64,000 nt of DNA from contig JAHIQM010000011.1 of assembly GCA_018902545.1 (NCBI GenBank), forward strand, positions 62,001 to 126,000. Direction: 5' to 3'. Within the stretch, counting starts at the first letter, position 1. Every line of letters begins with the position of its first letter. The stretch is from Pseudomonadota bacterium. GTDB taxonomy: Bacteria; Desulfobacterota; Desulfovibrionia; Desulfovibrionales; Desulfomicrobiaceae. Positions 1 through 64,000 of the stretch are shown in pieces. A model generated the notes under the pieces. It ran no database searches and was not told the origin of the DNA. It worked only from the letters and a program-made list of their open reading frames with translations. The position numbers were made by a program, and so were the translations under genes.

Positions 1-596
1 TCCCGGAGCATCCCATTTTCACCGGCCGCGCCGTGGGGACCGGTCACTTCGATGCCGTCCAGCCTCAGGCGTTGCAGATCGGTGACGAGGGCGCGCAGAT
101 CGTTGGGCTCAGTCTCATATGCCAGGGGATGGGCCAAAAACGCCAGTCCGCCAGCGCGATGCACCAAGGCGATGGCGTCCTGTGTATCGATCTTGCCTGT
201 TTCCGCCACCCCAGGTGCGGGATCGGCCAGCAGCTTCGGGGCCTGGAGCTGGGAGGGCATGCGCCGCAGGGGGCCCTGATGCCTGGAGATGCGGTCGTGG
301 CGCAAGACCTGCAATGTTGTGCGGAATTCCAAGTGCTGTGGATCGAAGCCATAGGCCAGAATATGTATTTCGCGGCCGTGGAATTGCGTAGAGATTTCCG
401 TACCGGACAGGAAGCCGATGTTGCGTCGTTTCAGCGCCGTGTGAAACCGGTTCAGACCTTCTATGGAATCGTGGTCGGTCAAGGAGGCATAAACCACACC
501 GGCCGTGGCCAGACGGTCGGCCAGAACTTCGGGGCTCAGTTCTCCGTCGCTGAAATGCGAATGACAATGCAGGTTGACGCGAATGCTCGTGGTCAT
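1..596 (-). CDS. PHP-domain phosphoesterase, 3' end outside window
   Basis: Reading the minus strand from an ATG at 594-596 gives MTTSIRVNLHCHSHFSDGEL, then an open frame to the window edge (about 198 codons). HCHSHFSDG and the later LTDHDS, GTEIS and HILAYG segments are the metal-binding motifs of the PHP family (TrpH/YciV-like: 3',5'-nucleotide or RNA phosphatases). A second region, GGLAFLAHPLAYE, is also typical. The C-terminal part is missing because the window begins inside the gene. Cytoplasmic metal-dependent hydrolase is the safe call; the substrate cannot be decided. Confidence 0.85.
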   Translation of the reverse strand, partial: MTTSIRVNLHCHSHFSDGELSPEVLADRLATAGVVYASLTDHDSIEGLNRFHTALKRRNIGFLSGTEISTQFHGREIHILAYGFDPQHLEFRTTLQVLRHDRISRHQGPLRRMPSQLQAPKLLADPAPGVAETGKIDTQDAIALVHRAGGLAFLAHPLAYETEPNDLRALVTDLQRLRLDGIEVTGPHGAAGENGMLR

Positions 597-723
597 GGCT
601 CGGTGGCTGACGTCTCGCAGGTTAAACGTTGCGGCTGAGTGCCTGGGTTGCAAGGCATTGTTGCCTCTGCCTACCAATCATGGGAACGGAAGCATAGAGC
701 TTTCGCACAGATTGGGTTGGATA

Positions 724-761
724 CAAAAAAAACGCCGACCTTGACAAGAAAGGTCGGCGTT
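724..761 (-). terminator. Rho-independent terminator of the symporter operon
   Basis: A perfect 12-bp stem (AACGCCGACCTT at 731-742, AAGGTCGGCGTT at 750-761) with a 7-base loop is followed on the minus strand by a run of T (724-732 is A-rich on plus). It lies just after the symporter stop codon at 785. Confidence 0.9.
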
Positions 762-784
762 CGGGTTGATTCTCAAACTCGATG

Positions 785-2503
785 TCAGTCGGTGTCCGGC
801 CTGTGGGCCTGGGCCAGGAATTCTTCGGCATTTCTTCCGGTGTCGGAGGTCATCATGGTCACCACCAGCAGCATCAGAGAGGATGCGACCACACCGAAAA
901 GGCCGGGACCGCCGCCCACGGGCAATCCGAGAATGGTAAATGCGGGTCCCTTGGCGAAAAGTAGGACGATAAAGACCACCGAAACGCCAAGCCCTGTGAG
1001 GATACTGGCGATTATGCCCTGACGGGTTGCGCGCTTCCACCACAGCGTGGCGAGCATGGCCGGGAAGATTGCGCTGGCCGCGATGCCAAACGCGAGCATG
1101 ACCAGCCAGGCGATGTTTTCATCCTTGAGCAGGACCGCCAGTGATACAGCGATGGTGGACATGAGCAGCGTGGTGATCTTGGCGATGCCCAGTTCCTGCT
1201 TTTCCGTGGCGTTGGGGTTGATGTAGACTTTGTACAAATCGTGGCTGACCGACGATGCCACGGTTATCATGAGCCCTGCCGAGGTCGAGAGAATGGCTGC
1301 GACCGCCCCGGCTGCGCCTATGGCCATCAGCCAGGTACCGCCAACACGGAAGCTCATCTCCAGCACGGCCATGTTCTTGGCCAGTCCAACTCCCACCGGA
1401 CCCTGGGAGATCCATGTCACCAGTTGCGGGTAGATTCCGGGAAAGAGCAGAAAGCCAAGTATGATCGCACCAAGATAAAAAATGCCCAATGCGACGATGC
1501 ACAGGGCCACGCTTTTTTTGGCCGCCCTTGCGCTGGGGACAGTGAAGAACATGATCAGAATGTGCGGCAGACCGGCAGTACCGAAAACAAGGGCAATGAC
1601 TGTGCTGACCATGGCCAAGGTGCTGGCGGTTTTGACTCCGATGGTCATGGTCGTGTCGGCTTCCGGCAACATCTGTCGTGCGGTTGCGATTGCCTGATCG
1701 GCTGGCAATGCTTTGATGGCTTCGACCACGGCCGGGTCGGAAGCTGCGATAAGCGGCGGCACGGTTCGGTCAGCGATGGCCAGAATTTCATAAATCGACC
1801 CGTTGCCGACCATGAAAAAGGCCAAGGTGACCAATATGACCATGGTGCCCCAGAGGAAAAGACCCTGAATGACCTGATTGTAGAGCGTGGCCTTCATTCC
1901 GCCGAAAATGATGTAAATGCTCATCAGAATGCCCAGGCCAATGGTCACCCACACGAAATTCCATTTGAGCAACATTTCGAACAGCAGGCCGGCACCAAGC
2001 ATCTGCGGAACCAGGTAGAAGGTGGAGATGACCACCGTACACAGCATGACCACAAGTTTGATGCGGTCATCCGGAAAGCGGCTGAACAGGGCGCCAGCCA
2101 CAGTGTAGGAGCCGATATTGCGGAGCGGGCCGGCAATGAGCAGCAGCACCGCCATGTATCCGCCAAAAAAACCGATGGACAGCCAGATGGAATCGATCCC
2201 GAATACACCGATGTCACCGGGGCAACCCAGGAAACTGGCGGCGGACAGATAACTGCCGGTCATGGCGATGCCAACCTGGGCCCACGGCACACCCTTTCCG
2301 GCGACATAGAAATCACTGGCAGATTTGGTTGATCTGCTGGTCCACCACGTAATGAAAATACTGGCGAAGACAAAGAAAAGAATGAAACCAACGACAATGG
2401 GTATGTTCAATTCCGAAACTTCTCTCTGATTGCCCTCAGACGCAAAGGCGAAAGCAGGGGTGAGCAGATAAAGCATAAAAAGAAAAAAACTTTTGCAACT
2501 CAT
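785..2503 (-). CDS. Sodium:solute symporter, acetate permease (ActP) type
   Basis: This is an integral membrane protein of the SSS family with a signal-like N-terminus (SCKSFFLFMLYLLTPAFAFA) and about 13 hydrophobic segments. SASDFYVAGKGVPWAQVG, GMTGSYLSAASFLG-like and SVSHDLYK segments match acetate/monocarboxylate:Na+ symporters. The ATG at 2501-2503 is chosen because GGAGGTC precedes it; a start 12 codons upstream lacks this support. It overlaps the upstream small membrane gene by ATGA (2500-2503), so the two are translationally coupled. Probable role is import of acetate or another short organic acid; the exact substrate is inference. Confidence 0.85.
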   Translation of the reverse strand: MSCKSFFLFMLYLLTPAFAFASEGNQREVSELNIPIVVGFILFFVFASIFITWWTSRSTKSASDFYVAGKGVPWAQVGIAMTGSYLSAASFLGCPGDIGVFGIDSIWLSIGFFGGYMAVLLLIAGPLRNIGSYTVAGALFSRFPDDRIKLVVMLCTVVISTFYLVPQMLGAGLLFEMLLKWNFVWVTIGLGILMSIYIIFGGMKATLYNQVIQGLFLWGTMVILVTLAFFMVGNGSIYEILAIADRTVPPLIAASDPAVVEAIKALPADQAIATARQMLPEADTTMTIGVKTASTLAMVSTVIALVFGTAGLPHILIMFFTVPSARAAKKSVALCIVALGIFYLGAIILGFLLFPGIYPQLVTWISQGPVGVGLAKNMAVLEMSFRVGGTWLMAIGAAGAVAAILSTSAGLMITVASSVSHDLYKVYINPNATEKQELGIAKITTLLMSTIAVSLAVLLKDENIAWLVMLAFGIAASAIFPAMLATLWWKRATRQGIIASILTGLGVSVVFIVLLFAKGPAFTILGLPVGGGPGLFGVVASSLMLLVVTMMTSDTGRNAEEFLAQAHRPDTD

Positions 2504-2733
2504 TTTGACCTCCAGAACCAAATGATCATAATGATCCATGATAGAGGAAAAATCATCAAGGATAGTAAAAATCCCAGCGGAATCCCAAAGACAGGTAATT
2601 CAGCAATATTTTTGAACGTTGGAGTTTGGAGCACTGCAGCAAAAAGATAGAAAAAGAAAAATATAAAAAATAGTCCGAAATTGAGCAGAACTTTTCCTCG
2701 AATAGATGGCGCAGGATTTTGAATACTAGGCAT
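2500..2733 (-). CDS. Small membrane partner of SSS symporter (DUF4212/DUF485-like)
   Basis: A 77-residue protein with two hydrophobic stretches (FGLFFIFFFFYLFAAVLQT and FGIPLGFLLSLMIFPLSWII) and a basic C-terminus. Small two-TM proteins of this kind are encoded directly before acetate-type SSS transporters. AAGGAG lies upstream of its ATG (2731-2733). The 4-base overlap with the symporter supports a functional pair. Family assignment rests on size, topology and context. Confidence 0.75.
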   Translation of the reverse strand: MPSIQNPAPSIRGKVLLNFGLFFIFFFFYLFAAVLQTPTFKNIAELPVFGIPLGFLLSLMIFPLSWIIMIIWFWRSK

Positions 2734-2888
2734 AGATATTCTCCTTTAAAGTGCTTGTCCTATTTACAGTAATACGTTTCATTCCAGAGAAAAGACGTTT
2801 TTGGATTGCCTTTTCTTCGACCATCAAGAGTATTCAAGAGACGCTTCAGGCTCCAAACGATCCGGTCAAATCAGAAAAAACCCATAAA

Positions 2889-3008
2889 GATGTCGCTGTA
2901 AAAAGTCGTCAGAGTCTGATCGTAATTCACCTGTCAGAGAAAATCCATATAATTAAAAAGGTATGGATCCCTTCTTCCAGAGGATGACGACTTTTTTTCA
3001 GTAACATC
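2889..3008. repeat. MITE-like palindromic repeat, copy 1
   Basis: The ends are imperfect inverted repeats: GATGTCGCTGTAAAAAGTCG at the left and the complement of CGACTTTTTTTCAGTAACATC at the right. The internal segment GGTATGGATCCCTTCTTCC is shared with copy 3 (18521-18655). It has no coding capacity. Confidence 0.75.
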
Positions 3009-3367
3009 CATAAACACGATGTATGGTCTTGCTGCTCTGAGAACATGAGTTGTGGAATGTGGGAGCACGCTTTTTGATAGATTATCGATTACGAGTCAAG
3101 CCGTACTGCGCGAGACTGACTGAGTAACCACTTAATGAAATCAAAGGACTTCGAGTTTGGCAAGAAAAATCATAGAAAAAAGTCTCTGATATTTGGGGGC
3201 CAGCTGAAATTTATCAGCCCGTGCGGCGCATCCTCCAGACAGGAACGTCAATACATGTTTCTGCGCAGTGGGCAGGGCTCCCGGCTGGGCTTGGCCGCGC
3301 AATATGCTCTAATTAAAAATGAGTATGGATGCGCTGAATCAATCGGGTAGATGTACGTAATACCGTG

Positions 3368-3404
3368 AAAAAAAACATGCCGACCACGATAAGCGGTCGG
3401 CATG
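3368..3404 (-). terminator. Rho-independent terminator of the Kef-type antiporter
   Basis: A 10-bp perfect stem (CATGCCGACC at 3376-3385, GGTCGGCATG at 3395-3404) has a run of eight A on the plus strand next to it, which reads as a T tract in the minus transcript. It sits about 50 bases after the antiporter stop. Confidence 0.88.
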
Positions 3405-3452
3405 GATAGATAAGCGGTAAAAGGGTGGGCAGTGAATTGATTTTCTTGGTGA

Positions 3453-5030
3453 TTATGGTCTCAGCGCGCAGCTCTGCAGGGCGTTGCGGGCCAGACCCGC
3501 TCCGGCCTGTTCGTACATGTTCAGGGCCGTGCAGACCCCGATGGCCGAAAGTTCCTCCACTTCCTCAGGAAAGCGGGCAATGGCCGCCACGGAGCAGGAG
3601 AAGCCCAGATTGCGCAGCTGCTGGGCCGCGTACATGTTGCCCTGGTGGTTGGGCATGGCCAGAATGACCATTTCCAGGCGGTCGTCCTTTTGCAGCTTGA
3701 GCCAGAATTCCGTGTCGCAGGCGTCGCCAAGGATGACGTTGCGGCCCTGGGCGCGGTTGAAATCCACCCGGTCGGGGGCGTGTTCCACTCCGCAGATCTC
3801 GCGGCCGAAGCTCTTTTGCAGCTCGTCATAGGCTCCCGAGCCGATACGACCCATGCCGAAAATGACGGCGCGCACGGAGGTCAGGTCGATGGGTGCATCG
3901 TGAGGATGGCAGAAATCGATTTCGAATTTTTTGAGCCACTCGTTCATGGTCCGGTACACGGCCTCGGAGTGAGTGCTTAAGGGGGCCGACACGGCGAAGC
4001 TTACGCTTACGGTCATGGCGATGACCAGCAGCCAGTCTGCGGAGATGAGTCCCTGGGTGGCGGCGATGGCCGCGACGATCAGCCCGAATTCGGAGTAGTT
4101 GGTCAGGGACAGGGCGGAGAACAGGCTGCTGCGGGAGCGCAGGCCGAATCGGCTGACGATGAAGTGGTAAATGCCGGTCTTGAAGGGCAGCAGCAGGCAC
4201 AGAAGCAGGGCAGCGCCAAGCATTTCAGTGGTGGGCAGGCCCTCCATGCCGATGGACAGGAAGAAGCCAACCAGCATCAGTTCCTTGAAGCCGAACAATG
4301 CCTTGGACAGTTCCGAGGCCCTGGGATGCCCGGCGATGAGCACACCGATGACCAGCGCGCCAAGGTCTGGCTTCAGGCCGACCAGGGAGAAGCCTTCCGC
4401 GCCAACGCCAAGGGCGATGAAGAGCCCGCAGAGGATGAAAAGTTCCCCGCGTCCGGCCAAGTCGAGGAGCTTGTAGAGGGCGGGCCGCAGCAGGGGCAGC
4501 GCCAGCACGCTAAAGGCCCAGATGCTTGGGATTTTGCCGGAGGAAACGCTTAAGTAAAGTACGGCAAAGACGTCCTGCATGATCAGGATGCCGATGGCGA
4601 TCTTGCCGTAGAAGGCCGTCAGATCCCCTTTCTCCTCCAGCACCTTGACCGCGAAGACCGTGCTCGAAAAGGACAGGGCAAAAGCCAAAATAAGCATGGC
4701 CTGCCAAGACATGTTCATGAGCGGCGAGGGAAAGAGGTGCTGCCCGAGCAGGAGCATGAGGTACATGAAGGCGGTGGTGACGATCATCTGGATCGTGGAA
4801 CTGGCCCAGATCTCGGCTTTAAGCAGACCGCGCACGTCCAGTTTGAGACCGATGGAGAAGAGCAGCAGGGTGATGCCGAGGTCAGCCACAAAATCCAGGC
4901 CCGGAGGCGGGGTCAGCCCGGCCATGTTGTATGCGAAACCGGCCACCAGAAACCCGACCATGGGCGGCAGGCCAATTCGAGTCAGGGCCAGACCGAAACC
5001 GAAGGCAAAGCTTACCAGAATAATGAGCAT
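3453..5030 (-). CDS. KefB/KefC-type cation:proton antiporter with NAD-binding domain
   Basis: A 525-residue protein of the CPA2 family. The N-terminal about 370 residues form roughly 12 membrane segments (MLIILVSFAFGFGLALTRIG start; SIGLKLDVRGLL and SFSSTVFAVKVLEEKGD are CPA2 signatures). The C-terminal part is a Rossmann TrkA-N-like domain starting AVIFGMGRIGSGAYDELQ. It would exchange K+ or Na+ for H+ at the cytoplasmic membrane. The ATG at 5028-5030 follows GAAGAGAAG; a TTG 13 codons upstream is possible but less supported. It is a single gene with its own terminator. Confidence 0.85.
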   Translation of the reverse strand: MLIILVSFAFGFGLALTRIGLPPMVGFLVAGFAYNMAGLTPPPGLDFVADLGITLLLFSIGLKLDVRGLLKAEIWASSTIQMIVTTAFMYLMLLLGQHLFPSPLMNMSWQAMLILAFALSFSSTVFAVKVLEEKGDLTAFYGKIAIGILIMQDVFAVLYLSVSSGKIPSIWAFSVLALPLLRPALYKLLDLAGRGELFILCGLFIALGVGAEGFSLVGLKPDLGALVIGVLIAGHPRASELSKALFGFKELMLVGFFLSIGMEGLPTTEMLGAALLLCLLLPFKTGIYHFIVSRFGLRSRSSLFSALSLTNYSEFGLIVAAIAATQGLISADWLLVIAMTVSVSFAVSAPLSTHSEAVYRTMNEWLKKFEIDFCHPHDAPIDLTSVRAVIFGMGRIGSGAYDELQKSFGREICGVEHAPDRVDFNRAQGRNVILGDACDTEFWLKLQKDDRLEMVILAMPNHQGNMYAAQQLRNLGFSCSVAAIARFPEEVEELSAIGVCTALNMYEQAGAGLARNALQSCALRP

Positions 5031-5214
5031 GATCTTCTCTTCAAATTTAAGGGGATCTGACAGAAACAAACACGCGGGCAGTTAAAATCAAAGCGGATTT
5101 TTTGCGTACCCCCAATTGTACAGGCCGTTTCTTATTCATCGGATTGCCGAAGTGTCAATCGGATGCGATTTGTCTGAATATGTATTATCCGCCATTTTCC
5201 GTCAGCGGCGTCAC

Positions 5215-5257
5215 CTAAAATTAAAAGGCCGCCCGAAAATTGCGTTTCCGGGCGGCC
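5215..5257 (-). terminator. Probable terminator of the peroxiredoxin gene
   Basis: GGCCGCCCGAAA (5227-5238) pairs with TTTCCGGGCGGCC (5245-5257) with one imperfection. The plus strand beside it is A-rich (AAAATTAAAA), giving a U-rich tract in the minus transcript about 20 bases after the stop codon. Confidence 0.8.
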
Positions 5258-5278
5258 CTGATCAGTGCGATGTGCGGG

Positions 5279-5878
5279 TTAAAGTTTTTCGACGTTCTTG
5301 GACAAAAAGTCGGCCACTCCACCCGCGTCGGGCTTCATGCCGGTGTCGCCCTTCCGCCATCCGGCCGGGCAGACTTCGCCGTGCTCTTCCGTGAACTGCA
5401 GGGCATCCACGAGTCGCAGCATTTCGTCCACGTTGCGTCCCAGGGGAAGATTGTTGACCTGCTGGTGCTGGACCACGCCGTCGCGGTCGATGAGGAAGGA
5501 CGCGCGCAGGGCCACTCCGGCTTCCGGGTGTTCGATTCCGTAGGCCCGGGTGATCTCGTGCTTCACGTCGGCGACCATGCGGAAGCCCACAGGGCCGATG
5601 CCGCCCTGGTCCACGGGCGTGTTGCGCCAGGCAAAGTGAGTGAACTGGGAGTCTATGGACACGCCCACAATTTCCACTCCCCGGTCGCGAAATTCCTTGA
5701 GGCGCTTGTCGTGGGCGATGATCTCCGTGGGGCAGACAAAGGTGAAGTCGAGGGGCCAGAAGAAAAGGACCACATATTTTCCGCGCAGGGAGGAGAGAGT
5801 GAAGTCATCCACGCTTCCACCGGGGGTTACGGACGGGGCGGTGAAGTCGGGGGCCTGTCTGGTTACGAGTACGCTCAT
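5279..5878 (-). CDS. 2-Cys peroxiredoxin (AhpC/Prx1 type)
   Basis: A 199-residue cytoplasmic peroxidase reducing H2O2 and organic hydroperoxides. The peroxidatic Cys49 is in DFTFVCPTE and the resolving Cys170 in GEVCPAGW, both in the expected places for a typical 2-Cys enzyme. The start ATG (5876-5878) is preceded by AAGGAG. It is divergent from the phosphoglycolate phosphatase gene, with its own terminator. No unusual sequence is seen in its promoter. The electron donor is not encoded nearby. Confidence 0.93.
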   Translation of the reverse strand: MSVLVTRQAPDFTAPSVTPGGSVDDFTLSSLRGKYVVLFFWPLDFTFVCPTEIIAHDKRLKEFRDRGVEIVGVSIDSQFTHFAWRNTPVDQGGIGPVGFRMVADVKHEITRAYGIEHPEAGVALRASFLIDRDGVVQHQQVNNLPLGRNVDEMLRLVDALQFTEEHGEVCPAGWRKGDTGMKPDAGGVADFLSKNVEKL

Positions 5879-6095
5879 GATATTCTCCTTGTGATTATTT
5901 GTTTCACGCAAGTTGTTAATCAGGAATTATTACTACTTGATTCCGAGGTCAAGAAAAATTTACCTTGTCTAATTTAATTTTCCAAATCACTTTGAGCAGG
6001 TTAGCGCGCCGGAAAGCGCTCGTGGATGCATATATCTGGCCTGTTGGTGCAGACTGTTTTTCCTTTATCATATTTGAAACGAGAAGGGTATCATC

Positions 6096-6752
6096 GTGAA
6101 CTTCAAGGCTGTTGTTTTTGACATGGACGGAACGCTGCTCGACACTCTGGCCGACCTCGGGGAGGCCATGAACAGGGTGCTCGTGCAGCACGGTTTTCCG
6201 CTTCAGCCCCTGGACGCATACCGTCACCACGTAGGCAGCGGAGCCGGTCAGCTCGTGGCCCGGGCCCTGCCAGCGCATGTTCGCGCCGACGAAGCCCTGC
6301 GCGCGCGTTGCCTGCAGGACTTTTTGCGTGAATACGAGGCCGGATGGAAAATGCGGACCGGGCTCTACGATGGCGTGCCCGAGCTGCTTGACGCTCTGGT
6401 CGCGCGCGGCATCCCCATGGCCGTGCTGACCAACAAGCCTCAGGCCTTTGCCGAGCTCTGCATGAGCGAATTCCTTGGCCGCTGGGATTTCAGTCTGACC
6501 CTGGGGCAGATGCCCGGCGTGCCGGTCAAGCCCGATCCTGCGGGACCACGGCAGGTCATCAGCCATCTGGGCGTGCTGCCTGGGGAAATTCTTTACCTCG
6601 GGGACACGGACGTGGACATGCACACGGCCGTAAATGCCGGCATGTTTCCCGTGGGCGTCCTGTGGGGCTTCAGAGAGGAAGATGAGTTGCGTGCGGCGGG
6701 TGCGGCGGCGATCATTGAACATCCCATGGAGCTGATGCGTTTCCTGGATTGA
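6096..6752 (+). CDS. HAD-family phosphatase, phosphoglycolate phosphatase-like
   Basis: A 218-residue HAD hydrolase. Motif I is DMDGTLLDT, motif II lies in AVLTNKPQAF, motif III is the Lys of VKPDP, and motif IV is YLGDTDVDM. The cap is helical and of Gph length. The start is GTG (6096) after GAGAAGGG. It is 25 bases upstream of the Na/Pi symporter gene and probably cotranscribed. Dephosphorylation of 2-phosphoglycolate is the best family-based guess; other small sugar phosphates are possible. Confidence 0.82.
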   Translation: MNFKAVVFDMDGTLLDTLADLGEAMNRVLVQHGFPLQPLDAYRHHVGSGAGQLVARALPAHVRADEALRARCLQDFLREYEAGWKMRTGLYDGVPELLDALVARGIPMAVLTNKPQAFAELCMSEFLGRWDFSLTLGQMPGVPVKPDPAGPRQVISHLGVLPGEILYLGDTDVDMHTAVNAGMFPVGVLWGFREEDELRAAGAAAIIEHPMELMRFLD

Positions 6753-6777
6753 TAAGCTGAGCGCTTAAGGAGCATCG

Positions 6778-8442
6778 ATGGATTTTGAGATATTGACCAA
6801 TGCCTTGGGCGGGCTGGCGCTGTTTCTTTTGGCCATGCTGCTCATGACCGAGGGCCTCAATGTATTTGCCGGAGGCGGGCTCAAGCAGTTGCTCGGGCGC
6901 TGGACCTCGACCCCTCTGCGCGGGGTTTTTGCTGGCATTCTGGTCACCGGCGTGGTGCAGTCCTCCAGCGCGGTGACTGTGGCCACCATCGGTTTCGTCA
7001 ACGCGGGCGTTCTTACCCTGCGACAGGCCCTGGGTGTTATCTTCGGCACCAACGTGGGCACGACCATGACCGGCTGGCTGGTCTCCCTGGTGGGGTTTGG
7101 TTTCAAGATCGAGGCCTTCGCGCTGCCCATCCTCACTTTGGGCGTGATGCTGCGTCTGGGCTGCTCTTCCAAGCGCTGCAACGGCCTGGGAATGGCCTTG
7201 GCCGGGTTCGGCCTGTTTTTTCTGGGTCTTGCGTTTTTAAAAGACGCCACCGGCGGGCTGGCTGCGGCATACGGGGCCGGCGTGGCCCAGGGGAACATCA
7301 GCGGCAACCTGGGGACTTTTCTGCTGGTGGGGTTTGTGGCCACCGTGCTGACCCAGTCCTCCAGTGCGGCCATCGCCATTGTCCTCACTGCTGCGGCAAG
7401 CGGCATGCTGGGCATCGAAAACGCGGCCGCTGCGGTCATCGGGGCCAATCTGGGCACGACCTCCACGGCGCTCATCGCCGTGCTCAAAGCCACTTCCAAC
7501 GCCAAGCGTCTCGCCCTTGGGCATATCGTCTTCAACGTCCTGACCGGCATTGTCGCCCTGGCGCTGCTGCCCGTCCTGTTGTGGCTGGTGGCCCAGCTTG
7601 GCGACGCCCTGGATATCGAAGGCAGTCCGGCGGCCATCCTGGCTCTTTTTCACAGCGTCTTCAACGTCCTTGGTGTGGTCATCATGCTGCCTTTGGCGGG
7701 ACGGCTGGAGACGTTGCTCGGTCACTTGTTCCGCAGCGCGGAGGAAGACATGGGCAGGCCCCGCCATCTCGACCTGACCTTGCCCGCGACACCGGCCCTG
7801 GCCGTGTCGGCCCTCAATCAGGAGCTTTTGCGACTGCGGGCCATGGTTGCGGAGATGATGCGCGCCGCCTTGTCCGGGGCCCTGCCGACGGAGGAGGTGG
7901 AAAAACGATCCCAGGCTGTGCATTCCCTCGCCGAGGCCGTGAACGGTTTTGTGGGCATGGTGCGCACCGAGGCCATGCCCAGGAGTGTTGCCGACGAATT
8001 GGCCCACGCCCTGTTCACCGTCCGCTACCTGCAGGAGGCGGCGCGACTGTCTCCGCGCATGCTGCGTCTGCGCCGTCAGGAATGGCGCCTACCGCAAGCC
8101 GCCCCTCGCGCCAGCCTGGAGGAGATCATGACCGCCGCCCTTGGATGCGTTTCCCTTGCGTCCCACGCGCAGGAGCCCGCCAAAGACGATGCGGAGCGCA
8201 CCCTGGCGCTGAAGAAATTCCAGGAATTGTACGGCCGGACCAAACAGACCCTGCTCGACGCCGCCGTTAACGGGGAGCTTTCCGTTGAACTCACGGACGG
8301 CATGCTCGATCTGCTCAGCGCCACGCGGCGGGCCGTGGAGCAACTGGTCAAGGGCGATCGCCTGCTTCGCAGCCCGGCCCAGGCAAAGGAGATCGAGGCG
8401 GAAAAGAACGGGAATGGCCCGGCAACCTCGGCCGCTGCCTGA
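6778..8442 (+). CDS. Na+/phosphate symporter family protein with PhoU-like tail
   Basis: A 554-residue protein. Two inverted membrane repeats carry the QSSSA signatures (VVQSSSAVTVATIGFVNAG and LTQSSSAAIAIVLTAAASG) diagnostic of the NptA/PNaS family. The last about 200 residues are helical and PhoU-like. AAGGAG precedes the ATG. It sits directly behind the phosphatase gene, which suggests coupling of phosphate release and transport, although that is inference. A hairpin without a T tract follows at about 8490-8515. Confidence 0.88.
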   Translation: MDFEILTNALGGLALFLLAMLLMTEGLNVFAGGGLKQLLGRWTSTPLRGVFAGILVTGVVQSSSAVTVATIGFVNAGVLTLRQALGVIFGTNVGTTMTGWLVSLVGFGFKIEAFALPILTLGVMLRLGCSSKRCNGLGMALAGFGLFFLGLAFLKDATGGLAAAYGAGVAQGNISGNLGTFLLVGFVATVLTQSSSAAIAIVLTAAASGMLGIENAAAAVIGANLGTTSTALIAVLKATSNAKRLALGHIVFNVLTGIVALALLPVLLWLVAQLGDALDIEGSPAAILALFHSVFNVLGVVIMLPLAGRLETLLGHLFRSAEEDMGRPRHLDLTLPATPALAVSALNQELLRLRAMVAEMMRAALSGALPTEEVEKRSQAVHSLAEAVNGFVGMVRTEAMPRSVADELAHALFTVRYLQEAARLSPRMLRLRRQEWRLPQAAPRASLEEIMTAALGCVSLASHAQEPAKDDAERTLALKKFQELYGRTKQTLLDAAVNGELSVELTDGMLDLLSATRRAVEQLVKGDRLLRSPAQAKEIEAEKNGNGPATSAAA

Positions 8443-8516
8443 CGCCGTCTGCCGGGGCAACGAAGCGCGCGGCCTCGGCCTTCCCTTGGCGGGCAGGGCG
8501 ATTTGCCCTGTCCGCG

Positions 8517-10262
8517 TCAGCGGCGCGCCAGAAGCGATCCCTCGAAGAGACCCTGAAAGAAATTGGCCGCATTCACTCCCAGGGAGCGAATGCGGTATCC
8601 GCCCTCCTGCACCACCACGGTGTGTCTGCCCAGCGCCCCGATCAATTTTCCGTTCTGAAAGAAATCCCTGGCCTGCAGCAGCCATGTGCCCGTGGGGTCG
8701 CCTTTGGCCGGGTCGAGGCCGAGTCCGAGCACCAGAAATGCCGGCTCGAAGTCGGAAATGACACGCAGAGCCCGGCGTAAAACCTCCGCATGGCCTTCTC
8801 CGTCCATTTTTTCCGGCAGGGCGTAGTTGAAATTGAAACCAAGACCCGGTCCCTCCCCTTTTTCTTCGGCGAACCCGCTGAAATACGGATAGGCGAACCT
8901 GGGGTGACCGTGGATGGAAACGGTCAACACGTCGCTTCGCTCATAGAAGATGTTCTGGGTTCCGTTGCCGTGATGGTAGTCGATGTCGAGCACGGCCACG
9001 CGGCCCTCGGCGCTCAGGTGCTGGGCGACCACCGCAGCGGTGTTGAAATAGCAGAACCCCCCGAAAGCCCGGTGCTCGGCATGATGGCCGGGAGGACGCA
9101 CCAGCGCATAGGCCAGGCGACGTCCCGCAAGCACTTCAAGCGCCGCGGTCATGCCGCAATCCACCGCCCCGCGCGCGGCGGCATAGGCATTGCCGTTTAT
9201 GGGCGTGAACGTATCTATGCAGTAGTATCCGGCGCGCACAGCCAGTTCCTTGGGCGGGCGGGCCGCATTTCTGATCGGAAAGACGTAGGGGTACACGGAT
9301 TTGTTTTCCGGAAGGGTGGAGCAGACCCTTTTGAGATAGTTCACGAATTTCTTGTCGTGAACCGCAGTGATGTATTTTTCGGAAAAATGTCGGGTTTGTT
9401 TTTGTTCGAAGAGATCCGTCTTTTTGATCTCTTTGAGGATCGAGTCGATACGCACCGGAGCTTCCACATAGCCACGTTCCCGGACGTGATGGATGCGATG
9501 GTTGTCATTGCTGTACAGGGCGATTTTGCGATCCCTGCTGATGGCGGGCTTTTTCACGGAAACAGTTTCTTTGAAGTAGCGTGGCTCGCGCAGGGTCGGC
9601 GGATGCGGCGGAAGCGAGTCGAGAACCATGTTCACGTACTCAGGCGAACACTTTTCCTTGTATTTTCTTTCGAGAATGGCGCGGATGATGTTGCGTGCGC
9701 GGGGTCTGGGCACCTGGAACGGCTTGTCCAGAGGATCCGCCACCAGATAGGGAGCGCAGTCATCCTCGGCCGAGAGGGGCGTCTCGTAGGCCGTGTCCAC
9801 AATGGGCCGTGCGCCGTAGCGTTCGTAAAAGCGCAGGCGGGCGATGTTTTCCCGCAGCAGGGCTTCGTCGCGGCAAAGGGTGGGATCGTCGGGCAGGCAT
9901 TCAAAAAACAGGGCCGTATCGCCAAGGGCCCGGGCTTCCTCCCGCACCCTCTCGTACAGGGCCGACCCCACGCCGCCTCCGCCATGGCGCAGACTGACGG
10001 AAAGAAAATCCAGATAGCAGAAGCGCAGGTCGGAGAAGTGGCAGAGCAGGGCAAATCCCTGCACAATCCTGCGCTGCCCTTCGGCCACGAAGACGATGGT
10101 CCGGTAGCCTTTGGCCATGGGGTTTTTGAGAGTGGCGGGCAGATTAGCCACCTCTTTCTGGGCGATGAACGGAAACCGTTCGGTCAGAATGGTCTGCACC
10201 TGTTCCACGCACTGGCTGTCGACAGGGACTGTGGTGTCGTAGATGGGACGGATGCTAAACAT
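8517..10262 (-). CDS. GNAT acetyltransferase-histone deacetylase-like fusion
   Basis: A 581-residue two-domain protein. Residues about 1-165 look like a GNAT acetyltransferase (CYLDFLSVSLRHGGGGVGSALYERV is the acetyl-CoA loop). A linker of about 80 residues follows. Residues about 250-581 form an HDAC/acetylpolyamine amidohydrolase domain with LVRPPGHHAEH, GFCYFNTAAV, AVLDIDYHHGNGTQ and SIHGHP, which supply the catalytic His pair and the Zn-binding Asp/His. Placing an acetylase and a deacetylase in one chain suggests reversible acetylation of a polyamine or lysine substrate. The start ATG follows GAGGAC. Substrate unknown. Confidence 0.85.
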   Translation of the reverse strand: MFSIRPIYDTTVPVDSQCVEQVQTILTERFPFIAQKEVANLPATLKNPMAKGYRTIVFVAEGQRRIVQGFALLCHFSDLRFCYLDFLSVSLRHGGGGVGSALYERVREEARALGDTALFFECLPDDPTLCRDEALLRENIARLRFYERYGARPIVDTAYETPLSAEDDCAPYLVADPLDKPFQVPRPRARNIIRAILERKYKEKCSPEYVNMVLDSLPPHPPTLREPRYFKETVSVKKPAISRDRKIALYSNDNHRIHHVRERGYVEAPVRIDSILKEIKKTDLFEQKQTRHFSEKYITAVHDKKFVNYLKRVCSTLPENKSVYPYVFPIRNAARPPKELAVRAGYYCIDTFTPINGNAYAAARGAVDCGMTAALEVLAGRRLAYALVRPPGHHAEHRAFGGFCYFNTAAVVAQHLSAEGRVAVLDIDYHHGNGTQNIFYERSDVLTVSIHGHPRFAYPYFSGFAEEKGEGPGLGFNFNYALPEKMDGEGHAEVLRRALRVISDFEPAFLVLGLGLDPAKGDPTGTWLLQARDFFQNGKLIGALGRHTVVVQEGGYRIRSLGVNAANFFQGLFEGSLLARR

Positions 10263-10442
10263 TTTATGTCCTCAATATTGGCGAAATTCTTTGTTACCAG
10301 CCCTTTTCCCGCTGATGACCGACGACCGTCGCCAGCACCGAAAAAGGGCGATGTCGGTCGTTTTGCACACGCCAATCCTCGCCTGCGCCAAATCTACGAT
10401 GTCGCCCGATTGCATGGCGCTTGGCTATCCGGATTCGAAAGT

Positions 10443-11321
10443 TCAGCCGCTTCTGTCACACCAGCGTTCAATGGCCTCGCGCATGGCCTTTGGCTGTTCC
10501 GTGGGTATCCAGTGCAGCGCGTCGAGGTGTTCGATGTGTCCGTGCGCAAGCTCGGCGAGCAGCCGGACCGTGATCTGCGGATCGCCAAACGCCCCTCCGG
10601 TGGACAGCAGGGACAGCACCGGAGCCTTTATGCGCGCTAGATCCGGAAGCGGACCAGTGACGGCGAGAAGGTCCTGCAGGTAGACCACGAGCGGCAGCAG
10701 GCGCAAGTCCTTTGCGGGCGAAGCATAGCGGCCTGTGGGAAAGACGCCTCCTGCTGCCGTCATCGCTTCCCGGGTGGTGCGGTCCAGTTCGGCCAGATCC
10801 AGGGTGGCGAGCCGCCTGCGGTGCACTCCTAGGGCGGCCAGGGCCATAAGAGGCGGGATCAGCATGGCGATGAGCGGGCGCAGGTTGGCCACCGTCGCCA
10901 TGCTTCCGGAGAGCGCGGCCCGGAACATGGGCTCGATGAGCACCAGCCCGGAGACCATGTCCGGGTGGCGACGGGCGAACCACAGGGCGATGTTCGCACC
11001 GAGGCAGTGTCCGACCAGTTCCGCCCTGTCCACGTGTTCGGCGTGCAGCAGCGCGGCCAGATCTGCGCACCAGACCTCCATGCCGACGCGGCCCCGATTC
11101 AGAGAGCCGCCATGGCCGCGCAGGTCCAGGCGCAGCAGGTCGCAATCCTGCGCAAGACGTGTGGTCGCCGTGAATTCCGACCAGCGGGTCATGTTGCTGG
11201 CCAGTCCGTGCAGCAGGACGAGGGTGCGCCGCGGCGCAGGGCTATGCGCCTCGCTGCGCCGCATGATGCGGTAGGCGATGGTGACACCGTCCGCCGCGAT
11301 GAATGTTTTGGCCTCTTCCAT
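10443..11321 (-). CDS. Alpha/beta hydrolase with cysteine in the nucleophile elbow
   Basis: A 292-residue alpha/beta-hydrolase fold protein. VLLHGLASNMTRW is the oxyanion region and LRLDLRGHGGS the conserved DxRGHG segment. The nucleophile elbow is VGHCLG, so Cys106 replaces the usual Ser; the DNA codon is TGC. His in DALHWIPTEQP is the likely general base. Cys nucleophiles are known in dienelactone hydrolases but are uncommon in this lipase/haloperoxidase-like branch. GGGAGAAAC precedes the ATG. The substrate is unknown. Confidence 0.82.
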   Translation of the reverse strand: MEEAKTFIAADGVTIAYRIMRRSEAHSPAPRRTLVLLHGLASNMTRWSEFTATTRLAQDCDLLRLDLRGHGGSLNRGRVGMEVWCADLAALLHAEHVDRAELVGHCLGANIALWFARRHPDMVSGLVLIEPMFRAALSGSMATVANLRPLIAMLIPPLMALAALGVHRRRLATLDLAELDRTTREAMTAAGGVFPTGRYASPAKDLRLLPLVVYLQDLLAVTGPLPDLARIKAPVLSLLSTGGAFGDPQITVRLLAELAHGHIEHLDALHWIPTEQPKAMREAIERWCDRSG

Positions 11322-11711
11322 GTTTCTCCCTGACTACGGTTCTGCCCAGTCTATGGGCCTGTAAACCAGGATTCTAGCCCATCGCTTTGCGAAGCGAAAG
11401 CTTCGAATGTCTGGGGAACCAATTGCGTACGATCGCATTTCTCCTGTTCATGGCAGAAAGGGTGTACATGGTGCCCCTTTTTTCCCTTTTAGGTCTTGTT
11501 TTACCCTTTTCGGCAAAGCAGTTCTTTATTTTAATCGGAAATTGAGGTAATTCTCAAACATGATGTTTGTGTACACAGGACAGGTCATGAGGCGTGATCG
11601 ATCTGAGCCCGCAGCAAGACCACAAACCTCCGACAGCCGACCAAAAAGTTTTTTCACAGGCATGGCGTCTTCGGTCAATCATGGAACAACCTCAAAGGTT
11701 CGGAGAAAACG
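11322..11711. other. Intergenic region upstream of the chemoreceptor
   Basis: 390 bases between divergent genes. It contains a GAAA-loop hairpin (CGAAGC-GAAA-GCTTCG near 11390-11407) and a short palindrome TGTGTACACA near 11569. I see no gene and no clear promoter consensus. Confidence 0.5.
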
Positions 11712-13664
11712 ATGAAGAACATCCCCATTCGCATGAAATTGATCGGTGGCTTTCTGGCCCTGTTGATCCTGGTTTGCTCGGGTCTCGGTTTTATCGCCTA
11801 CGATCGGGCCAAAAACGCATCCTTGAACCAGGTGCAGGAGAATATCCAGCTCATGGCGCAGGACGGGGCAAGGCTGGTCCGGAGCAAGCTTGATTTCTAC
11901 ATTCTGGGCCTGGAAGGGATCGCCAATCGGGATGTGATCCGTTCGATGAACTGGGACCGCCAAATGATGGCCATGGAGCGAGAGACCGAACGGATGAACT
12001 ATCTGGGCATGGGCGTCATCGATGCAAGCGGCCAGGCCAAGTACCCCGACGGAACAACCGCTGACCTGAGCGACAGGGAGTACTTCAAGGAGGCCATGGC
12101 CGGAAAGTCCGTGCTCTCTAATGTGATCATCAGCCGGGTCACCAACTCGCCGGTCATTATTCTTGCAACCCCAATCAAGGGGTTCGCGGGGGACGTGAAG
12201 GCCGTGCTGCTGGCCCGCCTTGACGCCACCATGCTCAGTGAGACCACGGACAACATCAAGTACGGGCAGTCTGGCTATTCATACATAATCGACGACAAAG
12301 GCGTGCTCATCGCCCACAGCAACCGGCAGTTCGTGCTGGATCAGCGCAACTTCCTCGAAGAGGGCAAGAAGGATGCCCAGTTCGCCAGACTTTCCATCAT
12401 GTTCCAGCGCATGATCAAAGGCGAGATAGGCTTTGACCAGTACCCGTTTATGGGTTCCGACCGTTTCTTCGGCTTCGCGCCCATCGAGGGCTCCGGTTGG
12501 TCCATAGCTGTGGGTGCCATGCAGGACGACGTGCTCGACGACATATACCAGATGCGCTGGATGATCGGCCTGGCCTCCCTGGCCTTTTTCGTCGTTGGCA
12601 TCATCATCGCCCTTATGATCAGCCGCGCCATCCTGCTCCCGGTACGGAACTGCGTGAATCTGCTTAAAGACATTTCCGAGGGCGAAGGTGACCTGACCAA
12701 GCGACTGCCGGTGGATAGCAAGGACGAGATCGGCCAGTTGGGGCTGTATTTCAATACGTTTGTCGAAAAGCTGCAACGCATCATCGCGGAAATAAGCGGC
12801 AACGCTCAGACCGTGGCTTCCTCGGCCACCCAGCTTTCGGCTGTGAGCAAGCAGACGACGCAGAGCGTGCAGTCCCTTTCCTCCAAGACTTCCACCGTGG
12901 CCACCGCCGCAGAGGAGATGAGCGCCAACATCACCTCCGTCGCCGCAGGCATGGAAGAAACCACCACCAATCTGTCCTCGGTGGCCGCAGCCACGGAAGA
13001 AATGACCTCGACCATTGGCGAAATCTCCGTCAACACCGAGCGCGCCCGGGGCACCACCGACAGCGCCGCGCGCCAGGTGGACAATTTCGCAGGCATCCTG
13101 CGCGATCTTGGCGCTTCGGCTCAGGAAATCGGCAAGGTCACGGACACCATCTCCGCCATCTCCTCGCAGACCAACCTGCTGGCCCTCAATGCCACCATCG
13201 AGGCGGCAAGGGCCGGTGACGCGGGGCGTGGCTTTGCCGTCGTGGCCAACGAGATCAAGGAGCTTGCCTTGAAAACCGCCGAGGCCACCAACGATATCAG
13301 AACCAAGATCAACGGCATCCAGACCGCCTCCGGCAGCGCCGTGACCGATATCGGCCAGATAGTGAAGGTCATCGGCGATGTGAATGATATCGTGACCACC
13401 ATCGCCGCCGCCATCGAGGAACAGTCCGCCGTGACCCGTGAAGTGGCTACCAACATCAACCAGGCCACCACCGGCGTGCAAGACGCCTCGGTGCGTGCAT
13501 CGGAAATGTCCGGAGTGTCCAGGGATATCGCCCAGGACATCACGGCCGTTGATTCCATCACCGGTGACATCCGCTCCGGCGGCGAGCAGGTCGAGGCCAG
13601 CGCGGAAGAACTCTCCAAGCTCGCCGAGCAGCTCAAGGGGTTGGTTGGTCAGTTCAAGATCTAG
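11712..13664 (+). CDS. Methyl-accepting chemotaxis protein with Cache sensor
   Basis: A 650-residue transducer. TM1 is around 10-29, a periplasmic double-Cache-type domain around 36-278 ([29 protein letters not shown]), and TM2 around 281-303. A HAMP domain follows, then a long methyl-accepting coiled coil with the hairpin tip [20 protein letters not shown]. It senses a small extracellular ligand and signals to CheA/CheW. No C-terminal CheR-docking pentapeptide is seen (ends KGLVGQFKI). It is monocistronic with a terminator behind it. Confidence 0.92.
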
Positions 13665-13693
13665 AAAAAAAGGCCCGGGAATTTTCCCGGGCC
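13665..13693 (-). terminator. Terminator for the minus-strand DapB-like gene
   Basis: Perfect 10-bp stem GGCCCGGGAA/TTCCCGGGCC (13672-13681 and 13684-13693) with seven A next to it on plus, giving a U run for minus transcripts. It lies beyond the stop of the gene at 13836. Confidence 0.8.
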
Positions 13694-13714
13694 ACTCGCG
13701 ATCAGTTTTCTGTC

Positions 13715-13743
13715 GGCCCAGGAAGGTTTTTCCGGGCCTTTTT
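13715..13743 (+). terminator. Terminator for the chemoreceptor gene
   Basis: GGCCCAGGAA (13715-13724) pairs with TTCCGGGCC (13730-13738) with one bulge and is followed by five T. Together with the preceding hairpin it separates two convergent genes. Confidence 0.8.
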
Positions 13744-13835
13744 CATGCGCTGCGTCCGGCTGGAGCCATCATCACGCCCTGGAACAGTCCGTCTGGCGTG
13801 ACATGGGGACAAGACGCAGCCGTGTGCCTCAGGCG

Positions 13836-14567
13836 TCAGGGATGAGTCGGGGTCTTTTCTTCGTGGGGAAGGCGGCTTTGCGACTGGACGTCGCTCACAA
13901 TGAGGTCAACGACATCGTGGCAACCGGGATCAGGTTTTTTATTCAACGCCATCTCGATGAGTCTGGCCAGGCCCGAAGCGTAGGCCGCTTTGCCAAGCAC
14001 CCGCGTTTGCAGCCGGATTTGAACTTCCGGATCGCTGATCACGATCTCGTGGTAGGCATGACGGTCCAGATAGTCGTGCGGGATTCCAAGCACCTCGTTT
14101 TGCGCCTTCGGGTTCCGTTCTGAGTGGATTTCGGCTTCCGGCACGCCCAGCGACTGTGCCAGATGGACGGCGGTGCCGGGTTTGGTGCTTTTTGATGACT
14201 GGTGGGACTCGGTGATGCGGATGTCATGCCCCCGGAAATTTCCGGACGCCTGTTTGATCATGGCCATGAAGCTGAGCATCAGCATGTTCACGTTTGGGCA
14301 GATGATGAGCGGAAAGTCCGGGTCCGCTGGAAGGGGTGAGCCGCCCGTGGACAGGTCGAAGAGCATGGACCCGGTGTCCGAACAGAACGCGACGGCATCA
14401 CCCAGTTCACGTCCGGAACCGGCGTGCACGACAATGCATCGACCATCCTGCACCGTGTCCCGTCTGTCCCACGGAGTGACACCGGAAATTGCCGGGCTTT
14501 GCAGCCCGCTTAAAAGCTCCGTGGCCAGCTTTCCGCGGCCGATGACGAGTATTGCAAACTTTTCCAA
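13836..14567 (-). CDS. DapB-like NAD(P)H-dependent reductase
   Basis: A 243-residue protein with an N-terminal nucleotide-binding start (FAILVIGRGKLATELLSGL). The central segment TESHQSSKSTKPGTAVHLA resembles the catalytic loop of dihydrodipicolinate reductase (HHxxKxDAPSGTA), but with His-Gln and KPGTA instead of the canonical residues. It may be a diverged DapB or a relative acting on another substrate. The start is TTG at 14565-14567 after AGGAAAGG; no ATG fits nearby. It lies 75 bases downstream of the hybrid kinase stop. Confidence 0.6.
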   Translation of the reverse strand: MEKFAILVIGRGKLATELLSGLQSPAISGVTPWDRRDTVQDGRCIVVHAGSGRELGDAVAFCSDTGSMLFDLSTGGSPLPADPDFPLIICPNVNMLMLSFMAMIKQASGNFRGHDIRITESHQSSKSTKPGTAVHLAQSLGVPEAEIHSERNPKAQNEVLGIPHDYLDRHAYHEIVISDPEVQIRLQTRVLGKAAYASGLARLIEMALNKKPDPGCHDVVDLIVSDVQSQSRLPHEEKTPTHP

Positions 14568-14642
14568 TAAGACCTTTCCTTTTCTTAAATTCCCGCAAAA
14601 AATCTCAAGTCGTCGTTGACAGGTATTCCCGCCTTTGAACGG

Positions 14643-17600
14643 CTACCTGTTCGTCCTGCTCATGACCCGGCCAATGGCCTGCCGCAGTTCCTTTATGCTC
14701 ACGGGCTTGGCCACGTAGTCGTCCATTCCGGACTTCAGGAACGCATCTCTGTCGCCGTTCATGGCATAGGCCGTCATGGCGATGATCGGGACGTTCCTGG
14801 ACTCCTCTCCGGCCTGGCCCGCGCGGATGCGGCTGGTAGCCTCGACTCCGTCCACGCCTGGCATCTGCACGTCCATGAGCACCAGATCGAAGCGGTTGCT
14901 CGCGAGCATGTCGAGGGCCCCCTGTCCGTCCTCCACGCGTGTTACCTGGGCTCCGGCCTTGCCCAGGATAGCCGCTGCGGCCAGGGCGCTGACCGGGTCG
15001 TCCTCGGCCAGCAGAATCCGCATGTCCTCCAGGCTGAATGGAGCGTCCTGGTCTGGGGAGGGGGCGTGACGTTGCAGGCCGTAGTCCACGGCGAAGCTCA
15101 GTGCAAAAGACACTGTCGTGCCCACGCCAGGTTCGCTGATCACGGCCAGGCCTCCGCCCATGAGCTCCACGAGGCGCTTGCAGATGGACAGACCAAGCCC
15201 GGCCCCCTGATGGGTCCGGGCATATCCGTTATCGACCTGCGAAAAAGGCTGGAAGAGGTCGATGAGATGCTCGTCGGCGATTCCTATGCCCGTGTCGGAA
15301 ACAGAGAAATACACACGGCAATGCCCGGCTATCAGCGGTGACAGGGCCACGGCTTCAATCATAACCCGGCCTGACGGGGTGAACTTGCAGGCATTGCCCA
15401 CCAGGTTGACCAGCACCTGCTGCAACCGGGCGGCGTCGCCCAGCACCTTGGGGGGAATGGCCGGGTCCGACTCAACGCACAAGTCAACCCCGCACTCCCT
15501 GGCGGTGGGCGAAAAGAGGTCAATCGTGTGGTGCAGCAGCTCCAAAACGTTCATGGATCCAGACTGGATGGAGAGCTTGCCTGCTTCGATGCGCGACAAG
15601 TCCAGTATGTCCGAAAGCAGGCGGACCAGCCGTGTGCAGGATTGGATGGCGGTGGCGGTGAAGCCTGACTGCTCTTCGTCAAGGGGTGTGGTCTGCAGGA
15701 GCTGCAGCATGCCCATGACCCCGTTGATGGGGGTGCGGATCTCATGGCTCATATTGGCCAGAAATGCTGATTTTGCGCTGTTTGCGGCTTCCGCCGCAGC
15801 CTTCGCCTCACGAAGAGCGTTCTCGGCCTGTTTACGGTCGCTGATATCAAGGATCAGTCCTTCCAGGCCCAGAACCTCGCCCTTGGCGGAAAAAATGGCC
15901 TGACCCTGCTCCCAGACCCACTTGGTCTGCCCCTGGGCGGTGCGGATTTCGTACTCGACATGCACGGGCAGGCGTTGTGCGATGCGTCCTTCCCAAGTGT
16001 CCCTGAGCATCTGGCGGTATTCGGGCAGAATGAGGTCATTGAAGGACAGGCGACTGTTGTGCAGCAGATCCTTGATTTCGTACCCGGTCAGCTCTGTGCA
16101 GCCCTCGGAGATGAATTCCATCGTCCATTGCTCGTCGTAACAGCATCGGTAAGCCATGCCGGGCAGGTTTCTGAGCAACACGGACTTGCTGCGTTCGCTC
16201 TCAATCAGCGCCTCTTCGGCCAGCTTTCGATCGGTGATGTCGCGGGCCACCCAGACAACGGTGTCCTGCGTAAGGGGGGTCGCAACGCCGAAAAACCAGG
16301 TCGGCGCGCCGTTGATTTCGAGCTGGTAATCGAGGCTCGCCTTTGTGTTTGACTCGAGCGCGGCGTGGATGACTTCCAGTACACCTTTCGACATCTCGGG
16401 AGAAATGACTTCGTCCACGGTCTTGCCAAGCAATGTTTGCGGCGGACGGTAAAACAGATTTGTGTTGGTGGGAGCGATCTCCAGATAACGTCCTTCACGG
16501 TCCAGGACCAGAACCACATCGGTCATGGATTCAAAAAGGGAACGGATCTTTTTTTCGCTGCGGCGCGAGTCGGCCACGGCTGCGTTGCGTTGCCGGACAC
16601 CCACGACCAGCCTGACGACCAGGCCGAGCAGCACCACGGACAACCCGCCCAGCAGCAGCAAGAACGCGCGGGTGCGTTCCCTCAAGGCGGTCTCGGACTG
16701 CTTGTCCGCTGTGATGTCGTGAACAATGGAATAGAGAATGGTGCGCCCTTCGGTGGTGATGCCCGCGCTGAACACGGCGACATCACGGATCGACCCGTCG
16801 GCCAGACGGTGGCGAAATTCAAAATGCGAACGGTTGCCCGCCTTGGCCTGCCGCATCTCCTCCGCCACTTCCTCGGAGGAGAGGATGTTGATGTCCTCGA
16901 TGCGCATCCCGGTCAGTTCTTCCAGGCTCCACCCGTAGTAGCTGATCGCAGCCGGATTGGCGTCGATGATCAGGCCGGACACCGGTTCAACGAGCAGCGA
17001 GACGGCGCCATGGTTCACAAAGAGGGTCCTGAAACGCTCCTCGCTCTCTCGCAGGGCGGAGAACATGACCGCCTGCTGGGTCTCGGCCTCCTTACGGGCC
17101 GTGATGTCAAGTACCGTAAAGGTAACGCCGACCGAAAAATCGTCAGGATCAAGGGGGGTGGAGGACAAGATGACGTGCCGGATTGATCCGTCCTTGCGCA
17201 GCCAGCGGGTTTCCACCGATCCGGTGCCCTTCACTGAAATTTGCCGGTACTTTTCCCGGCCCACGAACTCGAACTCATCCTGTGTAGGATACAGCATCCG
17301 GGCGTTTTGGCCGAGGAGTTCGTCCCGGGTGTACCCGGTCAAGTCGAGGATGTAGTCATTGACCTGAACGATGACCCGATGCTCCACCACGCCGATGCCG
17401 GTGGGAGCGCTCTTGAGGATGCTGGCCAGCATCAGCTCTGTCCGCTGCTGATCGTCCATCGATTGGACATCTTCCGCCATGAGCGGTGCGGCGGAGAGCA
17501 GGGTAAAAGCGATTGCAAGAAGAATCGCCAGCACCGCATCGCCAATGAGGTGGTCCGGAAAGTGGAACACATCGTTCCCGTGCCGCGCGCACTGCGTAGC

Positions 17601-17741
17601 CCGCAGCATGCGCATGCGGTTCTGCGTCGGTATCGCTCTGTGCTGCGTCAAAGGCAGGCCGCTGGTGGACATGCTCTTCCTGTTCGTCAGGCACACGCCT
17701 GAAGTTATGATGGTGAAATATGCGAAATCTGTTTCGCTCAT
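14643..17741 (-). CDS. Hybrid sensor histidine kinase with multiple PAS domains
   Basis: A 1032-residue protein. There is a membrane segment around 69-88 (AVLAILLAIAFTLLSAAPLMA), then two PAS domains (about 103-220 and 236-350) and a second membrane segment around 363-383. Two more PAS domains follow (about 400-515 and 525-650), then HisKA with phospho-acceptor His in NMSHEIRTP, HATPase_c, and a C-terminal receiver with Asp in VLMDVQMPG. It would autophosphorylate and relay to its own receiver; output partner unknown. No strong ribosome site precedes the first ATG, so the start could be further in. Confidence 0.9.
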   Translation of the reverse strand: MSETDFAYFTIITSGVCLTNRKSMSTSGLPLTQHRAIPTQNRMRMLRATQCARHGNDVFHFPDHLIGDAVLAILLAIAFTLLSAAPLMAEDVQSMDDQQRTELMLASILKSAPTGIGVVEHRVIVQVNDYILDLTGYTRDELLGQNARMLYPTQDEFEFVGREKYRQISVKGTGSVETRWLRKDGSIRHVILSSTPLDPDDFSVGVTFTVLDITARKEAETQQAVMFSALRESEERFRTLFVNHGAVSLLVEPVSGLIIDANPAAISYYGWSLEELTGMRIEDINILSSEEVAEEMRQAKAGNRSHFEFRHRLADGSIRDVAVFSAGITTEGRTILYSIVHDITADKQSETALRERTRAFLLLLGGLSVVLLGLVVRLVVGVRQRNAAVADSRRSEKKIRSLFESMTDVVLVLDREGRYLEIAPTNTNLFYRPPQTLLGKTVDEVISPEMSKGVLEVIHAALESNTKASLDYQLEINGAPTWFFGVATPLTQDTVVWVARDITDRKLAEEALIESERSKSVLLRNLPGMAYRCCYDEQWTMEFISEGCTELTGYEIKDLLHNSRLSFNDLILPEYRQMLRDTWEGRIAQRLPVHVEYEIRTAQGQTKWVWEQGQAIFSAKGEVLGLEGLILDISDRKQAENALREAKAAAEAANSAKSAFLANMSHEIRTPINGVMGMLQLLQTTPLDEEQSGFTATAIQSCTRLVRLLSDILDLSRIEAGKLSIQSGSMNVLELLHHTIDLFSPTARECGVDLCVESDPAIPPKVLGDAARLQQVLVNLVGNACKFTPSGRVMIEAVALSPLIAGHCRVYFSVSDTGIGIADEHLIDLFQPFSQVDNGYARTHQGAGLGLSICKRLVELMGGGLAVISEPGVGTTVSFALSFAVDYGLQRHAPSPDQDAPFSLEDMRILLAEDDPVSALAAAAILGKAGAQVTRVEDGQGALDMLASNRFDLVLMDVQMPGVDGVEATSRIRAGQAGEESRNVPIIAMTAYAMNGDRDAFLKSGMDDYVAKPVSIKELRQAIGRVMSRTNR

Positions 17742-17921
17742 TCGCAGGATTCAGGTCAAGGGAAAGTGCGACTTGACTTCAAGGAGTGACGACAGATTGT
17801 CACCAGTTGAAGTTGCCCTATGCCTTTAACCGCAGAATCCCACATATCTATCGCATGTGATGGCAGGTTACACTGCTATGCCCACTCATCGTTCGCTTTT
17901 GCCTCTTCGTTTTTGATATAA

Positions 17922-17976
17922 AATCAAGTAGTTATGTTTTTCGTCGCTTGTGCTTTTCGCCCGGCATGGTCTTTGC
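17922..17976 (+). promoter_or_regulatory. Sigma54 promoter with IHF site, upstream of desulforedoxin
   Basis: GGCATGGTCTTTGC at 17963-17976 matches the -24/-12 consensus GGCAC-N5-TTGC except one base. AATCAAGTAGTTA at 17922-17934 matches the IHF consensus WATCARNNNNTTR perfectly, 29 bases upstream of the -24 element. The ATG is 43 bases downstream. An inverted CACAT/ATGTG pair further upstream is a possible activator site. Confidence 0.7.
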
Positions 17977-18018
17977 GGTGAATCATGACCAACTCTAACA
18001 TTCAACCAGGAGAAACCT

Positions 18019-18135
18019 ATGGCTTCTGAAAAAGGTGAAGTTTACAAATGTGAAGCATGCGGTTCCGTAGTGCTTGTGAAGGAAGGTGGGGAGGGCGAAC
18101 TTGTGTGTTGCGACCAGCCCATGGTCAAGCAGTAA
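18019..18135 (+). CDS. dsr: Desulforedoxin (rubredoxin-like Fe protein)
   Basis: A 38-residue protein starting [15 protein letters not shown] and ending [11 protein letters not shown]. Cys11, Cys14, Cys30 and Cys31 form the CxxC...CC iron site typical of desulforedoxin, a small homodimeric electron carrier first known from Desulfovibrio gigas. The same fold is the N-terminal domain of desulfoferrodoxin, but here the reading frame stops after it. GGAGA precedes the ATG. It is monocistronic. A MITE-like repeat now lies between the stop codon and what looks like its original terminator. A role in oxygen or superoxide defence is inference. Confidence 0.95.
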
Positions 18136-18145
18136 TTTTTAAAAT

Positions 18146-18320
18146 TAATGATGTCACTGCAAAAAGTCGCGAGAGAGTCTGCGCGTCATCCCCGCCAACG
18201 TGTGCCCAGCATGGGTAGGCGGGCTTGTGCCTGCGAGGTTGATCCATTTTTTACAGGTAGTTAAAAATACATGGACCCCCTTCTCCAAGGGGAGACGATT
18301 TTTTTGCAGTGACATCATTA
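18146..18320. repeat. MITE-like palindromic repeat, copy 2
   Basis: Terminal inverted repeats TAATGATGTCACTGC and its complement end at 18146 and 18320, followed inward by AAAAAGTCG (left) and the complement of CGATTTTTT (right). Internal GGACCCCCTTCTCC is like copies 1 and 3. Inserted 10 bases after the desulforedoxin stop. Confidence 0.85.
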
Positions 18321-18331
18321 ATACAAATAAT

Positions 18332-18365
18332 GAGGGCGGATGACTTGAGTCAACCGTCCTCTTTT
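18332..18365 (+). terminator. Rho-independent terminator displaced from desulforedoxin
   Basis: GAGGGCGG-A-TGACT pairs with AGTCA-A-CCGTCCTC with a two-base loop and is followed by four T. It is 196 bases after the desulforedoxin stop, on the far side of the repeat at 18146-18320. Confidence 0.75.
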
Positions 18366-18520
18366 CTTGCATGATGAAGATGGGCACGACGATTTTATTA
18401 AGCAAACGCCAACGGAAGTCGGCAAAATGCGAATGAGCGTATCTGCACGTCTTCGACACTGTGAGTGGTACCGGCCGACTATGTGACATAGAATGGTACA
18501 ACCATCAGCAGCCACATTCA

Positions 18521-18655
18521 TGACGCCACTGCAAAAAGTCGCGAAAGAACCTGAATGTCATTCCCGCGAAGGCGGGAATCCGTTCTTTTCAGATAGTTAA
18601 AAAAGGCATGGATCCCCTTCTTCAAGGGGATGACGACTTTTTGCAGTGACGTCAT
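18521..18655. repeat. MITE-like palindromic repeat, copy 3
   Basis: Left end TGACGCCACTGCAAAAAGTC and right end GACTTTTTGCAGTGACGTCA are near-perfect inverted repeats. The interior has its own small palindromes (TTCCCGCGAAGGCGGGAA and CCCCTTCTTCAAGGGG). Best-preserved copy in the window. Confidence 0.88.
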
Positions 18656-18763
18656 TCACGGCGGGGCAAAAAAAGCCTGACGAGTTTTAGGCCGAAAAAG
18701 TGTTGGCAGTGAGAAGGGCAGGTGCGATAAGTGGAAATTATTACACTGAAGAAACGAGCAAAC

Positions 18764-19327
18764 ATGTCCAAACAAACTGCGCCACTTCTCTTGTTTTTCC
18801 GGGAATTATTCAAAAATCCGCATGCGGTGGGAGCTATCTTGCCGAGCGCGCAAAAACTCGCACAACGGATGGCGGCGTGGTTGCCGCCGGGAGAAGGTCT
18901 GGTCGTCGAATTGGGCGCAGGAACCGGAATCGTCACGCAAGCGTTGCATGCACGAATGAACAAAGTGGAACAGCTGTGGGTTGTGGAGCGCTCGACGGAT
19001 TTTGCCATCCATCTAAAAATTAAATTTCCTGAAGCGAACATCGTGTGTGGAGACGCTTCCGATTTATCTGTCCTTATTCCCGCGCGTCCGGTTGATATTA
19101 TTATTTCATGCCTGCCGTTCCGTTCGTTTTCCGAAAGAGAGATTCTCTGTATCACACGGCAGTGGCATTCCGTGCTTGCTCCCCAGGGAATAGTGGTCCA
19201 ATTCACGTACGCGTTGAATGGTTCCGACAAGTTTCTCAAGTATGGTTTTTACGAACATGCGTATGAATATGTCTGGCGCAACATCCCCCCCGCACGGGTG
19301 CAGGTGCTCAAAGCTTTCCGCACATAA
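18764..19327 (+). CDS. SAM-dependent methyltransferase, phospholipid N-methyltransferase-like
   Basis: A 187-residue protein. FFRELFKNPHAVGAILPSAQKLAQRMA is followed by VVELGAGTGIVTQAL (SAM motif I) and an acidic ERSTDF end of strand 2. The SCLPFRSF segment and the N-terminal AVGAILPS are features of the Rhodobacter-type PmtA family, which methylates phosphatidylethanolamine. The start ATG at 18764 is preceded by only a weak ribosome site (GAAACGAG). It may alter membrane lipids, in keeping with the cardiolipin synthase and oleate hydratase nearby. Confidence 0.78.
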   Translation: MSKQTAPLLLFFRELFKNPHAVGAILPSAQKLAQRMAAWLPPGEGLVVELGAGTGIVTQALHARMNKVEQLWVVERSTDFAIHLKIKFPEANIVCGDASDLSVLIPARPVDIIISCLPFRSFSEREILCITRQWHSVLAPQGIVVQFTYALNGSDKFLKYGFYEHAYEYVWRNIPPARVQVLKAFRT

Positions 19328-19424
19328 TTGCTCGAGCTTTCTGTGTGGGCTTCATGCGGTTTTTTTTGTCTGTTCCCGTATAGTCGAAACGTGAGGCGCC
19401 TTTCATTCATCCAGGAGGTTCACG

Positions 19425-20048
19425 ATGATACGCACCACAGGGTTTGCGATCTGCATTGCAACGATTCTTTTCGTGGGGTCGGGCCTCGCATGGAGCCAAT
19501 CGCAGCGGGCTGAATCGGCAGAAGTAAAAGCGGAGGCGCTCGAGCAAAGCTCATCGTCCGAGGGCGACCAGACTCACCCATCTCCTTCCGGGGTTATTAC
19601 CAAACCCGAAGCACAGGCGGTGGACCCGGCCGGGGAAATGCCTCTGGACGACGCGCTGACCTGTCTTGCACGAACCATCTATTGGGAGGCCCGAGGCGAA
19701 GAGACTGCGGGCATCGAAGCGATAGCCCATGTTGTCATGAACCGCCTTGGCCACGAAGGCTTTCCCGACACGATCTGCGAAGTTGTGATGCAAGGCTCGG
19801 AGCAAGGCGCTTGTCAGTTTTCATGGTGGTGCGATGGCCTCTCCGATGACGCGCAGGAGGAAGAAGCCTACTTTCTGGCCAAGGAAATAGCCCGAAAAAC
19901 CCTTAACAAACAATTGCAGGACAGAACTGGTGGTGCCTTATATTTCCATCGAAAAGACGTTACGCCCCAATGGTCTGCAGAATACTTAAGGACGGTCGTT
20001 ATCGGGAGGCATATATTCTACAAGCCTGACGACGGTGCGGCAAAATAG
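19425..20048 (+). CDS. Cell wall hydrolase, SleB-like, secreted
   Basis: A 207-residue protein with a signal peptide (about residues 1-23, ends GSGLAWSQS), a low-complexity linker to about 75, then the SleB/Hydrolase_2 domain. Motifs include CLARTIYWEARGEE (catalytic Glu region), AHVVMNRLGHEGFPDTICEVV and CQFSWWCDG. It would cleave peptidoglycan as a lytic transglycosylase or amidase in the periplasm. CCAGGAGG precedes the ATG. It is not a sporulation gene here; many Gram-negatives carry this family. Confidence 0.88.
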   Translation: MIRTTGFAICIATILFVGSGLAWSQSQRAESAEVKAEALEQSSSSEGDQTHPSPSGVITKPEAQAVDPAGEMPLDDALTCLARTIYWEARGEETAGIEAIAHVVMNRLGHEGFPDTICEVVMQGSEQGACQFSWWCDGLSDDAQEEEAYFLAKEIARKTLNKQLQDRTGGALYFHRKDVTPQWSAEYLRTVVIGRHIFYKPDDGAAK

Positions 20049-20185
20049 TCATCCTGAATGCCTGTCTAGGACTACGTGAATTCGAGCATCCAGATCGTCA
20101 TATTTAACAATTACATATAATCTGACGGCCTTCATTGACGGCTTCTTTCGTATCTCCTCCGGATTAATATTTATTTTATCCGTAT

Positions 20186-20242
20186 AATCAGCGTGTTAAT
20201 TTCTGCTAGGCAGCATCCTTATGCTGCTGGCACGCTCATTGC
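20186..20242 (+). promoter_or_regulatory. Sigma54 promoter with IHF site, upstream of radical-SAM gene
   Basis: GGCACGCTCATTGC at 20229-20242, preceded by T, is a perfect -24/-12 element. AATCAGCGTGTTA at 20186-20198 is a perfect IHF consensus 31 bases upstream. The start codon is 43 bases downstream. The stretch TGACGGCTTCTTT...TATAATCAGC also appears upstream of the promoter at 40405. Confidence 0.82.
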
Positions 20243-20284
20243 GAAGCTCCGCGTGTCTATACACAGCTTTTCCGGAGCACTTTC

Positions 20285-21793
20285 ATGAAGATTCTTCTTC
20301 TCTATCCGCACTATCCAGACACGTTCTGGAGCTTCCGGTACGCCATGAAATTTATCGGGAGAAAGGCAAGTTTCCCGCCCTTGGGCCTGCTGACCGTGGC
20401 TGCAATGCTCCCTGCCGAATGGGAAAAAAAGCTCGTCGATATGAATGTCCGGTCCCTGTCCGATGATGATCTGGAATGGGCGGATTACGTCTTCATCAGC
20501 GCCATGACCATCCAGCGGGAATCGGTTCTGGAGGTCCTCTCCCGATGCCGTTCGCTCGGAGTCAAAACCGTCGCCGGTGGCCCATTGTTTACCAGTGCCC
20601 CAGACGATTTTCCGGAAGTTGACCACCTAGTGTTGGGTGAAGCGGAAGTCACTCTGGCTCAATTTATCCATGATCTGCAAACAGACTCTGCCCGCCACCT
20701 TTACATGAACGAGCAAAGGGCAAACTTGAGCTCGACTCCTTTGCCGCTCTGGGAGTTGATCGACGTCAAAAATTATGCGTCCATGAATATCCAGTATTCA
20801 CGAGGTTGTCCTTTTGACTGCGAGTTTTGTGACATCACCGCCTTGTTCGGGCGCATATCCCGATCCAAAGAGGTGCAGCAGCTCCTCGACGAACTTGAAC
20901 GCCTCCGTGTTCAGGGATGGCGCGGGGCGGTCTTTGTGGTTGATGACAATTTCATCGGCGATCGCGTCAAATTGAAGCAGATAATCCTGCCGGCGCTGAT
21001 AAAATGGATGGATGAGCATGAATATCCGTTTAATTTCTATACCGAGGCGTCCATCAATCTTGCCGATGACAGCCAATTGATGGAACTCATGGTCAGGGCC
21101 GGCTTCAAAGAGGTCTTCATTGGCATTGAAACTCCCAATGAGGAGGGTTTGGCCGAGAGCGGCAAAGTCCAAAACAGGCACCGCGATCTGCTTGCCTCGG
21201 TTCATCGGATTCAACTGGCCGGACTGCAGGTGCAGGGCGGCTTCATCGTTGGGTTCGACAGCGACCCGCCCGCAATTTTTGAAATGCAGATCAAATTTAT
21301 TGAAGAGAGCGGCATCGTGACAGCGATGGTCGGACTCCTGACCGCCTTGCGAGGTACCCGGCTTTACCAGCGCCTGAACCGGGAAGGACGATTGGTTGGA
21401 GAGCCGAGCGGAAACAACACGGCTATCGCCCTCAATTTCACGCCCCATATGGATGCTGCAGCACTCATCAGCGGCTACCAGTCGATCCTGAATACCATAT
21501 ATTCACCCAAAAATTTTTATCAGCGCGCACTCAGATTCATGAAAATTTATGATCCACTGTATTTTGGAAAATTTCATTATCAATATGGCTATATTGGAGC
21601 TTTTTTCAAATCAATTTTGTATCTTGGTATACTAGGAAAAGAAAGATATTATTATTGGAAACTCATTTTTTGGACAATAATGAAGAAACCAAAACTATTT
21701 CCTTTGGCAGTCACATATTCAATTTATGGATTTCATTTCAGAAAAATAGCAGAAGAAATTAACGGTCCGTCTGAAATTGTTCTTGGCAAGTGA
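20285..21793 (+). CDS. B12-binding-domain radical SAM enzyme
   Basis: A 502-residue protein. The N-terminal about 130 residues look like a cobalamin-binding fold (KILLLYPHYPDTFWSF, VAGGPLFTS). The radical SAM cluster motif is SRGCPFDCEFCD, with Cys175, Cys179 and Cys182. The C-terminal part resembles the DUF4070 tail of this subfamily, which includes hopanoid C-2 methylases (HpnP), but that function cannot be asserted. The last about 90 codons are strikingly A+T-rich compared with the rest. It is the first gene behind a sigma54 promoter; no coding partner follows closely. Confidence 0.85.
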   Translation: MKILLLYPHYPDTFWSFRYAMKFIGRKASFPPLGLLTVAAMLPAEWEKKLVDMNVRSLSDDDLEWADYVFISAMTIQRESVLEVLSRCRSLGVKTVAGGPLFTSAPDDFPEVDHLVLGEAEVTLAQFIHDLQTDSARHLYMNEQRANLSSTPLPLWELIDVKNYASMNIQYSRGCPFDCEFCDITALFGRISRSKEVQQLLDELERLRVQGWRGAVFVVDDNFIGDRVKLKQIILPALIKWMDEHEYPFNFYTEASINLADDSQLMELMVRAGFKEVFIGIETPNEEGLAESGKVQNRHRDLLASVHRIQLAGLQVQGGFIVGFDSDPPAIFEMQIKFIEESGIVTAMVGLLTALRGTRLYQRLNREGRLVGEPSGNNTAIALNFTPHMDAAALISGYQSILNTIYSPKNFYQRALRFMKIYDPLYFGKFHYQYGYIGAFFKSILYLGILGKERYYYWKLIFWTIMKKPKLFPLAVTYSIYGFHFRKIAEEINGPSEIVLGK

Positions 21794-22060
21794 TATCACT
21801 TTATTTTTTAGGTGCGATAAGAAAAAATAAATGGTTAGATCGTTAATATTTGATTATTCTATTTGACGATTTTCAGAAAGCGCACGCGGCAAGGCAGGAT
21901 TGATGATCATAAAATGATGATCGACCGCGAACACAAGGTCTCAATCAAGTGGCAGGTCAGATTAACCCGGCCAGTCGCCTTTTAAGACCTCGTCTCTTGT
22001 TCGTGAGCCTCGAATCCCTCTCGCAGATCTCGGCGCCACCTCATGCCTTGAAAAAATCCG
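21794..22060. other. Non-coding stretch after the radical-SAM gene
   Basis: A+T-rich at the start, then mixed sequence. The 12-mer AGGTGCGATAAG at about 21810 recurs at 18720, in front of the methyltransferase. I see no gene, RNA or terminator. The remainder up to 22363 is promoter region, described separately. Confidence 0.5.
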
Positions 22061-22204
22061 CGATATTCCGCGTAACCTTTAGATGTTGAAGATTCTGTTG
22101 ACAGTTATTCCTCCTCGCCGTCGCTTTCTCCCACGCATTTTCATCATGGAGTCGGTCTGTTGCACACAGAACTGCTCAATTTTCCCATTCGGCACGCACT
22201 TTGC
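22061..22204 (+). promoter_or_regulatory. Sigma54 promoter and upstream activator box of the sulfur operon
   Basis: GGCACGCACTTTGC at 22191-22204 is a perfect -24/-12 element. A box CGATATTCCGCGTAACC ends at 22077, exactly 114 bases before the -24 GG. The same box with the same 114-base spacing occurs before the hemerythrin gene (62584-62600 to 62714). TCTGT-N5-ACAGA near 22157 is an additional dyad. A weak IHF-like match is at 22150-22162. Confidence 0.8.
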
Positions 22205-22363
22205 GGTATGAACTCCTGACAAAGAGGAAGATCAAGATCGCTGGGGCGATTCACGTCAAGACTGCATCGTGTTCATGATGATCCCGTAGACTCTGCCAAA
22301 TAACGTTACGTTATCGCATGGGTTTCCCGTGGATTGAAGAAACAGAGAACAATGGAGATAGCC

Positions 22364-23188
22364 ATGAGTATGTTGAGCACCAAAGACGGAACAGAAATCT
22401 ACTACAAAGACTGGGGTGCCGGACAGCCTGTGGTGTTCAGCCACGGTTGGCCCCTCAATTCCGATAGTTGGGAAGCGCAGATGTTGTTTCTGGCCTCCCA
22501 CGGTTTTAGGTGCATCGCCCATGACCGGCGCGGCCATGGGCGCTCGAGCCAGCCGTGGGGTGGAAATGACATGAACACCTATGCCGACGACCTCGCGGAA
22601 CTGATGGAGTCGCTTGATCTGGAGTCAGCCGCCCTTATCGGTTTTTCGGCAGGCGGGGGAGAGATAACTCGCTACATTGGCCGTTATAGCACGCAGCGTG
22701 TGTCCAAGGCCGCTTTGATTGCCGCCGTCCCGCCACTTATGCTGAAAACTTCGGCCAATCCGGAGGGGTTGCCGATGGAGACGTTCGACGAGGTTCGCAA
22801 GGGATCCATTGTCGACCGCTCGCAGTTTTACAAGGAACTTGCCGGTGGTCCTTTTTTCGGAGCCAACAGGCCTGGCGCCAGTGTTTCGCAAGGCATGATC
22901 GATTCGTTCTGGCTGCAGGGAATGCTGGCTGGGCACAAGAATACTTTCGACTGCATCAAGGCGTTCTCCGAAACCGACTTCACCGAAGATCTCAAGAAAT
23001 TTGATGTGCCGACGCTCATCGTGCACGGCGACGACGACCAGATCGTGCCAATCGGAGCAGCGGCTATCCGTGCTTCGACCCTGGTCAAGGGATCTGTCCT
23101 GAAAATTTACGAGGGCGCTCCCCATGGTCTCGCCTACACGCACAAAGACCGACTCAATGCCGACCTGCTGGCATTTTTGAAGGCGTGA
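22364..23188 (+). CDS. Non-heme haloperoxidase-type alpha/beta hydrolase
   Basis: A 274-residue alpha/beta hydrolase. Ser95 lies in the elbow IGFSAGG, the acid is in [10 protein letters not shown], and His is in [24 protein letters not shown] and [13 protein letters not shown] are characteristic of the chloroperoxidase/arylesterase group, which hydrolyses esters and forms peracids from H2O2. The ATG at 22364 follows GGAGATAG; another ATG four codons upstream is less well placed. It is the first gene of the run expressed from the sigma54 promoter at 22191. Physiological substrate unknown. Confidence 0.88.
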
Positions 23189-23412
23189 TGCCGACCAGAG
23201 AAGTGGCATGTCATGAATCGAAAGGAAGAGATGCGGGCAGCGTGGACGCCAAAGATCATGTGGCTTTTATCGCCGCGGCGCAGACACGGCAGTGGGACAG
23301 GGGATAATCCGTTCGGACTTATGCATGAGGCGAGGCGGGTTGATGTACTGATGCGGGGCGTTCGGCATGCATGAAATCCGACGTCCAACGACAACAACAA
23401 GGGAGAATAATC

Positions 23413-24036
23413 ATGAACTACGACAGCTTGAATTGTGAATTTCTACAGGTTTTGCCTTTTTTGCCCTACGCGGAAAACGCGTTGGAGCCCGTAATTTCCG
23501 CGAAGACGATCAGTTTTCATTACGGCAAGCATCACAAGGGCTATGTCGACACCCTCAAAAAGTTGGTGGCCGGAACGCGGTTTGAGGACATGCCCTTGGA
23601 GAAGATCATGAGCGAGACAGACGGCAAGAGCGACAGCACCGCCATCTTCAATAACGCGGCGCAAGCATGGAACCACACCTTCTACTGGCAAAGCCTGAGA
23701 CCGAAGGGTGGCAGCGAGCCGACCGATGTGTTGCAGAAGAAGATCGAGGTATCCTTCGGTTCCCTCGATGCCTGCAAGAAAGAACTTGCGACCGCGGCCA
23801 TGGCGCAATTCGGCAGCGGGTGGGTATGGCTTGTGCTGGACAGTGACATGCTCAAGGTTGTCAAGACCGCAAACGCGGGGGTGCCCATGACCATGAGCAT
23901 GAAGCCGCTGTTGACCATCGATGTGTGGGAGCACGCCTACTATCTGGATTACCAGAACCTGCGCGCGGACTATGTGAAGGCTGTGCTGGACACGTTGATC
24001 AATTGGGAATTTGTGGCGGAGAATCTCGGCTGCTGA
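23413..24036 (+). CDS. sodB: Superoxide dismutase, Fe/Mn family (probably Fe)
   Basis: A 207-residue enzyme converting superoxide to H2O2 and O2. Metal ligands are His36 (FHYGKHH), His88 (NHTFYW), Asp170 and His174 (DVWEHAYY). The Tyr-containing NHTFYW and FGSGW segments fit the iron form, but metal choice is inference. There is no signal peptide, so it is cytoplasmic. The ATG at 23413 follows AAGGGAGA. It sits between the haloperoxidase and persulfide dioxygenase genes, placing superoxide removal within the sulfur-oxidation run. Confidence 0.93.
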
Positions 24037-24121
24037 CCTTCACACGGCCACAAAAGAAGAAGGTAAGATGAACTGATATAAAAATGATCATTCAACATGA
24101 ATCATAAGAACAGGAATCCTT

Positions 24122-25534
24122 ATGGCACTCATTTTTGAACGCATACACACCGATGGAATTGCCGAGCTTTCCTATCTGGTCGGCGATGATTCCAAAGGCG
24201 TAGCCGCAGTGTTCGATCCACGTCCGGATGTTGACTGCTACCTGCAGCTCGCCCGCGAGAAAAAGGTATCAATTACGCACATTTTTGAAACACACATCCA
24301 TGTCGATTTCGTCAGCGGTGCGCGAGAACTATGTGCGCGTCTCAAGTCAGCGAAAATATACCTCAGTCACGAAGGAGGCGCGCGCTACGGCTTCGACCAT
24401 GAGGGGGTCACAGATGGAGATGTCTTTGAACTTGGTTCCGCTCTCATTACCGCTCGACACACGCCCGGCCACTCGCCAGAGCACATGGCATATCTGCTAT
24501 CGGAAAAGGAGCATCCGGACGCACCGTGGGGGGTACTCACCGGGGACTCGCTCTTTGTCAATTCCGCCGGGCGCTCCGACCTCCTCGGCAGTAGCCAGGC
24601 TAAAGAGCTGGCCGAAAAACTGTTCCATACGCTGAACGATTTTTACCTGAAGCTCAACGATGGCGTCATTATCTACCCGACGCATGGTCAGGGATCGCCC
24701 TGCGGGGAGGACATCGGCGACCGGCTCAGCAGCACCATTGGTTATGAACGGCGCTTCAATGCGTTCCTCCAGTTTAACAATGCCACAAGTTTCACCGAGC
24801 ACACGCTCACCGACGCGGCGCCGATCCCTACCTATTATCCGTTGATGGAGACTCTGAACACCAAGGGGCCCATGGTGCTCGGCAACCTGCCGCCAGTGCC
24901 CGGACTTCCTCCCAAATTCTTTCAGGAAGCCATTGAGGGCAACGACAACGTTCTCATCGATACCCGCATGATGCTCGGATTTGGTGGAGGGCATATCAAG
25001 GGAGCGCTCAGCATCGGCGGCTTGCCCGTACTCTCCATCTGGGCCGGCTGGTTGCTGGACCCCGACCAACCCATCCTGCTCGTCCTCGATTCCGATGATA
25101 TGCTCGAAACAATCGTCCGCTATTTTGTCCGTACGGGCTACACCAAGTTCGCCGGCTACCTTGTCGGCGGCATGACTGCATGGAACAACGCCGGACTGCC
25201 GCTGGAATCGGTCGGGCAAACGACAGTCCACGAAATCAAAAACGAAGGCCAAGAACTGCAGGTTCTCGATGTACGCGCACCGAGCGAATGGAAAGAAGGC
25301 CACATCCCCAATGCCCGCCATATTTTCCTGGGCGAATTGCGCGAACAACTCGGCACGTTGGACAAGGCCAAGCCGACCGCCGTCTATTGCGACAGCGGGT
25401 ATCGTGCGAGCATCGCGACGAGCATTTTGCAGCAGCACGGGTTCGGCGGCGTCTGCAACATTCCCGGAAGCTGGCAAGCATGGGAAAATGCGGGATACCC
25501 GGTCGAAAAAGAGATCGAGAAGGAGAAGAAATAA
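24122..25534 (+). CDS. Persulfide dioxygenase-rhodanese fusion
   Basis: A 470-residue protein. Residues about 1-235 are a metallo-beta-lactamase fold of the ETHE1/persulfide dioxygenase type (FETHIHVDFVSGAREL, RHTPGHSPEH, LTGDSLFVNSAGRSDL). Two rhodanese-like domains follow. The first (about 270-365) lacks a Cys (LLVLDSDDM at the loop). The second has Cys423 in VYCDSGYRAS. The family oxidises glutathione or CoA persulfide to sulfite with O2; the rhodanese can move sulfane sulfur. The two-base gap to the next permease gene shows operon structure. Resembles CstB-like architectures. Confidence 0.9.
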   Translation: MALIFERIHTDGIAELSYLVGDDSKGVAAVFDPRPDVDCYLQLAREKKVSITHIFETHIHVDFVSGARELCARLKSAKIYLSHEGGARYGFDHEGVTDGDVFELGSALITARHTPGHSPEHMAYLLSEKEHPDAPWGVLTGDSLFVNSAGRSDLLGSSQAKELAEKLFHTLNDFYLKLNDGVIIYPTHGQGSPCGEDIGDRLSSTIGYERRFNAFLQFNNATSFTEHTLTDAAPIPTYYPLMETLNTKGPMVLGNLPPVPGLPPKFFQEAIEGNDNVLIDTRMMLGFGGGHIKGALSIGGLPVLSIWAGWLLDPDQPILLVLDSDDMLETIVRYFVRTGYTKFAGYLVGGMTAWNNAGLPLESVGQTTVHEIKNEGQELQVLDVRAPSEWKEGHIPNARHIFLGELREQLGTLDKAKPTAVYCDSGYRASIATSILQQHGFGGVCNIPGSWQAWENAGYPVEKEIEKEKK

Positions 25535-25536
25535 TC

Positions 25537-26160
25537 GTGAACACGAACATGCTTTCTCCCGGTCACTTGATTTCAAGGTGCGCCGCGTATTTCATCGGCA
25601 GCCTCCTGTTCATAGGCGTCGCAGCCGATGCGGGGGCGAGCGTGGATGCGCTTGATTATCCGGGACCGGCCTGGTCACCCTATCTTGTCGGCGCTGCCAT
25701 TGGAGTGCTTTCCTGGCTAACCTTTTACTTTTCCAACAAGACCATTGGGGCCTCCTCCTTTTACGCGCAGCTCGCGGGTTTTCTCGGTAAACTCATCGCG
25801 CCCCGCCACATGGCCTCGCTCACATATTTCAAAGACAACCCGCCGCGCGTGAGTTGGGGATTCGTCTTCGTGGTCGCAACCATTGTGGGCGGCGCCATTG
25901 CCGCCCTGACGGGCGGCGAGTTCGCCAATGAATGGCTGCCGCCCATATGGGAGGCACGCTTCGGCGACAGTGTTGCATTGCGTGCGGCCATCGCCTTTCC
26001 CGGCGGTATGCTGATGGCCTTTGGGGCGCGTCTGGCCGGAGGTTGCACCAGCGGCCACGGCATCAGCGGAACCCTTCAGCTCAACATGGCTTCGTGGATT
26101 GCAGTGATTTGCATTTTCGTTGGTGGTGTCGCCGTGGCCCTGCCGCTTTTTAAACTGTGA
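25537..26160 (+). CDS. YeeE/YedE-type sulfur-compound permease, first half
   Basis: A 207-residue membrane protein with about five hydrophobic segments. The signature is LAGGCTSGHGISGTLQL, the conserved Cys-containing motif of the sulf_transp family (thiosulfate uptake in E. coli YeeE). The start is GTG at 25537, two bases after the previous stop, with AGGAG upstream; an ATG four codons later is an alternative. Together with the next gene it makes a two-part permease. The presence next to persulfide dioxygenase implies transport of thiosulfate or sulfane sulfur. Confidence 0.85.
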   Translation: MNTNMLSPGHLISRCAAYFIGSLLFIGVAADAGASVDALDYPGPAWSPYLVGAAIGVLSWLTFYFSNKTIGASSFYAQLAGFLGKLIAPRHMASLTYFKDNPPRVSWGFVFVVATIVGGAIAALTGGEFANEWLPPIWEARFGDSVALRAAIAFPGGMLMAFGARLAGGCTSGHGISGTLQLNMASWIAVICIFVGGVAVALPLFKL

Positions 26161-26167
26161 GGTGCGT

Positions 26168-26761
26168 ATGATTGATCCCGGCAAAGCCGTAAAGCAATCG
26201 ACGGAAAAGTCCGCCCCACGTGTGGCCGCGGCTCCCACACTGATTGCCGGCGCGATGTTTGGTCTGGTGTTTGGCTTCCTTCTGCAGAAAGGGGGCGTTG
26301 GAAAATATAATGTGCTCATCGGCCAACTGCTTCTTCAGGACTGGACCGTCGTGAAGATCATGCTCACCGCAATTGTCGTCGGCATGATCGGCGTATTCCC
26401 GTTGCACCATTTCGCCAAAGTGAACCTGCATATCAAGCCGACCAGGATCGGTGCCAACATCATTGGTGGGCTTGTGTTCGGCGCTGGTTTTGCGTTGGTG
26501 GGCTATTGCCCTGGAACTGCTGCAGCTGCGCTGGGTCAGGGAAGTTGGGACGCGCTCTTTGGCATGGCCGGGCTTATCGTCGGTTCGTGGATTTTTGCCG
26601 AATTTTCGGGATTGACCAAACGAACAATAGAGAAATGGGGCGACCTTGGCAAAGTGTTGCTTTCCGATCTGTTGCCAGTGCCGCGCGGCGTGTTTGTGGT
26701 TGGTTTTGCATTGGCGCTCAGCGCAATACTTATGATTTTACAGCAATTCACAATCCGATGA
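26168..26761 (+). CDS. YeeE/YedE-type sulfur-compound permease, second half
   Basis: A 197-residue membrane protein with the second conserved motif LVGYCPGTAAAALGQG. The ATG at 26168 follows GAGGTG and lies 7 bases after the stop of the first half. Split YedE halves (often called PmpA/PmpB) next to persulfide dioxygenase or rhodanese genes are a known arrangement. Together the pair would form one channel for a reduced sulfur compound across the inner membrane. Confidence 0.85.
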   Translation: MIDPGKAVKQSTEKSAPRVAAAPTLIAGAMFGLVFGFLLQKGGVGKYNVLIGQLLLQDWTVVKIMLTAIVVGMIGVFPLHHFAKVNLHIKPTRIGANIIGGLVFGAGFALVGYCPGTAAAALGQGSWDALFGMAGLIVGSWIFAEFSGLTKRTIEKWGDLGKVLLSDLLPVPRGVFVVGFALALSAILMILQQFTIR

Positions 26762-26859
26762 CAACAAAATTGCTTTGCAGAAAGACTGAAAAGAATGCAC
26801 TTTAAATGTACAGTTATGCAAAAATCATAGATAATATTTGAATGTCATAGGAGATATCA

Positions 26860-27306
26860 ATGCATCCGTACAGAAATTTCATTTTGATGATCACTGTGTC
26901 TGCAACACTGATGTTTTTCTTGATGTACCTGAACAATTACCAGTTTAGCCATGTGTGGTTTAGCCAAACTCGATTTTTCATGACCTTCATCATGGCTGGC
27001 TCCATGGCGCTCGTCATGCTCTTCTTCATGCGCCATATGTACAAAGACAAGAAGGCAAATATAGCAATTGTTATTGGAAGCGTTGCACTTATGGGCTTAG
27101 GCTTTTTTTTGGTTCGCAGTCAGGCAACTGTAGGAGATGTCGCTTGGATGAAGGCGATGATTCCTCACCATTCGATAGCAATACTCACAAGTGAGCGCGC
27201 CAATATTAGTGATTTTCGTGTCAGAAAGCTTGCGGACGACATCATTGAAGCCCAGCGCCGAGAGATTGAGGAGATGGAAGTCCTGATCAAGGATATCGAT
27301 GATTAG
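26860..27306 (+). CDS. DUF305-like membrane protein
   Basis: A 148-residue protein with three hydrophobic helices in the first 85 residues (ILMITVSATLMFFLMYL, FFMTFIMAGSMALVMLFFM, IAIVIGSVALMGLGFFLV). The C-terminal segment WMKAMIPHHSIAILTSERA and the RREIEEME end match the DUF305 (ferritin-like, metal-associated) family. Its job is unknown; relatives are found in metal resistance and sulfur clusters. About 98 bases separate it from each neighbour, but all point the same way. Confidence 0.75.
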   Translation: MHPYRNFILMITVSATLMFFLMYLNNYQFSHVWFSQTRFFMTFIMAGSMALVMLFFMRHMYKDKKANIAIVIGSVALMGLGFFLVRSQATVGDVAWMKAMIPHHSIAILTSERANISDFRVRKLADDIIEAQRREIEEMEVLIKDIDD

Positions 27307-27404
27307 TCAACGAAAAACTCGCATCAGGTCTTAGCCGTCTACATTGTGAGAAGACCGCAAAGATTGAAATTAGAGCGTATGGTAAATTACTAAGGAGGTA
27401 TAGT

Positions 27405-28334
27405 ATGACGGCCGAAAATATGACGGATACTCCCATTTACGTTGCCCTGAATATGTCAAAAGTTGTGAACAATGAAGAAAGTTTCGATCTGATGCACAAA
27501 GTGGGGCCACGGGTATGTATCACCACTGCAACCCACCCGGGATTTGTCGGTTTTATGGCCAACATCCAAACAGGCATTTTACCTCTTGCAGGCAGATTTG
27601 GGGGCGGTAGTATTCACATGGAAAATACACTGAACCCTGTCCGCAACTATCAGTATACCATGTGGAAACATTGGAAAGATCATGACGAATTCCATGAAAA
27701 ACAATTCAACAGGATTTTTGAGCTGTGTACCAGTTGTCTGGAGATGGTGGTAGAAGGTCCTTGGGAACCAGTTTACAGCGTTGTCTACGCAAAAATGCCG
27801 ACTGTTCGATCTATGGGGCAAATCGCCGATCTCGGTAAAGATTTCATAAAGCAAAAAGATTTTATCCGCTTTGCCACGCCACAGCGCTGTGTCGCCATCG
27901 GCGAACATACGGTGGCTCCGGGGCGGGAAGAGGCATTTGAAAAAGGTGCCATCGAGACGATGGAAGCCTTGTCGGACTCAACCGGTTTTCTCGGGTATAT
28001 GATTTTGAAGCAAATCGGGGTCTGTGCATTAGGCAGCTTCATGCTGGACCCGACGTCAATGGCAGAAACACTGCAGACACTCGGAGCCAATCCTCCAAAA
28101 AACCCAAGACCGCTCTTTAAAACATTGGATGCCGTGCCAAGCCCGCCCGAATATCTCATTCACAGCGAATGGGACGCGACGGAAATGGCCCAGATGGGTT
28201 TTGCAAAAGTTCTGGTGAACCATACCATCAGAAAAATACACGATGATGGCGTTATGGCCCATCTTATCCGCGGTCCATACATCATGTTTTTCAAGCCAAT
28301 GATGGAAGAACCTGGTTGGAGGTCCTTTTTGTGA
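27405..28334 (+). CDS. sor: Sulfur oxygenase reductase (SOR)
   Basis: A 309-residue protein colinear with Acidianus ambivalens SOR. Cys38 (VGPRVC), His93 and His97 (WKDHDEFHEK), Cys108 and Cys111 (CTSC) and Glu121 (GPWEPVY) correspond to Cys31, His86, His90, Cys101, Cys104 and Glu114, all with the same offset of 7. The archaeal enzyme is a hollow 24-mer with a mononuclear iron site, converting elemental sulfur plus O2 to sulfite, thiosulfate and sulfide without cofactors. HPGFVGF, QIGILP-like and MMEEPGWR segments also match. AAGGAGG is six bases before the ATG. No signal peptide, so cytoplasmic. Confidence 0.92.
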   Translation: MTAENMTDTPIYVALNMSKVVNNEESFDLMHKVGPRVCITTATHPGFVGFMANIQTGILPLAGRFGGGSIHMENTLNPVRNYQYTMWKHWKDHDEFHEKQFNRIFELCTSCLEMVVEGPWEPVYSVVYAKMPTVRSMGQIADLGKDFIKQKDFIRFATPQRCVAIGEHTVAPGREEAFEKGAIETMEALSDSTGFLGYMILKQIGVCALGSFMLDPTSMAETLQTLGANPPKNPRPLFKTLDAVPSPPEYLIHSEWDATEMAQMGFAKVLVNHTIRKIHDDGVMAHLIRGPYIMFFKPMMEEPGWRSFL

Positions 28335-28449
28335 TGAAAGTCGTGGCTATCGTTCCGTTGAACGGTGAGAGGCCCTTCGACTATGACCTGGAAAAAAACC
28401 GACCGACCGGTCATGTCCAACCCCGTTAGGCAAACAAAAAGAGAGAGTT

Positions 28450-30219
28450 ATGTATTACAGCAATGGCAACTATGAAGCTTTCGCCCGCCCGCGCAAACCC
28501 AAGGGGGTAGAGAACAAAACGGCCTGGTTTGTCGGCGCGGGCCTGGCGGCATTGGCGGGCGCGGCCTTCCTGATCCGCGACGGCCAGATGCCGGGCAACC
28601 GGATCACCATCCTGGAGCAGCAACAGTTGCCCGGTGGCGCGCTGGACGGCATCAAGGAGCCGAACAAGGGCTTCGTGATCCGCGGCGGGCGCGAGATGGA
28701 AGAGCACTTCGAGTGCCTGTGGGATCTGTACCGCTCGATCCCGTCGCTGGAGATCGAGGGCGCCAGCGTGCTCGACGAGTTCTATTGGCTCGACAAGGAC
28801 GATCCGAACTCCTCTTTGCAGCGCGCCACTGTGAATCGAGGCGAGGACGCGCATACCGACGGCCTGTTCACCCTCAGCGAGCAGGCGCAGAAGGAGATCG
28901 TCAAGCTCTTCCTCGCCACCGGCGAAGAGATGGAGAACAAGCGCATCAACGAGGTATTCGGCAAGGAATTCCTGGACAGCAATTTCTGGCTGTATTGGCG
29001 CACGATGTTTGCTTTCGAGGAGTGGCATTCGGCGCTGGAGATGAAGCGGTATCTGCACCGTTTCATCCACCAGATCAAAGGCATGCCGGACTTTTCCACG
29101 CTGAAGTTCACCAAATTCAACCAGTACGAATCGCTGGTGCTGCCGCTGGTGAAGTGGCTGCAGGAACATGGCGTGGTGTTCGAGTACGGTACCGAGGTCA
29201 CCGATGTCGATTTCACCATCGCACCCGGACGCAAACAGGCTACCCGCATCCACTGGCGCAGGGACGCAGTCGAAGGCGGCGTCAATCTCGGCCCCGACGA
29301 CCTGGTGTTCATGACCATCGGCTCGCTCACCGAGAACTCCGACAACGGCGACCACCACACGCCGGCAAATCTCAATGTAGGGCCTGCGCCGGCATGGGAT
29401 CTGTGGCGACGCATCGCCGCAAAGGATCCGGCGTTTGGCCGCCCGGACGTGTTCGGCTCGCACATCTCCGAGACCAAATGGGAGTCGGCCACCGTCACTA
29501 CGCTCGATGAGCGTATCCCGAAGTACATCCAGAAGATCGCCAAGCGTGATCCGTTCAGCGGCAAGGTGGTGACAGGCGGCATCGTGACCGCGAAGGACTC
29601 ATCCTGGCTGCTCAGTTGGACGGTGAACCGGCAACCGCATTTCAAAGAGCAGCCCAAGGGCCAGATCGTGGCTTGGGTCTACGCGCTGTTCGTCGAGCAA
29701 CCCGGCGATTACGTGAAGAAGCCCATGCAGGACTGCAGCGGCGAGGAGATCACCCAGGAATGGCTCTACCACATGGGCGTGCCGGTCGAGGACATCCCCG
29801 AACTGGCGTCAACGGGTGCGATAACCGTGCCGGTGATGATGCCGTACGTGACCGCCTTCTTCATGCCACGCCAGGCCGGTGATCGCCCGGACGTGGTGCC
29901 CGAGGGCGCTGTCAATTTCGCCTTCATTGGGCAGTTCGCGGAATCGAGAGAGCGCGACTGCATCTTCACCACCGAGTATTCCGTACGAACACCGATGGAG
30001 GCTGTCTACACACTGCTCGACGTCGAGCGCGGCGTGCCGGAGGTATTCAACTCCACCTACGACATTCGTACGCTCCTGTCCGCGACCGGTCGCCTGCGCG
30101 ACGGCAAGGAGATCGACATCCCGGGTCCTGCATTCGTGCGCAATCTGCTGATGAAGAAGCTCGACAAAACCCAGATCGGCGCACTGTTGCGCGAGTTCGG
30201 TATTGTCGCGGACGATTGA
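28450..30219 (+). CDS. ohyA: Oleate hydratase (myosin-cross-reactive antigen family)
   Basis: A 589-residue FAD-binding protein. The FAD-binding loop AWFVGAGLAALAGAAFL follows a short N-terminal tail, and GGALDG, RGGREMEEHFECLWDLY and FNQYESLVLPLVKWL are hallmark segments of oleate hydratase. The enzyme adds water to the cis-9 double bond of oleate, giving 10-hydroxystearate, and acts on free fatty acids at the membrane. The gene looks more G+C-rich than its neighbours, which suggests separate acquisition. AGAGAG precedes the ATG. Its place in a sulfur run is unexpected; a membrane-stress role is inference. Confidence 0.92.
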   Translation: MYYSNGNYEAFARPRKPKGVENKTAWFVGAGLAALAGAAFLIRDGQMPGNRITILEQQQLPGGALDGIKEPNKGFVIRGGREMEEHFECLWDLYRSIPSLEIEGASVLDEFYWLDKDDPNSSLQRATVNRGEDAHTDGLFTLSEQAQKEIVKLFLATGEEMENKRINEVFGKEFLDSNFWLYWRTMFAFEEWHSALEMKRYLHRFIHQIKGMPDFSTLKFTKFNQYESLVLPLVKWLQEHGVVFEYGTEVTDVDFTIAPGRKQATRIHWRRDAVEGGVNLGPDDLVFMTIGSLTENSDNGDHHTPANLNVGPAPAWDLWRRIAAKDPAFGRPDVFGSHISETKWESATVTTLDERIPKYIQKIAKRDPFSGKVVTGGIVTAKDSSWLLSWTVNRQPHFKEQPKGQIVAWVYALFVEQPGDYVKKPMQDCSGEEITQEWLYHMGVPVEDIPELASTGAITVPVMMPYVTAFFMPRQAGDRPDVVPEGAVNFAFIGQFAESRERDCIFTTEYSVRTPMEAVYTLLDVERGVPEVFNSTYDIRTLLSATGRLRDGKEIDIPGPAFVRNLLMKKLDKTQIGALLREFGIVADD

Positions 30220-30279
30220 ACAGACTTCTTCGCATGGCCTCTTTCGGAGATCCGCCTAGCGGCAATGAGGGTTTAGATA

Positions 30280-31728
30280 ATGGCAAATAGAACGTCTCTC
30301 ACTGTTATTCAACTCAACGACAGCCATGCCTATTTTGATCTCCACCAGGAGATGTTCTGGCAGGGAGGTCAGGCAGTCTATCGTCTCGCGGGAGGATATG
30401 CCCGCATTGCCACCATCGTAAAGCAGATTCGAGCCGCGAACCAGGAGCGTGTCCTCTTTTGCGACTGCGGCGATACTCTCCACGGCACCTATCCCGCCCA
30501 GAGTACGCAGGGCCAGGCAATGATCCCTGTGTTGAATTCATTGGGTCTCGACGCGATGACGGCCCATTGGGAATTTGCCTACGGCCCCGCGGCCTTCAAA
30601 CAGCTCGCAGCGGAGCTCAGTTATCCGATGCTGGCGATCAATATATACGATCAGGCGACAAAAGAGCGGTTTTTCCCACCGTACAGCGTGAAGGAGATCG
30701 GCGGATTACGGATCGGTCTGGTAGGCGTTGCCTGCAACATTATAGACAAAACCATGCCGCCTTCCTTCAGCGAAGGTCTGGAATTCACTCTCGGTCGAGA
30801 AGAACTTCCTTCCATCATCAATGATCTGCGCACCAGCGAGAAGGTGGACCTGGTCGTCCTCATCTCCCATCTCGGATTTCCCCAGGACATGAAGCTGGTA
30901 TCGGAGGTGGGGGGAATTGATGTGTGCTTAAGCGGGCATACCCATAACCGCCTCTATAAACCGGCTGTTCAGGGGAAAACGCTCGTCATCCAATCGGGCT
31001 GCCACGGTTCTTTCCTGGGGCGCCTGGATCTGGAAATTGATGGCGGCCGCGTCGTTGATTACCGGCACCAACTGATAGAGGTGGAATCCACGATAACCCC
31101 CGATCCCGCAGTGGATGACCTCGTCCGCCAGGCCCTCACGCCGCATCAGGAAGAATTATCAATGATTGTGGGTGAAACGGCTACGGCGCTCAATCGAGGC
31201 ACCACGCTGGAAACCACGATGGACAATTTCCTGCTGCAGGCGCTGCAGGAAAGTACGGGCGCGCAATTGGCATTTTCCAACGGTTGGCGCTACGGCGCAC
31301 CGGTCATTCCGGGGGAGGTAACGCTAAATGACCTCTATAACATCATTCCGATGAACCCGCCGGTCTCAACGGTCGAACTGCTGGGCGAGGAAATTGTCGC
31401 GATGCTGGAGGAAAATCTGGAACGGACGTTTGCCCGCGATCCGTACGACCAGATGGGTGGTTACGTTAAACGCAGCCTTGGCCTCAAGGCCTGCATCAAG
31501 ATCGAGAATCCTCCCGGACAGCGCGTGCAGCAAGTTTTTGTCGGCAATGAAGAGCTGCAACCAGGGCGCTATTACCCCACGACGTATGTTACTCAGCAGG
31601 GCGTCGCACACAAGTACGGGCGCAACCACCAACAGCACACTGAGCGGAGCATAGATGCGCTGAAGGCATATCTGACCCGGCACCGCCCGCTACGCGCAGA
31701 AATTCGCGGCACGTTCGTCGCGGTATAG
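30280..31728 (+). CDS. SoxB-like metallophosphoesterase/5'-nucleotidase family protein
   Basis: A 482-residue two-domain protein: metallophosphoesterase (QLNDSHA at 11-17, CDCGDT, SHLGF, SGHTHN) and 5'-nucleotidase C-domain (SNGWRYG, NPPVSTVELLGEEI). The usual GNHEFD metal motif is replaced by MTAHWEFAYG (His96, Glu98), which is the form I associate with thiosulfohydrolase SoxB. SoxB removes sulfate from a SoxYZ-bound sulfane. Here there is no Tat or Sec signal, and no soxYZ or soxAX in the window, so a cytoplasmic relative with a different thiol carrier is possible. Function is inference. Confidence 0.68.
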   Translation: MANRTSLTVIQLNDSHAYFDLHQEMFWQGGQAVYRLAGGYARIATIVKQIRAANQERVLFCDCGDTLHGTYPAQSTQGQAMIPVLNSLGLDAMTAHWEFAYGPAAFKQLAAELSYPMLAINIYDQATKERFFPPYSVKEIGGLRIGLVGVACNIIDKTMPPSFSEGLEFTLGREELPSIINDLRTSEKVDLVVLISHLGFPQDMKLVSEVGGIDVCLSGHTHNRLYKPAVQGKTLVIQSGCHGSFLGRLDLEIDGGRVVDYRHQLIEVESTITPDPAVDDLVRQALTPHQEELSMIVGETATALNRGTTLETTMDNFLLQALQESTGAQLAFSNGWRYGAPVIPGEVTLNDLYNIIPMNPPVSTVELLGEEIVAMLEENLERTFARDPYDQMGGYVKRSLGLKACIKIENPPGQRVQQVFVGNEELQPGRYYPTTYVTQQGVAHKYGRNHQQHTERSIDALKAYLTRHRPLRAEIRGTFVAV

Positions 31729-31740
31729 GAAGGAAATCAC

Positions 31741-32514
31741 ATGAACATTGATTGGATTGTAACGTTGTGGTCGGCTCTTGTTGTTCTGGTTGCGACTACA
31801 GTGCACGGCATTACCGGTTTCGGTACAGGCCAAATCACAATGGGAGTGCTTCCGTTCTTCCGCGATGCGGGTTCAGCTTCCATTGTTGTCTCCATTATCG
31901 TTTTCATCACGAATGTGCGTGTCTTTTGGAGCGTACGGGACGAGTTTAATTGGAAGGACTGGCTTATTCCAGTAGCAGGACTGGCAGCAGGCCTTCCCAT
32001 AGGAATTTACCTGTTTGGAGCCTGGGATGAAGCTCAGCTCCGCATGGCCATAGGCATCGTAATGATCATTAGCGCCGTGGTACTTTTGCTGCTGCGTCAG
32101 ATTAAGTCGATTCGAGAATGGATAAAGGGCACCGGATGGCAGCCTGGATGGATCAGCGGCGTGGTGGCTGGATTTCTGTCGGGCATCTTTGGTGGTGCAG
32201 TATCGATTCCCGGGCCTCCGATGATCATATATGGGGCGTTTTTGATGGAGACCGATTACTGGACTGCGAAGCAGATGAAGGCCATCTTTACTTCATTTTT
32301 TGCTGCCAACCTGCTTTACCGGATAGTTGTGTTGACCTCCATGGGAAAGATGACGACCGCGATTGCGGTCGAGGCGCTGGCAATTGTTCCGGCAGCGTTT
32401 TTAGGGGCCTGGCTTGGCATCAAGCTGTTCGCTATCATGCCGCGAGAGTTATTCCGCTGGTTCATTATCGCCTTTATCTTCGTACTCGGAGTCTTACTGA
32501 CCATCGGAATTTAG
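31741..32514 (+). CDS. TauE/SafE (TSUP) family permease, possible sulfite exporter
   Basis: A 257-residue membrane protein with about eight hydrophobic segments. HGITGFGTGQITMGVLPFF and SGVVAGFLSGIFGGAVSIPGPPMIIY are the paired half-repeats typical of the TSUP family. Members export sulfite, sulfoacetate or other organosulfonates. It begins 12 bases after the SoxB-like gene, so sulfite made by SOR or persulfide dioxygenase is an attractive substrate, although this is context only. Confidence 0.85.
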   Translation: MNIDWIVTLWSALVVLVATTVHGITGFGTGQITMGVLPFFRDAGSASIVVSIIVFITNVRVFWSVRDEFNWKDWLIPVAGLAAGLPIGIYLFGAWDEAQLRMAIGIVMIISAVVLLLLRQIKSIREWIKGTGWQPGWISGVVAGFLSGIFGGAVSIPGPPMIIYGAFLMETDYWTAKQMKAIFTSFFAANLLYRIVVLTSMGKMTTAIAVEALAIVPAAFLGAWLGIKLFAIMPRELFRWFIIAFIFVLGVLLTIGI

Positions 32515-32536
32515 AATAGCCAAGAGGAGAAGTGAA

Positions 32537-34054
32537 ATGGGCGACAAAACAAAAACCAGCTTAACGATCTTGCACACCAACGATATGCACGGCCGTTACC
32601 GGCCCATCACAGTCATTAAAGGCAGCGCCACCTCCCAAACCGGCGATCCGGGGCGGAGCTGGGATGAGTTTGACCGGGAAGGCACCGCCGGTGGTTTCGC
32701 AGCTCTGGCAACGGCTTTGAAGCGTATTCGACTGGAACGGGGGGCGGATAATGTCCTGCTCGTGGACGGAGGGGATACATTCAGCGATGATCTGCTGGGA
32801 AATTTGACCCGCGGCGAGGCCGTGATCAGGCTGATGAATTCCGTGGGCTATCAGTTAATGGCTTTGGGCAACCACGACTATGACTTTGGAAGCGAGCGGA
32901 CTCGCGAACTCGATGAGATCGCGAATTTCCCCATGCGGGCCGCAAACGTGGTTGAAGTAAAGACGGGCCAGCCATTTCTGGGAGATCCTACCATTGTCTT
33001 CCAGGCGGCAGGCATCCGGGTCGGCTTTCTCACCCTGACGTATCACAATACCGGATTTACAGGAAATCCGAAGAACTACGAAGGATTGGAGTTCAAGGAC
33101 GGGATCGAAGCGGTCCGCCGATACCTGCCTGATCTGCGCGAGCGCTCTGACTTGGTGGTTGTGCTTTCCCACCTCGGTTCAGCAATGGACCGTGTTCTGG
33201 CGCGTGAAGTGCCCGAGATGGACATCATCATCGGCGCGCACTCTCACGACCGCATCTCTAACGAGCGGATCGGGGATATTACCCTCGTGCAGGCTGTTTC
33301 AGACAACTCGGTCCTGGGGGAGATTGAGGTCAGCCTCCATGGAACGCAGATCACCAAGGTGGAAAGCCGCCTGCATACGTTATGGCTCGACGAGTTCCCG
33401 GAAGATGAAGAGATCGTCCGGCAGGTCGCTGCGTTGCGCGCGCCATATCAAGATACCCTGGAAGAGGTCATCGCAATCGCCGCAGAGCCGATTGGCCGAC
33501 ATTACCGTTCGGAAAGTCCCTTTGATAAGCTGGTAGGAGAGATCATATGCGCCGAGACCGGGGCTGAAATCGCCTTTATGCCGGGCGTGGGCTACGGGGT
33601 GACGCTGCATCCCGGAGCGATCACGCGCGAAGCACTCTACACCCTTATTCCTCATCCTGCCAAGTTGGTGACGATGCAATTGACCGGTGATCGTGTCCTT
33701 GAAATCCTCGAGCAATGCGCCACCAATCAGGCTCCGGGCGATCCTCGCCTGATCGTGGGCGGCCTGGTTCAAACTGCCGGTTTACGCTGGAGCGTGGATT
33801 TTGCTCAACCTTCGGGCAGCCGGGTGTCGGCTGTTTACGTTCGAAACGAGGCTCTCCTAAAAGACAAAAGTTATATCATCGGCACCAATGCCGGTATGGC
33901 GCGTGGGCTGCACCGGTATACAGCTTTTACAAAAGGCCAGGATGTGGTGATCCACGATCTTCAGGTCAACGAATTGGTTGAAAAGGCTTTTGCCAGGATG
34001 GGTACGGTCAGTTCGCCCAAGTTGGGTGATATCACTTTACAAGGAAAAGAATAA
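32537..34054 (+). CDS. 5'-nucleotidase/UshA-family metallophosphoesterase
   Basis: A 505-residue protein with canonical motifs LHTNDMHG, VDGGDTF, LGNHDYDFG, LSHLGS and GAHSHD, followed by a 5'-nucleotidase C-terminal domain. Unlike the neighbour at 30280 it keeps the GNHD motif, so it is a conventional metallophosphoesterase. It has no signal peptide. The two paralogues flank the TauE/SafE gene with gaps of 12 and 22 bases. It could act on nucleotides or on a sulfur adduct; the sequence does not decide. GAGGAGA precedes the ATG. Confidence 0.8.
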   Translation: MGDKTKTSLTILHTNDMHGRYRPITVIKGSATSQTGDPGRSWDEFDREGTAGGFAALATALKRIRLERGADNVLLVDGGDTFSDDLLGNLTRGEAVIRLMNSVGYQLMALGNHDYDFGSERTRELDEIANFPMRAANVVEVKTGQPFLGDPTIVFQAAGIRVGFLTLTYHNTGFTGNPKNYEGLEFKDGIEAVRRYLPDLRERSDLVVVLSHLGSAMDRVLAREVPEMDIIIGAHSHDRISNERIGDITLVQAVSDNSVLGEIEVSLHGTQITKVESRLHTLWLDEFPEDEEIVRQVAALRAPYQDTLEEVIAIAAEPIGRHYRSESPFDKLVGEIICAETGAEIAFMPGVGYGVTLHPGAITREALYTLIPHPAKLVTMQLTGDRVLEILEQCATNQAPGDPRLIVGGLVQTAGLRWSVDFAQPSGSRVSAVYVRNEALLKDKSYIIGTNAGMARGLHRYTAFTKGQDVVIHDLQVNELVEKAFARMGTVSSPKLGDITLQGKE

Positions 34055-34099
34055 CTCCTGCTTGATCTTTGCCCATGGAAGGATCGGAGAAGAGATACT

Positions 34100-35914
34100 A
34101 TGACAATGGAAATCGGGCTGGTTTTTGCCATACTGGGAATCTCCATGCTGCTGTTTATAACCGGTTGGATCCGTGCGGATATCGTTGCGGTATTGGTGCT
34201 CGTTTCGCTGGCAGCTACCGGCCTGTTGGAGGTGGAGGAGGTTCTGAAGGGCTTTAGCAGCGAAGCCGTCATCGCCATCGCCGGCTTGTTGATATTGAGC
34301 GCCGGATTGGTGCGCAGCGGGGTGGTCCGCTGGATCGCGGAGCGGCTGAACAACATTGCCCGAGGGAGTCGCAAACGGTTGACCTTGACGAGCTCCCTGG
34401 TCCCAGGCGTCCTGTCAGGCTTTGTGAGCGATATAGCCACCGTTTCGTTATTCATTCCGGTGGTCCTCCGGCTGGCACGCAAGAACGATATCCACCGCTC
34501 AAAGCTGCTCCTGCCCATCGCCATGTCTGCTCTGGCAGGTGGAAACCTGACCATGATCGGGGCCTCGCATAACCTTGTGGTAAACGATTTGCTTCGATCA
34601 TCGGGTCAGCCTGCACTTGGATTTTTCGAAATTGCGCCGGTAGGTATTGCTCTGATCATTTCTTTCGCTGTCTACACCTTGGTTCTGGGGCAACGCCTGT
34701 TGCCGGGCGAAAATGAAAAGGGCGTCGTCAAAAGCCGGGAAGATAGCTCCGGTTTAATGCGGACATACCATCTGGAAGATCGTCTTTGGGAGGTTCTGCT
34801 CCTGGACGATTCTTCCTGGGTGGGGAAGACGTTGCAAGAAATCGCACTCGGTGGTGGGCACGGACTTACGGTCTTGTCTGTTGTACGCCATGACGAACCC
34901 CAGCTTCATAATCGAGTGGATTTTGTACTGGAGAAGCAGGACGTGCTGCTGGTGAGCGGGCGCAGGACAAGGGTCGATAAACTGGTGCAGGAATATCCCG
35001 GACTCAAAGTTTTGGGGCATCCCAGCCAGCCTGAAAAATTTCCGTCGTCCAGTGGAGAGTTGATCGAAGTGGTTGTTCCACCGCGCTCACCTATGGTCGG
35101 CAAGACCATGACTGATTTGAATTTTCGCACTGAAACCTGCCTCACGGGCGTAGCGATCTGGCGTGCGGATAAACCCATTCGTACCGATGTGGGAACCACT
35201 CCCCTGCAAGAAGGAGACGCACTGCTGCTTTATGGCCCGGGCGATCAGACGCGCAGCTATGATCCCAGGCCGGGTTTCTTGTGGTTGCATAAGCCACATC
35301 CGGAGGAAGCTCCCCGTAGGCTGCGCCACCTCGGCAAGTGGGCCGCCTTGATTATGGCCGGGGTGGTTGCTTTGGCAGCTTTCAATCTGCTGCCTATTGC
35401 CGTGGCGGCGCTGGGAGGCGCAGCCTTAATGGTTCTGATTGGCATTCTGCCCTTGCGGCAGTTATATGAACATGTGGAGTGGCGTACGATTGTACTCGTC
35501 GGGGGTATGTACCCGTTGGGACTTGCGATGGAGAAAAGCGGAGCGGCTGGACTGGTTTCAAGCCTTATAGCAGATACTTTGGGTACACTTGGTCCGCATA
35601 TCACCATGATCGGGATCACGTTGATCGCCCTGCTCCTGACGCAGGCCCTGCACGGGGCAGCTGTAGCTGTGATCATGACTCCTGTAGCATTGGATACAGC
35701 CAGCCTGCTAGAGATCGAGCCGACCGCGTTTGCAGTCGCCGTTATTGTGGGGGCCGCGGCCACATACCTGCTGCCGGAAGGACATCCGGCGCCCCTGATG
35801 GTACAGAGTCCCGGGTCTTATGAGACCAGCGATTATCTCAAGTTCGGGGCCGGGCTGGTGGCTATCACCCTGGCTATTGTGGCAGGGCTCGTTCCCATTA
35901 TCTGGCCTTTCTGA
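34100..35914 (+). CDS. SLC13/DASS-type permease with internal TrkA-C (RCK) domains
   Basis: A 604-residue membrane protein. The N-terminal half has the SLC13-type membrane region (SSEAVIAIAGLLILSAGLVRSG, AGGNLTMIGASHNLVVNDLL). Two cytosolic TrkA-C-like domains follow around 215-400 (WVGKTLQEI, SPMVGKTMTDLNF), then the second membrane half ending HPAPLMVQSPGSY. This architecture is common in sulfate or dicarboxylate carriers. Following the sulfite-type permease, sulfate or another sulfur oxyanion is a plausible substrate. The ATG at 34100 follows GGAGAAGAG. Confidence 0.82.
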   Translation: MTMEIGLVFAILGISMLLFITGWIRADIVAVLVLVSLAATGLLEVEEVLKGFSSEAVIAIAGLLILSAGLVRSGVVRWIAERLNNIARGSRKRLTLTSSLVPGVLSGFVSDIATVSLFIPVVLRLARKNDIHRSKLLLPIAMSALAGGNLTMIGASHNLVVNDLLRSSGQPALGFFEIAPVGIALIISFAVYTLVLGQRLLPGENEKGVVKSREDSSGLMRTYHLEDRLWEVLLLDDSSWVGKTLQEIALGGGHGLTVLSVVRHDEPQLHNRVDFVLEKQDVLLVSGRRTRVDKLVQEYPGLKVLGHPSQPEKFPSSSGELIEVVVPPRSPMVGKTMTDLNFRTETCLTGVAIWRADKPIRTDVGTTPLQEGDALLLYGPGDQTRSYDPRPGFLWLHKPHPEEAPRRLRHLGKWAALIMAGVVALAAFNLLPIAVAALGGAALMVLIGILPLRQLYEHVEWRTIVLVGGMYPLGLAMEKSGAAGLVSSLIADTLGTLGPHITMIGITLIALLLTQALHGAAVAVIMTPVALDTASLLEIEPTAFAVAVIVGAAATYLLPEGHPAPLMVQSPGSYETSDYLKFGAGLVAITLAIVAGLVPIIWPF

Positions 35915-36052
35915 AGATGATGCTGCAACCGGGTTCCATAGCATTCAAATAAAGTTTATGGGGAGATAGCAGGGAGGAAAAACTTTGTCGCCCATCCCCG
36001 GCCGTTAACGCAGTCAAGATCTTGATCATAAAGGCTTTAGAAGGAGTCCGAA

Positions 36053-37330
36053 ATGGCTGCTTTCCGATCGATTCGTCTGTGGCATTCGTGCATATATCTG
36101 CTCGTTTTGATTACAACGGGATGCGGCATGTCGTACCGTGAAAAGGTTGTTGAACACCCTATTCCTCGTCTTTACGGGACGGAAGACCCGCAATTTTCCC
36201 GTACGATGGGGACATTGCTCGGCTCGGACATCCTCGATGGTAATCGAGTTGAGGTGCTGTTGAACGGTGACGAGATCTTTCCCGCCATGCTGCAAGCAAT
36301 CCGTAGCGCCAAAACAACCATCACCTTCGAAACCTTCATCTATTGGTCCGGCTCGATCGGCAGTGATTTTTCGAACGCCCTGGCCGAACGTGCTCGCGCA
36401 GGCGTCAAGGTTCATGTCCTGCTGGATTGGATCGGCAGTTACAAGATGGACGCATCTCAGCTCGAATTGATGGAGCAGGCCGGTGTCGAGGTGAAGAAAT
36501 TTAATAAACCGCACTGGTATCAGTTAGGTCGATTGAACAATCGCACACACCGCAAGCTGCTGGTTGTCGACGGACAGATCGGTTTTACGGGTGGTGTTGG
36601 AATCGGAGATCAATGGTCTGGGCATGCGCAAGACCCTGAACATTGGCGCGATTCGCACTATCGGTTCCAAGGCCCCGTGGTGGGGCAGATGCAAGCTGTC
36701 TTTATGGACAACTGGATCAAAGTCAGCGGTGATGTACTGCACGGCCCCGCGTATTTCCCTGCGTTGCAGCCCGTCGGCTCCGGCAAGGCGCACGTGTTCA
36801 GCAGCTCTCCGTCAGGGGGAAGCGAAAGCATGCGACTCATGTACCTGCTTGCAATCACCGCCGCGAGCCGCACCATTCACCTTTCCACTCCGTACTTCAT
36901 TCCCGACGCATTGACGATCCAAACACTCACCGATGCCGCAAAGCGCGGCGTGACCATCCAGATCATAACAGTCGGCGAACACGCAGACAGTGAGACGGTA
37001 AGGCGTGCATCCCGGGCACGCTGGGGCGACTTACTCGAAGCGGGGATTGAAATACATGAATATCAGCCGACCCTGTACCATTGCAAAGTGATGATCGTAG
37101 ATGGGCTGTGGACATCGGTGGGCTCGACAAATTTCGACCCCCGTTCCTTCAGCCTGAATGACGAGGCGAATGTAAACTATTACGACCGCGATTTTGCCCT
37201 GCGTCAGATCGAAATTTTTCAAGAAGACTTGGCGCTTTCGCGACAGGTAACATTCCAGGAGTGGAAGGACCGGCCGCTTTTTGAAAAATTATGGGAGAAT
37301 GCTGCATCGCTTCTCGGTTCTCAGCTATGA
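36053..37330 (+). CDS. Phospholipase D family protein, cardiolipin synthase-like (ClsB type)
   Basis: A 425-residue protein. It has an N-terminal hydrophobic segment and a weak lipobox at Cys24 (ITTGC). Two HKD motifs: His166-Lys168-Asp173 (HRKLLVVDG) and His343-Lys345-Asp350 (HCKVMIVDG). Spacing and the FIYWSG and STPYFIPD segments match bacterial cardiolipin synthases, which join two phosphatidylglycerols or phosphatidylethanolamine and phosphatidylglycerol. It closes the same-strand run; 138 bases separate it from the SLC13 gene. It converges with phosphoketolase. Confidence 0.88.
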   Translation: MAAFRSIRLWHSCIYLLVLITTGCGMSYREKVVEHPIPRLYGTEDPQFSRTMGTLLGSDILDGNRVEVLLNGDEIFPAMLQAIRSAKTTITFETFIYWSGSIGSDFSNALAERARAGVKVHVLLDWIGSYKMDASQLELMEQAGVEVKKFNKPHWYQLGRLNNRTHRKLLVVDGQIGFTGGVGIGDQWSGHAQDPEHWRDSHYRFQGPVVGQMQAVFMDNWIKVSGDVLHGPAYFPALQPVGSGKAHVFSSSPSGGSESMRLMYLLAITAASRTIHLSTPYFIPDALTIQTLTDAAKRGVTIQIITVGEHADSETVRRASRARWGDLLEAGIEIHEYQPTLYHCKVMIVDGLWTSVGSTNFDPRSFSLNDEANVNYYDRDFALRQIEIFQEDLALSRQVTFQEWKDRPLFEKLWENAASLLGSQL

Positions 37331-37436
37331 CCTACGCGTTTGATCCCAGGGATACAGTCTAATCACCATTTTTTTTCGCCGTCATGAGACGATAGAACAT
37401 GTCGGATAACATCGTGGATCCTGGCGAAAATGTTCA

Positions 37437-39833
37437 TTATGCACCGCACGACTGTAAAGAAATCGGATTATCCTTTTCGCTCCGGCCCCAACGCCAGTTC
37501 CGAATCTCCGGCAGATCTTCGCCGTGGCGCTCGATGTACTGCCGGTGCTCGATGAGTTTGTCGCGGATGGCCTGCTTGGCATACGCGGCTGTGGCACCGA
37601 GCTGCGGCACGCGGTCGATGACGTCGGCCATGAGGTGAAAGCGGTCGAGGTCGTTTACGACCACCATGTCGAACGGCGTCGTGGTCGACCCCTCCTCCTT
37701 GAAGCCGCGCACGTGCAGGTTCCCGTGGTTGGTGCGGCGATAGGTCAGCCGATGGATCAGCCACGGATAGCCGTGATAGGCAAAGATGACCGGCTTGTCG
37801 GTGGTGAACAGCGTGTCGAAATCGCTGTCGCTCAAGCCGTGAGGATGCTCGCGGTGATGCTGGAGTTTCATCAGATTGACCACGTTCACCACCCGGATTT
37901 TCAAAGCCGGGAAATTTTCTCGCAGGAGCTGCACGGCCGCCAGGGTTTCGAGGGTGGGCACGTCGCCGCAGCAGGCCATGACGACATCCGGCTCGCAGCC
38001 CTGGTCGTTGCTGGCCCAAGGCCAGATGCCGATCCCTGCGGCGCAGTGCTTGACGGCGGCGTCCATGTCCAGCCACTGGGGCCCAGGCTGCTTTCCGGCC
38101 ACGACCACGTTCACGCAGTTGCGGCTGCGCAGGCATTGATCCGTCACGCAGAGCAGGGTGTTCGCGTCGGGCGGGAGGTAGACGCGGATGACCTCGGACT
38201 TCTTGTTGGCCGCGACATCGATGAAACCTGGGTCCTGATGGCTGAAGCCATTGTGGTCCTGCCGCCACACATGTGACGAGAGCAGGTAGTTGAGGGAGGC
38301 GATGGGTCGGCGCCAGGGAATTCCGCGCGTGACGTCCAGCCACTTGGCGTGCTGGTTGAACATCGAGTCCACGATGTGGATGAACGCTTCATAGCAGGAA
38401 AAAAAACCGTGGCGGCCAGTCAAGAGATACCCTTCGAGCCAGCCCTCGCATTGGTGCTCGCTCAGCATCTCCATGACTCGGCCATCGGGCGCGACGTGCT
38501 CGTCGCCGGGGACGATGGCCGCCGTCGAGCAGCGGTTTGTAACCTCGAACACCGCGCCCCAGCGGTTCGAGCTCGTCTCGTCCGGGCTGAAGACGCGGAA
38601 GGTGGAGGGGTTGCGCGTAATCACGTCGCGGATAAATTCGCCCTGCACGCGGGTGGCCTCGGCATCCACCGCGCCGGGTTTCGGGACCTTGACCGCGTAG
38701 TTGCCATAATCCGGTAGGCGCAGGTCGCGCAGGAACAGGCCGCCGTTGGCGTGGGGATTGGCGCTCATGCGGCGCTCTCCTACGGGTGCGAGCCCGGCCA
38801 GTTCGGGGCGCAGGCGCCCAGCCTTGTCGAACAGTTCCTGCGGCCGGTAGCTCTTCATCCACGTCTCCAAGAGCTTCACATGGCCCGGATGGCCCATGTC
38901 GCCCATGGGCACCTGATGCGCGCGCCACGTGCCTTCCGTGGGCTTTCCGTCCACTTCCTGCGGGCAGGTCCAGCCCTTGGGCGTGCGCAGGATTATCATC
39001 GGCCAGCGCGGCCGTTCCGTAAAACCCTGTTCGCGGGCGTCCCGCTGGATGCGCCGGATTTCGCTCACCACCCGGTCGAGAGTAGTAGCCATGAGGGCGT
39101 GCATCTCCATGGGGTCGTCACCCTCGACGAAATGTGGGGTGTAGCCGTAGCCGTGAAAGAGCGCCTCCAGTTCGTCATGGGGAATGCGCGCGAGCACGGT
39201 GGGACCGGCGATCTTGTAGCCGTTCAGGTGCAGGATCGGCAGCACGGCGCCGTCATGGACCGGGTTCAGAAACTTGTTCGAGTGCCAGCTCGTGGCCATG
39301 GGGCCAGTCTCCGCTTCGCCATCGCCGATGACGCAGGCGACAAGAAGGTCCGGGTTGTCGAAGGCCGCTCCGAACGCATGCGACAGCGCATAGCCAAGCT
39401 CTCCGCCCTCGTTGATCGAGCCCGGCGTCTCCGGCGAGACGTGGCTCGGGATGCCGCCGGGGAAGGAGAATTGCTTGAAGAGCCGTGTCAGGCCGTCTTC
39501 GTCCTGCGAAATGTGGGGGTAGACCTCGCTGTAGGTCCCTTCGAGATACGCGTTGGCAACAAGTCCCGGCCCGCCATGTCCCGGTCCGGTGATATTGATG
39601 ACGTTCAGATCGTACACGTTGATGACGCGGTTCAGGTGCACATAGATTAAGTTCAGCCCCGGCACCGTGCCCCAGTGACCGAGCAGGCGCGGCTTGATGT
39701 GTTTCAACGTGAGCGGTTTTTTAAGTAGCGGGTTGTCGTAGAGATAAATTTGGCCGACCGACAGGTAGTTGGCGGCGCGCCAGTAGGCGTCCATCGTTGC
39801 AAGGAGTTCCGGGGAAAGAGCCTTTGTCTGCAT
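37437..39833 (-). CDS. xfp: Xylulose-5-phosphate/fructose-6-phosphate phosphoketolase
   Basis: A 798-residue TPP enzyme of usual length. [46 protein letters not shown] and [12 protein letters not shown] are phosphoketolase signatures, including the TPP-binding GDGEAE. It splits xylulose 5-phosphate or fructose 6-phosphate with phosphate, giving acetyl phosphate and glyceraldehyde 3-phosphate or erythrose 4-phosphate. The ATG at 39831-39833 follows AAAGGAA. A sigma54 element at 40057-40070 faces it, with a leader of about 210 bases. No acetate kinase is adjacent. Confidence 0.95.
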
Positions 39834-40002
39834 GATTTGATTTTTCCTTTATTCAGGCCATGGAGGTACTGTTTCGAGTCAATCTTTGCTTGCGAAGCTA
39901 TCTTTTTCCTTCGTCGGGACGAGTAGCCACACGACCCAGACCGAGTTTGTCCATCCGTCTTCGTTCCATCCCACAAAAAACTGGGCAAATCGAAACAATC
40001 CA

Positions 40003-40035
40003 CCCCGCGCGGAAGTCGACTCCACACGCGCGGGG
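40003..40035 (-). other. Stem-loop in the phosphoketolase leader
   Basis: CCCCGCGCG (40003-40011) and CGCGCGGGG (40027-40035) form a perfect 9-bp G+C stem with a 15-base loop, roughly 25 bases after the predicted sigma54 transcription start. No T tract follows, so it is not a terminator. It could influence leader stability or translation. Confidence 0.4.
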
Positions 40036-40056
40036 AGTGCCCACGCAATCTCCATG

Positions 40057-40098
40057 GCAACTCCCGTGCCGGATGATGCCCAGTGTACCTTGGTGATT
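40057..40098 (-). promoter_or_regulatory. Sigma54 promoter facing phosphoketolase
   Basis: On the minus strand GGCACGGGAGTTGC (40070 down to 40057) is a perfect -24/-12 element. AATCACCAAGGTA at 40098-40086 contains the TATAATCA core seen in the other promoters but is only a partial IHF match and lies closer (17 bases). The gene begins 224 bases downstream. Confidence 0.72.
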
Positions 40099-40276
40099 AT
40101 ACTGGATTAATTGAAATATGGGAGCCGCCCGGCGCAAGGAATCCATCAACCGTGCCGCCAAATTCAACATAATCGCCCTATATGACGACATCGCTCTCCT
40201 GCCGGCCACATCCAGGGCCAGATCAAGGAACCCCACCGTCTCGTCCAGTGCACACAAATGGTACCGCAACGTGTTC

Positions 40277-40418
40277 CGTTATATATGGCTACTTCGTTAT
40301 ATATGTCGGATGCTGCTGACGGCTTTCTTCTTCCCCTGCCCGCTCTATTTTTATTAATTCTTTATAATCAGCATGTTGCGCGAGAGCGGTCGCAGGCCTG
40401 CGATGGCACGCTAGTTGC
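40277..40418 (+). promoter_or_regulatory. Sigma54 promoter with IHF site and direct-repeat activator site
   Basis: GGCACGCTAGTTGC at 40405-40418, preceded by T, is a perfect -24/-12 element. AATCAGCATGTTG at 40366-40378 is a perfect IHF consensus, 27 bases upstream. Two copies of CGTTATATATG at 40277-40287 and 40295-40305 lie about 100 bases before the -24 and are a good candidate for activator binding. The catalase/CsbD run follows. Confidence 0.84.
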
Positions 40419-40483
40419 GACATAGTTTACTCGCTGAAACATGTACTAACACTTTCGCGCTTTCTGCGAAGTCGACAATGGTC

Positions 40484-40509
40484 TTTTCCCTGCCATTTGG
40501 CAGGGAAAA
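40484..40509 (+). other. Perfect hairpin in the 5' leader of the CsbD-like gene
   Basis: TTTTCCCTGCC (40484-40494) pairs perfectly over 11 bases with GGCAGGGAAAA (40499-40509) around a 4-base loop ATTT. It lies between the sigma54 promoter and the ribosome site (GGAGGAAG at 40531). No T tract follows. Confidence 0.65.
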
Positions 40510-40540
40510 TAACATCCATCACCACTGACTGGAGGAAGTC

Positions 40541-40810
40541 ATGAAATCTAGCATCAGGGGCAAGGCGGAAGGACCGCTGCACCAGGGAAAGGACAAGTTT
40601 AATGAAGTGGCCGGAAATATCACCGATCAAGAGCTGGAGGGCAAGGTAAAAGTCGAAATAATAGCATGCAGTTGGCAAGCACCATCAGAAAAAAAGATGA
40701 TTGGTATGCGTCACTCGGAAGAAGGGAAGATTGGATGGGTTTTACTTTGGGCCCTGGGAATTCCGATCCCGATCCTAGTGGCACTGTATCTTCTGCGCGG
40801 GTGCACTTGA
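40541..40810 (+). CDS. CsbD-like domain fused in frame to a small membrane segment
   Basis: An 89-residue reading frame. Residues 1-42 (MKSSIRGKAEGPLHQGKDKF...LEGKVKVEIIA) are the start of a CsbD-type stress protein, but the usual GKVQxKxGQ ending is missing. From about residue 57 the frame continues as SEEGKIGWVLLWALGIPIPI then LVALYLLRGCT, which is a recognisable separate family of tiny one-TM proteins. Either two small genes have become fused by a frameshift or deletion around 40660-40690, or this is a real chimera. GGAGGAAG precedes the ATG. Confidence 0.65.
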   Translation: MKSSIRGKAEGPLHQGKDKFNEVAGNITDQELEGKVKVEIIACSWQAPSEKKMIGMRHSEEGKIGWVLLWALGIPIPILVALYLLRGCT

Positions 40811-40885
40811 GGAGAATTTGTTGCGCAAAATACCCGCTGACGACAGTGGCCGACAGTCCAGCGTAACTCATAATGGAGACAGATC

Positions 40886-43000
40886 ATGAGCAAAGAAATG
40901 AAAAAGGATTACTCAGAAAAAAGCACTCGGGAAAAGGGTTCGGCTCCCAGCGCAGACTCACAATTGGCTGCCAGCGGCGAGCTGCACCAGATCGCCGGAG
41001 GAGAGCACTCCGCGCTTACCACGAACCAGGGCGTTGCACTGTCCGATAATCAAAATTCGCTCAGGGCCCATCCGAGCGGCCCGACGCTTCTGGAGGATTT
41101 CATCCTCCGCGAAAAAATCACCCACTTCGATCACGAACGGATCCCCGAACGTATCGTTCACGCCCGAGGCACGGGCGCGCATGGATTTTTCGAACTGACC
41201 GCCTCGCTCAAGCAGTACACCACCGCCAGGATACTCACCGAAGTAGGTGAGAAGACACCACTCTTTACCCGCATATCGACCGTCGCCGGCGGCGCGGGTT
41301 CGATCGACACCCCGCGCGACGTGCGCGGCTTTGCCGTCAAGTTCTATACCAAGGAAGGCAACTGGGACCTGGTTGGCAACAACGTTCCGGTATTTTTCAT
41401 CCAGGATGCCATCAAATTTCCCGACCTCATCCATGCCGTCAAAATGGAACCCGACCGTGGCTTTCCTCAGGCAGCAAGCGCCCACGATACTTTCTGGGAT
41501 TATATTTCGCTCACGCCGGAATCCATGCATATGGTGATGTGGATCATGTCCGATCGCACCATACCGCGTTCGCTGCGGATGATCGAAGGCTTCGGGGTGC
41601 ATAGTTTCCGGCTCATTAACGATGCGGGTGAATCGACCTTCGTCAAATTTCACTGGCGCCCCAAGCTCGGCTTGCAGTCCACCATATGGGACGAGGCCGT
41701 CAAGATTGCCGGGGCTGATCCGGACTTCCATCGCCGTGACATGTTCGAAGCCATCGCGGCAGGCAGCTTCCCCGAGTGGGAATTCGCGGTTCAGCTGTTC
41801 ACGCAGGACGAGGCGGATAAGTTTCCGTTCGACCATCTGGACCCGACCAAGCTGATCCCCGAAGAACTGGTGCCCTTGAAAGTGATCGGCCGGATGGTGC
41901 TCGATCGCTGGCCGGACAACTTCTTCGCTGAAACTGAACAGGTTGCTTACTGCCCAGGCAATATCGTGCCAGGCATCGATTTCTCCAATGATCCGCTGCT
42001 GCAAGGTCGTTTGTTTTCCTATATCGACACGCAACTGTCGCGCCTGGGTTCACCCAATTTCCACCAGATCCCGATCAATGCGCCCAAGTGCCCGTTCGGC
42101 AATCTTCAACGCGACGGACACATGCAGATGGCCCCACAGTCGGGCCGTGTTGCATATGAACCCAATTCCCTGTCTGCAAACTCCCCGCGCGAGAACCCGG
42201 CCAAGGGCTTTCGCAGCGCTGCGGTCACTGAAACCGGCGTTAAAGGCCGTATCCGTGCCGAAAGCTTCGCCGACCACTACAGCCAGGCGCGGCAGTTCTA
42301 TCTCAGCCAAAGTGCGTATGAGCAGGCGCATATCGCTTCGGCGCTCGTGTTCGAGCTTTCCAAAGTCGAACATCTGCACGTGCGCGAGGCGATGGTCGGC
42401 CATCTGCGACATATTGAAGAAGACCTCGCCAAGCGGGTCGCCGCAGGACTTGCGCTCGACAAAATGCCCGTAGCGCCGCCAGCCGCAGCGCCCGTGCAGG
42501 AGATGAAGCTGTCACCCGCGCTGCAGATCATCGGCAAGATGAAAAACACGCTCATGGGGCGCGCGATCGGCATACTGATCGCCGATGGTTCTGACGGCGC
42601 AGTCATCAATACTATTAAAAAGGCCGCAACCGATGCGGGTGCCGCCGTGAAGATCATCGCCCCCAAGGTCGGAGGGGCGAAGCTTGCCGATGGCTCGATG
42701 TTGGCGGCTGACGGACAACTGGCCGGCACTCCTTCCGTGCTGTTCGACACAGTCGCCGTGATCCTCTCTGGCGAAGGTGCACAGGCACTGTCGAAGGAAA
42801 GCGCCGCGATCGATTTCGTGCGCGATGCTTTCGGACATCTCAAGGCAATCGCCGTCGACAAAGGCGGTCGCGCTCTATTGAAAACAGCGAATATCGAGCC
42901 AGACGCTGGTGTCGTTGATGCCAGCGACAAAGACGCCTTCATCACCATGGCCAAGACTCGCCAATGGGACCGGGAAAAGTCTGTACGGACATTGGCCTGA
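40886..43000 (+). CDS. katE: Large-subunit monofunctional catalase (KatE/HPII type)
   Basis: A 704-residue heme catalase. The distal His92 lies in [10 protein letters not shown], Asn165 in [10 protein letters not shown], and the heme-ligand Tyr379 in [16 protein letters not shown]-terminal domain of about 150 residues ([15 protein letters not shown] onward) is the DJ-1/glutamine-amidotransferase-like fold found only in large catalases. It decomposes H2O2 to water and O2 in the cytoplasm. TGGAGAC precedes the ATG. It is 75 bases after the CsbD-like frame and likely shares the sigma54 promoter at 40405. Confidence 0.95.
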
Positions 43001-43097
43001 CCATCATTGAAGAAAGTGGCCAACGAGTTGGAAAGGTAAAAGAGCGAAATCTAAAAATCGCGACGTCAAATCAAGTATTAAAACAGGAGGCTACGTT

Positions 43098-43652
43098 ATG
43101 GCTAAAAACATTGCAGTTTATGGAATCTATCCGAATCGTCCGAAGGTCGAAAATGCAGTCGAAGAATTAAAAGATGCAGGTTTCCGGCACTCGGACATCT
43201 CCGTGTTGTTCCCTTCAGGTGGAGACACCAAGGAATTCGCGGTCGAGAAAGAGACCAAGGCGCCCGAAGGAGCAGCAACAGGAGCGGGGACCGGTGCGTT
43301 GATTGGCGGCTCTTTAGGCTGGCTGGTGGGTATTGGCACATTGGCCATTCCGGGTCTTGGCCCCTTCATCGCGGCAGGTCCGATCATGGCTACCCTTGCT
43401 GGAGCCGGCGCTGGCGGAGTGGTCGGCGGGATAGCCGGAGCGCTGATTGGCCTTGGTATCCCCGAGTATGAGGCCAACCTTTATGAAGGGCGTATCAAGG
43501 ATGGGGGAATTCTGCTTTCTGTCCACGCCGACGATGCAGATTGGAAAAATAAAGGCAAGGAAATACTGGAACGTACAGGGGCAGAAGATATTGGTTCTAA
43601 AGGAGAATCCAGCGCAGACCAGGACATGAGCGACAGGCCTTATCAACCCTGA
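43098..43652 (+). CDS. General-stress-protein 17M-like membrane protein
   Basis: A 184-residue protein. The N-terminal domain (KNIAVYGIYPNRPKVENAVEEL...SDISVLFP) resembles the YflT/GSP17M fold. A Gly-rich hydrophobic pair of helices follows (about 65-125, GALIGGSLGWLVGIGTLAIPG and AGAGAGGVVGGIAGALIG), then GGILLSVHADDADW. Relatives are general stress or low-temperature-induced proteins of unknown mechanism. AGGAGG precedes the ATG. It lies about 100 bases after katE. Confidence 0.75.
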   Translation: MAKNIAVYGIYPNRPKVENAVEELKDAGFRHSDISVLFPSGGDTKEFAVEKETKAPEGAATGAGTGALIGGSLGWLVGIGTLAIPGLGPFIAAGPIMATLAGAGAGGVVGGIAGALIGLGIPEYEANLYEGRIKDGGILLSVHADDADWKNKGKEILERTGAEDIGSKGESSADQDMSDRPYQP

Positions 43653-43810
43653 GTGGATCTGAAGCGGGTCAAGGCGCACGAAATATGGGACCCGCAGGGC
43701 TCATTCCGCAAGAATGTTCGACGCGGACAAGCACATGAGTCAGGACCACATCTTTCTTCCTGGCTAGAGTGTTTGTGAATGGATTTCATCAATACTTTGA
43801 GGAGGTGAAC

Positions 43811-44164
43811 ATGGAAACAAACAACTTTGAAGTAGATAAAATGGATAAAAACGAAACAGGATTCCACGGTACAGGTAAGTCAACCGCCTTTGAGCATGTT
43901 AAAAATATCATTGCTGACAGACTGCATAGTGCGGCCGAAGGTCTAGGCGGAAATGGGGCAGACCTGGACGGGGAAAGCGTAATGGCAACATATGGGAAGC
44001 AGGCATCTGAGTGGTTAGAACATTCAGCCGAGTACGTTCGGGAATTCGATTGTACGCAGGCAGATTCAACTATCCGAGAATACGTCACGCAGAGCCCTGG
44101 GCGCAGCCTCATCATAGCAGGAGCCGTAGGCCTGATTATTGGATCTATTTTGCGGCGCAGGTAA
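43811..44164 (+). CDS. Small ElaB/DUF883-like inner-membrane protein
   Basis: A 117-residue protein, mainly polar helix with a C-terminal TM helix SPGRSLIIAGAVGLIIGSILRRR. The TPGRSL-then-glycine-rich-TM ending with terminal arginines is typical of ElaB/YqjD and DUF883 proteins, some of which bind ribosomes at the membrane under stress. GGAGGTG lies in front of the ATG at 43811; a start 14 codons upstream has no ribosome site. First of four small membrane-protein genes. Confidence 0.72.
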   Translation: METNNFEVDKMDKNETGFHGTGKSTAFEHVKNIIADRLHSAAEGLGGNGADLDGESVMATYGKQASEWLEHSAEYVREFDCTQADSTIREYVTQSPGRSLIIAGAVGLIIGSILRRR

Positions 44165-44180
44165 GGAGGCGATTTCCCCC

Positions 44181-44567
44181 ATGAACAACAAAGTGGACCC
44201 CACAACACAACGCGAATCCCTCAGTGAACTTCTGGGACAGCTTGCCAAGAACTCAGCCGCTGTAGTGCACAATGAAATTGAGCTCGTAATTCAACGAATT
44301 AACGAGATGATGAATTCTACTCTCAGTGGAGTCTTGATAATCGTGACTGGTGCGATGATTATTTTTGCTGCTTTTATGTTTTTTTCTGCAGCTTTGATAA
44401 TTACACTTACTTATTATATGCCACCAATCATTTCTTTGCTTGTCACTGGAGTTGTTTTTTCTTTATTCGGTTTTGTCATTGCACTTATTGGCTACAAAAA
44501 ATTGAATAAGTATGTCCGTACATCAGGGGCAACCCAAATACAAAAGGAGGGGGAAAATAATGAATGA
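44181..44567 (+). CDS. Phage-holin-superfamily (PF07332-like) membrane protein
   Basis: A 128-residue protein: N-terminal amphipathic helix (SLSELLGQLAKNSAAVVHNEIELV), then two TM helices (GVLIIVTGAMIIFAAFMFF and ISLLVTGVVFSLFGFVIALIG) with a polar tail. This is the layout of holin-X/YqjE-type proteins that accompany ElaB/YqjD proteins. AAGGAGG precedes the ATG at 44181. Its last 8 bases overlap the start of the next gene. A lytic role is unlikely from the context. Confidence 0.72.
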   Translation: MNNKVDPTTQRESLSELLGQLAKNSAAVVHNEIELVIQRINEMMNSTLSGVLIIVTGAMIIFAAFMFFSAALIITLTYYMPPIISLLVTGVVFSLFGFVIALIGYKKLNKYVRTSGATQIQKEGENNE

Positions 44568-44961
44568 AAGATGGCGCAGTACCGAAGATATACGTCGAGA
44601 TATTGCTAGAGAAGAGGAAAACATTTCCAGAACCGCTCAACAAATTGGTGATCGCATCAAGGAAAAAATGGATTGGAGTGAATATGTGAAGGACTCTCCA
44701 TACTGGGCGCTGGGAATTGCCGTCGGCATTGGTTTTTTTGCCTCCAAGATGTTGCAGACACGTACTACTCCAATGGAGCGAATTATGGGGTCTCTTGCCG
44801 AGGAAGTTCGCGATTCGCTCGGCGGTTTGCATGTTGGATCCGCTGGACCGAGCCTGGCACAGGTGACTCTGCTTGGAATCGGAACGAAGCTCGCCGCCGA
44901 GTGGATAAAGCATGCAAGCTCGACCAGCGGGGCAAGCGATAGCGTTAGACCTCCATTATAG
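44560..44961 (+). CDS. DUF3618-like membrane-associated protein
   Basis: A 133-residue protein starting MNERWRSTEDIRRDIAREEE, then RTAQQIGDRIKEKMDWSEYVKDSPYWALGIAVGIGFFASKML. DUF3618 proteins begin with the same (S/P)xxIRxDIExTR-like helix and contain one TM helix. AAGGAGGGGG lies in front of its ATG, inside the preceding gene, whose stop overlaps by 8 bases. Together the genes from 43811 to 45393 resemble the YqjD-YqjE-YqjK set of enteric bacteria in layout. Confidence 0.72.
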   Translation: MNERWRSTEDIRRDIAREEENISRTAQQIGDRIKEKMDWSEYVKDSPYWALGIAVGIGFFASKMLQTRTTPMERIMGSLAEEVRDSLGGLHVGSAGPSLAQVTLLGIGTKLAAEWIKHASSTSGASDSVRPPL

Positions 44962-45036
44962 GCAGAACATGATTGGGCAATTAACCCCATATCTACAGTA
45001 AAAACCACTAACACATCATTATATTGGGAGAATACC

Positions 45037-45393
45037 ATGGATAACGAAACGAATAAATACCAGACCCCCAAAAAGGAAATGGCAGCAGATTCCGGCAGTG
45101 CAACTGAGACAGTGCAGAACATCCTGGATCAAGGCACCGAGGCTTACGATAAAGCCGAGCAGGTTGTAGGTGAGGCGTATGATAAAACGACGCAGAAAGT
45201 TAAAGAAACGTATGGAAAGGCTAAGAGCTATAGTGCCGAAAATCCGGATAAGACAATTCTTATCGCATTAGGGATAGGAATAGGAATCGGGCTACTCTTG
45301 AGTGCGAGCTCCTCTCACCGGTCACGTACCGGCCGGATCGCCCAACCCGTAGTCAACGCACTTTCCGAAATTGCACGCGAGTTTATCCGCTAA
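45037..45393 (+). CDS. DUF883/CsbD-like stress protein with C-terminal TM helix
   Basis: A 118-residue protein. The central region AYDKAEQVVGEAYDKTTQKVKETYGKAKSY is a charged helical repeat. A TM helix follows: NPDKTILIALGIGIGIGLLL, then SHRSRTG. The layout is that of ElaB/YqjD membrane-tethered proteins. GGGAG precedes the ATG. No enzymatic motif. Confidence 0.72.
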   Translation: MDNETNKYQTPKKEMAADSGSATETVQNILDQGTEAYDKAEQVVGEAYDKTTQKVKETYGKAKSYSAENPDKTILIALGIGIGIGLLLSASSSHRSRTGRIAQPVVNALSEIAREFIR

Positions 45394-45540
45394 AACTGGC
45401 GTTGTAAGAGGTAGGTGCGCTGTTTAAATAGGGGTCGGATGGTCCCTTCATCGCGGCCCCATTTTTGTTACGCTCTATTTTGCTTATACAGACACAGACT
45501 CAGGATGCGAATATTCACACAGAACGAAAGGAGATGGAAG

Positions 45541-45987
45541 ATGAATGAATTTTTTCAGATGCTTAAAAAAGATCATGTTGAACTTAAGGGGATTCTTGGA
45601 CAGCTTGTAGAAGCTAAAGAACCGAAGAAGCGTGAGGAGTTGTTCCAAAAGCTTAGAGAAGAGCTGGTGCCTCACATGAAAGCCGAGGAAAGCACCTTCT
45701 ATCCACCCTTGATGAAGAAGAAAGAGGCACGCGAAGATGTTATGGAAGGGGTAGAGGAGCATCACGTTTCCGATCTCGTCCTTAAAGAACTGGAGAAGAT
45801 GCCGAAGGGTGAGGAAAAATGGGGCGCGAAGATGGGCGTATTCAAAGAACTCGTGGAGCACCATATCAAGGACGAGGAGAGCAAGGTATTCAAGAGCGCG
45901 GAAAAGGCACTGGACCCAGACGAGTTTCAAGCCATCATGGCCAAGTTTGACCAGGAAAAGCAAAAAATCAAAAAGACCTTGAAATAG
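45541..45987 (+). CDS. Hemerythrin-like HHE-domain protein
   Basis: A 148-residue all-helical protein with MLKKDHVELKGILGQL, LVPHMKAEESTFYPPL, VEEHHVSDLVLKEL and LVEHHIKDEESKVF. These carry the His and Glu residues of a di-iron hemerythrin cation-binding domain. Such proteins bind O2, NO or iron. A ribosome site (AAAGGAG) precedes the ATG at 45541. It follows the membrane-protein set by about 150 bases. Function in O2 or redox sensing is inference. Confidence 0.85.
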   Translation: MNEFFQMLKKDHVELKGILGQLVEAKEPKKREELFQKLREELVPHMKAEESTFYPPLMKKKEAREDVMEGVEEHHVSDLVLKELEKMPKGEEKWGAKMGVFKELVEHHIKDEESKVFKSAEKALDPDEFQAIMAKFDQEKQKIKKTLK

Positions 45988-46215
45988 CCAGGCGGGGTGA
46001 GAAAACGGCTCGGCGAGGTTGATGCGTCGGACATTGACGCGATTTACTTCGATAAAAGCCTATTATCTTGCCCCATATAAGATGGCTTTCGCGCTGCTGC
46101 TGGAAACTCTAAAAACGCGTGAAGGCCGAGGGCGCCGAGTGTCGGCTAGTGGAGGCGAAGCTTTTGCAGACCATCGTTATTGACAAGGTCAAGACGGACA
46201 AGAGGATTACAAAAC

Positions 46216-47760
46216 ATGGACAGCAATTCCGGACAAACCACATCGATCTGGATGGCAACAGCGCAAAAGCCTGAATCCGCTCCGCTTAGCGAGAATATGC
46301 ATGCTGATGTGTGTATTGTTGGCGCCGGGATAGCGGGTATGACAACCGCATATTTCCTGTCGCGCGCGGGCAAGGCTGTGATTGTCTTGGATGATGGGCA
46401 CATTGGGGGAGGGATGACAGCGCGTACGACGGCGCATCTTTGCAATGCGATTGACGACCGCTATTTTAAGATCGAGCATCTTCACGGCGAAAAGGGGGCG
46501 ATGCTCGCGGCCGAGAGCCACACGGCGGCGATTGATCGCATTGAGGCCATTGTCGTTGAAGAAGGAATTGCCTGTGAATTCGAGCGCCTCGATGGCTACC
46601 TCTTTGTCCCGCCAGATGACTCTAAAGATGTGCTCGAACGTGAGCTTAAAGCAGCACATCGCGCCGGACTCACGGATGTTGACCACGTCGGGCGGGCACC
46701 AATCGATGGCTTCGACACCGGTATGTGTTTGCGCTTTCCGCGGCAGGCCCAGTTTCATCCCATGAAGTATCTGGACGGACTAAAGCACGCTATTGAACGC
46801 AACGGTGGTCGCATCTTCACGGGAACACATGCCGGTGAAATAGAAGGCGGCGCCAATGCGCGGGTCGAAACAGACACTGGCTTCGCGGTGACTGCCGATG
46901 CTATCGTGATAGCTACCAACACTCCAGTCAACGATATCGTTACCATTCACACCAAGCAGTATTCTTATACCACCTATGTTATCGCCGCGCGGACTCCACG
47001 TGGTTCAGTTACAAGAGCGCTCTACTGGGATACGGACGATCCGTATCACTACGTCAGAGTGCAGAGTGTTTCCGCCCAAGATGGTGACGAGTACGATCTT
47101 CTGATCGTCGGCGGCGAAGATCACAAATCGGGACAGGCAGACGACGGTGATCTGCGCTACGCAAATCTTGAAGAGTGGGCACGGGAACGATTCCCGATGA
47201 TTGAGCGTATAGAAATGCGTTGGTCTGGTCAGGTCATGGAGCCTGTTGACGGCCTGGCTTTCATCGGGCGCAACCCCGGAGATCCGCCAAACGTCTATAT
47301 CATAACGGGTGATTCGGGGATGGGCATGACGCATGGCACCATTGGCGGAATCCTTATCACGCAATTAATCGTGGGGGGCCCATGCCCTTGGGAGTCGCTT
47401 TACGATCCTTCACGAATAACCCTTCGCGCTTCGCTTCAATATGCCCGGGAGAATTTCAATGTCGCCGTGCAGTATGTTGAGGGCTATTTGAGCGGCGGTG
47501 ACGTTGACTCGCTCGAAGAGATTGCTTCCGGAGAAGGCGCAATCGTTCGTCGCGGGATTGCGAAGGTCGCTGTTTACCGTGATGAAGATGGAACCTTGCA
47601 TGAACGTTCGGCCGTGTGCCCACACCTCGGGTGTATCATCGGTTGGAATACTTCGGAGAAGACCTGGGATTGTCCGTGTCACGGTTCACAATTCGACTGC
47701 TATGGCCAGGTCATTACCGGGCCAGCGAACAGTGACCTTGAGAGTGCGAAAGAAAAATAG
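46216..47760 (+). CDS. FAD-dependent oxidoreductase fused to a Rieske [2Fe-2S] domain
   Basis: A 514-residue protein. N-terminal FAD fold (VCIVGAGIAGMTTAYFLSRAGK) of the DadA/glycine-oxidase-like group, with GGGMTARTTAHLCNAIDDRY and DGLAFIGRNPG. The C-terminal Rieske domain begins about residue 420 and has CPHLGC...CPCHGSQFD, giving the two Cys and two His of the cluster. The start ATG at 46216 is chosen because it aligns with the family; no strong ribosome site. Substrate unknown; electron transfer from flavin to the Fe-S cluster is likely. Confidence 0.87.
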   Translation: MDSNSGQTTSIWMATAQKPESAPLSENMHADVCIVGAGIAGMTTAYFLSRAGKAVIVLDDGHIGGGMTARTTAHLCNAIDDRYFKIEHLHGEKGAMLAAESHTAAIDRIEAIVVEEGIACEFERLDGYLFVPPDDSKDVLERELKAAHRAGLTDVDHVGRAPIDGFDTGMCLRFPRQAQFHPMKYLDGLKHAIERNGGRIFTGTHAGEIEGGANARVETDTGFAVTADAIVIATNTPVNDIVTIHTKQYSYTTYVIAARTPRGSVTRALYWDTDDPYHYVRVQSVSAQDGDEYDLLIVGGEDHKSGQADDGDLRYANLEEWARERFPMIERIEMRWSGQVMEPVDGLAFIGRNPGDPPNVYIITGDSGMGMTHGTIGGILITQLIVGGPCPWESLYDPSRITLRASLQYARENFNVAVQYVEGYLSGGDVDSLEEIASGEGAIVRRGIAKVAVYRDEDGTLHERSAVCPHLGCIIGWNTSEKTWDCPCHGSQFDCYGQVITGPANSDLESAKEK

Positions 47761-47953
47761 GAGGTTGAGCGAAAAAAAACACTGCAAGGGGATTAAGAGA
47801 TGCCACAAAGTGATTAATCACGTATAATGAGAAACAGAAACGTTAGGCCGAACACATTGAAGCGGCTATGATGATCGCGGCGTCCCGGAAGATGTGGCTC
47901 ATCGGCGCGTCTGGGCGATGGCCCCTTGTCTCTCCATTTGCAACAGGTTCACA

Positions 47954-48778
47954 ATGCAGATAAAAACGATAATGACCAGATCCGCCTCCAGTGCTTCCGC
48001 TTCCTCCTCTGACACAAGCTTGAAAACACACTTGCTGAGGATCGCGGCAGGAATTGCTTTGGTTGGCCTGATCCTCTTAGTGCTCGTCTATTTCGATCTC
48101 CACGAGCAGTTGGTCGTGTTGCTGGAGTGGATCGACGCGCAGGGTGCGATGGCAGGGGTCTACTTCATCCTGCTGATGGCGGCGGTGGTGGTACTGCTGC
48201 TGCCGGGCTTCTTCCTTACCACTGGTGCAGGCTTTGTGTTCGGCGTCCTCGAAGGAACCGTGCTGGTCGTTGCGGGCACCGTCATTGGTGCGTCCCTGGC
48301 CTTCCTGATCGCACGCCACCTGTTCGGCGAACGTGCCTCGAAGTTCATCGTCAGCCGCAGCAATCTGCAGGTTGTCAGTGACGAAATGGCGCGTCACGAC
48401 CTCAGAATCGTAATGCTCACCCGGCTGATCCCGTTCTTCCCGGGCAAGATTTCCAATTATTTCTTCGGCCTGACAAAGTTCACCTTCAAGGGTTTCGTGC
48501 TCGGCTCGCTGATCGGTTTCATTCCGTTTTCACTGCACAATGTCTACCTGGGCTCGATCACCGCCGACCTGGCAAGCCTGAGCCGGGGCGAGGTGGAGCG
48601 TTCGCTGCTGCAGTGGACGCTCTATGGCCTTGGGCTCGTCGCGACGATCGTTGCGCTGCTTTATTTCAACAATCTGGCGCGACAGGCTCTGGCAAAGTAT
48701 TCGCAGGAAAGCGGCAGTGTGCAAGGCGGCAAGCCCGTGCCTGAAGCAGGGGCAGAAGCCGTCAAGGACAGCTCATGA
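47954..48778 (+). CDS. TVP38/TMEM64 (SNARE-associated/DedA-like) membrane protein
   Basis: A 274-residue protein with about six hydrophobic segments. LLPGFFLTTGAGFVFG and LTRLIPFFPGKISNYFFGLTK are hallmark motifs of the TVP38/DedA superfamily, thought to scramble or flip lipids. The ATG at 47954 has only AACAGG upstream; ATG at 47972 is also possible. The stop overlaps the next start by ATGA (48775-48778). First gene of a closely coupled operon that looks G+C-rich. Confidence 0.82.
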   Translation: MQIKTIMTRSASSASASSSDTSLKTHLLRIAAGIALVGLILLVLVYFDLHEQLVVLLEWIDAQGAMAGVYFILLMAAVVVLLLPGFFLTTGAGFVFGVLEGTVLVVAGTVIGASLAFLIARHLFGERASKFIVSRSNLQVVSDEMARHDLRIVMLTRLIPFFPGKISNYFFGLTKFTFKGFVLGSLIGFIPFSLHNVYLGSITADLASLSRGEVERSLLQWTLYGLGLVATIVALLYFNNLARQALAKYSQESGSVQGGKPVPEAGAEAVKDSS

Positions 48779-51039
48779 AATTTTCGAAATGGTCCTTTTT
48801 GCAATACATCATCACCCGCGCCGCGCGCCGCCAGGGCTTCCTGGATCCGATCGAACTGCTCGCGCGCCTGCGCAGTTTCGCGCAGCCCTCCGAGGTGGGC
48901 GAACCGGTCGAACTCTTGCGTGCCGGCGTCGTGTTCCATGCGCGCGGCCTGATCAATAGCCGCGTGATCCAGTACAACCTCGACTGGGTGTGGCCCTACT
49001 GGGTCGAGCGCCAGTACAACCCGCATGACGAATCATTCATCCCACGCGCATTTTCAGTTTCGCATATCAATCTCACCCATCGCAACTGGACCGCGCTTGG
49101 CTATCCCGACTGTGAGGAATTTCCGTTGGTCGATCCGCGCGGCCTCCTGACGCCCTGCCTGGACGGCTGGTCGCTCGATGGCTGGGTCTGTTCGGAAGAG
49201 GGCGGCAACCTGTTTCCGTCGCGTACCATGGCCGGCACCCAGCAGCAGGACATGTCCAGCGGCCTGGCGATCACGACACGGGTCCAGCAGAGTGGCCTGC
49301 TTTTGAACAGCACGGCGAGCGTTGAACTCGAAGACGGCATGCCAGTCTGCGTGCTTACGCTGACGGCGCGCGCCGACAGTCCCGCCTGGCTGGTGCTCGC
49401 CTTGCGCCCGGCCAATTCGGAAGGCGTCAGCTTTATCAATGATGTGGTTCTTTCCCCTGATCGCAAGACCTGGGTCGTGAACGACAAACAGACCGTAGCG
49501 TTCAGTGCGCCGGCGGAGCGCCACCTGGTATCCGACTATGGCCATGGCGATGTCGCCCTTCATTTGAAGCAGGCGCCTGCCCTCGACGCGCTCGATGAGA
49601 GCAGCGAGGGCAACTGCAACCGTGGCATGGTGACGGCGGCCGCGCTGTTCGCGATACCCGAAGGCAGCGAAAGGATTTTGACTGCCCGTATTCCACTGTC
49701 GCACAAGGCACCCGTGCTGGCGGAAAATGCCTGGCCGGACCTGCGCGCAAGCGCGTGCACGCTGCAATGCCCCGATCGCAAGTATCAGGAGCTCTACGAC
49801 GCGGCGATCACGTCGCTGATTCTGCACTCGCCGGGTGATGTGTATCCGGGACCATCGACCTACAGGCGTTTCTGGTTTCGCGATGCCGCCTACATCATTC
49901 ACGCCCTGCTGTCCGTGGGTCTGGAAGCGCGTGCCAAACGCGCGCTGAACCGCTTTCCTGAACGGCAAACCCAACTTGGCTATTTTCGTTCGCAGGAAGG
50001 CGAGTGGGATTCCAACGGCGAGGTCCTGTGGATTTTGCATCGCTACCAGCAGCTCACCGGCAAGAAACTGGCTGCTGACTGGCACAACGTGATTGCCCGC
50101 GGCGCGCGCTGGATCATGCGCAAGCGGCTTTCCGGCACGCTCGATGCGCCACATGCAGGCTTGCTGCCAGCCGGGTTCAGTGCCGAGCACCTCGGTCCAA
50201 ACGATTATTACTACTGGGACGACTTCTGGGGCATCGCCGGGCTGCATTGCGCCAGCGACATGGTCCGCAGCCAGGATGCCGAAATGGCAGCCGAGTTCAC
50301 GCACGCCGCCGAAGATTTCACTGCGGCGGTGGACCGCAGCCTGGCCTCCTGCGCGCAGCGGCTGGGACGCCCGGGCATGCCGGCTTCGCCTTACCGGCGG
50401 CTCGATTCCGGTGCCATTGGTTCACTCGTGTCCGGCTACCCCTTGCAGCAGCTTGTTGCGGATGACCTACGGCTGCTCGACTGCGCGGAATATCTGCTCA
50501 AAGACAGCTTCATCGATGGCGCATTTTTCCAGGACATGATCCATTCCGGTCTGAACGCGTATCTGACCTTGCATGTGGCGCAGGTGTTGCTGCGTGCTGG
50601 CGACCCCCGGTATGAGGAGCTGATGGACGCGGTGGCCGACCTCGCGACGCCGACGGGCCAATGGCCTGAAGCGATTCATCCGCGAACCGGAGGAGGGTGC
50701 ATGGGCGATGGCCACCATGTGTGGGCAGCGGCCGAGTGGGTCCTCATGGTGCGCAACTGCTTTGTACGCGAAGAGGGCGACCGCCTGATTCTGTGCGCAG
50801 GTATTGGCGAGCGCTGGCTGCAGGGCAGTCCCGTGGTATTCGGGCCCGCTCCCACCAGCTTTGGTCCGGTGTCGATTACCTTAAGTCCGCTCTCGGATAC
50901 CAGCATTCAAATCGTTCTGCAGACGGCATGGCACGCCCAGGAACCCGCCATCGACGTGCGTCTTCCCGGCTATGAGCCTGTCACCCTTGAACGCAATGCT
51001 ACCAACGTGATTCTGACAAAAGAGGAAATCCCTGCATGA
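48775..51039 (+). CDS. Six-hairpin glycosidase-like protein (GH15-like)
   Basis: A 754-residue protein. The C-terminal two thirds has the (alpha/alpha)6-barrel pattern: STYRRFWFRDAAYIIHALLSV, EWDSNGEVLWILHRYQQLTG and DYYYWDDFWGIAGLH, with DGHHVWAAAEWVLM near the end. The N-terminal part is beta-rich. This looks like glucoamylase- or trehalase-like enzymes acting on alpha-glycosides. No signal peptide, so cytoplasmic. Start and stop both overlap neighbours by ATGA, indicating strict coupling to the membrane protein and glycosyltransferase. The substrate is unknown. Confidence 0.75.
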   Translation: MKFSKWSFLQYIITRAARRQGFLDPIELLARLRSFAQPSEVGEPVELLRAGVVFHARGLINSRVIQYNLDWVWPYWVERQYNPHDESFIPRAFSVSHINLTHRNWTALGYPDCEEFPLVDPRGLLTPCLDGWSLDGWVCSEEGGNLFPSRTMAGTQQQDMSSGLAITTRVQQSGLLLNSTASVELEDGMPVCVLTLTARADSPAWLVLALRPANSEGVSFINDVVLSPDRKTWVVNDKQTVAFSAPAERHLVSDYGHGDVALHLKQAPALDALDESSEGNCNRGMVTAAALFAIPEGSERILTARIPLSHKAPVLAENAWPDLRASACTLQCPDRKYQELYDAAITSLILHSPGDVYPGPSTYRRFWFRDAAYIIHALLSVGLEARAKRALNRFPERQTQLGYFRSQEGEWDSNGEVLWILHRYQQLTGKKLAADWHNVIARGARWIMRKRLSGTLDAPHAGLLPAGFSAEHLGPNDYYYWDDFWGIAGLHCASDMVRSQDAEMAAEFTHAAEDFTAAVDRSLASCAQRLGRPGMPASPYRRLDSGAIGSLVSGYPLQQLVADDLRLLDCAEYLLKDSFIDGAFFQDMIHSGLNAYLTLHVAQVLLRAGDPRYEELMDAVADLATPTGQWPEAIHPRTGGGCMGDGHHVWAAAEWVLMVRNCFVREEGDRLILCAGIGERWLQGSPVVFGPAPTSFGPVSITLSPLSDTSIQIVLQTAWHAQEPAIDVRLPGYEPVTLERNATNVILTKEEIPA

Positions 51040-52331
51040 ACATCGCTATACTCACCAATACCTTTACGCCGCATGTGGGGGGCGTGGCGCGCTCGGTGGA
51101 AGCGTTCGCAAAGGCGTACCAGGAGCTCGGTCATCGTGTACTGGTTGTGGCGCCGGAATTCGAGGATGCGCCGGAGCACGAAACCGATGTCTTCCGCATT
51201 CCCGCGATCCAGCATTTCAACGGCAGTGACTTTTCGGTGGTGCTGCCGATACCGAGTGGACTGTACGACAAAATGGACGAATTCAATCCCGACATCATCC
51301 ACTCACAGCATCCCTTCCTGCTGGGCATGACTGCGGTGCGGATTGCGCGAACGCTCGACCTGCCGCTGGTGTTCACCCACCACACGCTTTACGAGCAGTA
51401 CACGCATTATGTTCCGGGCGATTCGCCGACGATGAAGCGTTTCATCATCGAGCTGTCCACCCGCTATGCGAATCTCGCCGATCAGGTGTTTGCGCCCAGC
51501 GAGAGTCTTCGTGACATGCTGATCGAGCGTGGTGTCACCTCACCGGTGTTGGTGGTCCCGACAGGCGTCAGCGTGGAGCGTTTTGCATATGGCAAGGGCT
51601 CAGACTTCCTGATGAAAAAGCAGATTCCCGAAGATGCGTTCGTGGTCGGGCATATGGGACGGCTGGCCCCTGAGAAGAACCTGGAATTTCTCGCCAGGTC
51701 GGTTTTGGCCTTCATGAAAGAGCATGGCGAGGCGGTGTTCCTGCTGGTCGGCGCCGGACCGTCGCAGGAGACGATTGAGCAGCTCTTTGCCGAAGCGGGC
51801 ATGAGCGACCGCCTGTACATGTGCGGCGTGCTGGAGAAGGACGACCTCGCAGATGCGCTCAATGCGATGAGCGTGTTCGCGTTTGCGTCGAAAAGCGAAA
51901 CCCAGGGCATGGTCCTGACCGAAGCGATGGCTGCAGGCCTGCCGGTAGTTGCGCTCGATGCGCCAGGCGTCAGGGAAGTCCTCGTGGACGCGAGCAACGG
52001 GCGGTTGCTCAGGGTGGAAACGGAGGAAACCTTCGCCGCAGCCCTTCAGTGGGTGCATGCGCGCTCAAGCGACGAGAGAGCCGCTCTGATCGCTGCCGCA
52101 CGCACCACGGCCGAAGCCTTTTCCATGGCCGCCTCCGCGCGCAAGGCGCTTGCGGCGTATGAAAACCTGCAGCCCGATCCGGCCACCCGGCATCATGAGG
52201 ATGAACTCGGCTGGGACCAGATCAGGGCCCGCATCTATGCCGAGTGGGATATTCTGAAGACGGTTGCGCAGGCTGGCGATGAAGCCCTAAGCGAGAGCTT
52301 CTCCGTCTCCGATGAGGAGGTGAAGGAATGA
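51036..52331 (+). CDS. Glycosyltransferase family 4
   Basis: A 431-residue GT-B fold protein. The N-terminal glycine loop is TPHVGGVARSVEAFAKAYQELGH. The C-terminal half has VGHMGRLAPEKNLEFLARS and FASKSETQGMVLTEAMAAGLPVVALDAPGV, the nucleotide-sugar site. It resembles mannosyl- or glucosyl-transferases acting on lipid acceptors. Starts with a 4-base overlap with the glycosidase gene. A product lipid that the neighbouring phosphodiesterase could modify is inference. Confidence 0.88.
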   Translation: MNIAILTNTFTPHVGGVARSVEAFAKAYQELGHRVLVVAPEFEDAPEHETDVFRIPAIQHFNGSDFSVVLPIPSGLYDKMDEFNPDIIHSQHPFLLGMTAVRIARTLDLPLVFTHHTLYEQYTHYVPGDSPTMKRFIIELSTRYANLADQVFAPSESLRDMLIERGVTSPVLVVPTGVSVERFAYGKGSDFLMKKQIPEDAFVVGHMGRLAPEKNLEFLARSVLAFMKEHGEAVFLLVGAGPSQETIEQLFAEAGMSDRLYMCGVLEKDDLADALNAMSVFAFASKSETQGMVLTEAMAAGLPVVALDAPGVREVLVDASNGRLLRVETEETFAAALQWVHARSSDERAALIAAARTTAEAFSMAASARKALAAYENLQPDPATRHHEDELGWDQIRARIYAEWDILKTVAQAGDEALSESFSVSDEEVKE

Positions 52332-52395
52332 TGCGTCCGGATGAACGTGGCACTGCCATTTCAGGGCGAGTCTGTGGCGGCAAGAGAGCCACTGC

Positions 52396-54906
52396 ATGAT
52401 CGGCAGGATCGAGGCGCGTCTGCGCCTGCTGCGCCGCAAGTTCAGCCGTACGCACTGGCTGCTGCGCTTCCTGCATCTGTCGGTGTCCGAGGGGCCTGCG
52501 AATCGGCCCGGCCTGGTGATGGTGCAGATCGACGGCCTGTCTCTGGACCAGTTCAACCACGCCTTGGACAAGGGTAAGCTCCCCTTCCTGAAGCGCCTGA
52601 TCAAACGGGAACACTACCAGGTGCATACGCAGTATTCAGGCTTGCCGTCTTCGACTCCCGCCGTGCAGGGAGAAATTTTCTACGGGATAAAAACCGTCGT
52701 GCCGGCTTTTTCGTTCCTGGACCGCGAGAACGGTCAAATGGTCCGCATGATCGAACCGACGACGGCGCAACAGATGGAAGAAGAACTGCACAAGCAACTG
52801 GCCAGGGACGGCGTCGATTCGCTTTGCACGGGCGGCAGTTCGTACTCGAATATTTTCGGTGGCGGTGTGGACCCGGATGAAGCGCATTTCTGCGCCTCTT
52901 CATTGGGCTGGGGTTCCGCGCTGCGGGCCGCCAACCCCTTCGCGCTGCTGTTCATGCTTGTCACCAACATAAATAGTGTGCTCAGGATCCTGATTCTGCT
53001 GGTCGTGGAACTGGTGATAGCGCTGGTCGATTTGGTTCGTGGCCTGTACGACGGCCGCAATTACATCCGCGAACTCAAATTCATCCCAGCCCGGGTTGCG
53101 GTCTGTGTCTTGCTGCGCGAACTGTGTGTGATCGGCGGCAAGATGGACATACAGCGCGGTCTGCCGATCGTGCACATCAATTTTCTGGGCTATGACGAAC
53201 AGTCTCACCGCCGCGGGCCCGACTCAAAATTTGCCCACTGGACCCTCAAGGGCATCGACAACGCCGTGAAACGACTGTGGCACGAGGCCGCCCATGCGCA
53301 CAGACGGGATTATGAAGTGTGGGTCTATTCCGATCACGGCCAGAGCCGGGCCACATCCTATTTCAAGCTGCAGGGCTACGATATCCTGGAGGCAGCCAGT
53401 GCGGTGTATGCTGGCCTCGATGAAAGCGTGCCGATTGTCGCAGACAGGAAACGCGGGCTCAGTGAAGAAGCACAGCGAGCCAGGTTGCTCGGCGGCCGCA
53501 AGGTCGAACAGCTGTTCTCAGCGGAGAACGGCAGCGGCGAGAGCCACGAGAAGGTGCAAGTCGTCGGGCTTGGTCCCGTAGGCTTTGTCTATTTTCCCGA
53601 ACCGCTGGAGCAGGCCGAACTGGGCCGTGCAGCGCAAGCCCTCGTCACCCGGCACAAAGTGCCCGTGGTCGTCACCAGCGGCGGGGAAGAGCAATTGCGA
53701 GTCTGGACCGCAGCCGGGGAGTTCCTGCTGCCGCAACAGACCGCTGAGCTGTTCGGCGAGGATCATCCATTCATCGATGTCATCGGTGAAGATCTGGAAA
53801 GACTGTGTCGTCATCGGCATGCGGGAGATCTGACCCTGCTCGGTTGGTGCAAGGGCGTTGCGCCGATCACCTTCACCGATGAAAACGGCTCGCATGCGGG
53901 GCTGACGCCTGAGGAAACGCGGGCCTTCAGCCTGCTGCCCATTGATGCGCCGCTACCGGACAGCACGCGTGGTTATTACCGGCCATCCGAGCTGCGCGAA
54001 GCGGCACTGCACCACCTCGGCCGCCCGGCACCGGCGACTCTCGCGAGACGGACGCGGGCCAGGGGCGACAGTCCGGCTCCTCATCCGGAACAATTGCGCG
54101 TGATGACGTACAACGTGCATAGCTGTGTCGGCGTCGACGGCAAGCTTGCCTTGGAACGCATTGCGCGTGTCATCGCCCGTGCCAAACCGGATGTGGTGGC
54201 CCTGCAGGAGCTCGATGCAGGCCGCAAGCGCACGGGCGGCGAAGATCAGGCGAAACGGATCGCGGACTATCTGGAGATGCAGTACCACTTTTATCCCCAT
54301 ATTCATGCTGAGGATGAAAAATACGGCGATGCGATCCTGACGCACCTGCCGATGCGCGTCATCAAGACCGGGACATTGCCTGGACATCTGCCGGGTGGGA
54401 AGCTGGAACCGCGCGGCGCGCTCTGGGTTGCGATCGATCTGCACGGCACTGAGGTGAATATCATCAACACGCATCTGGGACTTTCGTCACGTGAACGCAT
54501 GCTCCAGATCAAGGCCTTGCTGGGCGATGAATGGCTGGGCCGACTGAACGCAGACCAGCCGGTGATCCTGTGCGGCGACTTCAACTGCGTGCCGTCATCG
54601 AAGGGCTACAGGCTGCTGTGCAGCAGATTCCTCGACGCGCAGGCGGAACTCAAAGAGCATCGGCCAACCTGCACGTTTTACAGCCGCCTGCCGAGCTTCC
54701 GGATAGACCATGTGTTCATCCAACCCGGCATCCGGGTGACCGGCATCACGGTGCCGTGCTCGGAACTGGCCAAGGTCGCCTCTGATCATCTTCCGCTGAT
54801 CGCAGATCTCACGATTCCTTGCCCGGGCTCAGCGTTTCGCGATGATCCACATGGCATGGACGATACACGGGATATGGCTGCACGATCTCGGGGGGGCGCA
54901 CAATGA
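52396..54906 (+). CDS. Phosphodiesterase (alkaline phosphatase superfamily)-EEP fusion
   Basis: An 836-residue protein. Residues about 35-500 belong to type I phosphodiesterase/nucleotide pyrophosphatases: VMVQIDGLS (metal Asp), SGLPSSTPAVQGEI (nucleophile region), NFLGYDEQSHRRGP and VYSDHGQSR. A hydrophobic stretch near 195-215 (ILILLVVELVIALVDLV) may anchor it. Residues about 570-820 form an endonuclease/exonuclease/phosphatase domain with MTYNVHSCVG, ALQELD, HLGLSSRE, CGDFNCVPSS and SDHLPLIADL. Joining two different phosphodiesterases suggests sequential cleavage of one phosphodiester or phospholipid headgroup. The stop overlaps the next start by ATGA. Confidence 0.85.
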   Translation: MIGRIEARLRLLRRKFSRTHWLLRFLHLSVSEGPANRPGLVMVQIDGLSLDQFNHALDKGKLPFLKRLIKREHYQVHTQYSGLPSSTPAVQGEIFYGIKTVVPAFSFLDRENGQMVRMIEPTTAQQMEEELHKQLARDGVDSLCTGGSSYSNIFGGGVDPDEAHFCASSLGWGSALRAANPFALLFMLVTNINSVLRILILLVVELVIALVDLVRGLYDGRNYIRELKFIPARVAVCVLLRELCVIGGKMDIQRGLPIVHINFLGYDEQSHRRGPDSKFAHWTLKGIDNAVKRLWHEAAHAHRRDYEVWVYSDHGQSRATSYFKLQGYDILEAASAVYAGLDESVPIVADRKRGLSEEAQRARLLGGRKVEQLFSAENGSGESHEKVQVVGLGPVGFVYFPEPLEQAELGRAAQALVTRHKVPVVVTSGGEEQLRVWTAAGEFLLPQQTAELFGEDHPFIDVIGEDLERLCRHRHAGDLTLLGWCKGVAPITFTDENGSHAGLTPEETRAFSLLPIDAPLPDSTRGYYRPSELREAALHHLGRPAPATLARRTRARGDSPAPHPEQLRVMTYNVHSCVGVDGKLALERIARVIARAKPDVVALQELDAGRKRTGGEDQAKRIADYLEMQYHFYPHIHAEDEKYGDAILTHLPMRVIKTGTLPGHLPGGKLEPRGALWVAIDLHGTEVNIINTHLGLSSRERMLQIKALLGDEWLGRLNADQPVILCGDFNCVPSSKGYRLLCSRFLDAQAELKEHRPTCTFYSRLPSFRIDHVFIQPGIRVTGITVPCSELAKVASDHLPLIADLTIPCPGSAFRDDPHGMDDTRDMAARSRGGAQ

Positions 54907-56414
54907 TCCCAGACAGCAGCGCGGATACGTCGAACGATCACGGAGGAAAACCTCGACATCGGGGGCAGTTTCTGGCTCTGACTTGGGGCCTAGCCTGGGC
55001 TCGACCAGCCCGACTCCTCTGCGCCACAGTCCTGTGCTGCGCCGTCTTGACGTTCACCTCACTCGCTGCCCAACAGACAGACGGTAACGAGGGCAAATCG
55101 CTGCCGGCGAAAGTATCTGACGGCAAACTCGAGCAACCAGGTAAAGTCGAAGTTGAGCCCGTCGCCAAGGATGACCAGATCAGGCATCGAATCTCGAATA
55201 TTCTTAAAACGACAAGCTGGTTCAGCGAGCCCAAGGTCACTGTCCAGGAAGGAATCGTTTTCCTGAAAGGAACAACGGAAAACGATGAATCCAAGCAATG
55301 GGCCGGAGATTTGGCGAAAAATACGGAGGGCGTGGTTGCCGTCGTCAATCAAATCGAAGTGGTCCCCACCACGGTTTGGGATTTCGAGCCAACCTTTCAG
55401 ATACTGAATGATCTTACACGCAGATTCCTTCGATTGCTGCCCCTGATCGTGGTGGCGCTGGTCGTAATCGTTATTTCATGGATCTTCGCCAAGCTGACGG
55501 TGTACCTCTTGCGTCGCGGCCTTCTGGGTCGATCCCTCAGCCACCTTTTGCGTGAGGTAATGGCCCGGGCTGGCGGGATACTTGTAATGCTTGTCGGTCT
55601 ATACCTTGTGCTCCGTATCGCCGGGCTCACGCAACTCGCGCTTACGTTGGTGGGCGGCACTGGCCTGATTGGTTTGGTGCTGGGCATCGCATTCCGCGAC
55701 ATCACCGAGAATTTTCTGGCCAGTGTCTTTCTGAGCTTGCAGCAACCGTTTCGTGAAGGCGATCTGGTAGAAGTAGCGGGCGTCACAGGTTACGTTCAGC
55801 GGCTGACCTCGCGCACGACTGTTCTGATGACACTCGACGGCAATCAAGTGCAAATTCCCAATTCGACCGTCTTCAAAAGCACGATCCGGAACTTCACAAG
55901 CAATCCCAATCGCCGCGAAGATTTCATGGTGGGTATCGGCTACGACGATTCCATAACTTTGGCCCAGGAAGTCGCTTTGAAGGTGCTCGCAGAACATCCG
56001 GCCATTTTGAATGAGCCCGAACCCTTGGTGCTCGTGGAAAATCTTGGAGCGTCCACGGTAAACCTGCGTGTTTATTTCTGGCTCGACGGCACCCTACACA
56101 GCTGGGCGAAAGTGAAATCGTCCGTCATTCGGCACGTAAAACGGGCCTTCCAGCAGTCGGGAATCTCGCTGCCGGACGAGGCGCGCGAAGTCACCTTCCC
56201 TAACGGGGTTCCTGTACGCATGATAGAAAGCCAAGGAGCTGCGGAACCAGCCAAGCCCGTCCTGAAGAAGCCGGCCACCGAGCCCGAAACAGTCGCGACC
56301 AAAGCGGAAGCCAGCCTGCAAAGCGAGGCCGGGGAAATCAAAGAACAGGCGCGTAAATCGTGGACCCCTGGGGAGAATCTCTTAACGCCATCGTCGTCTG
56401 TGGATAGCAGTTGA
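54903..56414 (+). CDS. MscS-family channel with N-terminal BON domain
   Basis: A 503-residue membrane protein. There is an N-terminal hydrophobic segment (about 33-55), a BON domain about 90-155 (IRHRISNILKTTSWFSEPKVTV, VFLKGTTENDE, VAVVNQIEVV), then three TM helices. The MscS pore and beta domain follow (GLIGLVLGIAFRDITENFLASV, QPFREGDLVEVAGVTGYVQ, TLDGNQVQIPNSTVF). The C-tail is polar. BON domains bind phospholipid or peptidoglycan; here they may tether the gate. Overlaps the preceding gene by ATGA. Confidence 0.88.
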   Translation: MIPDSSADTSNDHGGKPRHRGQFLALTWGLAWARPARLLCATVLCCAVLTFTSLAAQQTDGNEGKSLPAKVSDGKLEQPGKVEVEPVAKDDQIRHRISNILKTTSWFSEPKVTVQEGIVFLKGTTENDESKQWAGDLAKNTEGVVAVVNQIEVVPTTVWDFEPTFQILNDLTRRFLRLLPLIVVALVVIVISWIFAKLTVYLLRRGLLGRSLSHLLREVMARAGGILVMLVGLYLVLRIAGLTQLALTLVGGTGLIGLVLGIAFRDITENFLASVFLSLQQPFREGDLVEVAGVTGYVQRLTSRTTVLMTLDGNQVQIPNSTVFKSTIRNFTSNPNRREDFMVGIGYDDSITLAQEVALKVLAEHPAILNEPEPLVLVENLGASTVNLRVYFWLDGTLHSWAKVKSSVIRHVKRAFQQSGISLPDEAREVTFPNGVPVRMIESQGAAEPAKPVLKKPATEPETVATKAEASLQSEAGEIKEQARKSWTPGENLLTPSSSVDSS

Positions 56415-56514
56415 AGGCGCGTGGGAGTCGATCAAAGAGGGTGTAAAATCCGTATGGGAATCGATGAAGTCTGCTTGCAGCGACGCAGCGGCTCCTGTGC
56501 CGGGAGAATTGAAA

Positions 56515-57774
56515 ATGTGGGATCACCTGAGTTTCATCATCAAGCATTTCCGTGAGCGATTATGGATCAAGCCGCTCATCGTATGCGCGTTGTCCATTGC
56601 CGCAGTTTTTCTTGCCAATCTCATGGACATGACTGAAATCGGCCGTTTCCTGCCGAAGATCACAAAAGAATCGACCGATACTTTGCTGAGGATCATGGCG
56701 TCGAGCATGTTGATGATGGCCACGTTCGCCGTGGCCTCGATGGTGGCCGCGTATTCGTCGGCAAGCAGGTCCGCGACGCCCCGCTCTTTTCCGTTGATCA
56801 TCGCCGATGACGTTTCGCAGAATGCGCTCTCGGTGTTCATCGGCGCGTTTATCTTCAGCGTGGTCGCGCTTGTTGCGATGATGAACGGGCTTTATGTCGG
56901 AAGGGGCAGTCACTTTATCCTGTTCTCCCTGACAATAGTTGTGCTCGCAATCGTCATTGTCACCTTCATTCGGTGGGTCGATAATATCGCCCGGCTCGGC
57001 CGCCTGGGACACACGATCACCAAGGTGGAGGTTGCGGCCACAGAGGCGATTCGGAAGCGACAGTCGGCGCCACGCCTTGGCGGCGTCGAGGCGTTCGGTC
57101 CCCCGGATGTGGGCCGGGCGGTCTTCGGATCCATCGGTTACGTACAGCGTGTTGACCTCGCCGCGTTGCAAAAGAGGGCGGTGCAGTCGCAACTGAGAAT
57201 TGTTCTGGCGGTGTTGCCTGGGGCTTTTTGCGCGCCAAACCGCCCTGTCGCATGGGTCAGCCGGGAGGCGACGGGCAGTGTGTCCGACGAGGACGCCAAA
57301 GCAATTGCTGACACGTTCGCGATTGGCAGCTCGAGAGTCTTTGATCAGGATCCGCGGTTCGGACTGCTGGTCCTTTCGGAGATCGCCAGCCGTGCGCTTT
57401 CGCCTGCGGTCAATGATCCGGGGACCGCCATCGGCGTCACGGGCACACTTGTTCGCCTGTTCGTGATGTGGAACGATTGTGGCAAGGCGGATGACGTTTC
57501 CCCTGTGCAGTTCGACCGCGTTGCGGTGCCGGAATTGTCCGTGGTAGACATGTTCGACGATGCTTTTACAGGGATCGCCCGAGACGGAGCGGGCAATGTC
57601 GAAGTCGTCGTGTGGCTGCTCAAGGCCCTCGAAACGCTTGCAGTAGCCGGGGACGTTACGATGCGCGACAACGCGCTGCGGCACGCCCGTCTCGCGGTAG
57701 TTCGCGCCGAACACGCACTGAAGATTTCCGAAGATATCACAGCCGTACGAGAGGCAGCCAAGTTTGCAATGTGA
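56515..57774 (+). CDS. DUF2254 family membrane protein
   Basis: A 419-residue protein with four N-terminal membrane helices (PLIVCALSIAAVFLANL, ASSMLMMATFAVASMVAAYSS, ALSVFIGAFIFSVVALVAMM, FSLTIVVLAIVIVTFI) and a large cytosolic part (RALSPAVNDPGTAIGV, SVVDMFDDAFTGIARDG). These match DUF2254. The ATG at 56515 follows GGGAGA seven bases upstream. The same frame is open upstream (56418-56514) and reads AWESIKEGVKSVWESMKSA, a coding-like amphipathic stretch with no ribosome site. Function unknown. Confidence 0.83.
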   Translation: MWDHLSFIIKHFRERLWIKPLIVCALSIAAVFLANLMDMTEIGRFLPKITKESTDTLLRIMASSMLMMATFAVASMVAAYSSASRSATPRSFPLIIADDVSQNALSVFIGAFIFSVVALVAMMNGLYVGRGSHFILFSLTIVVLAIVIVTFIRWVDNIARLGRLGHTITKVEVAATEAIRKRQSAPRLGGVEAFGPPDVGRAVFGSIGYVQRVDLAALQKRAVQSQLRIVLAVLPGAFCAPNRPVAWVSREATGSVSDEDAKAIADTFAIGSSRVFDQDPRFGLLVLSEIASRALSPAVNDPGTAIGVTGTLVRLFVMWNDCGKADDVSPVQFDRVAVPELSVVDMFDDAFTGIARDGAGNVEVVVWLLKALETLAVAGDVTMRDNALRHARLAVVRAEHALKISEDITAVREAAKFAM

Positions 57775-57897
57775 CGGGAAAGGCCGGATGAGTAACAATT
57801 TTCATAAAATCAGAGGTCTGCCATTTTGGTACAGTCTGGATAATAACACTGTTCGGCGGCATGGGGCTTGGCTGTAGGCCGGACGCGGGGACGACCG

Positions 57898-58731
57898 ATG
57901 AGCGAAGTGGACACCAGTGAGAAGCCTGATCCGATGGCCACGGATAAAGAGGCTCTGAGAGCGGAACGATACGAGCTGCTCGAACAGCTTGAGGACTGGC
58001 TCGAAACGCCGATGCTGGTCCTCGCATTCGTGTGGCTGGCGCTGCTGATCGTGGAGTTGCTTTGGGGCGAGAGCCGGTTATTCTACACTATCGGGACGAT
58101 CATCTGGGTTGTCTTCATCCTCGACTTCGCGGTGAAATTCGCCCTGGCTCCGCAGAAGTTTGTATTCCTCAAGCGGCACTGGCTGACCGCCATTTCGTTG
58201 CTGCTCCCGGCGCTGCGTTTATTTCGCATATTTCGGATGTTTCGACTGCTTCGACTGGCTCGCGCGGGGCGAGGTCTGCGTTTGCTCCGCGTCATCAGTT
58301 CGCTGAATCGCAGCATGAAGGCGCTAAGCGCGAGCCTGAGCCGACGGGGCTTCGGCTACGTGATTGCCCTCACGGTGCTGGTCACGCTCGCCGGCGCGGC
58401 CGGAATATACACTTTCGAGAATGAGGCACTAGGCGGCCCAAACAGCTACGGCGAGGCGCTGTGGTGGACCGCCATGATCATGACGACGATGGGTTCGCAG
58501 TACTGGCCGGAGACGGCCGAGGGGCGGGTGCTCTGCTTTTTTTTGGCGCTGTATGCCTTCGGCGTCTTCGGCTACGTGACAGCGGCGCTCGCCACCTTTT
58601 TCGTCGGCCGCGACGCGGAGAATGACGAGGCCGAGTTGGCCGGGGGCAAACAATTGGCCGCACTCCGCGACGAGGTGATCGCCTTGCGCGAGGAGATCCG
58701 TGCCCTGACGCGGCATCCACCAGGGTCATGA
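57898..58731 (+). CDS. Voltage-gated-type ion transporter (potassium channel superfamily)
   Basis: A 277-residue protein with six TM segments. The arginine-rich S4-like helix is ALRLFRIFRMFRLLRLARAG. The pore loop is ALWWTAMIMTTMGSQYWPE, in which TTMGS takes the place of TVGYG, so K+ selectivity is uncertain. A C-terminal coiled coil (LAALRDEVIALREEIRAL) would support tetramer assembly. The ATG at 57898 has only GGGGA in front. It fits with the neighbouring MscS and DUF2254 genes in an ion- or osmotic-stress group. Confidence 0.83.
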   Translation: MSEVDTSEKPDPMATDKEALRAERYELLEQLEDWLETPMLVLAFVWLALLIVELLWGESRLFYTIGTIIWVVFILDFAVKFALAPQKFVFLKRHWLTAISLLLPALRLFRIFRMFRLLRLARAGRGLRLLRVISSLNRSMKALSASLSRRGFGYVIALTVLVTLAGAAGIYTFENEALGGPNSYGEALWWTAMIMTTMGSQYWPETAEGRVLCFFLALYAFGVFGYVTAALATFFVGRDAENDEAELAGGKQLAALRDEVIALREEIRALTRHPPGS

Positions 58732-58775
58732 AGCATCTTGCCGTGAATAATGCGGAGCGTTAAGGACATCACAGT

Positions 58776-59051
58776 ATGAAACGATTCTGGCCACGTCTCT
58801 TTATCGTCGCGGGTCTCTTTCTGCTGCTCGGCGGTTTCGTCTACGACGTAATATTTGCAGGCATCCCTTACCAGGACCCCACGCCAGAGATGTCGGCGCG
58901 TTTCAGTCGTCACGCACTCATCGCTTCCATCATCCGTTGGTGCGGCGTCGGCTCTTTTTTCTTCGGCGTGATGGCCGGTATCCGTCGCCGGGGTATTCGG
59001 CGGTCACGGCCTCCAAGAGGGGAACGTGGGTCAAGTCCGCCATTGACTTAA
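58776..59051 (+). CDS. Small membrane protein of unknown function
   Basis: A 91-residue protein with two hydrophobic helices (LFIVAGLFLLLGGFVYDVIFAG and HALIASIIRWCGVGSFFFGVMAG) and an arginine/serine-rich tail. AAGGAC precedes the ATG. It follows the ion channel by 44 bases on the same strand. I do not recognise the family. No enzyme motif. Confidence 0.6.
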   Translation: MKRFWPRLFIVAGLFLLLGGFVYDVIFAGIPYQDPTPEMSARFSRHALIASIIRWCGVGSFFFGVMAGIRRRGIRRSRPPRGERGSSPPLT

Positions 59052-59074
59052 GCATAAACCCACACTGGAGTCCA

Positions 59075-59115
59075 CAAAATGAAAAGGGGCTTAAGTCTTT
59101 TGATCTTAAACCCCT
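59075..59115 (-). terminator. Terminator of the BON-repeat gene
   Basis: AGGGGCTTAAG (59085-59095) pairs with CTTAAACCCCT (59105-59115) with one mismatch. On the minus strand it is followed by TTTTCATTTT. It lies about 130 bases past the stop of the BON gene. Confidence 0.65.
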
Positions 59116-59180
59116 GATTGATTGGGCTGGGTTGATGGGACTCGAATCATTTTATATTGATATTTCGCCAATATCCATAA

Positions 59181-59222
59181 TGATTTTTCCCGGTCCGATC
59201 GGCGTGTTGTTGCCGCAGCAAT
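59181..59222. repeat. Left arm of 42-bp inverted repeat flanking the BON gene
   Basis: Starts TGATTTTTCCCGGTCCGATC and ends TGCCGCAGCAAT. The right arm at 59876-59917 is its reverse complement in 40 of 42 positions. Confidence 0.85.
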
Positions 59223-59246
59223 TAACGCCTCTTGAAGTTGCTGTCA

Positions 59247-59816
59247 CTAAGGAGCGATAGTAATTTCGCTCTTAATGTTACCATCTCCTGCTACCTGGGC
59301 GGCCAATTCCTCTACGGCCTTTTTTTCTTGATCGGATGCCACGGGGCCTTTTAAGGTAACCACTCCGTCAATCGTAATGATTTTTACATTGTGGGCGTTC
59401 ATCGAGAGATCCTTGTTCTTCACGACGGCTTGACGGATTTTTTGAGTGAGCTCAAGATCCTGTTTGCTCTCGCCCTGCTGCTCAGCAGTGACTCCGCCGG
59501 GCGACATGTGTCGTTTATTCTGGTTGGTATTGTTATACTGCTCAGCATTGACTCCGCCGGGCGACATGTGTCGTTTATTCTGGTTGGTATTGTTATACTG
59601 CTCAGCATTGACTCCGCCGGGCGACATGTGTCGTTTATTCTGATTGGTATTGTTATACTGCTCAGCATTGACTCCGCCGGGCGACATGTCCTGTTTATTG
59701 GTTTTCGTATTATTACTGGCATGGGACTGTGCTAAACAGGTTTCTGAAATAGTCATCCCGCCGAGAAATACGACCGATGCGAGCAGGCCCGTAAAAAATA
59801 ATGCTTTGTTAGACAT
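59247..59816 (-). CDS. Secreted BON-domain protein with tandem 20-residue repeats
   Basis: A 189-residue protein. Signal peptide about 1-30 (ALFFTGLLASVVFLGGMT). Residues about 40-112 contain repeats of a 20-residue unit beginning NAEQYNNTNQ and ending HMSPGGV. BON domain about 120-187 (LTQKIRQAVVKNKDLSMNAHNVKI, GVVTLKGPV, IKSEITIAP), as in OsmY. The second ATG (59814-59816) is chosen because GGAG lies six bases upstream of it and abuts the first. Periplasmic stress protein likely; the repeat is probably a flexible spacer. Monocistronic. Confidence 0.85.
   Translation of the reverse strand: MSNKALFFTGLLASVVFLGGMTISETCLAQSHASNNTKTNKQDMSPGGVNAEQYNNTNQNKRHMSPGGVNAEQYNNTNQNKRHMSPGGVNAEQYNNTNQNKRHMSPGGVTAEQQGESKQDLELTQKIRQAVVKNKDLSMNAHNVKIITIDGVVTLKGPVASDQEKKAVEELAAQVAGDGNIKSEITIAP
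59478..59699. repeat. 60-bp tandem repeat inside the BON gene
   Basis: Bases 59521-59580 and 59581-59640 are identical over all 60 positions. A preceding partial unit (59478-59520) and a following unit (59641-59699) differ at only a few bases. The reading frame is kept because the period is a multiple of three. Confidence 0.95.
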
Positions 59817-59875
59817 ACACATCTCCTTTCCATATTATAGATTTAATCTGTTGAAAGATTGTCGCGGGAGGCTTT

Positions 59876-59917
59876 ATTGCTGCGGCAAAAACACGCCGAT
59901 CGGGCCGGGAAAAATCA
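59876..59917. repeat. Right arm of 42-bp inverted repeat flanking the BON gene
   Basis: Starts ATTGCTGCGGCAAAAACACG. It is upstream of the BON ATG; the left arm is at 59181-59222. The two mismatches are T/C and G/T changes. Confidence 0.85.
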
Positions 59918-59983
59918 GCACGGAGAGGGGCGTATCCACCGGGCCACGGGGTCTTTCAAACTACCAGCACTCTTTGGGAAATC

Positions 59984-61183
59984 TCATTTTTCGTGGAGGG
60001 CTTGCCGCGTCTTTTCATGTATGTATTCATCGGTAACCGTATGAAGAAATTGCTTTTGATACAGTTCCTCATGCAGGATGACCGCGATGGCAACAAGCGG
60101 GGCCGCAACCAGAACACCGAGCACGCCGAAGGCACCCACGCACAGGAGCATTGAGAATATCACCGCCGTCGGGTGCAGGTTCATGCTGTCGGCCATGACA
60201 TATGGGACGAGGATGTTATTTTCGAAGATCTGGACCGCGACATAGATGATCGCGACCCACAGTGGAGTCATGCCTCCCATACTGAACGCGAGCAGCAGGG
60301 CTGGAACGGAGCTGAGTATCGGACCCAGGAAGGGAATCGCTTCCAGCATGCCTGCGATCAGTCCCAGGACCAGCGCGTCCGTGAAACCGAAGATCGGCCA
60401 CATGGCCAGGAAGACAAGCAGGCCTATCGCCACCATGCCCACCAGCATGGCCCCGGCCCACCTTGGCGCGAACATTCCGATGCGTTGCACCACGACCAGT
60501 GCCTTGTCGTGGTGACGCAAGGGCACGACGGCGAACAGGGCGCCCACGATAGGACGGGGATTCAGGAGCGTGAAGGATACGCCGAAGAAGACGGTCACCA
60601 TCACGATCAAAAACTGAGTTCCGCTAAAGGCCACGCTGGTGAAGCTGCTGACCACCCCCCCGAACATTTCGCTCAAGCTGGAACGAATAGAGCCGGAATC
60701 TTCCGGTGCATTGGCTTTGGGGCGCGTGACGGGGGCGGGCTGAACCCCGGGTTCCCCTGCCAGTAGATCGGTTCGGGCGATTTCAGTACTGACTTCCGCC
60801 TGGAGTTTTTTCTCCGAGATTGCGGCCCGTTGCTCCATCATGATCAAGGGTTTTTGGAGGCGTTCCCAGTAGCCGGGCAATTGCTTTGAGATATTTGTGA
60901 TCGAATCCTGCATTGGTCCGAGGAAGGCCCACCCAGTCAAAACCAGGATTGAAATGAATCCTCCCACGACCAGCCCTGTTGGGAGCGCTCTGCCACCGGT
61001 AAAAGTGCGCATCCATAAAATCACGGGATTAAGCGCGAATGAAATCAGCAAGACAAGCAGAAAGGACAGTAAAATGTGAGAGAGCAGCGTGAACGTATTA
61101 ATGAAGGCGAATAACGCTGCTCCAAGAATAATATGATAAGAAACGGAGTGTCGTTTTGTCTGAGTTGTTGAGTTGTTTGGCAT
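59984..61183 (-). CDS. AI-2E/PerM family transporter
   Basis: A 399-residue membrane protein with about seven TM helices. N-terminal SHILLSFLLVLLISFALNPVI and C-terminal GLIAGMLEAIPFLGPILSSVPALLLAFS and FENNILVPYVMADSMNLHP are signatures of the AI-2 exporter (TqsA) family, whose members export small molecules or Na+. A polar insert of about 60 residues (115-175, rich in Ala/Pro/Glu) is longer than usual. Ribosome site is weak. Its substrate cannot be read from the sequence. Confidence 0.87.
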   Translation of the reverse strand: MPNNSTTQTKRHSVSYHIILGAALFAFINTFTLLSHILLSFLLVLLISFALNPVILWMRTFTGGRALPTGLVVGGFISILVLTGWAFLGPMQDSITNISKQLPGYWERLQKPLIMMEQRAAISEKKLQAEVSTEIARTDLLAGEPGVQPAPVTRPKANAPEDSGSIRSSLSEMFGGVVSSFTSVAFSGTQFLIVMVTVFFGVSFTLLNPRPIVGALFAVVPLRHHDKALVVVQRIGMFAPRWAGAMLVGMVAIGLLVFLAMWPIFGFTDALVLGLIAGMLEAIPFLGPILSSVPALLLAFSMGGMTPLWVAIIYVAVQIFENNILVPYVMADSMNLHPTAVIFSMLLCVGAFGVLGVLVAAPLVAIAVILHEELYQKQFLHTVTDEYIHEKTRQALHEK

Positions 61184-61234
61184 ACTCGTATTTCCGACCT
61201 TTACCTTTAGTCATCGTTCAGAATAAATCTGAGC

Positions 61235-61400
61235 TTAATGTTCTGCAGGGCGCGTCTCCCCGTAGCAAACGATGGAAAGGCGGTCCTCGGTGATGATACC
61301 TTCATTTATGAAGTGATCCTTGACCGCTTTGCCCTGCAGTTCACTGAGCTTTTGTTGTACTCTGCAGACTCCGTGGCGGACGTGCAGCCTGCAAATTATG
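61235..61400 (-). pseudogene. Fragment of OmpA-like C-terminal domain, frameshifted
   Basis: On the minus strand the tail reads KLSELQGKAVKDHFINEGII then TEDRLSIVCYGETRPAEH and a stop at 61235-61237, the classical OmpA_C ending. Upstream, SATESAEYN (normally GHTDSxGSAEYNQ) is in a different frame, so one base is missing between EYN and KLSE. The rest of the gene is absent. It is downstream of the small membrane gene at 61417-61566, on the same strand. Confidence 0.75.
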
Positions 61401-61416
61401 TTCAAAATATTCATTG

Positions 61417-61566
61417 TTAAAGTGCTCGTCTTCCCTGAAATAAATTTACGAGGATGACTATGACGGCAACAACAAGGAGTATGTGTATAAAAGAACCCAT
61501 TGTGTAACCACTAACTATACCTAGTAACCACAAAATCACAAGAACTCCGGCTATAGTGTATAACAT
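61417..61566 (-). CDS. Lmo0937-type small membrane protein
   Basis: A 49-residue protein beginning MLYTIAGVLVILWLLGIVSG and ending VNLFQGRRAL. It has two TM helices and the LWLLG...Y-T-M-G-x-F-I-H-x-L-L-V pattern of the lmo0937/DUF5670 family, found next to stress genes. GGAGA stands before the ATG at 61564-61566. Function is unknown. The OmpA fragment follows immediately. Confidence 0.85.
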   Translation of the reverse strand: MLYTIAGVLVILWLLGIVSGYTMGSFIHILLVVAVIVILVNLFQGRRAL

Positions 61567-61604
61567 TTTATTCTCCATTTATGTGTTATTTGTTGTTCTG
61601 TACA

Positions 61605-61650
61605 ATTTGTCATTCCCTTTTTTCAAGGGATGACAAATTTTTATAGTAAA
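61605..61650. repeat. Hairpin that may be a degenerate half of the MITE-like repeat
   Basis: ATTTGTCATTCCCTT (61605-61619) pairs with AAGGGATGACAAAT (61625-61638) with a single bulge, followed by TTTTTATAG. The right half resembles the CAAGGGGATGACGACTTTTT end of MITE copy 3. It could also act as a plus-strand terminator, but no plus gene precedes it. Confidence 0.45.
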
Positions 61651-61792
61651 TTATGAAAAGAGATATAGCCTCTTATATTAAGTGAGAATGTTGCCCGAAG
61701 AGCACGTTCGCTCTCCGGGGCTTTGATCGCATCTCGTCATGTCGCGGATTCGTGGTGGCCGCATGAGGGACGAAAGGAAATTTTGCGCTTAG

Positions 61793-61972
61793 CTATTTTT
61801 CCAAAACCTTTTCCACCTGGCCGACTTTTTTCTGCACCTTGCCCCCTACCTTTTCCGCGCGTCCTTCCGCTTCCAGGGAGGAGTCATCGGTGACCTTTCC
61901 GACGGTTTCCTTGATCTTGCCTTTGCTTTCATGGTAAACACCCTTCGTCTTGTTTTTTGTGCTGGACTTCAT
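61793..61972 (-). CDS. CsbD family stress protein
   Basis: A 59-residue protein, MKSSTKNKTKGVYHESKGKI through GQVEKVLEK, with the K-G-K-I-K-E-T-V-G-K-V-T-D-D pattern typical of CsbD. AAGGAG lies upstream of the ATG at 61970-61972; an upstream in-frame ATG has no ribosome site. Compared with the CsbD-like fusion at 40541 it is complete. A sigma54 promoter at 62238-62251 points at it, with a MITE-like repeat lying between. Confidence 0.88.
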   Translation of the reverse strand: MKSSTKNKTKGVYHESKGKIKETVGKVTDDSSLEAEGRAEKVGGKVQKKVGQVEKVLEK

Positions 61973-62049
61973 ACAGTTCTCCTTGTTTATGTAAAAGACT
62001 TCAAATTCTTCCCACTTTTTCACAACCCTTCATTTTTATGAAATATAAC

Positions 62050-62190
62050 CACTGCAATAAGTAGCCATCCTCTTAAATAAGGGGATTCATCCTTTTTTTA
62101 CCATTCGAGAACAATGCATCTCCTCCTTCCCAAACTGGGCACAAGTTTGTGGGAATGACTTTAGATGGTACCGATCGGTTTTTTGCAGTG
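62050..62190. repeat. MITE-like repeat, copy 4 (degenerate)
   Basis: Left end CACTGCAATAAGTAGCCATC and right end TTTTTTGCAGTG are inverted repeats. Internal GTCATTCCC-type and AAGGGGAT-type segments match copy 3. It lies in the leader between the sigma54 promoter and csbD. Confidence 0.7.
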
Positions 62191-62237
62191 CCCTCTGAAA
62201 TGAGGGATACGTGATTTTCGAGGGCATGAAGTACTCC

Positions 62238-62290
62238 GCAACGAACGTGCCAGACTTTGCAGAATATTTTTTAGTTGTAACGCAATGATT
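62238..62290 (-). promoter_or_regulatory. Sigma54 promoter with IHF-like site, facing csbD
   Basis: Minus-strand GGCACGTTCGTTGC (62251 down to 62238), preceded by T, is a perfect -24/-12 element. AATCATTGCGTTA (62290 down to 62278) differs from the IHF consensus at one position and is 27 bases upstream. The csbD ATG is about 265 bases away, across MITE copy 4. Confidence 0.72.
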
Positions 62291-62493
62291 ATAAAGAAAA
62301 AAATAAAGTTCTTCGAGTGGAAGGAAAAAAAGAAGGGTGGGTGAGCCCGCCACATATGGCGCAACTGCAAGATGTTGTGAAAGGCCATGAGCACTTTTCT
62401 GCGTACTGTTCTTGAGATTTGCGTAATCAAATTAAGAGTATTATATTAACCTCAAAATTCACCATGACCACAAACCTCCTCAGCCTTAAGGAA

Positions 62494-62541
62494 AATTGAG
62501 AAACCCCCACCTTTTTAAAAATGTGTGGGGGCTTCTCAATT
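62494..62541. other. Long hairpin between the divergent promoters
   Basis: AATTGAGAAACCCCCAC (62494-62510) pairs with GTGGGGGCTTCTCAATT (62525-62541) with one mismatch around a 14-base A/T-rich loop. No T tract follows on either strand. It could be a binding site or a REP-like element. Confidence 0.6.
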
Positions 62542-62583
62542 CTATCCCATAATTACACGGAGCCACCCCTTTGAAAGAATCCT

Positions 62584-62727
62584 CGAGATTCCGCGTAATC
62601 GTTAGATATCGCGGAATCTGTTGGCGAGTATTCATTGTTGCAGTCGCTTTCTCACGCTAATTTTTATCATAAAATCGATCTGTTGCAGTGAGATATGCTC
62701 ACAGTTCCGGTCCGGCACGAGCCTTGC
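62584..62727 (+). promoter_or_regulatory. Sigma54 promoter and activator dyad of the hemerythrin gene
   Basis: GGCACGAGCCTTGC at 62714-62727 is a perfect -24/-12 element. GATTCCGCG (62587-62595) and CGCGGAATC (62610-62618) form a perfect dyad with a 14-base spacer, a strong candidate for an enhancer-binding protein site 95-125 bases upstream. AATCGATCTGTTG at 62673-62685 is one base off the IHF consensus. The whole region resembles that at 22030-22204. Confidence 0.85.
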
Positions 62728-62794
62728 CTCATGAACTCTGGAAGTAGAGGGATCAAGAGCTGAGGCACGTGCCTCTTAAAAAAGGAGATTGACC

Positions 62795-63343
62795 ATGCAA
62801 GCGACAAACGAACTTATACTGGAACATCAGGACATCGAGCTCATGCTGGAAATCCTGAAAACCGTGTCAACGCGACTGCTCGATGGAGGTGCGGTCCCGC
62901 CCGAACACATTGAAGGCATCCTCGATTTTTTGACGGTTTTCGTCGACAAGTGCCACCACGGCAAGGAAGAGAAATATCTGTTTCGGGCGATGGAAGCCGC
63001 CGGAGTGGATCACATTACCGGGCACATCGGTGTCTTGATCTATGAGCACGAACAGGGCCGTATCCATATCGCCCGGATCAAAAAAGGACTGGCGGGGACC
63101 TCAGGCGTGCCAGACATGGCAGAAGTGCAGGCTGCCGCCGCGGACTATGTGGAGTTGATGGTTCAGCATATCACCACGGAAAACACGGATGTTTTTCCCG
63201 TGGCCGACAGGATGCTGGATGCAGGCGCGGTCGCCAAGCTTTGCGAAAATTTCGAGAAGCTCGAGCGTGAGATGATCGGAGCAGAAAAACACGAAGAGTT
63301 TCATGCGCTGCTGGATACGCTGCAGGACTTGTATCTGAAGTGA
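62795..63343 (+). CDS. Hemerythrin HHE-domain protein
   Basis: A 182-residue protein. LILEHQDIELMLEIL, VDKCHHGKEEKYLFRAM, IYEHEQGRIHIARI and MVQHITTENTDVFPVADRML supply His/Glu ligands for a di-iron hemerythrin site. It could bind O2 or NO or protect iron enzymes. AAAGGAG stands before the ATG at 62795. It is expressed from its own sigma54 promoter and is not obviously operonic with the convergent TPR gene. Confidence 0.9.
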   Translation: MQATNELILEHQDIELMLEILKTVSTRLLDGGAVPPEHIEGILDFLTVFVDKCHHGKEEKYLFRAMEAAGVDHITGHIGVLIYEHEQGRIHIARIKKGLAGTSGVPDMAEVQAAAADYVELMVQHITTENTDVFPVADRMLDAGAVAKLCENFEKLEREMIGAEKHEEFHALLDTLQDLYLK

Positions 63344-63353
63344 TGGGTGCCAT

Positions 63354-63965
63354 TCAGGCAATTTTTGTGGCGACGGATTCCTGTTTCCAAATCAGGCTCG
63401 GACGCGGGTATTTCTTGTCGAGTTCGTGGGCGCGCAGGAAGTCGTGGTAGGCTTCGGTGATGCTCTTCATTTTTAAAAGCGTTGTTGCGCGCTGGTAATG
63501 ATAGTCCGCGACTCCCGGCATGAGGCCAATGAGCTGGCTCAAGTCCTTGTAGGCCTGGGCGTATAGATTCATGCGCAGGCAAAGTTGTGAGCGGGCATAG
63601 AGTGCTTCCCGGTGCCCAGGGGCGATGGTTACGGTCAGGGTGTACCGGACCAGGGCTTCCTGGAAGCGATCGGCCTTGGCCAGGGCTTCGCCGAGGGCGA
63701 AATGGGCTTCCGCCAAATTCGGAGCGATGCTGGCGGCTTTGGAATACGAGGCAATCGCTCCCGGCAGATTGCGCTCCCGCTCCAGTCTGCGGCCGCCTTC
63801 CAAGTGTTGTTTTGCTTCCATGGACGCAATATGCTGATTTTCAAACGTCTTTGACTGTTCACCTGGGCCGCTGAAATCTTGGCTTTCGGCCATGCCGCTG
63901 GCGGGAAAGAAGCATAGGACGCTGGCGATCAGGAACAGATGGATTAATATACTGAAGTTTTTCAT
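63354..63965 (-). CDS. Secreted TPR-repeat protein
   Basis: A 203-residue protein with a signal peptide (MKNFSILIHLFLIASVLCFF, cleavage near SGMAES). It has about three to four TPR motifs from residue 55: GAIASYSKAASIAPNLAEAH, EALVRYTLTVTIAPGHREAL, LSQLIGLMPGVADYHYQRAT and FLRAHELDKKYP. AGGAGG stands in front of the ATG. Likely a periplasmic scaffold or lipoprotein-like assembly factor; no further function is visible. Confidence 0.83.
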   Translation of the reverse strand: MKNFSILIHLFLIASVLCFFPASGMAESQDFSGPGEQSKTFENQHIASMEAKQHLEGGRRLERERNLPGAIASYSKAASIAPNLAEAHFALGEALAKADRFQEALVRYTLTVTIAPGHREALYARSQLCLRMNLYAQAYKDLSQLIGLMPGVADYHYQRATTLLKMKSITEAYHDFLRAHELDKKYPRPSLIWKQESVATKIA

Positions 63966-64000
63966 CTTGCCTCCTCACATATGTACGTACTTTTTGATTT

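Follow-up and report, generated by a model that had tools for sequence, protein, structure and literature searches.

The 64-kb stretch of DNA analysed here (the window) contains a run of 13 open reading frames (ORFs), all on the plus strand, at positions 22364-37330 (about 15 kb). The first ORF, a haloperoxidase-like alpha/beta hydrolase (22364..23188) matching chloroperoxidase F in the PDB (E 8.5e-144), starts with ATG at 22364 in a frame that opens upstream at TTG 22334. It is followed by an Fe/Mn superoxide dismutase (SOD, 23371..24036), a CstB-like persulfide dioxygenase (PDO) with two rhodanese domains, the first of them Cys-less (24122..25534), two YeeE/YedE halves, i.e. half A (Sulf_transp, 25537..26160) and half B (Sulf_transp/DUF6691, 26120..26761), a small membrane protein with a partial DUF305/CopM-like match (26860..27306), and a sulfur oxygenase reductase (SOR, 27405..28334). 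Further downstream are an oleate hydratase (28450..30219; 897.1 bits on NF010584, above the cut-off of 567), a putatively cytoplasmic SoxB-like hydrolase (30280..31728), a TauE/SafE-type permease (31741..32514; 91.9 bits on the TauE model), a second protein of the SoxB/5'-nucleotidase superfamily, a metallophosphoesterase with the nucleotidase-type GNHD motif (32537..34054), an SLC13/DASS-type (CitMHS) permease with TrkA_C domains (34100..35914), and a PLD-type cardiolipin synthase (36053..37330; 287.7 bits against a cut-off of 290). Family models, supplemented by motifs and PDB matches, were used for these assignments.

A same-strand run of these families had been named in the original prediction, and both the ORFs and the family models confirm it, with the gene order kept in a second genome of the genus (G015, locus L003). 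Its length had been put at fourteen kilobases instead of 15 kb, and its gaps at 2-224 bases, while the 12 intergenic gaps computed on the run extend from -41 to +182 bases; the -41 arises where the two YeeE halves overlap, and a gap of 2 bases separates the end of the PDO gene from the GTG start of half A at 25537. The naive probability of such a run on one strand is 2.4e-4; bacterial genomes often carry long stretches of genes on one strand, which makes recurrence in other genomes a better test than strand chance. The remark that no terminator was seen is fair and carries little weight, since terminator-like sites are at the level of shuffled sequence (17 versus 15.5 ± 4.0); the same is true of sigma-70-like sites (12 versus 10.8 ± 3.2).

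The SOR matches Pfam PF07682 at 506.8 bits (cut-off 25) and is approximately 44-50% identical to the SORs of Acidithiobacillus and Thioalkalivibrio; its score of 313.5 bits on NCBIfam equivalog NF047630 lies under the cut-off of 400, which counts against the reading favoured below. Residues C38, H93, H97, E121, C108 and C111 align to solved SOR enzymes, and we take them to be the catalytic Cys, the two His and the Glu that bind iron, and the Cys pair. The same residues are kept across the eight SORs aligned, one of which is a fragment that lacks the first Cys region. SOR was found in two of 61 relatives, in ten of 395 genomes of the phylum (nine exceeding the cut-off), and at 60 loci in the named genome collection; the viral contigs and plasmids searched contained no SOR relatives, and a phage or plasmid origin was rejected on that ground. 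Its presence in the phylum is already known, as 33 of the 39 SOR-bearing metagenome-assembled genomes (MAGs) in PMC12345210 belong to Desulfobacterota. SOR is called cytoplasmic in the same paper. A Tat-like N-terminal signal was observed on the SORs of six of 17 wider-clade loci (L028, L029, L032, L036, L038, L041) and also on that of L018, and these enzymes may be exported; the signal was flagged by motif search in L029, L036, L041 and L018 and seen by eye in L028, L032 and L038. The PDO matches PDB 3tp9 and 3r2u (the latter presumably CstB) end to end with E values of 2.9e-81 and 5.7e-60, and over its full length consists of MBL, Cys-less rhodanese and active-type rhodanese domains. Proteins matching it at E <=1e-50 are present in 11 of 21 relatives, at 35-100% identity.

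The host genome (G000, 99.8% complete) carries DsrA (599.4 bits) with a second Dsr-like match beside it and cytochrome bd (CydA); no match to a haem-copper oxidase (COX1) was found in it, and COX1 is present in eight of 21 relatives. By gene content the host is probably a sulfate or sulfite reducer able to meet O2, and the "anaerobe" of the original prediction is plausible for a genome with DsrA, cytochrome bd and no detected haem-copper oxidase. SoxY (PF13501) was detected in none of the six genomes that carry the modules described below, G000 included, and the same model found it in four of five other genomes; a full Sox system is therefore not supported.

The congener has all 13 genes in an unchanged order (83-97% protein identity), interspersed with additional ones; between its SOD and PDO genes lie hemerythrin-like, ABC-ATPase and SufB/D-like genes (L003 10428-12802), and a SufB/D-like gene is likewise found upstream of SOR in L041 (8307-9530). 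Synonymous divergence (dS) between the two congeners is 0.67-4.0 for 13 orthologues to the left of the window (two not computable) and 0.10-0.59 for the island genes at 22334-58731, with dS values of 0.54, 0.92, 1.21, 0.44 and 0.54 for the intermediate genes at 11712, 13836, 14643, 19425 and 20285, respectively. The lowest values belong to cardiolipin synthase (0.096), oleate hydratase (0.112) and the 5'-nucleotidase (0.174). DNA identity is 91-93% over the block 24107-37335 and 70-87% in the segments on its left side, as far as 21.8 kb. The low dS suggests that the island moved between species by transfer or recombination, strong constraint being the weaker alternative. By the same dS comparison the island extends beyond the run to a long, HPII-like catalase gene on the plus strand (40886..43000). 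The region 40886-63343 is a wider stress island of mostly low dS, containing catalase, YflT, a PA2171-like hemerythrin protein, a Rieske oxidoreductase, a mechanosensitive channel and a second hemerythrin.

Candidate sigma-54-type promoter elements (pattern TGGCACG-N4-TTGC, one mismatch or fewer) precede the first gene (22190..22204, plus strand, one mismatch, its core conserved in the congener) and the catalase gene (40404..40418, plus strand, exact); the catalase-type element is present again in the congener, upstream of PDO. Six sites fall in the window against 2.16 ± 1.43 in shuffles (one of 100 shuffles reached six) and none in 40 kb of window flanks. Four lie outside the ORF set (20228, 22190, 40404, 62713) and the other two inside small unassigned ORFs. 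Three of the nine exact sites in the genome are in the window, an enrichment with a binomial probability of 4e-4 in a test picked after the sites were known; the reversed pattern gave 0. Neither an SQR nor an ArsR/CstR repressor or a sigma-54 activator was recognised within or near the run, nor a GAFTGA-type activator gene in the stretches read; this result and the mismatch in the run's own site count against the reading favoured below. The run is probably sigma-54-controlled, judging from these promoter-like elements.

Recurrence divides the 13 genes, which the original prediction had treated as one unit, into two modules plus accretions, and in the congener a second sigma-54-type site precedes PDO. 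Module A (SOD, CstB-like PDO, the YeeE/YedE pair, cardiolipin synthase and the haloperoxidase-like hydrolase) is found on one strand and without SOR in G029, a member of another family of the order, with identities of 69% (SOD), 86% (PDO), 84% (YeeE half A), 76% (half B), 54% (cardiolipin synthase) and 66-71% (hydrolase); an SLC13 gene at 88% identity is located about 12 kb beyond it. The oleate hydratase, DUF305 and 5'-nucleotidase genes accompany SOR only in the two congeners, and outside the genus no counterpart of theirs was seen close to SOR, the 25-28% nucleotidase matches near other SORs being SoxB-like genes; a single core operon of all 13 genes was rejected for this reason. Oleate hydratase in particular is not supported as a core gene: among 21 relatives it is limited to the two congeners and a broken fragment in one more, and its GC3 is 0.82 (SOR 0.52, SoxB-like 0.65). 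It stands between SOR and the SoxB-like gene in both congeners and is probably a late insertion that split this pair.

Module B consists of SOR followed directly by the SoxB-like gene. In a survey of the 60 SOR loci plus L023 it is intact in L026 and L039, with overlaps of 1 and 4 bases, and its fragments remain in L027 and L023. The window, L003, L025, L026, L027, L039 and L040 group in a single SOR subclade (support 0.97), in which the SoxB-like gene is present or a remnant in five of six testable members; L025 has none within 784 bases of SOR, and the L040 contig stops at SOR and was not counted. At 14 of the 17 loci of the wider clade no SoxB-like gene lies beside SOR (one locus untestable, some flanks short), which also counts against the favoured reading; module B is limited to one SOR subclade. 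Across the 395 genomes of the phylum the SoxB-like protein has a match of at least 73% identity in three, the remaining matches being at or below 34%: the window genome (SOR in the run), G093 (SOR adjacent), and G204, an 81% complete genome in which TauE is next door and whose absence from the SOR list counts against the favoured reading. TauE adjoins a close SoxB-like gene in another family (L104). Two loci were not counted as module B, since the SoxB of L082 is a true SoxB (761 bits) and the genome of L074 has SoxY.

Other genes of the run recur near SOR as well: PDO and/or YeeE in L025, L026, L028, L030, L040 and L023 (its SOR broken), SLC13 in L030, L040 and L079, cardiolipin synthase in L023 and, on the opposite strand, in L082, and catalase in L074 and L076, with fragments in L027. 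With matches required over at least half of the gene, five genes of the run (those for the hydrolase, SOD, DUF305 protein, oleate hydratase and TauE) had no counterpart in the 60 SOR loci. The gene-set recurrence proposed as a check in the original prediction is seen for PDO, YeeE/YedE, SOR, SoxB-like, and TauE beside SoxB-like. A Bacillota MAG contig (L064) contains within 10 kb PDO-rhodanese, rhodanese, a CsoR/CstR-family repressor, a thioredoxin-like protein, TauE, SOR (47%) and a SoxB-like protein (38%), both distant relatives of those in the run, the SoxB-like one without a signal peptide; L067 and L073, two related SOR loci of Bacillota, have nothing but SOR in common with it. L026, L040 and L064 are MAG contigs and may be misbinned. 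As an internal control, window genes were compared with genes near SOR elsewhere (match over at least half of the gene), and those outside the run seldom recur; the exceptions are genes of 43.8-46.2 kb in L025, genes of the catalase region in L074, and one or a few weak matches each for genes 5240, 11712, 47894 and 59247. L023 (10519-14098) is a decayed copy in G217, where SOR and SoxB-like fragments lie directly upstream of a cardiolipin synthase gene that a 564-aa ORF interrupts. L025 has, between SOR and its YeeE pair (5014-8399), two ORFs that resemble LigD and Ku, their N-termini being judged by eye.

Operons that join PDO to a YeeE/YedE pair or to TauE are described as sulfide-detoxification operons in PMC7315123 and PMC5823870, namely bigR yeeE-yedE-pdo2 and sigma-54 FisR pdo-sqr-tauE (Acinetobacter, Serratia, Xylella, Agrobacterium), and the run resembles them in its PDO, its transporters and its candidate sigma-54 site, the Acinetobacter pdo-sqr-tauE operon being under sigma-54 control with its activator (PMC7315123). 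It differs in that no SQR or persulfide-sensing regulator such as an ArsR repressor was recognised among its annotated genes, in its CstB-like MBL-rhodanese-rhodanese type of PDO, and in the addition of SOR, SoxB-like, SOD, hydrolase and cardiolipin synthase genes. CstB-like PDO-rhodanese and TauE are shared with the Staphylococcus cst operon and the Bacillus yrk/sqr-pdo cluster (PMC9918477), but CstR, SQR and CstA are missing from the run, and L064 is the nearer match to cst. A SoxB-family enzyme acting without SoxYZ, beside sulfur dioxygenases and clustered with an MBL-rhodanese protein, is reported for the pathway from thiosulfate to zero-valent sulfur of Erythrobacter flavus 21-3 (PMC7608252); that pathway begins with TsdA and has no SOR, and the SoxB-like protein of the run lacks a signal peptide. 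The SORs of the aerobic sulfur oxidisers Acidithiobacillus and Thioalkalivibrio are of the same family with the same active-site residues, whereas here the neighbourhood is of a defence type in a DsrA-bearing host without detected SoxY. The original claim that this is not a described system thus does not hold for PDO with YeeE/YedE or TauE; it stands for SOR beside a SoxB-like gene, of which no description was met in the open-licence literature searched. The detoxification operon kind is already known, and the SOR and SoxB-like addition in a DsrA-bearing host is the new part.

Our best reading is that the run is a persulfide/oxygen detoxification operon of the bigR/cst/FisR kind, apparently extended by SOR and a SoxYZ-independent SoxB-like enzyme. 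That it is a horizontally mobile, probably sigma-54-controlled operon for the joint removal of reactive sulfur and oxygen, in a member of Desulfobacterota with dissimilatory sulfite reductase, is a proposal we lean towards with modest confidence. The substrates, transport directions, inducer and joint action of the genes are what we infer in the following scheme. When O2 enters a sulfide-rich cell, persulfides and polysulfide would accumulate; the CstB-like PDO-rhodanese would oxidise low-molecular persulfides, and SOR would convert zero-valent sulfur and O2 into sulfite, thiosulfate and sulfide without need of a respiratory chain. The SoxB-like enzyme, having no SoxYZ partner, might release sulfate by hydrolysis from a sulfonated sulfur compound such as a thiosulfonate or polythionate. 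Transport of a sulfur compound would fall to YeeE/YedE, and disposal of sulfite or sulfate to TauE and the SLC13 permease; oxygen species would be handled by SOD, the haloperoxidase-like hydrolase and the nearby catalase, and cardiolipin synthase would adjust the membrane. The linked sulfane-sulfur and O2 chemistry of the original prediction gains support from the recurring PDO, YeeE/YedE, SOR and SoxB-like genes; that YeeE imports sulfur and TauE exports sulfite is presumed from their families, and "stored sulfur" and membrane protection found no support.

The sulfur genes could instead have accreted in a general stress island, beside the catalase, hemerythrin, mechanosensitive-channel and phosphoketolase genes, with SOR and SoxB-like as passengers in no joint pathway. 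The genes at 40.9-63.3 kb are indeed of stress type with the same low dS, and the recurrence of the 43.8-46.2 kb genes in L025 fits as well; but two associations, that of SOR with SoxB-like and that of PDO with YeeE and SOR, are seen again in other families where the remaining island is absent, and the cst-like cluster of L064 includes both SOR and SoxB-like. We regard this account as unlikely, though not negligibly so. Alternatively, the run might support growth on sulfur under microaerobic conditions, the products of SOR passing to Dsr or to quinone-linked enzymes; this would suit an enzyme that serves sulfur oxidisers and a genome with DsrA and cytochrome bd. SOR and PDO, however, conserve no energy according to PMC12345210, no electron-transfer gene was recognised within the run, and SoxY and COX1 were not found in the genome. 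Energy metabolism appears very improbable.

The SoxB-like protein might also be an intracellular nucleotidase with no sulfur role. Its score on TIGR04486 is 351.1 bits, under the equivalog cut-off of 550 (its four relatives score 358.5, 349.7, 346.9 and 226.5 bits), no signal peptide was seen when the N-terminus was read by eye, SoxY was not found, and a nucleotidase-type paralogue, the 5'-nucleotidase, lies two genes downstream. Against this, its best PDB match is SoxB (7.7e-54, versus 1.9e-30 for the best nucleotidase), it and its four relatives carry HWE where nucleotidases have the NHE motif and have invariant Asp/His positions in common, and it is paired with SOR or TauE in other genomes. 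The predicted structure is poor (mean pLDDT 56.6 from a five-row alignment) and was given no weight. A purely nucleotidase function is in our estimate distinctly unlikely.

That sulfate reducers take up O2 and oxidise sulfide and sulfur as they do so is a long-standing observation; to our knowledge the enzymes for O2-linked sulfur oxidation in them are mostly unassigned. Under the detoxification reading, the run offers a small cloneable set (SOR, SoxB-like, PDO and YeeE/YedE) in a DsrA-bearing host, with promoter-like elements, in which a SoxB relative would have to function without SoxYZ. We suggest, tentatively and with some doubt, that SOR and a SoxYZ-independent cytoplasmic SoxB-like enzyme may form a compact non-respiratory route from zero-valent sulfur and O2 to sulfate, and that this route, combined on a mobile island with a CstB-type detoxification operon, could provide one of the enzyme sets responsible for the aerobic sulfur oxidation long observed in sulfate reducers.
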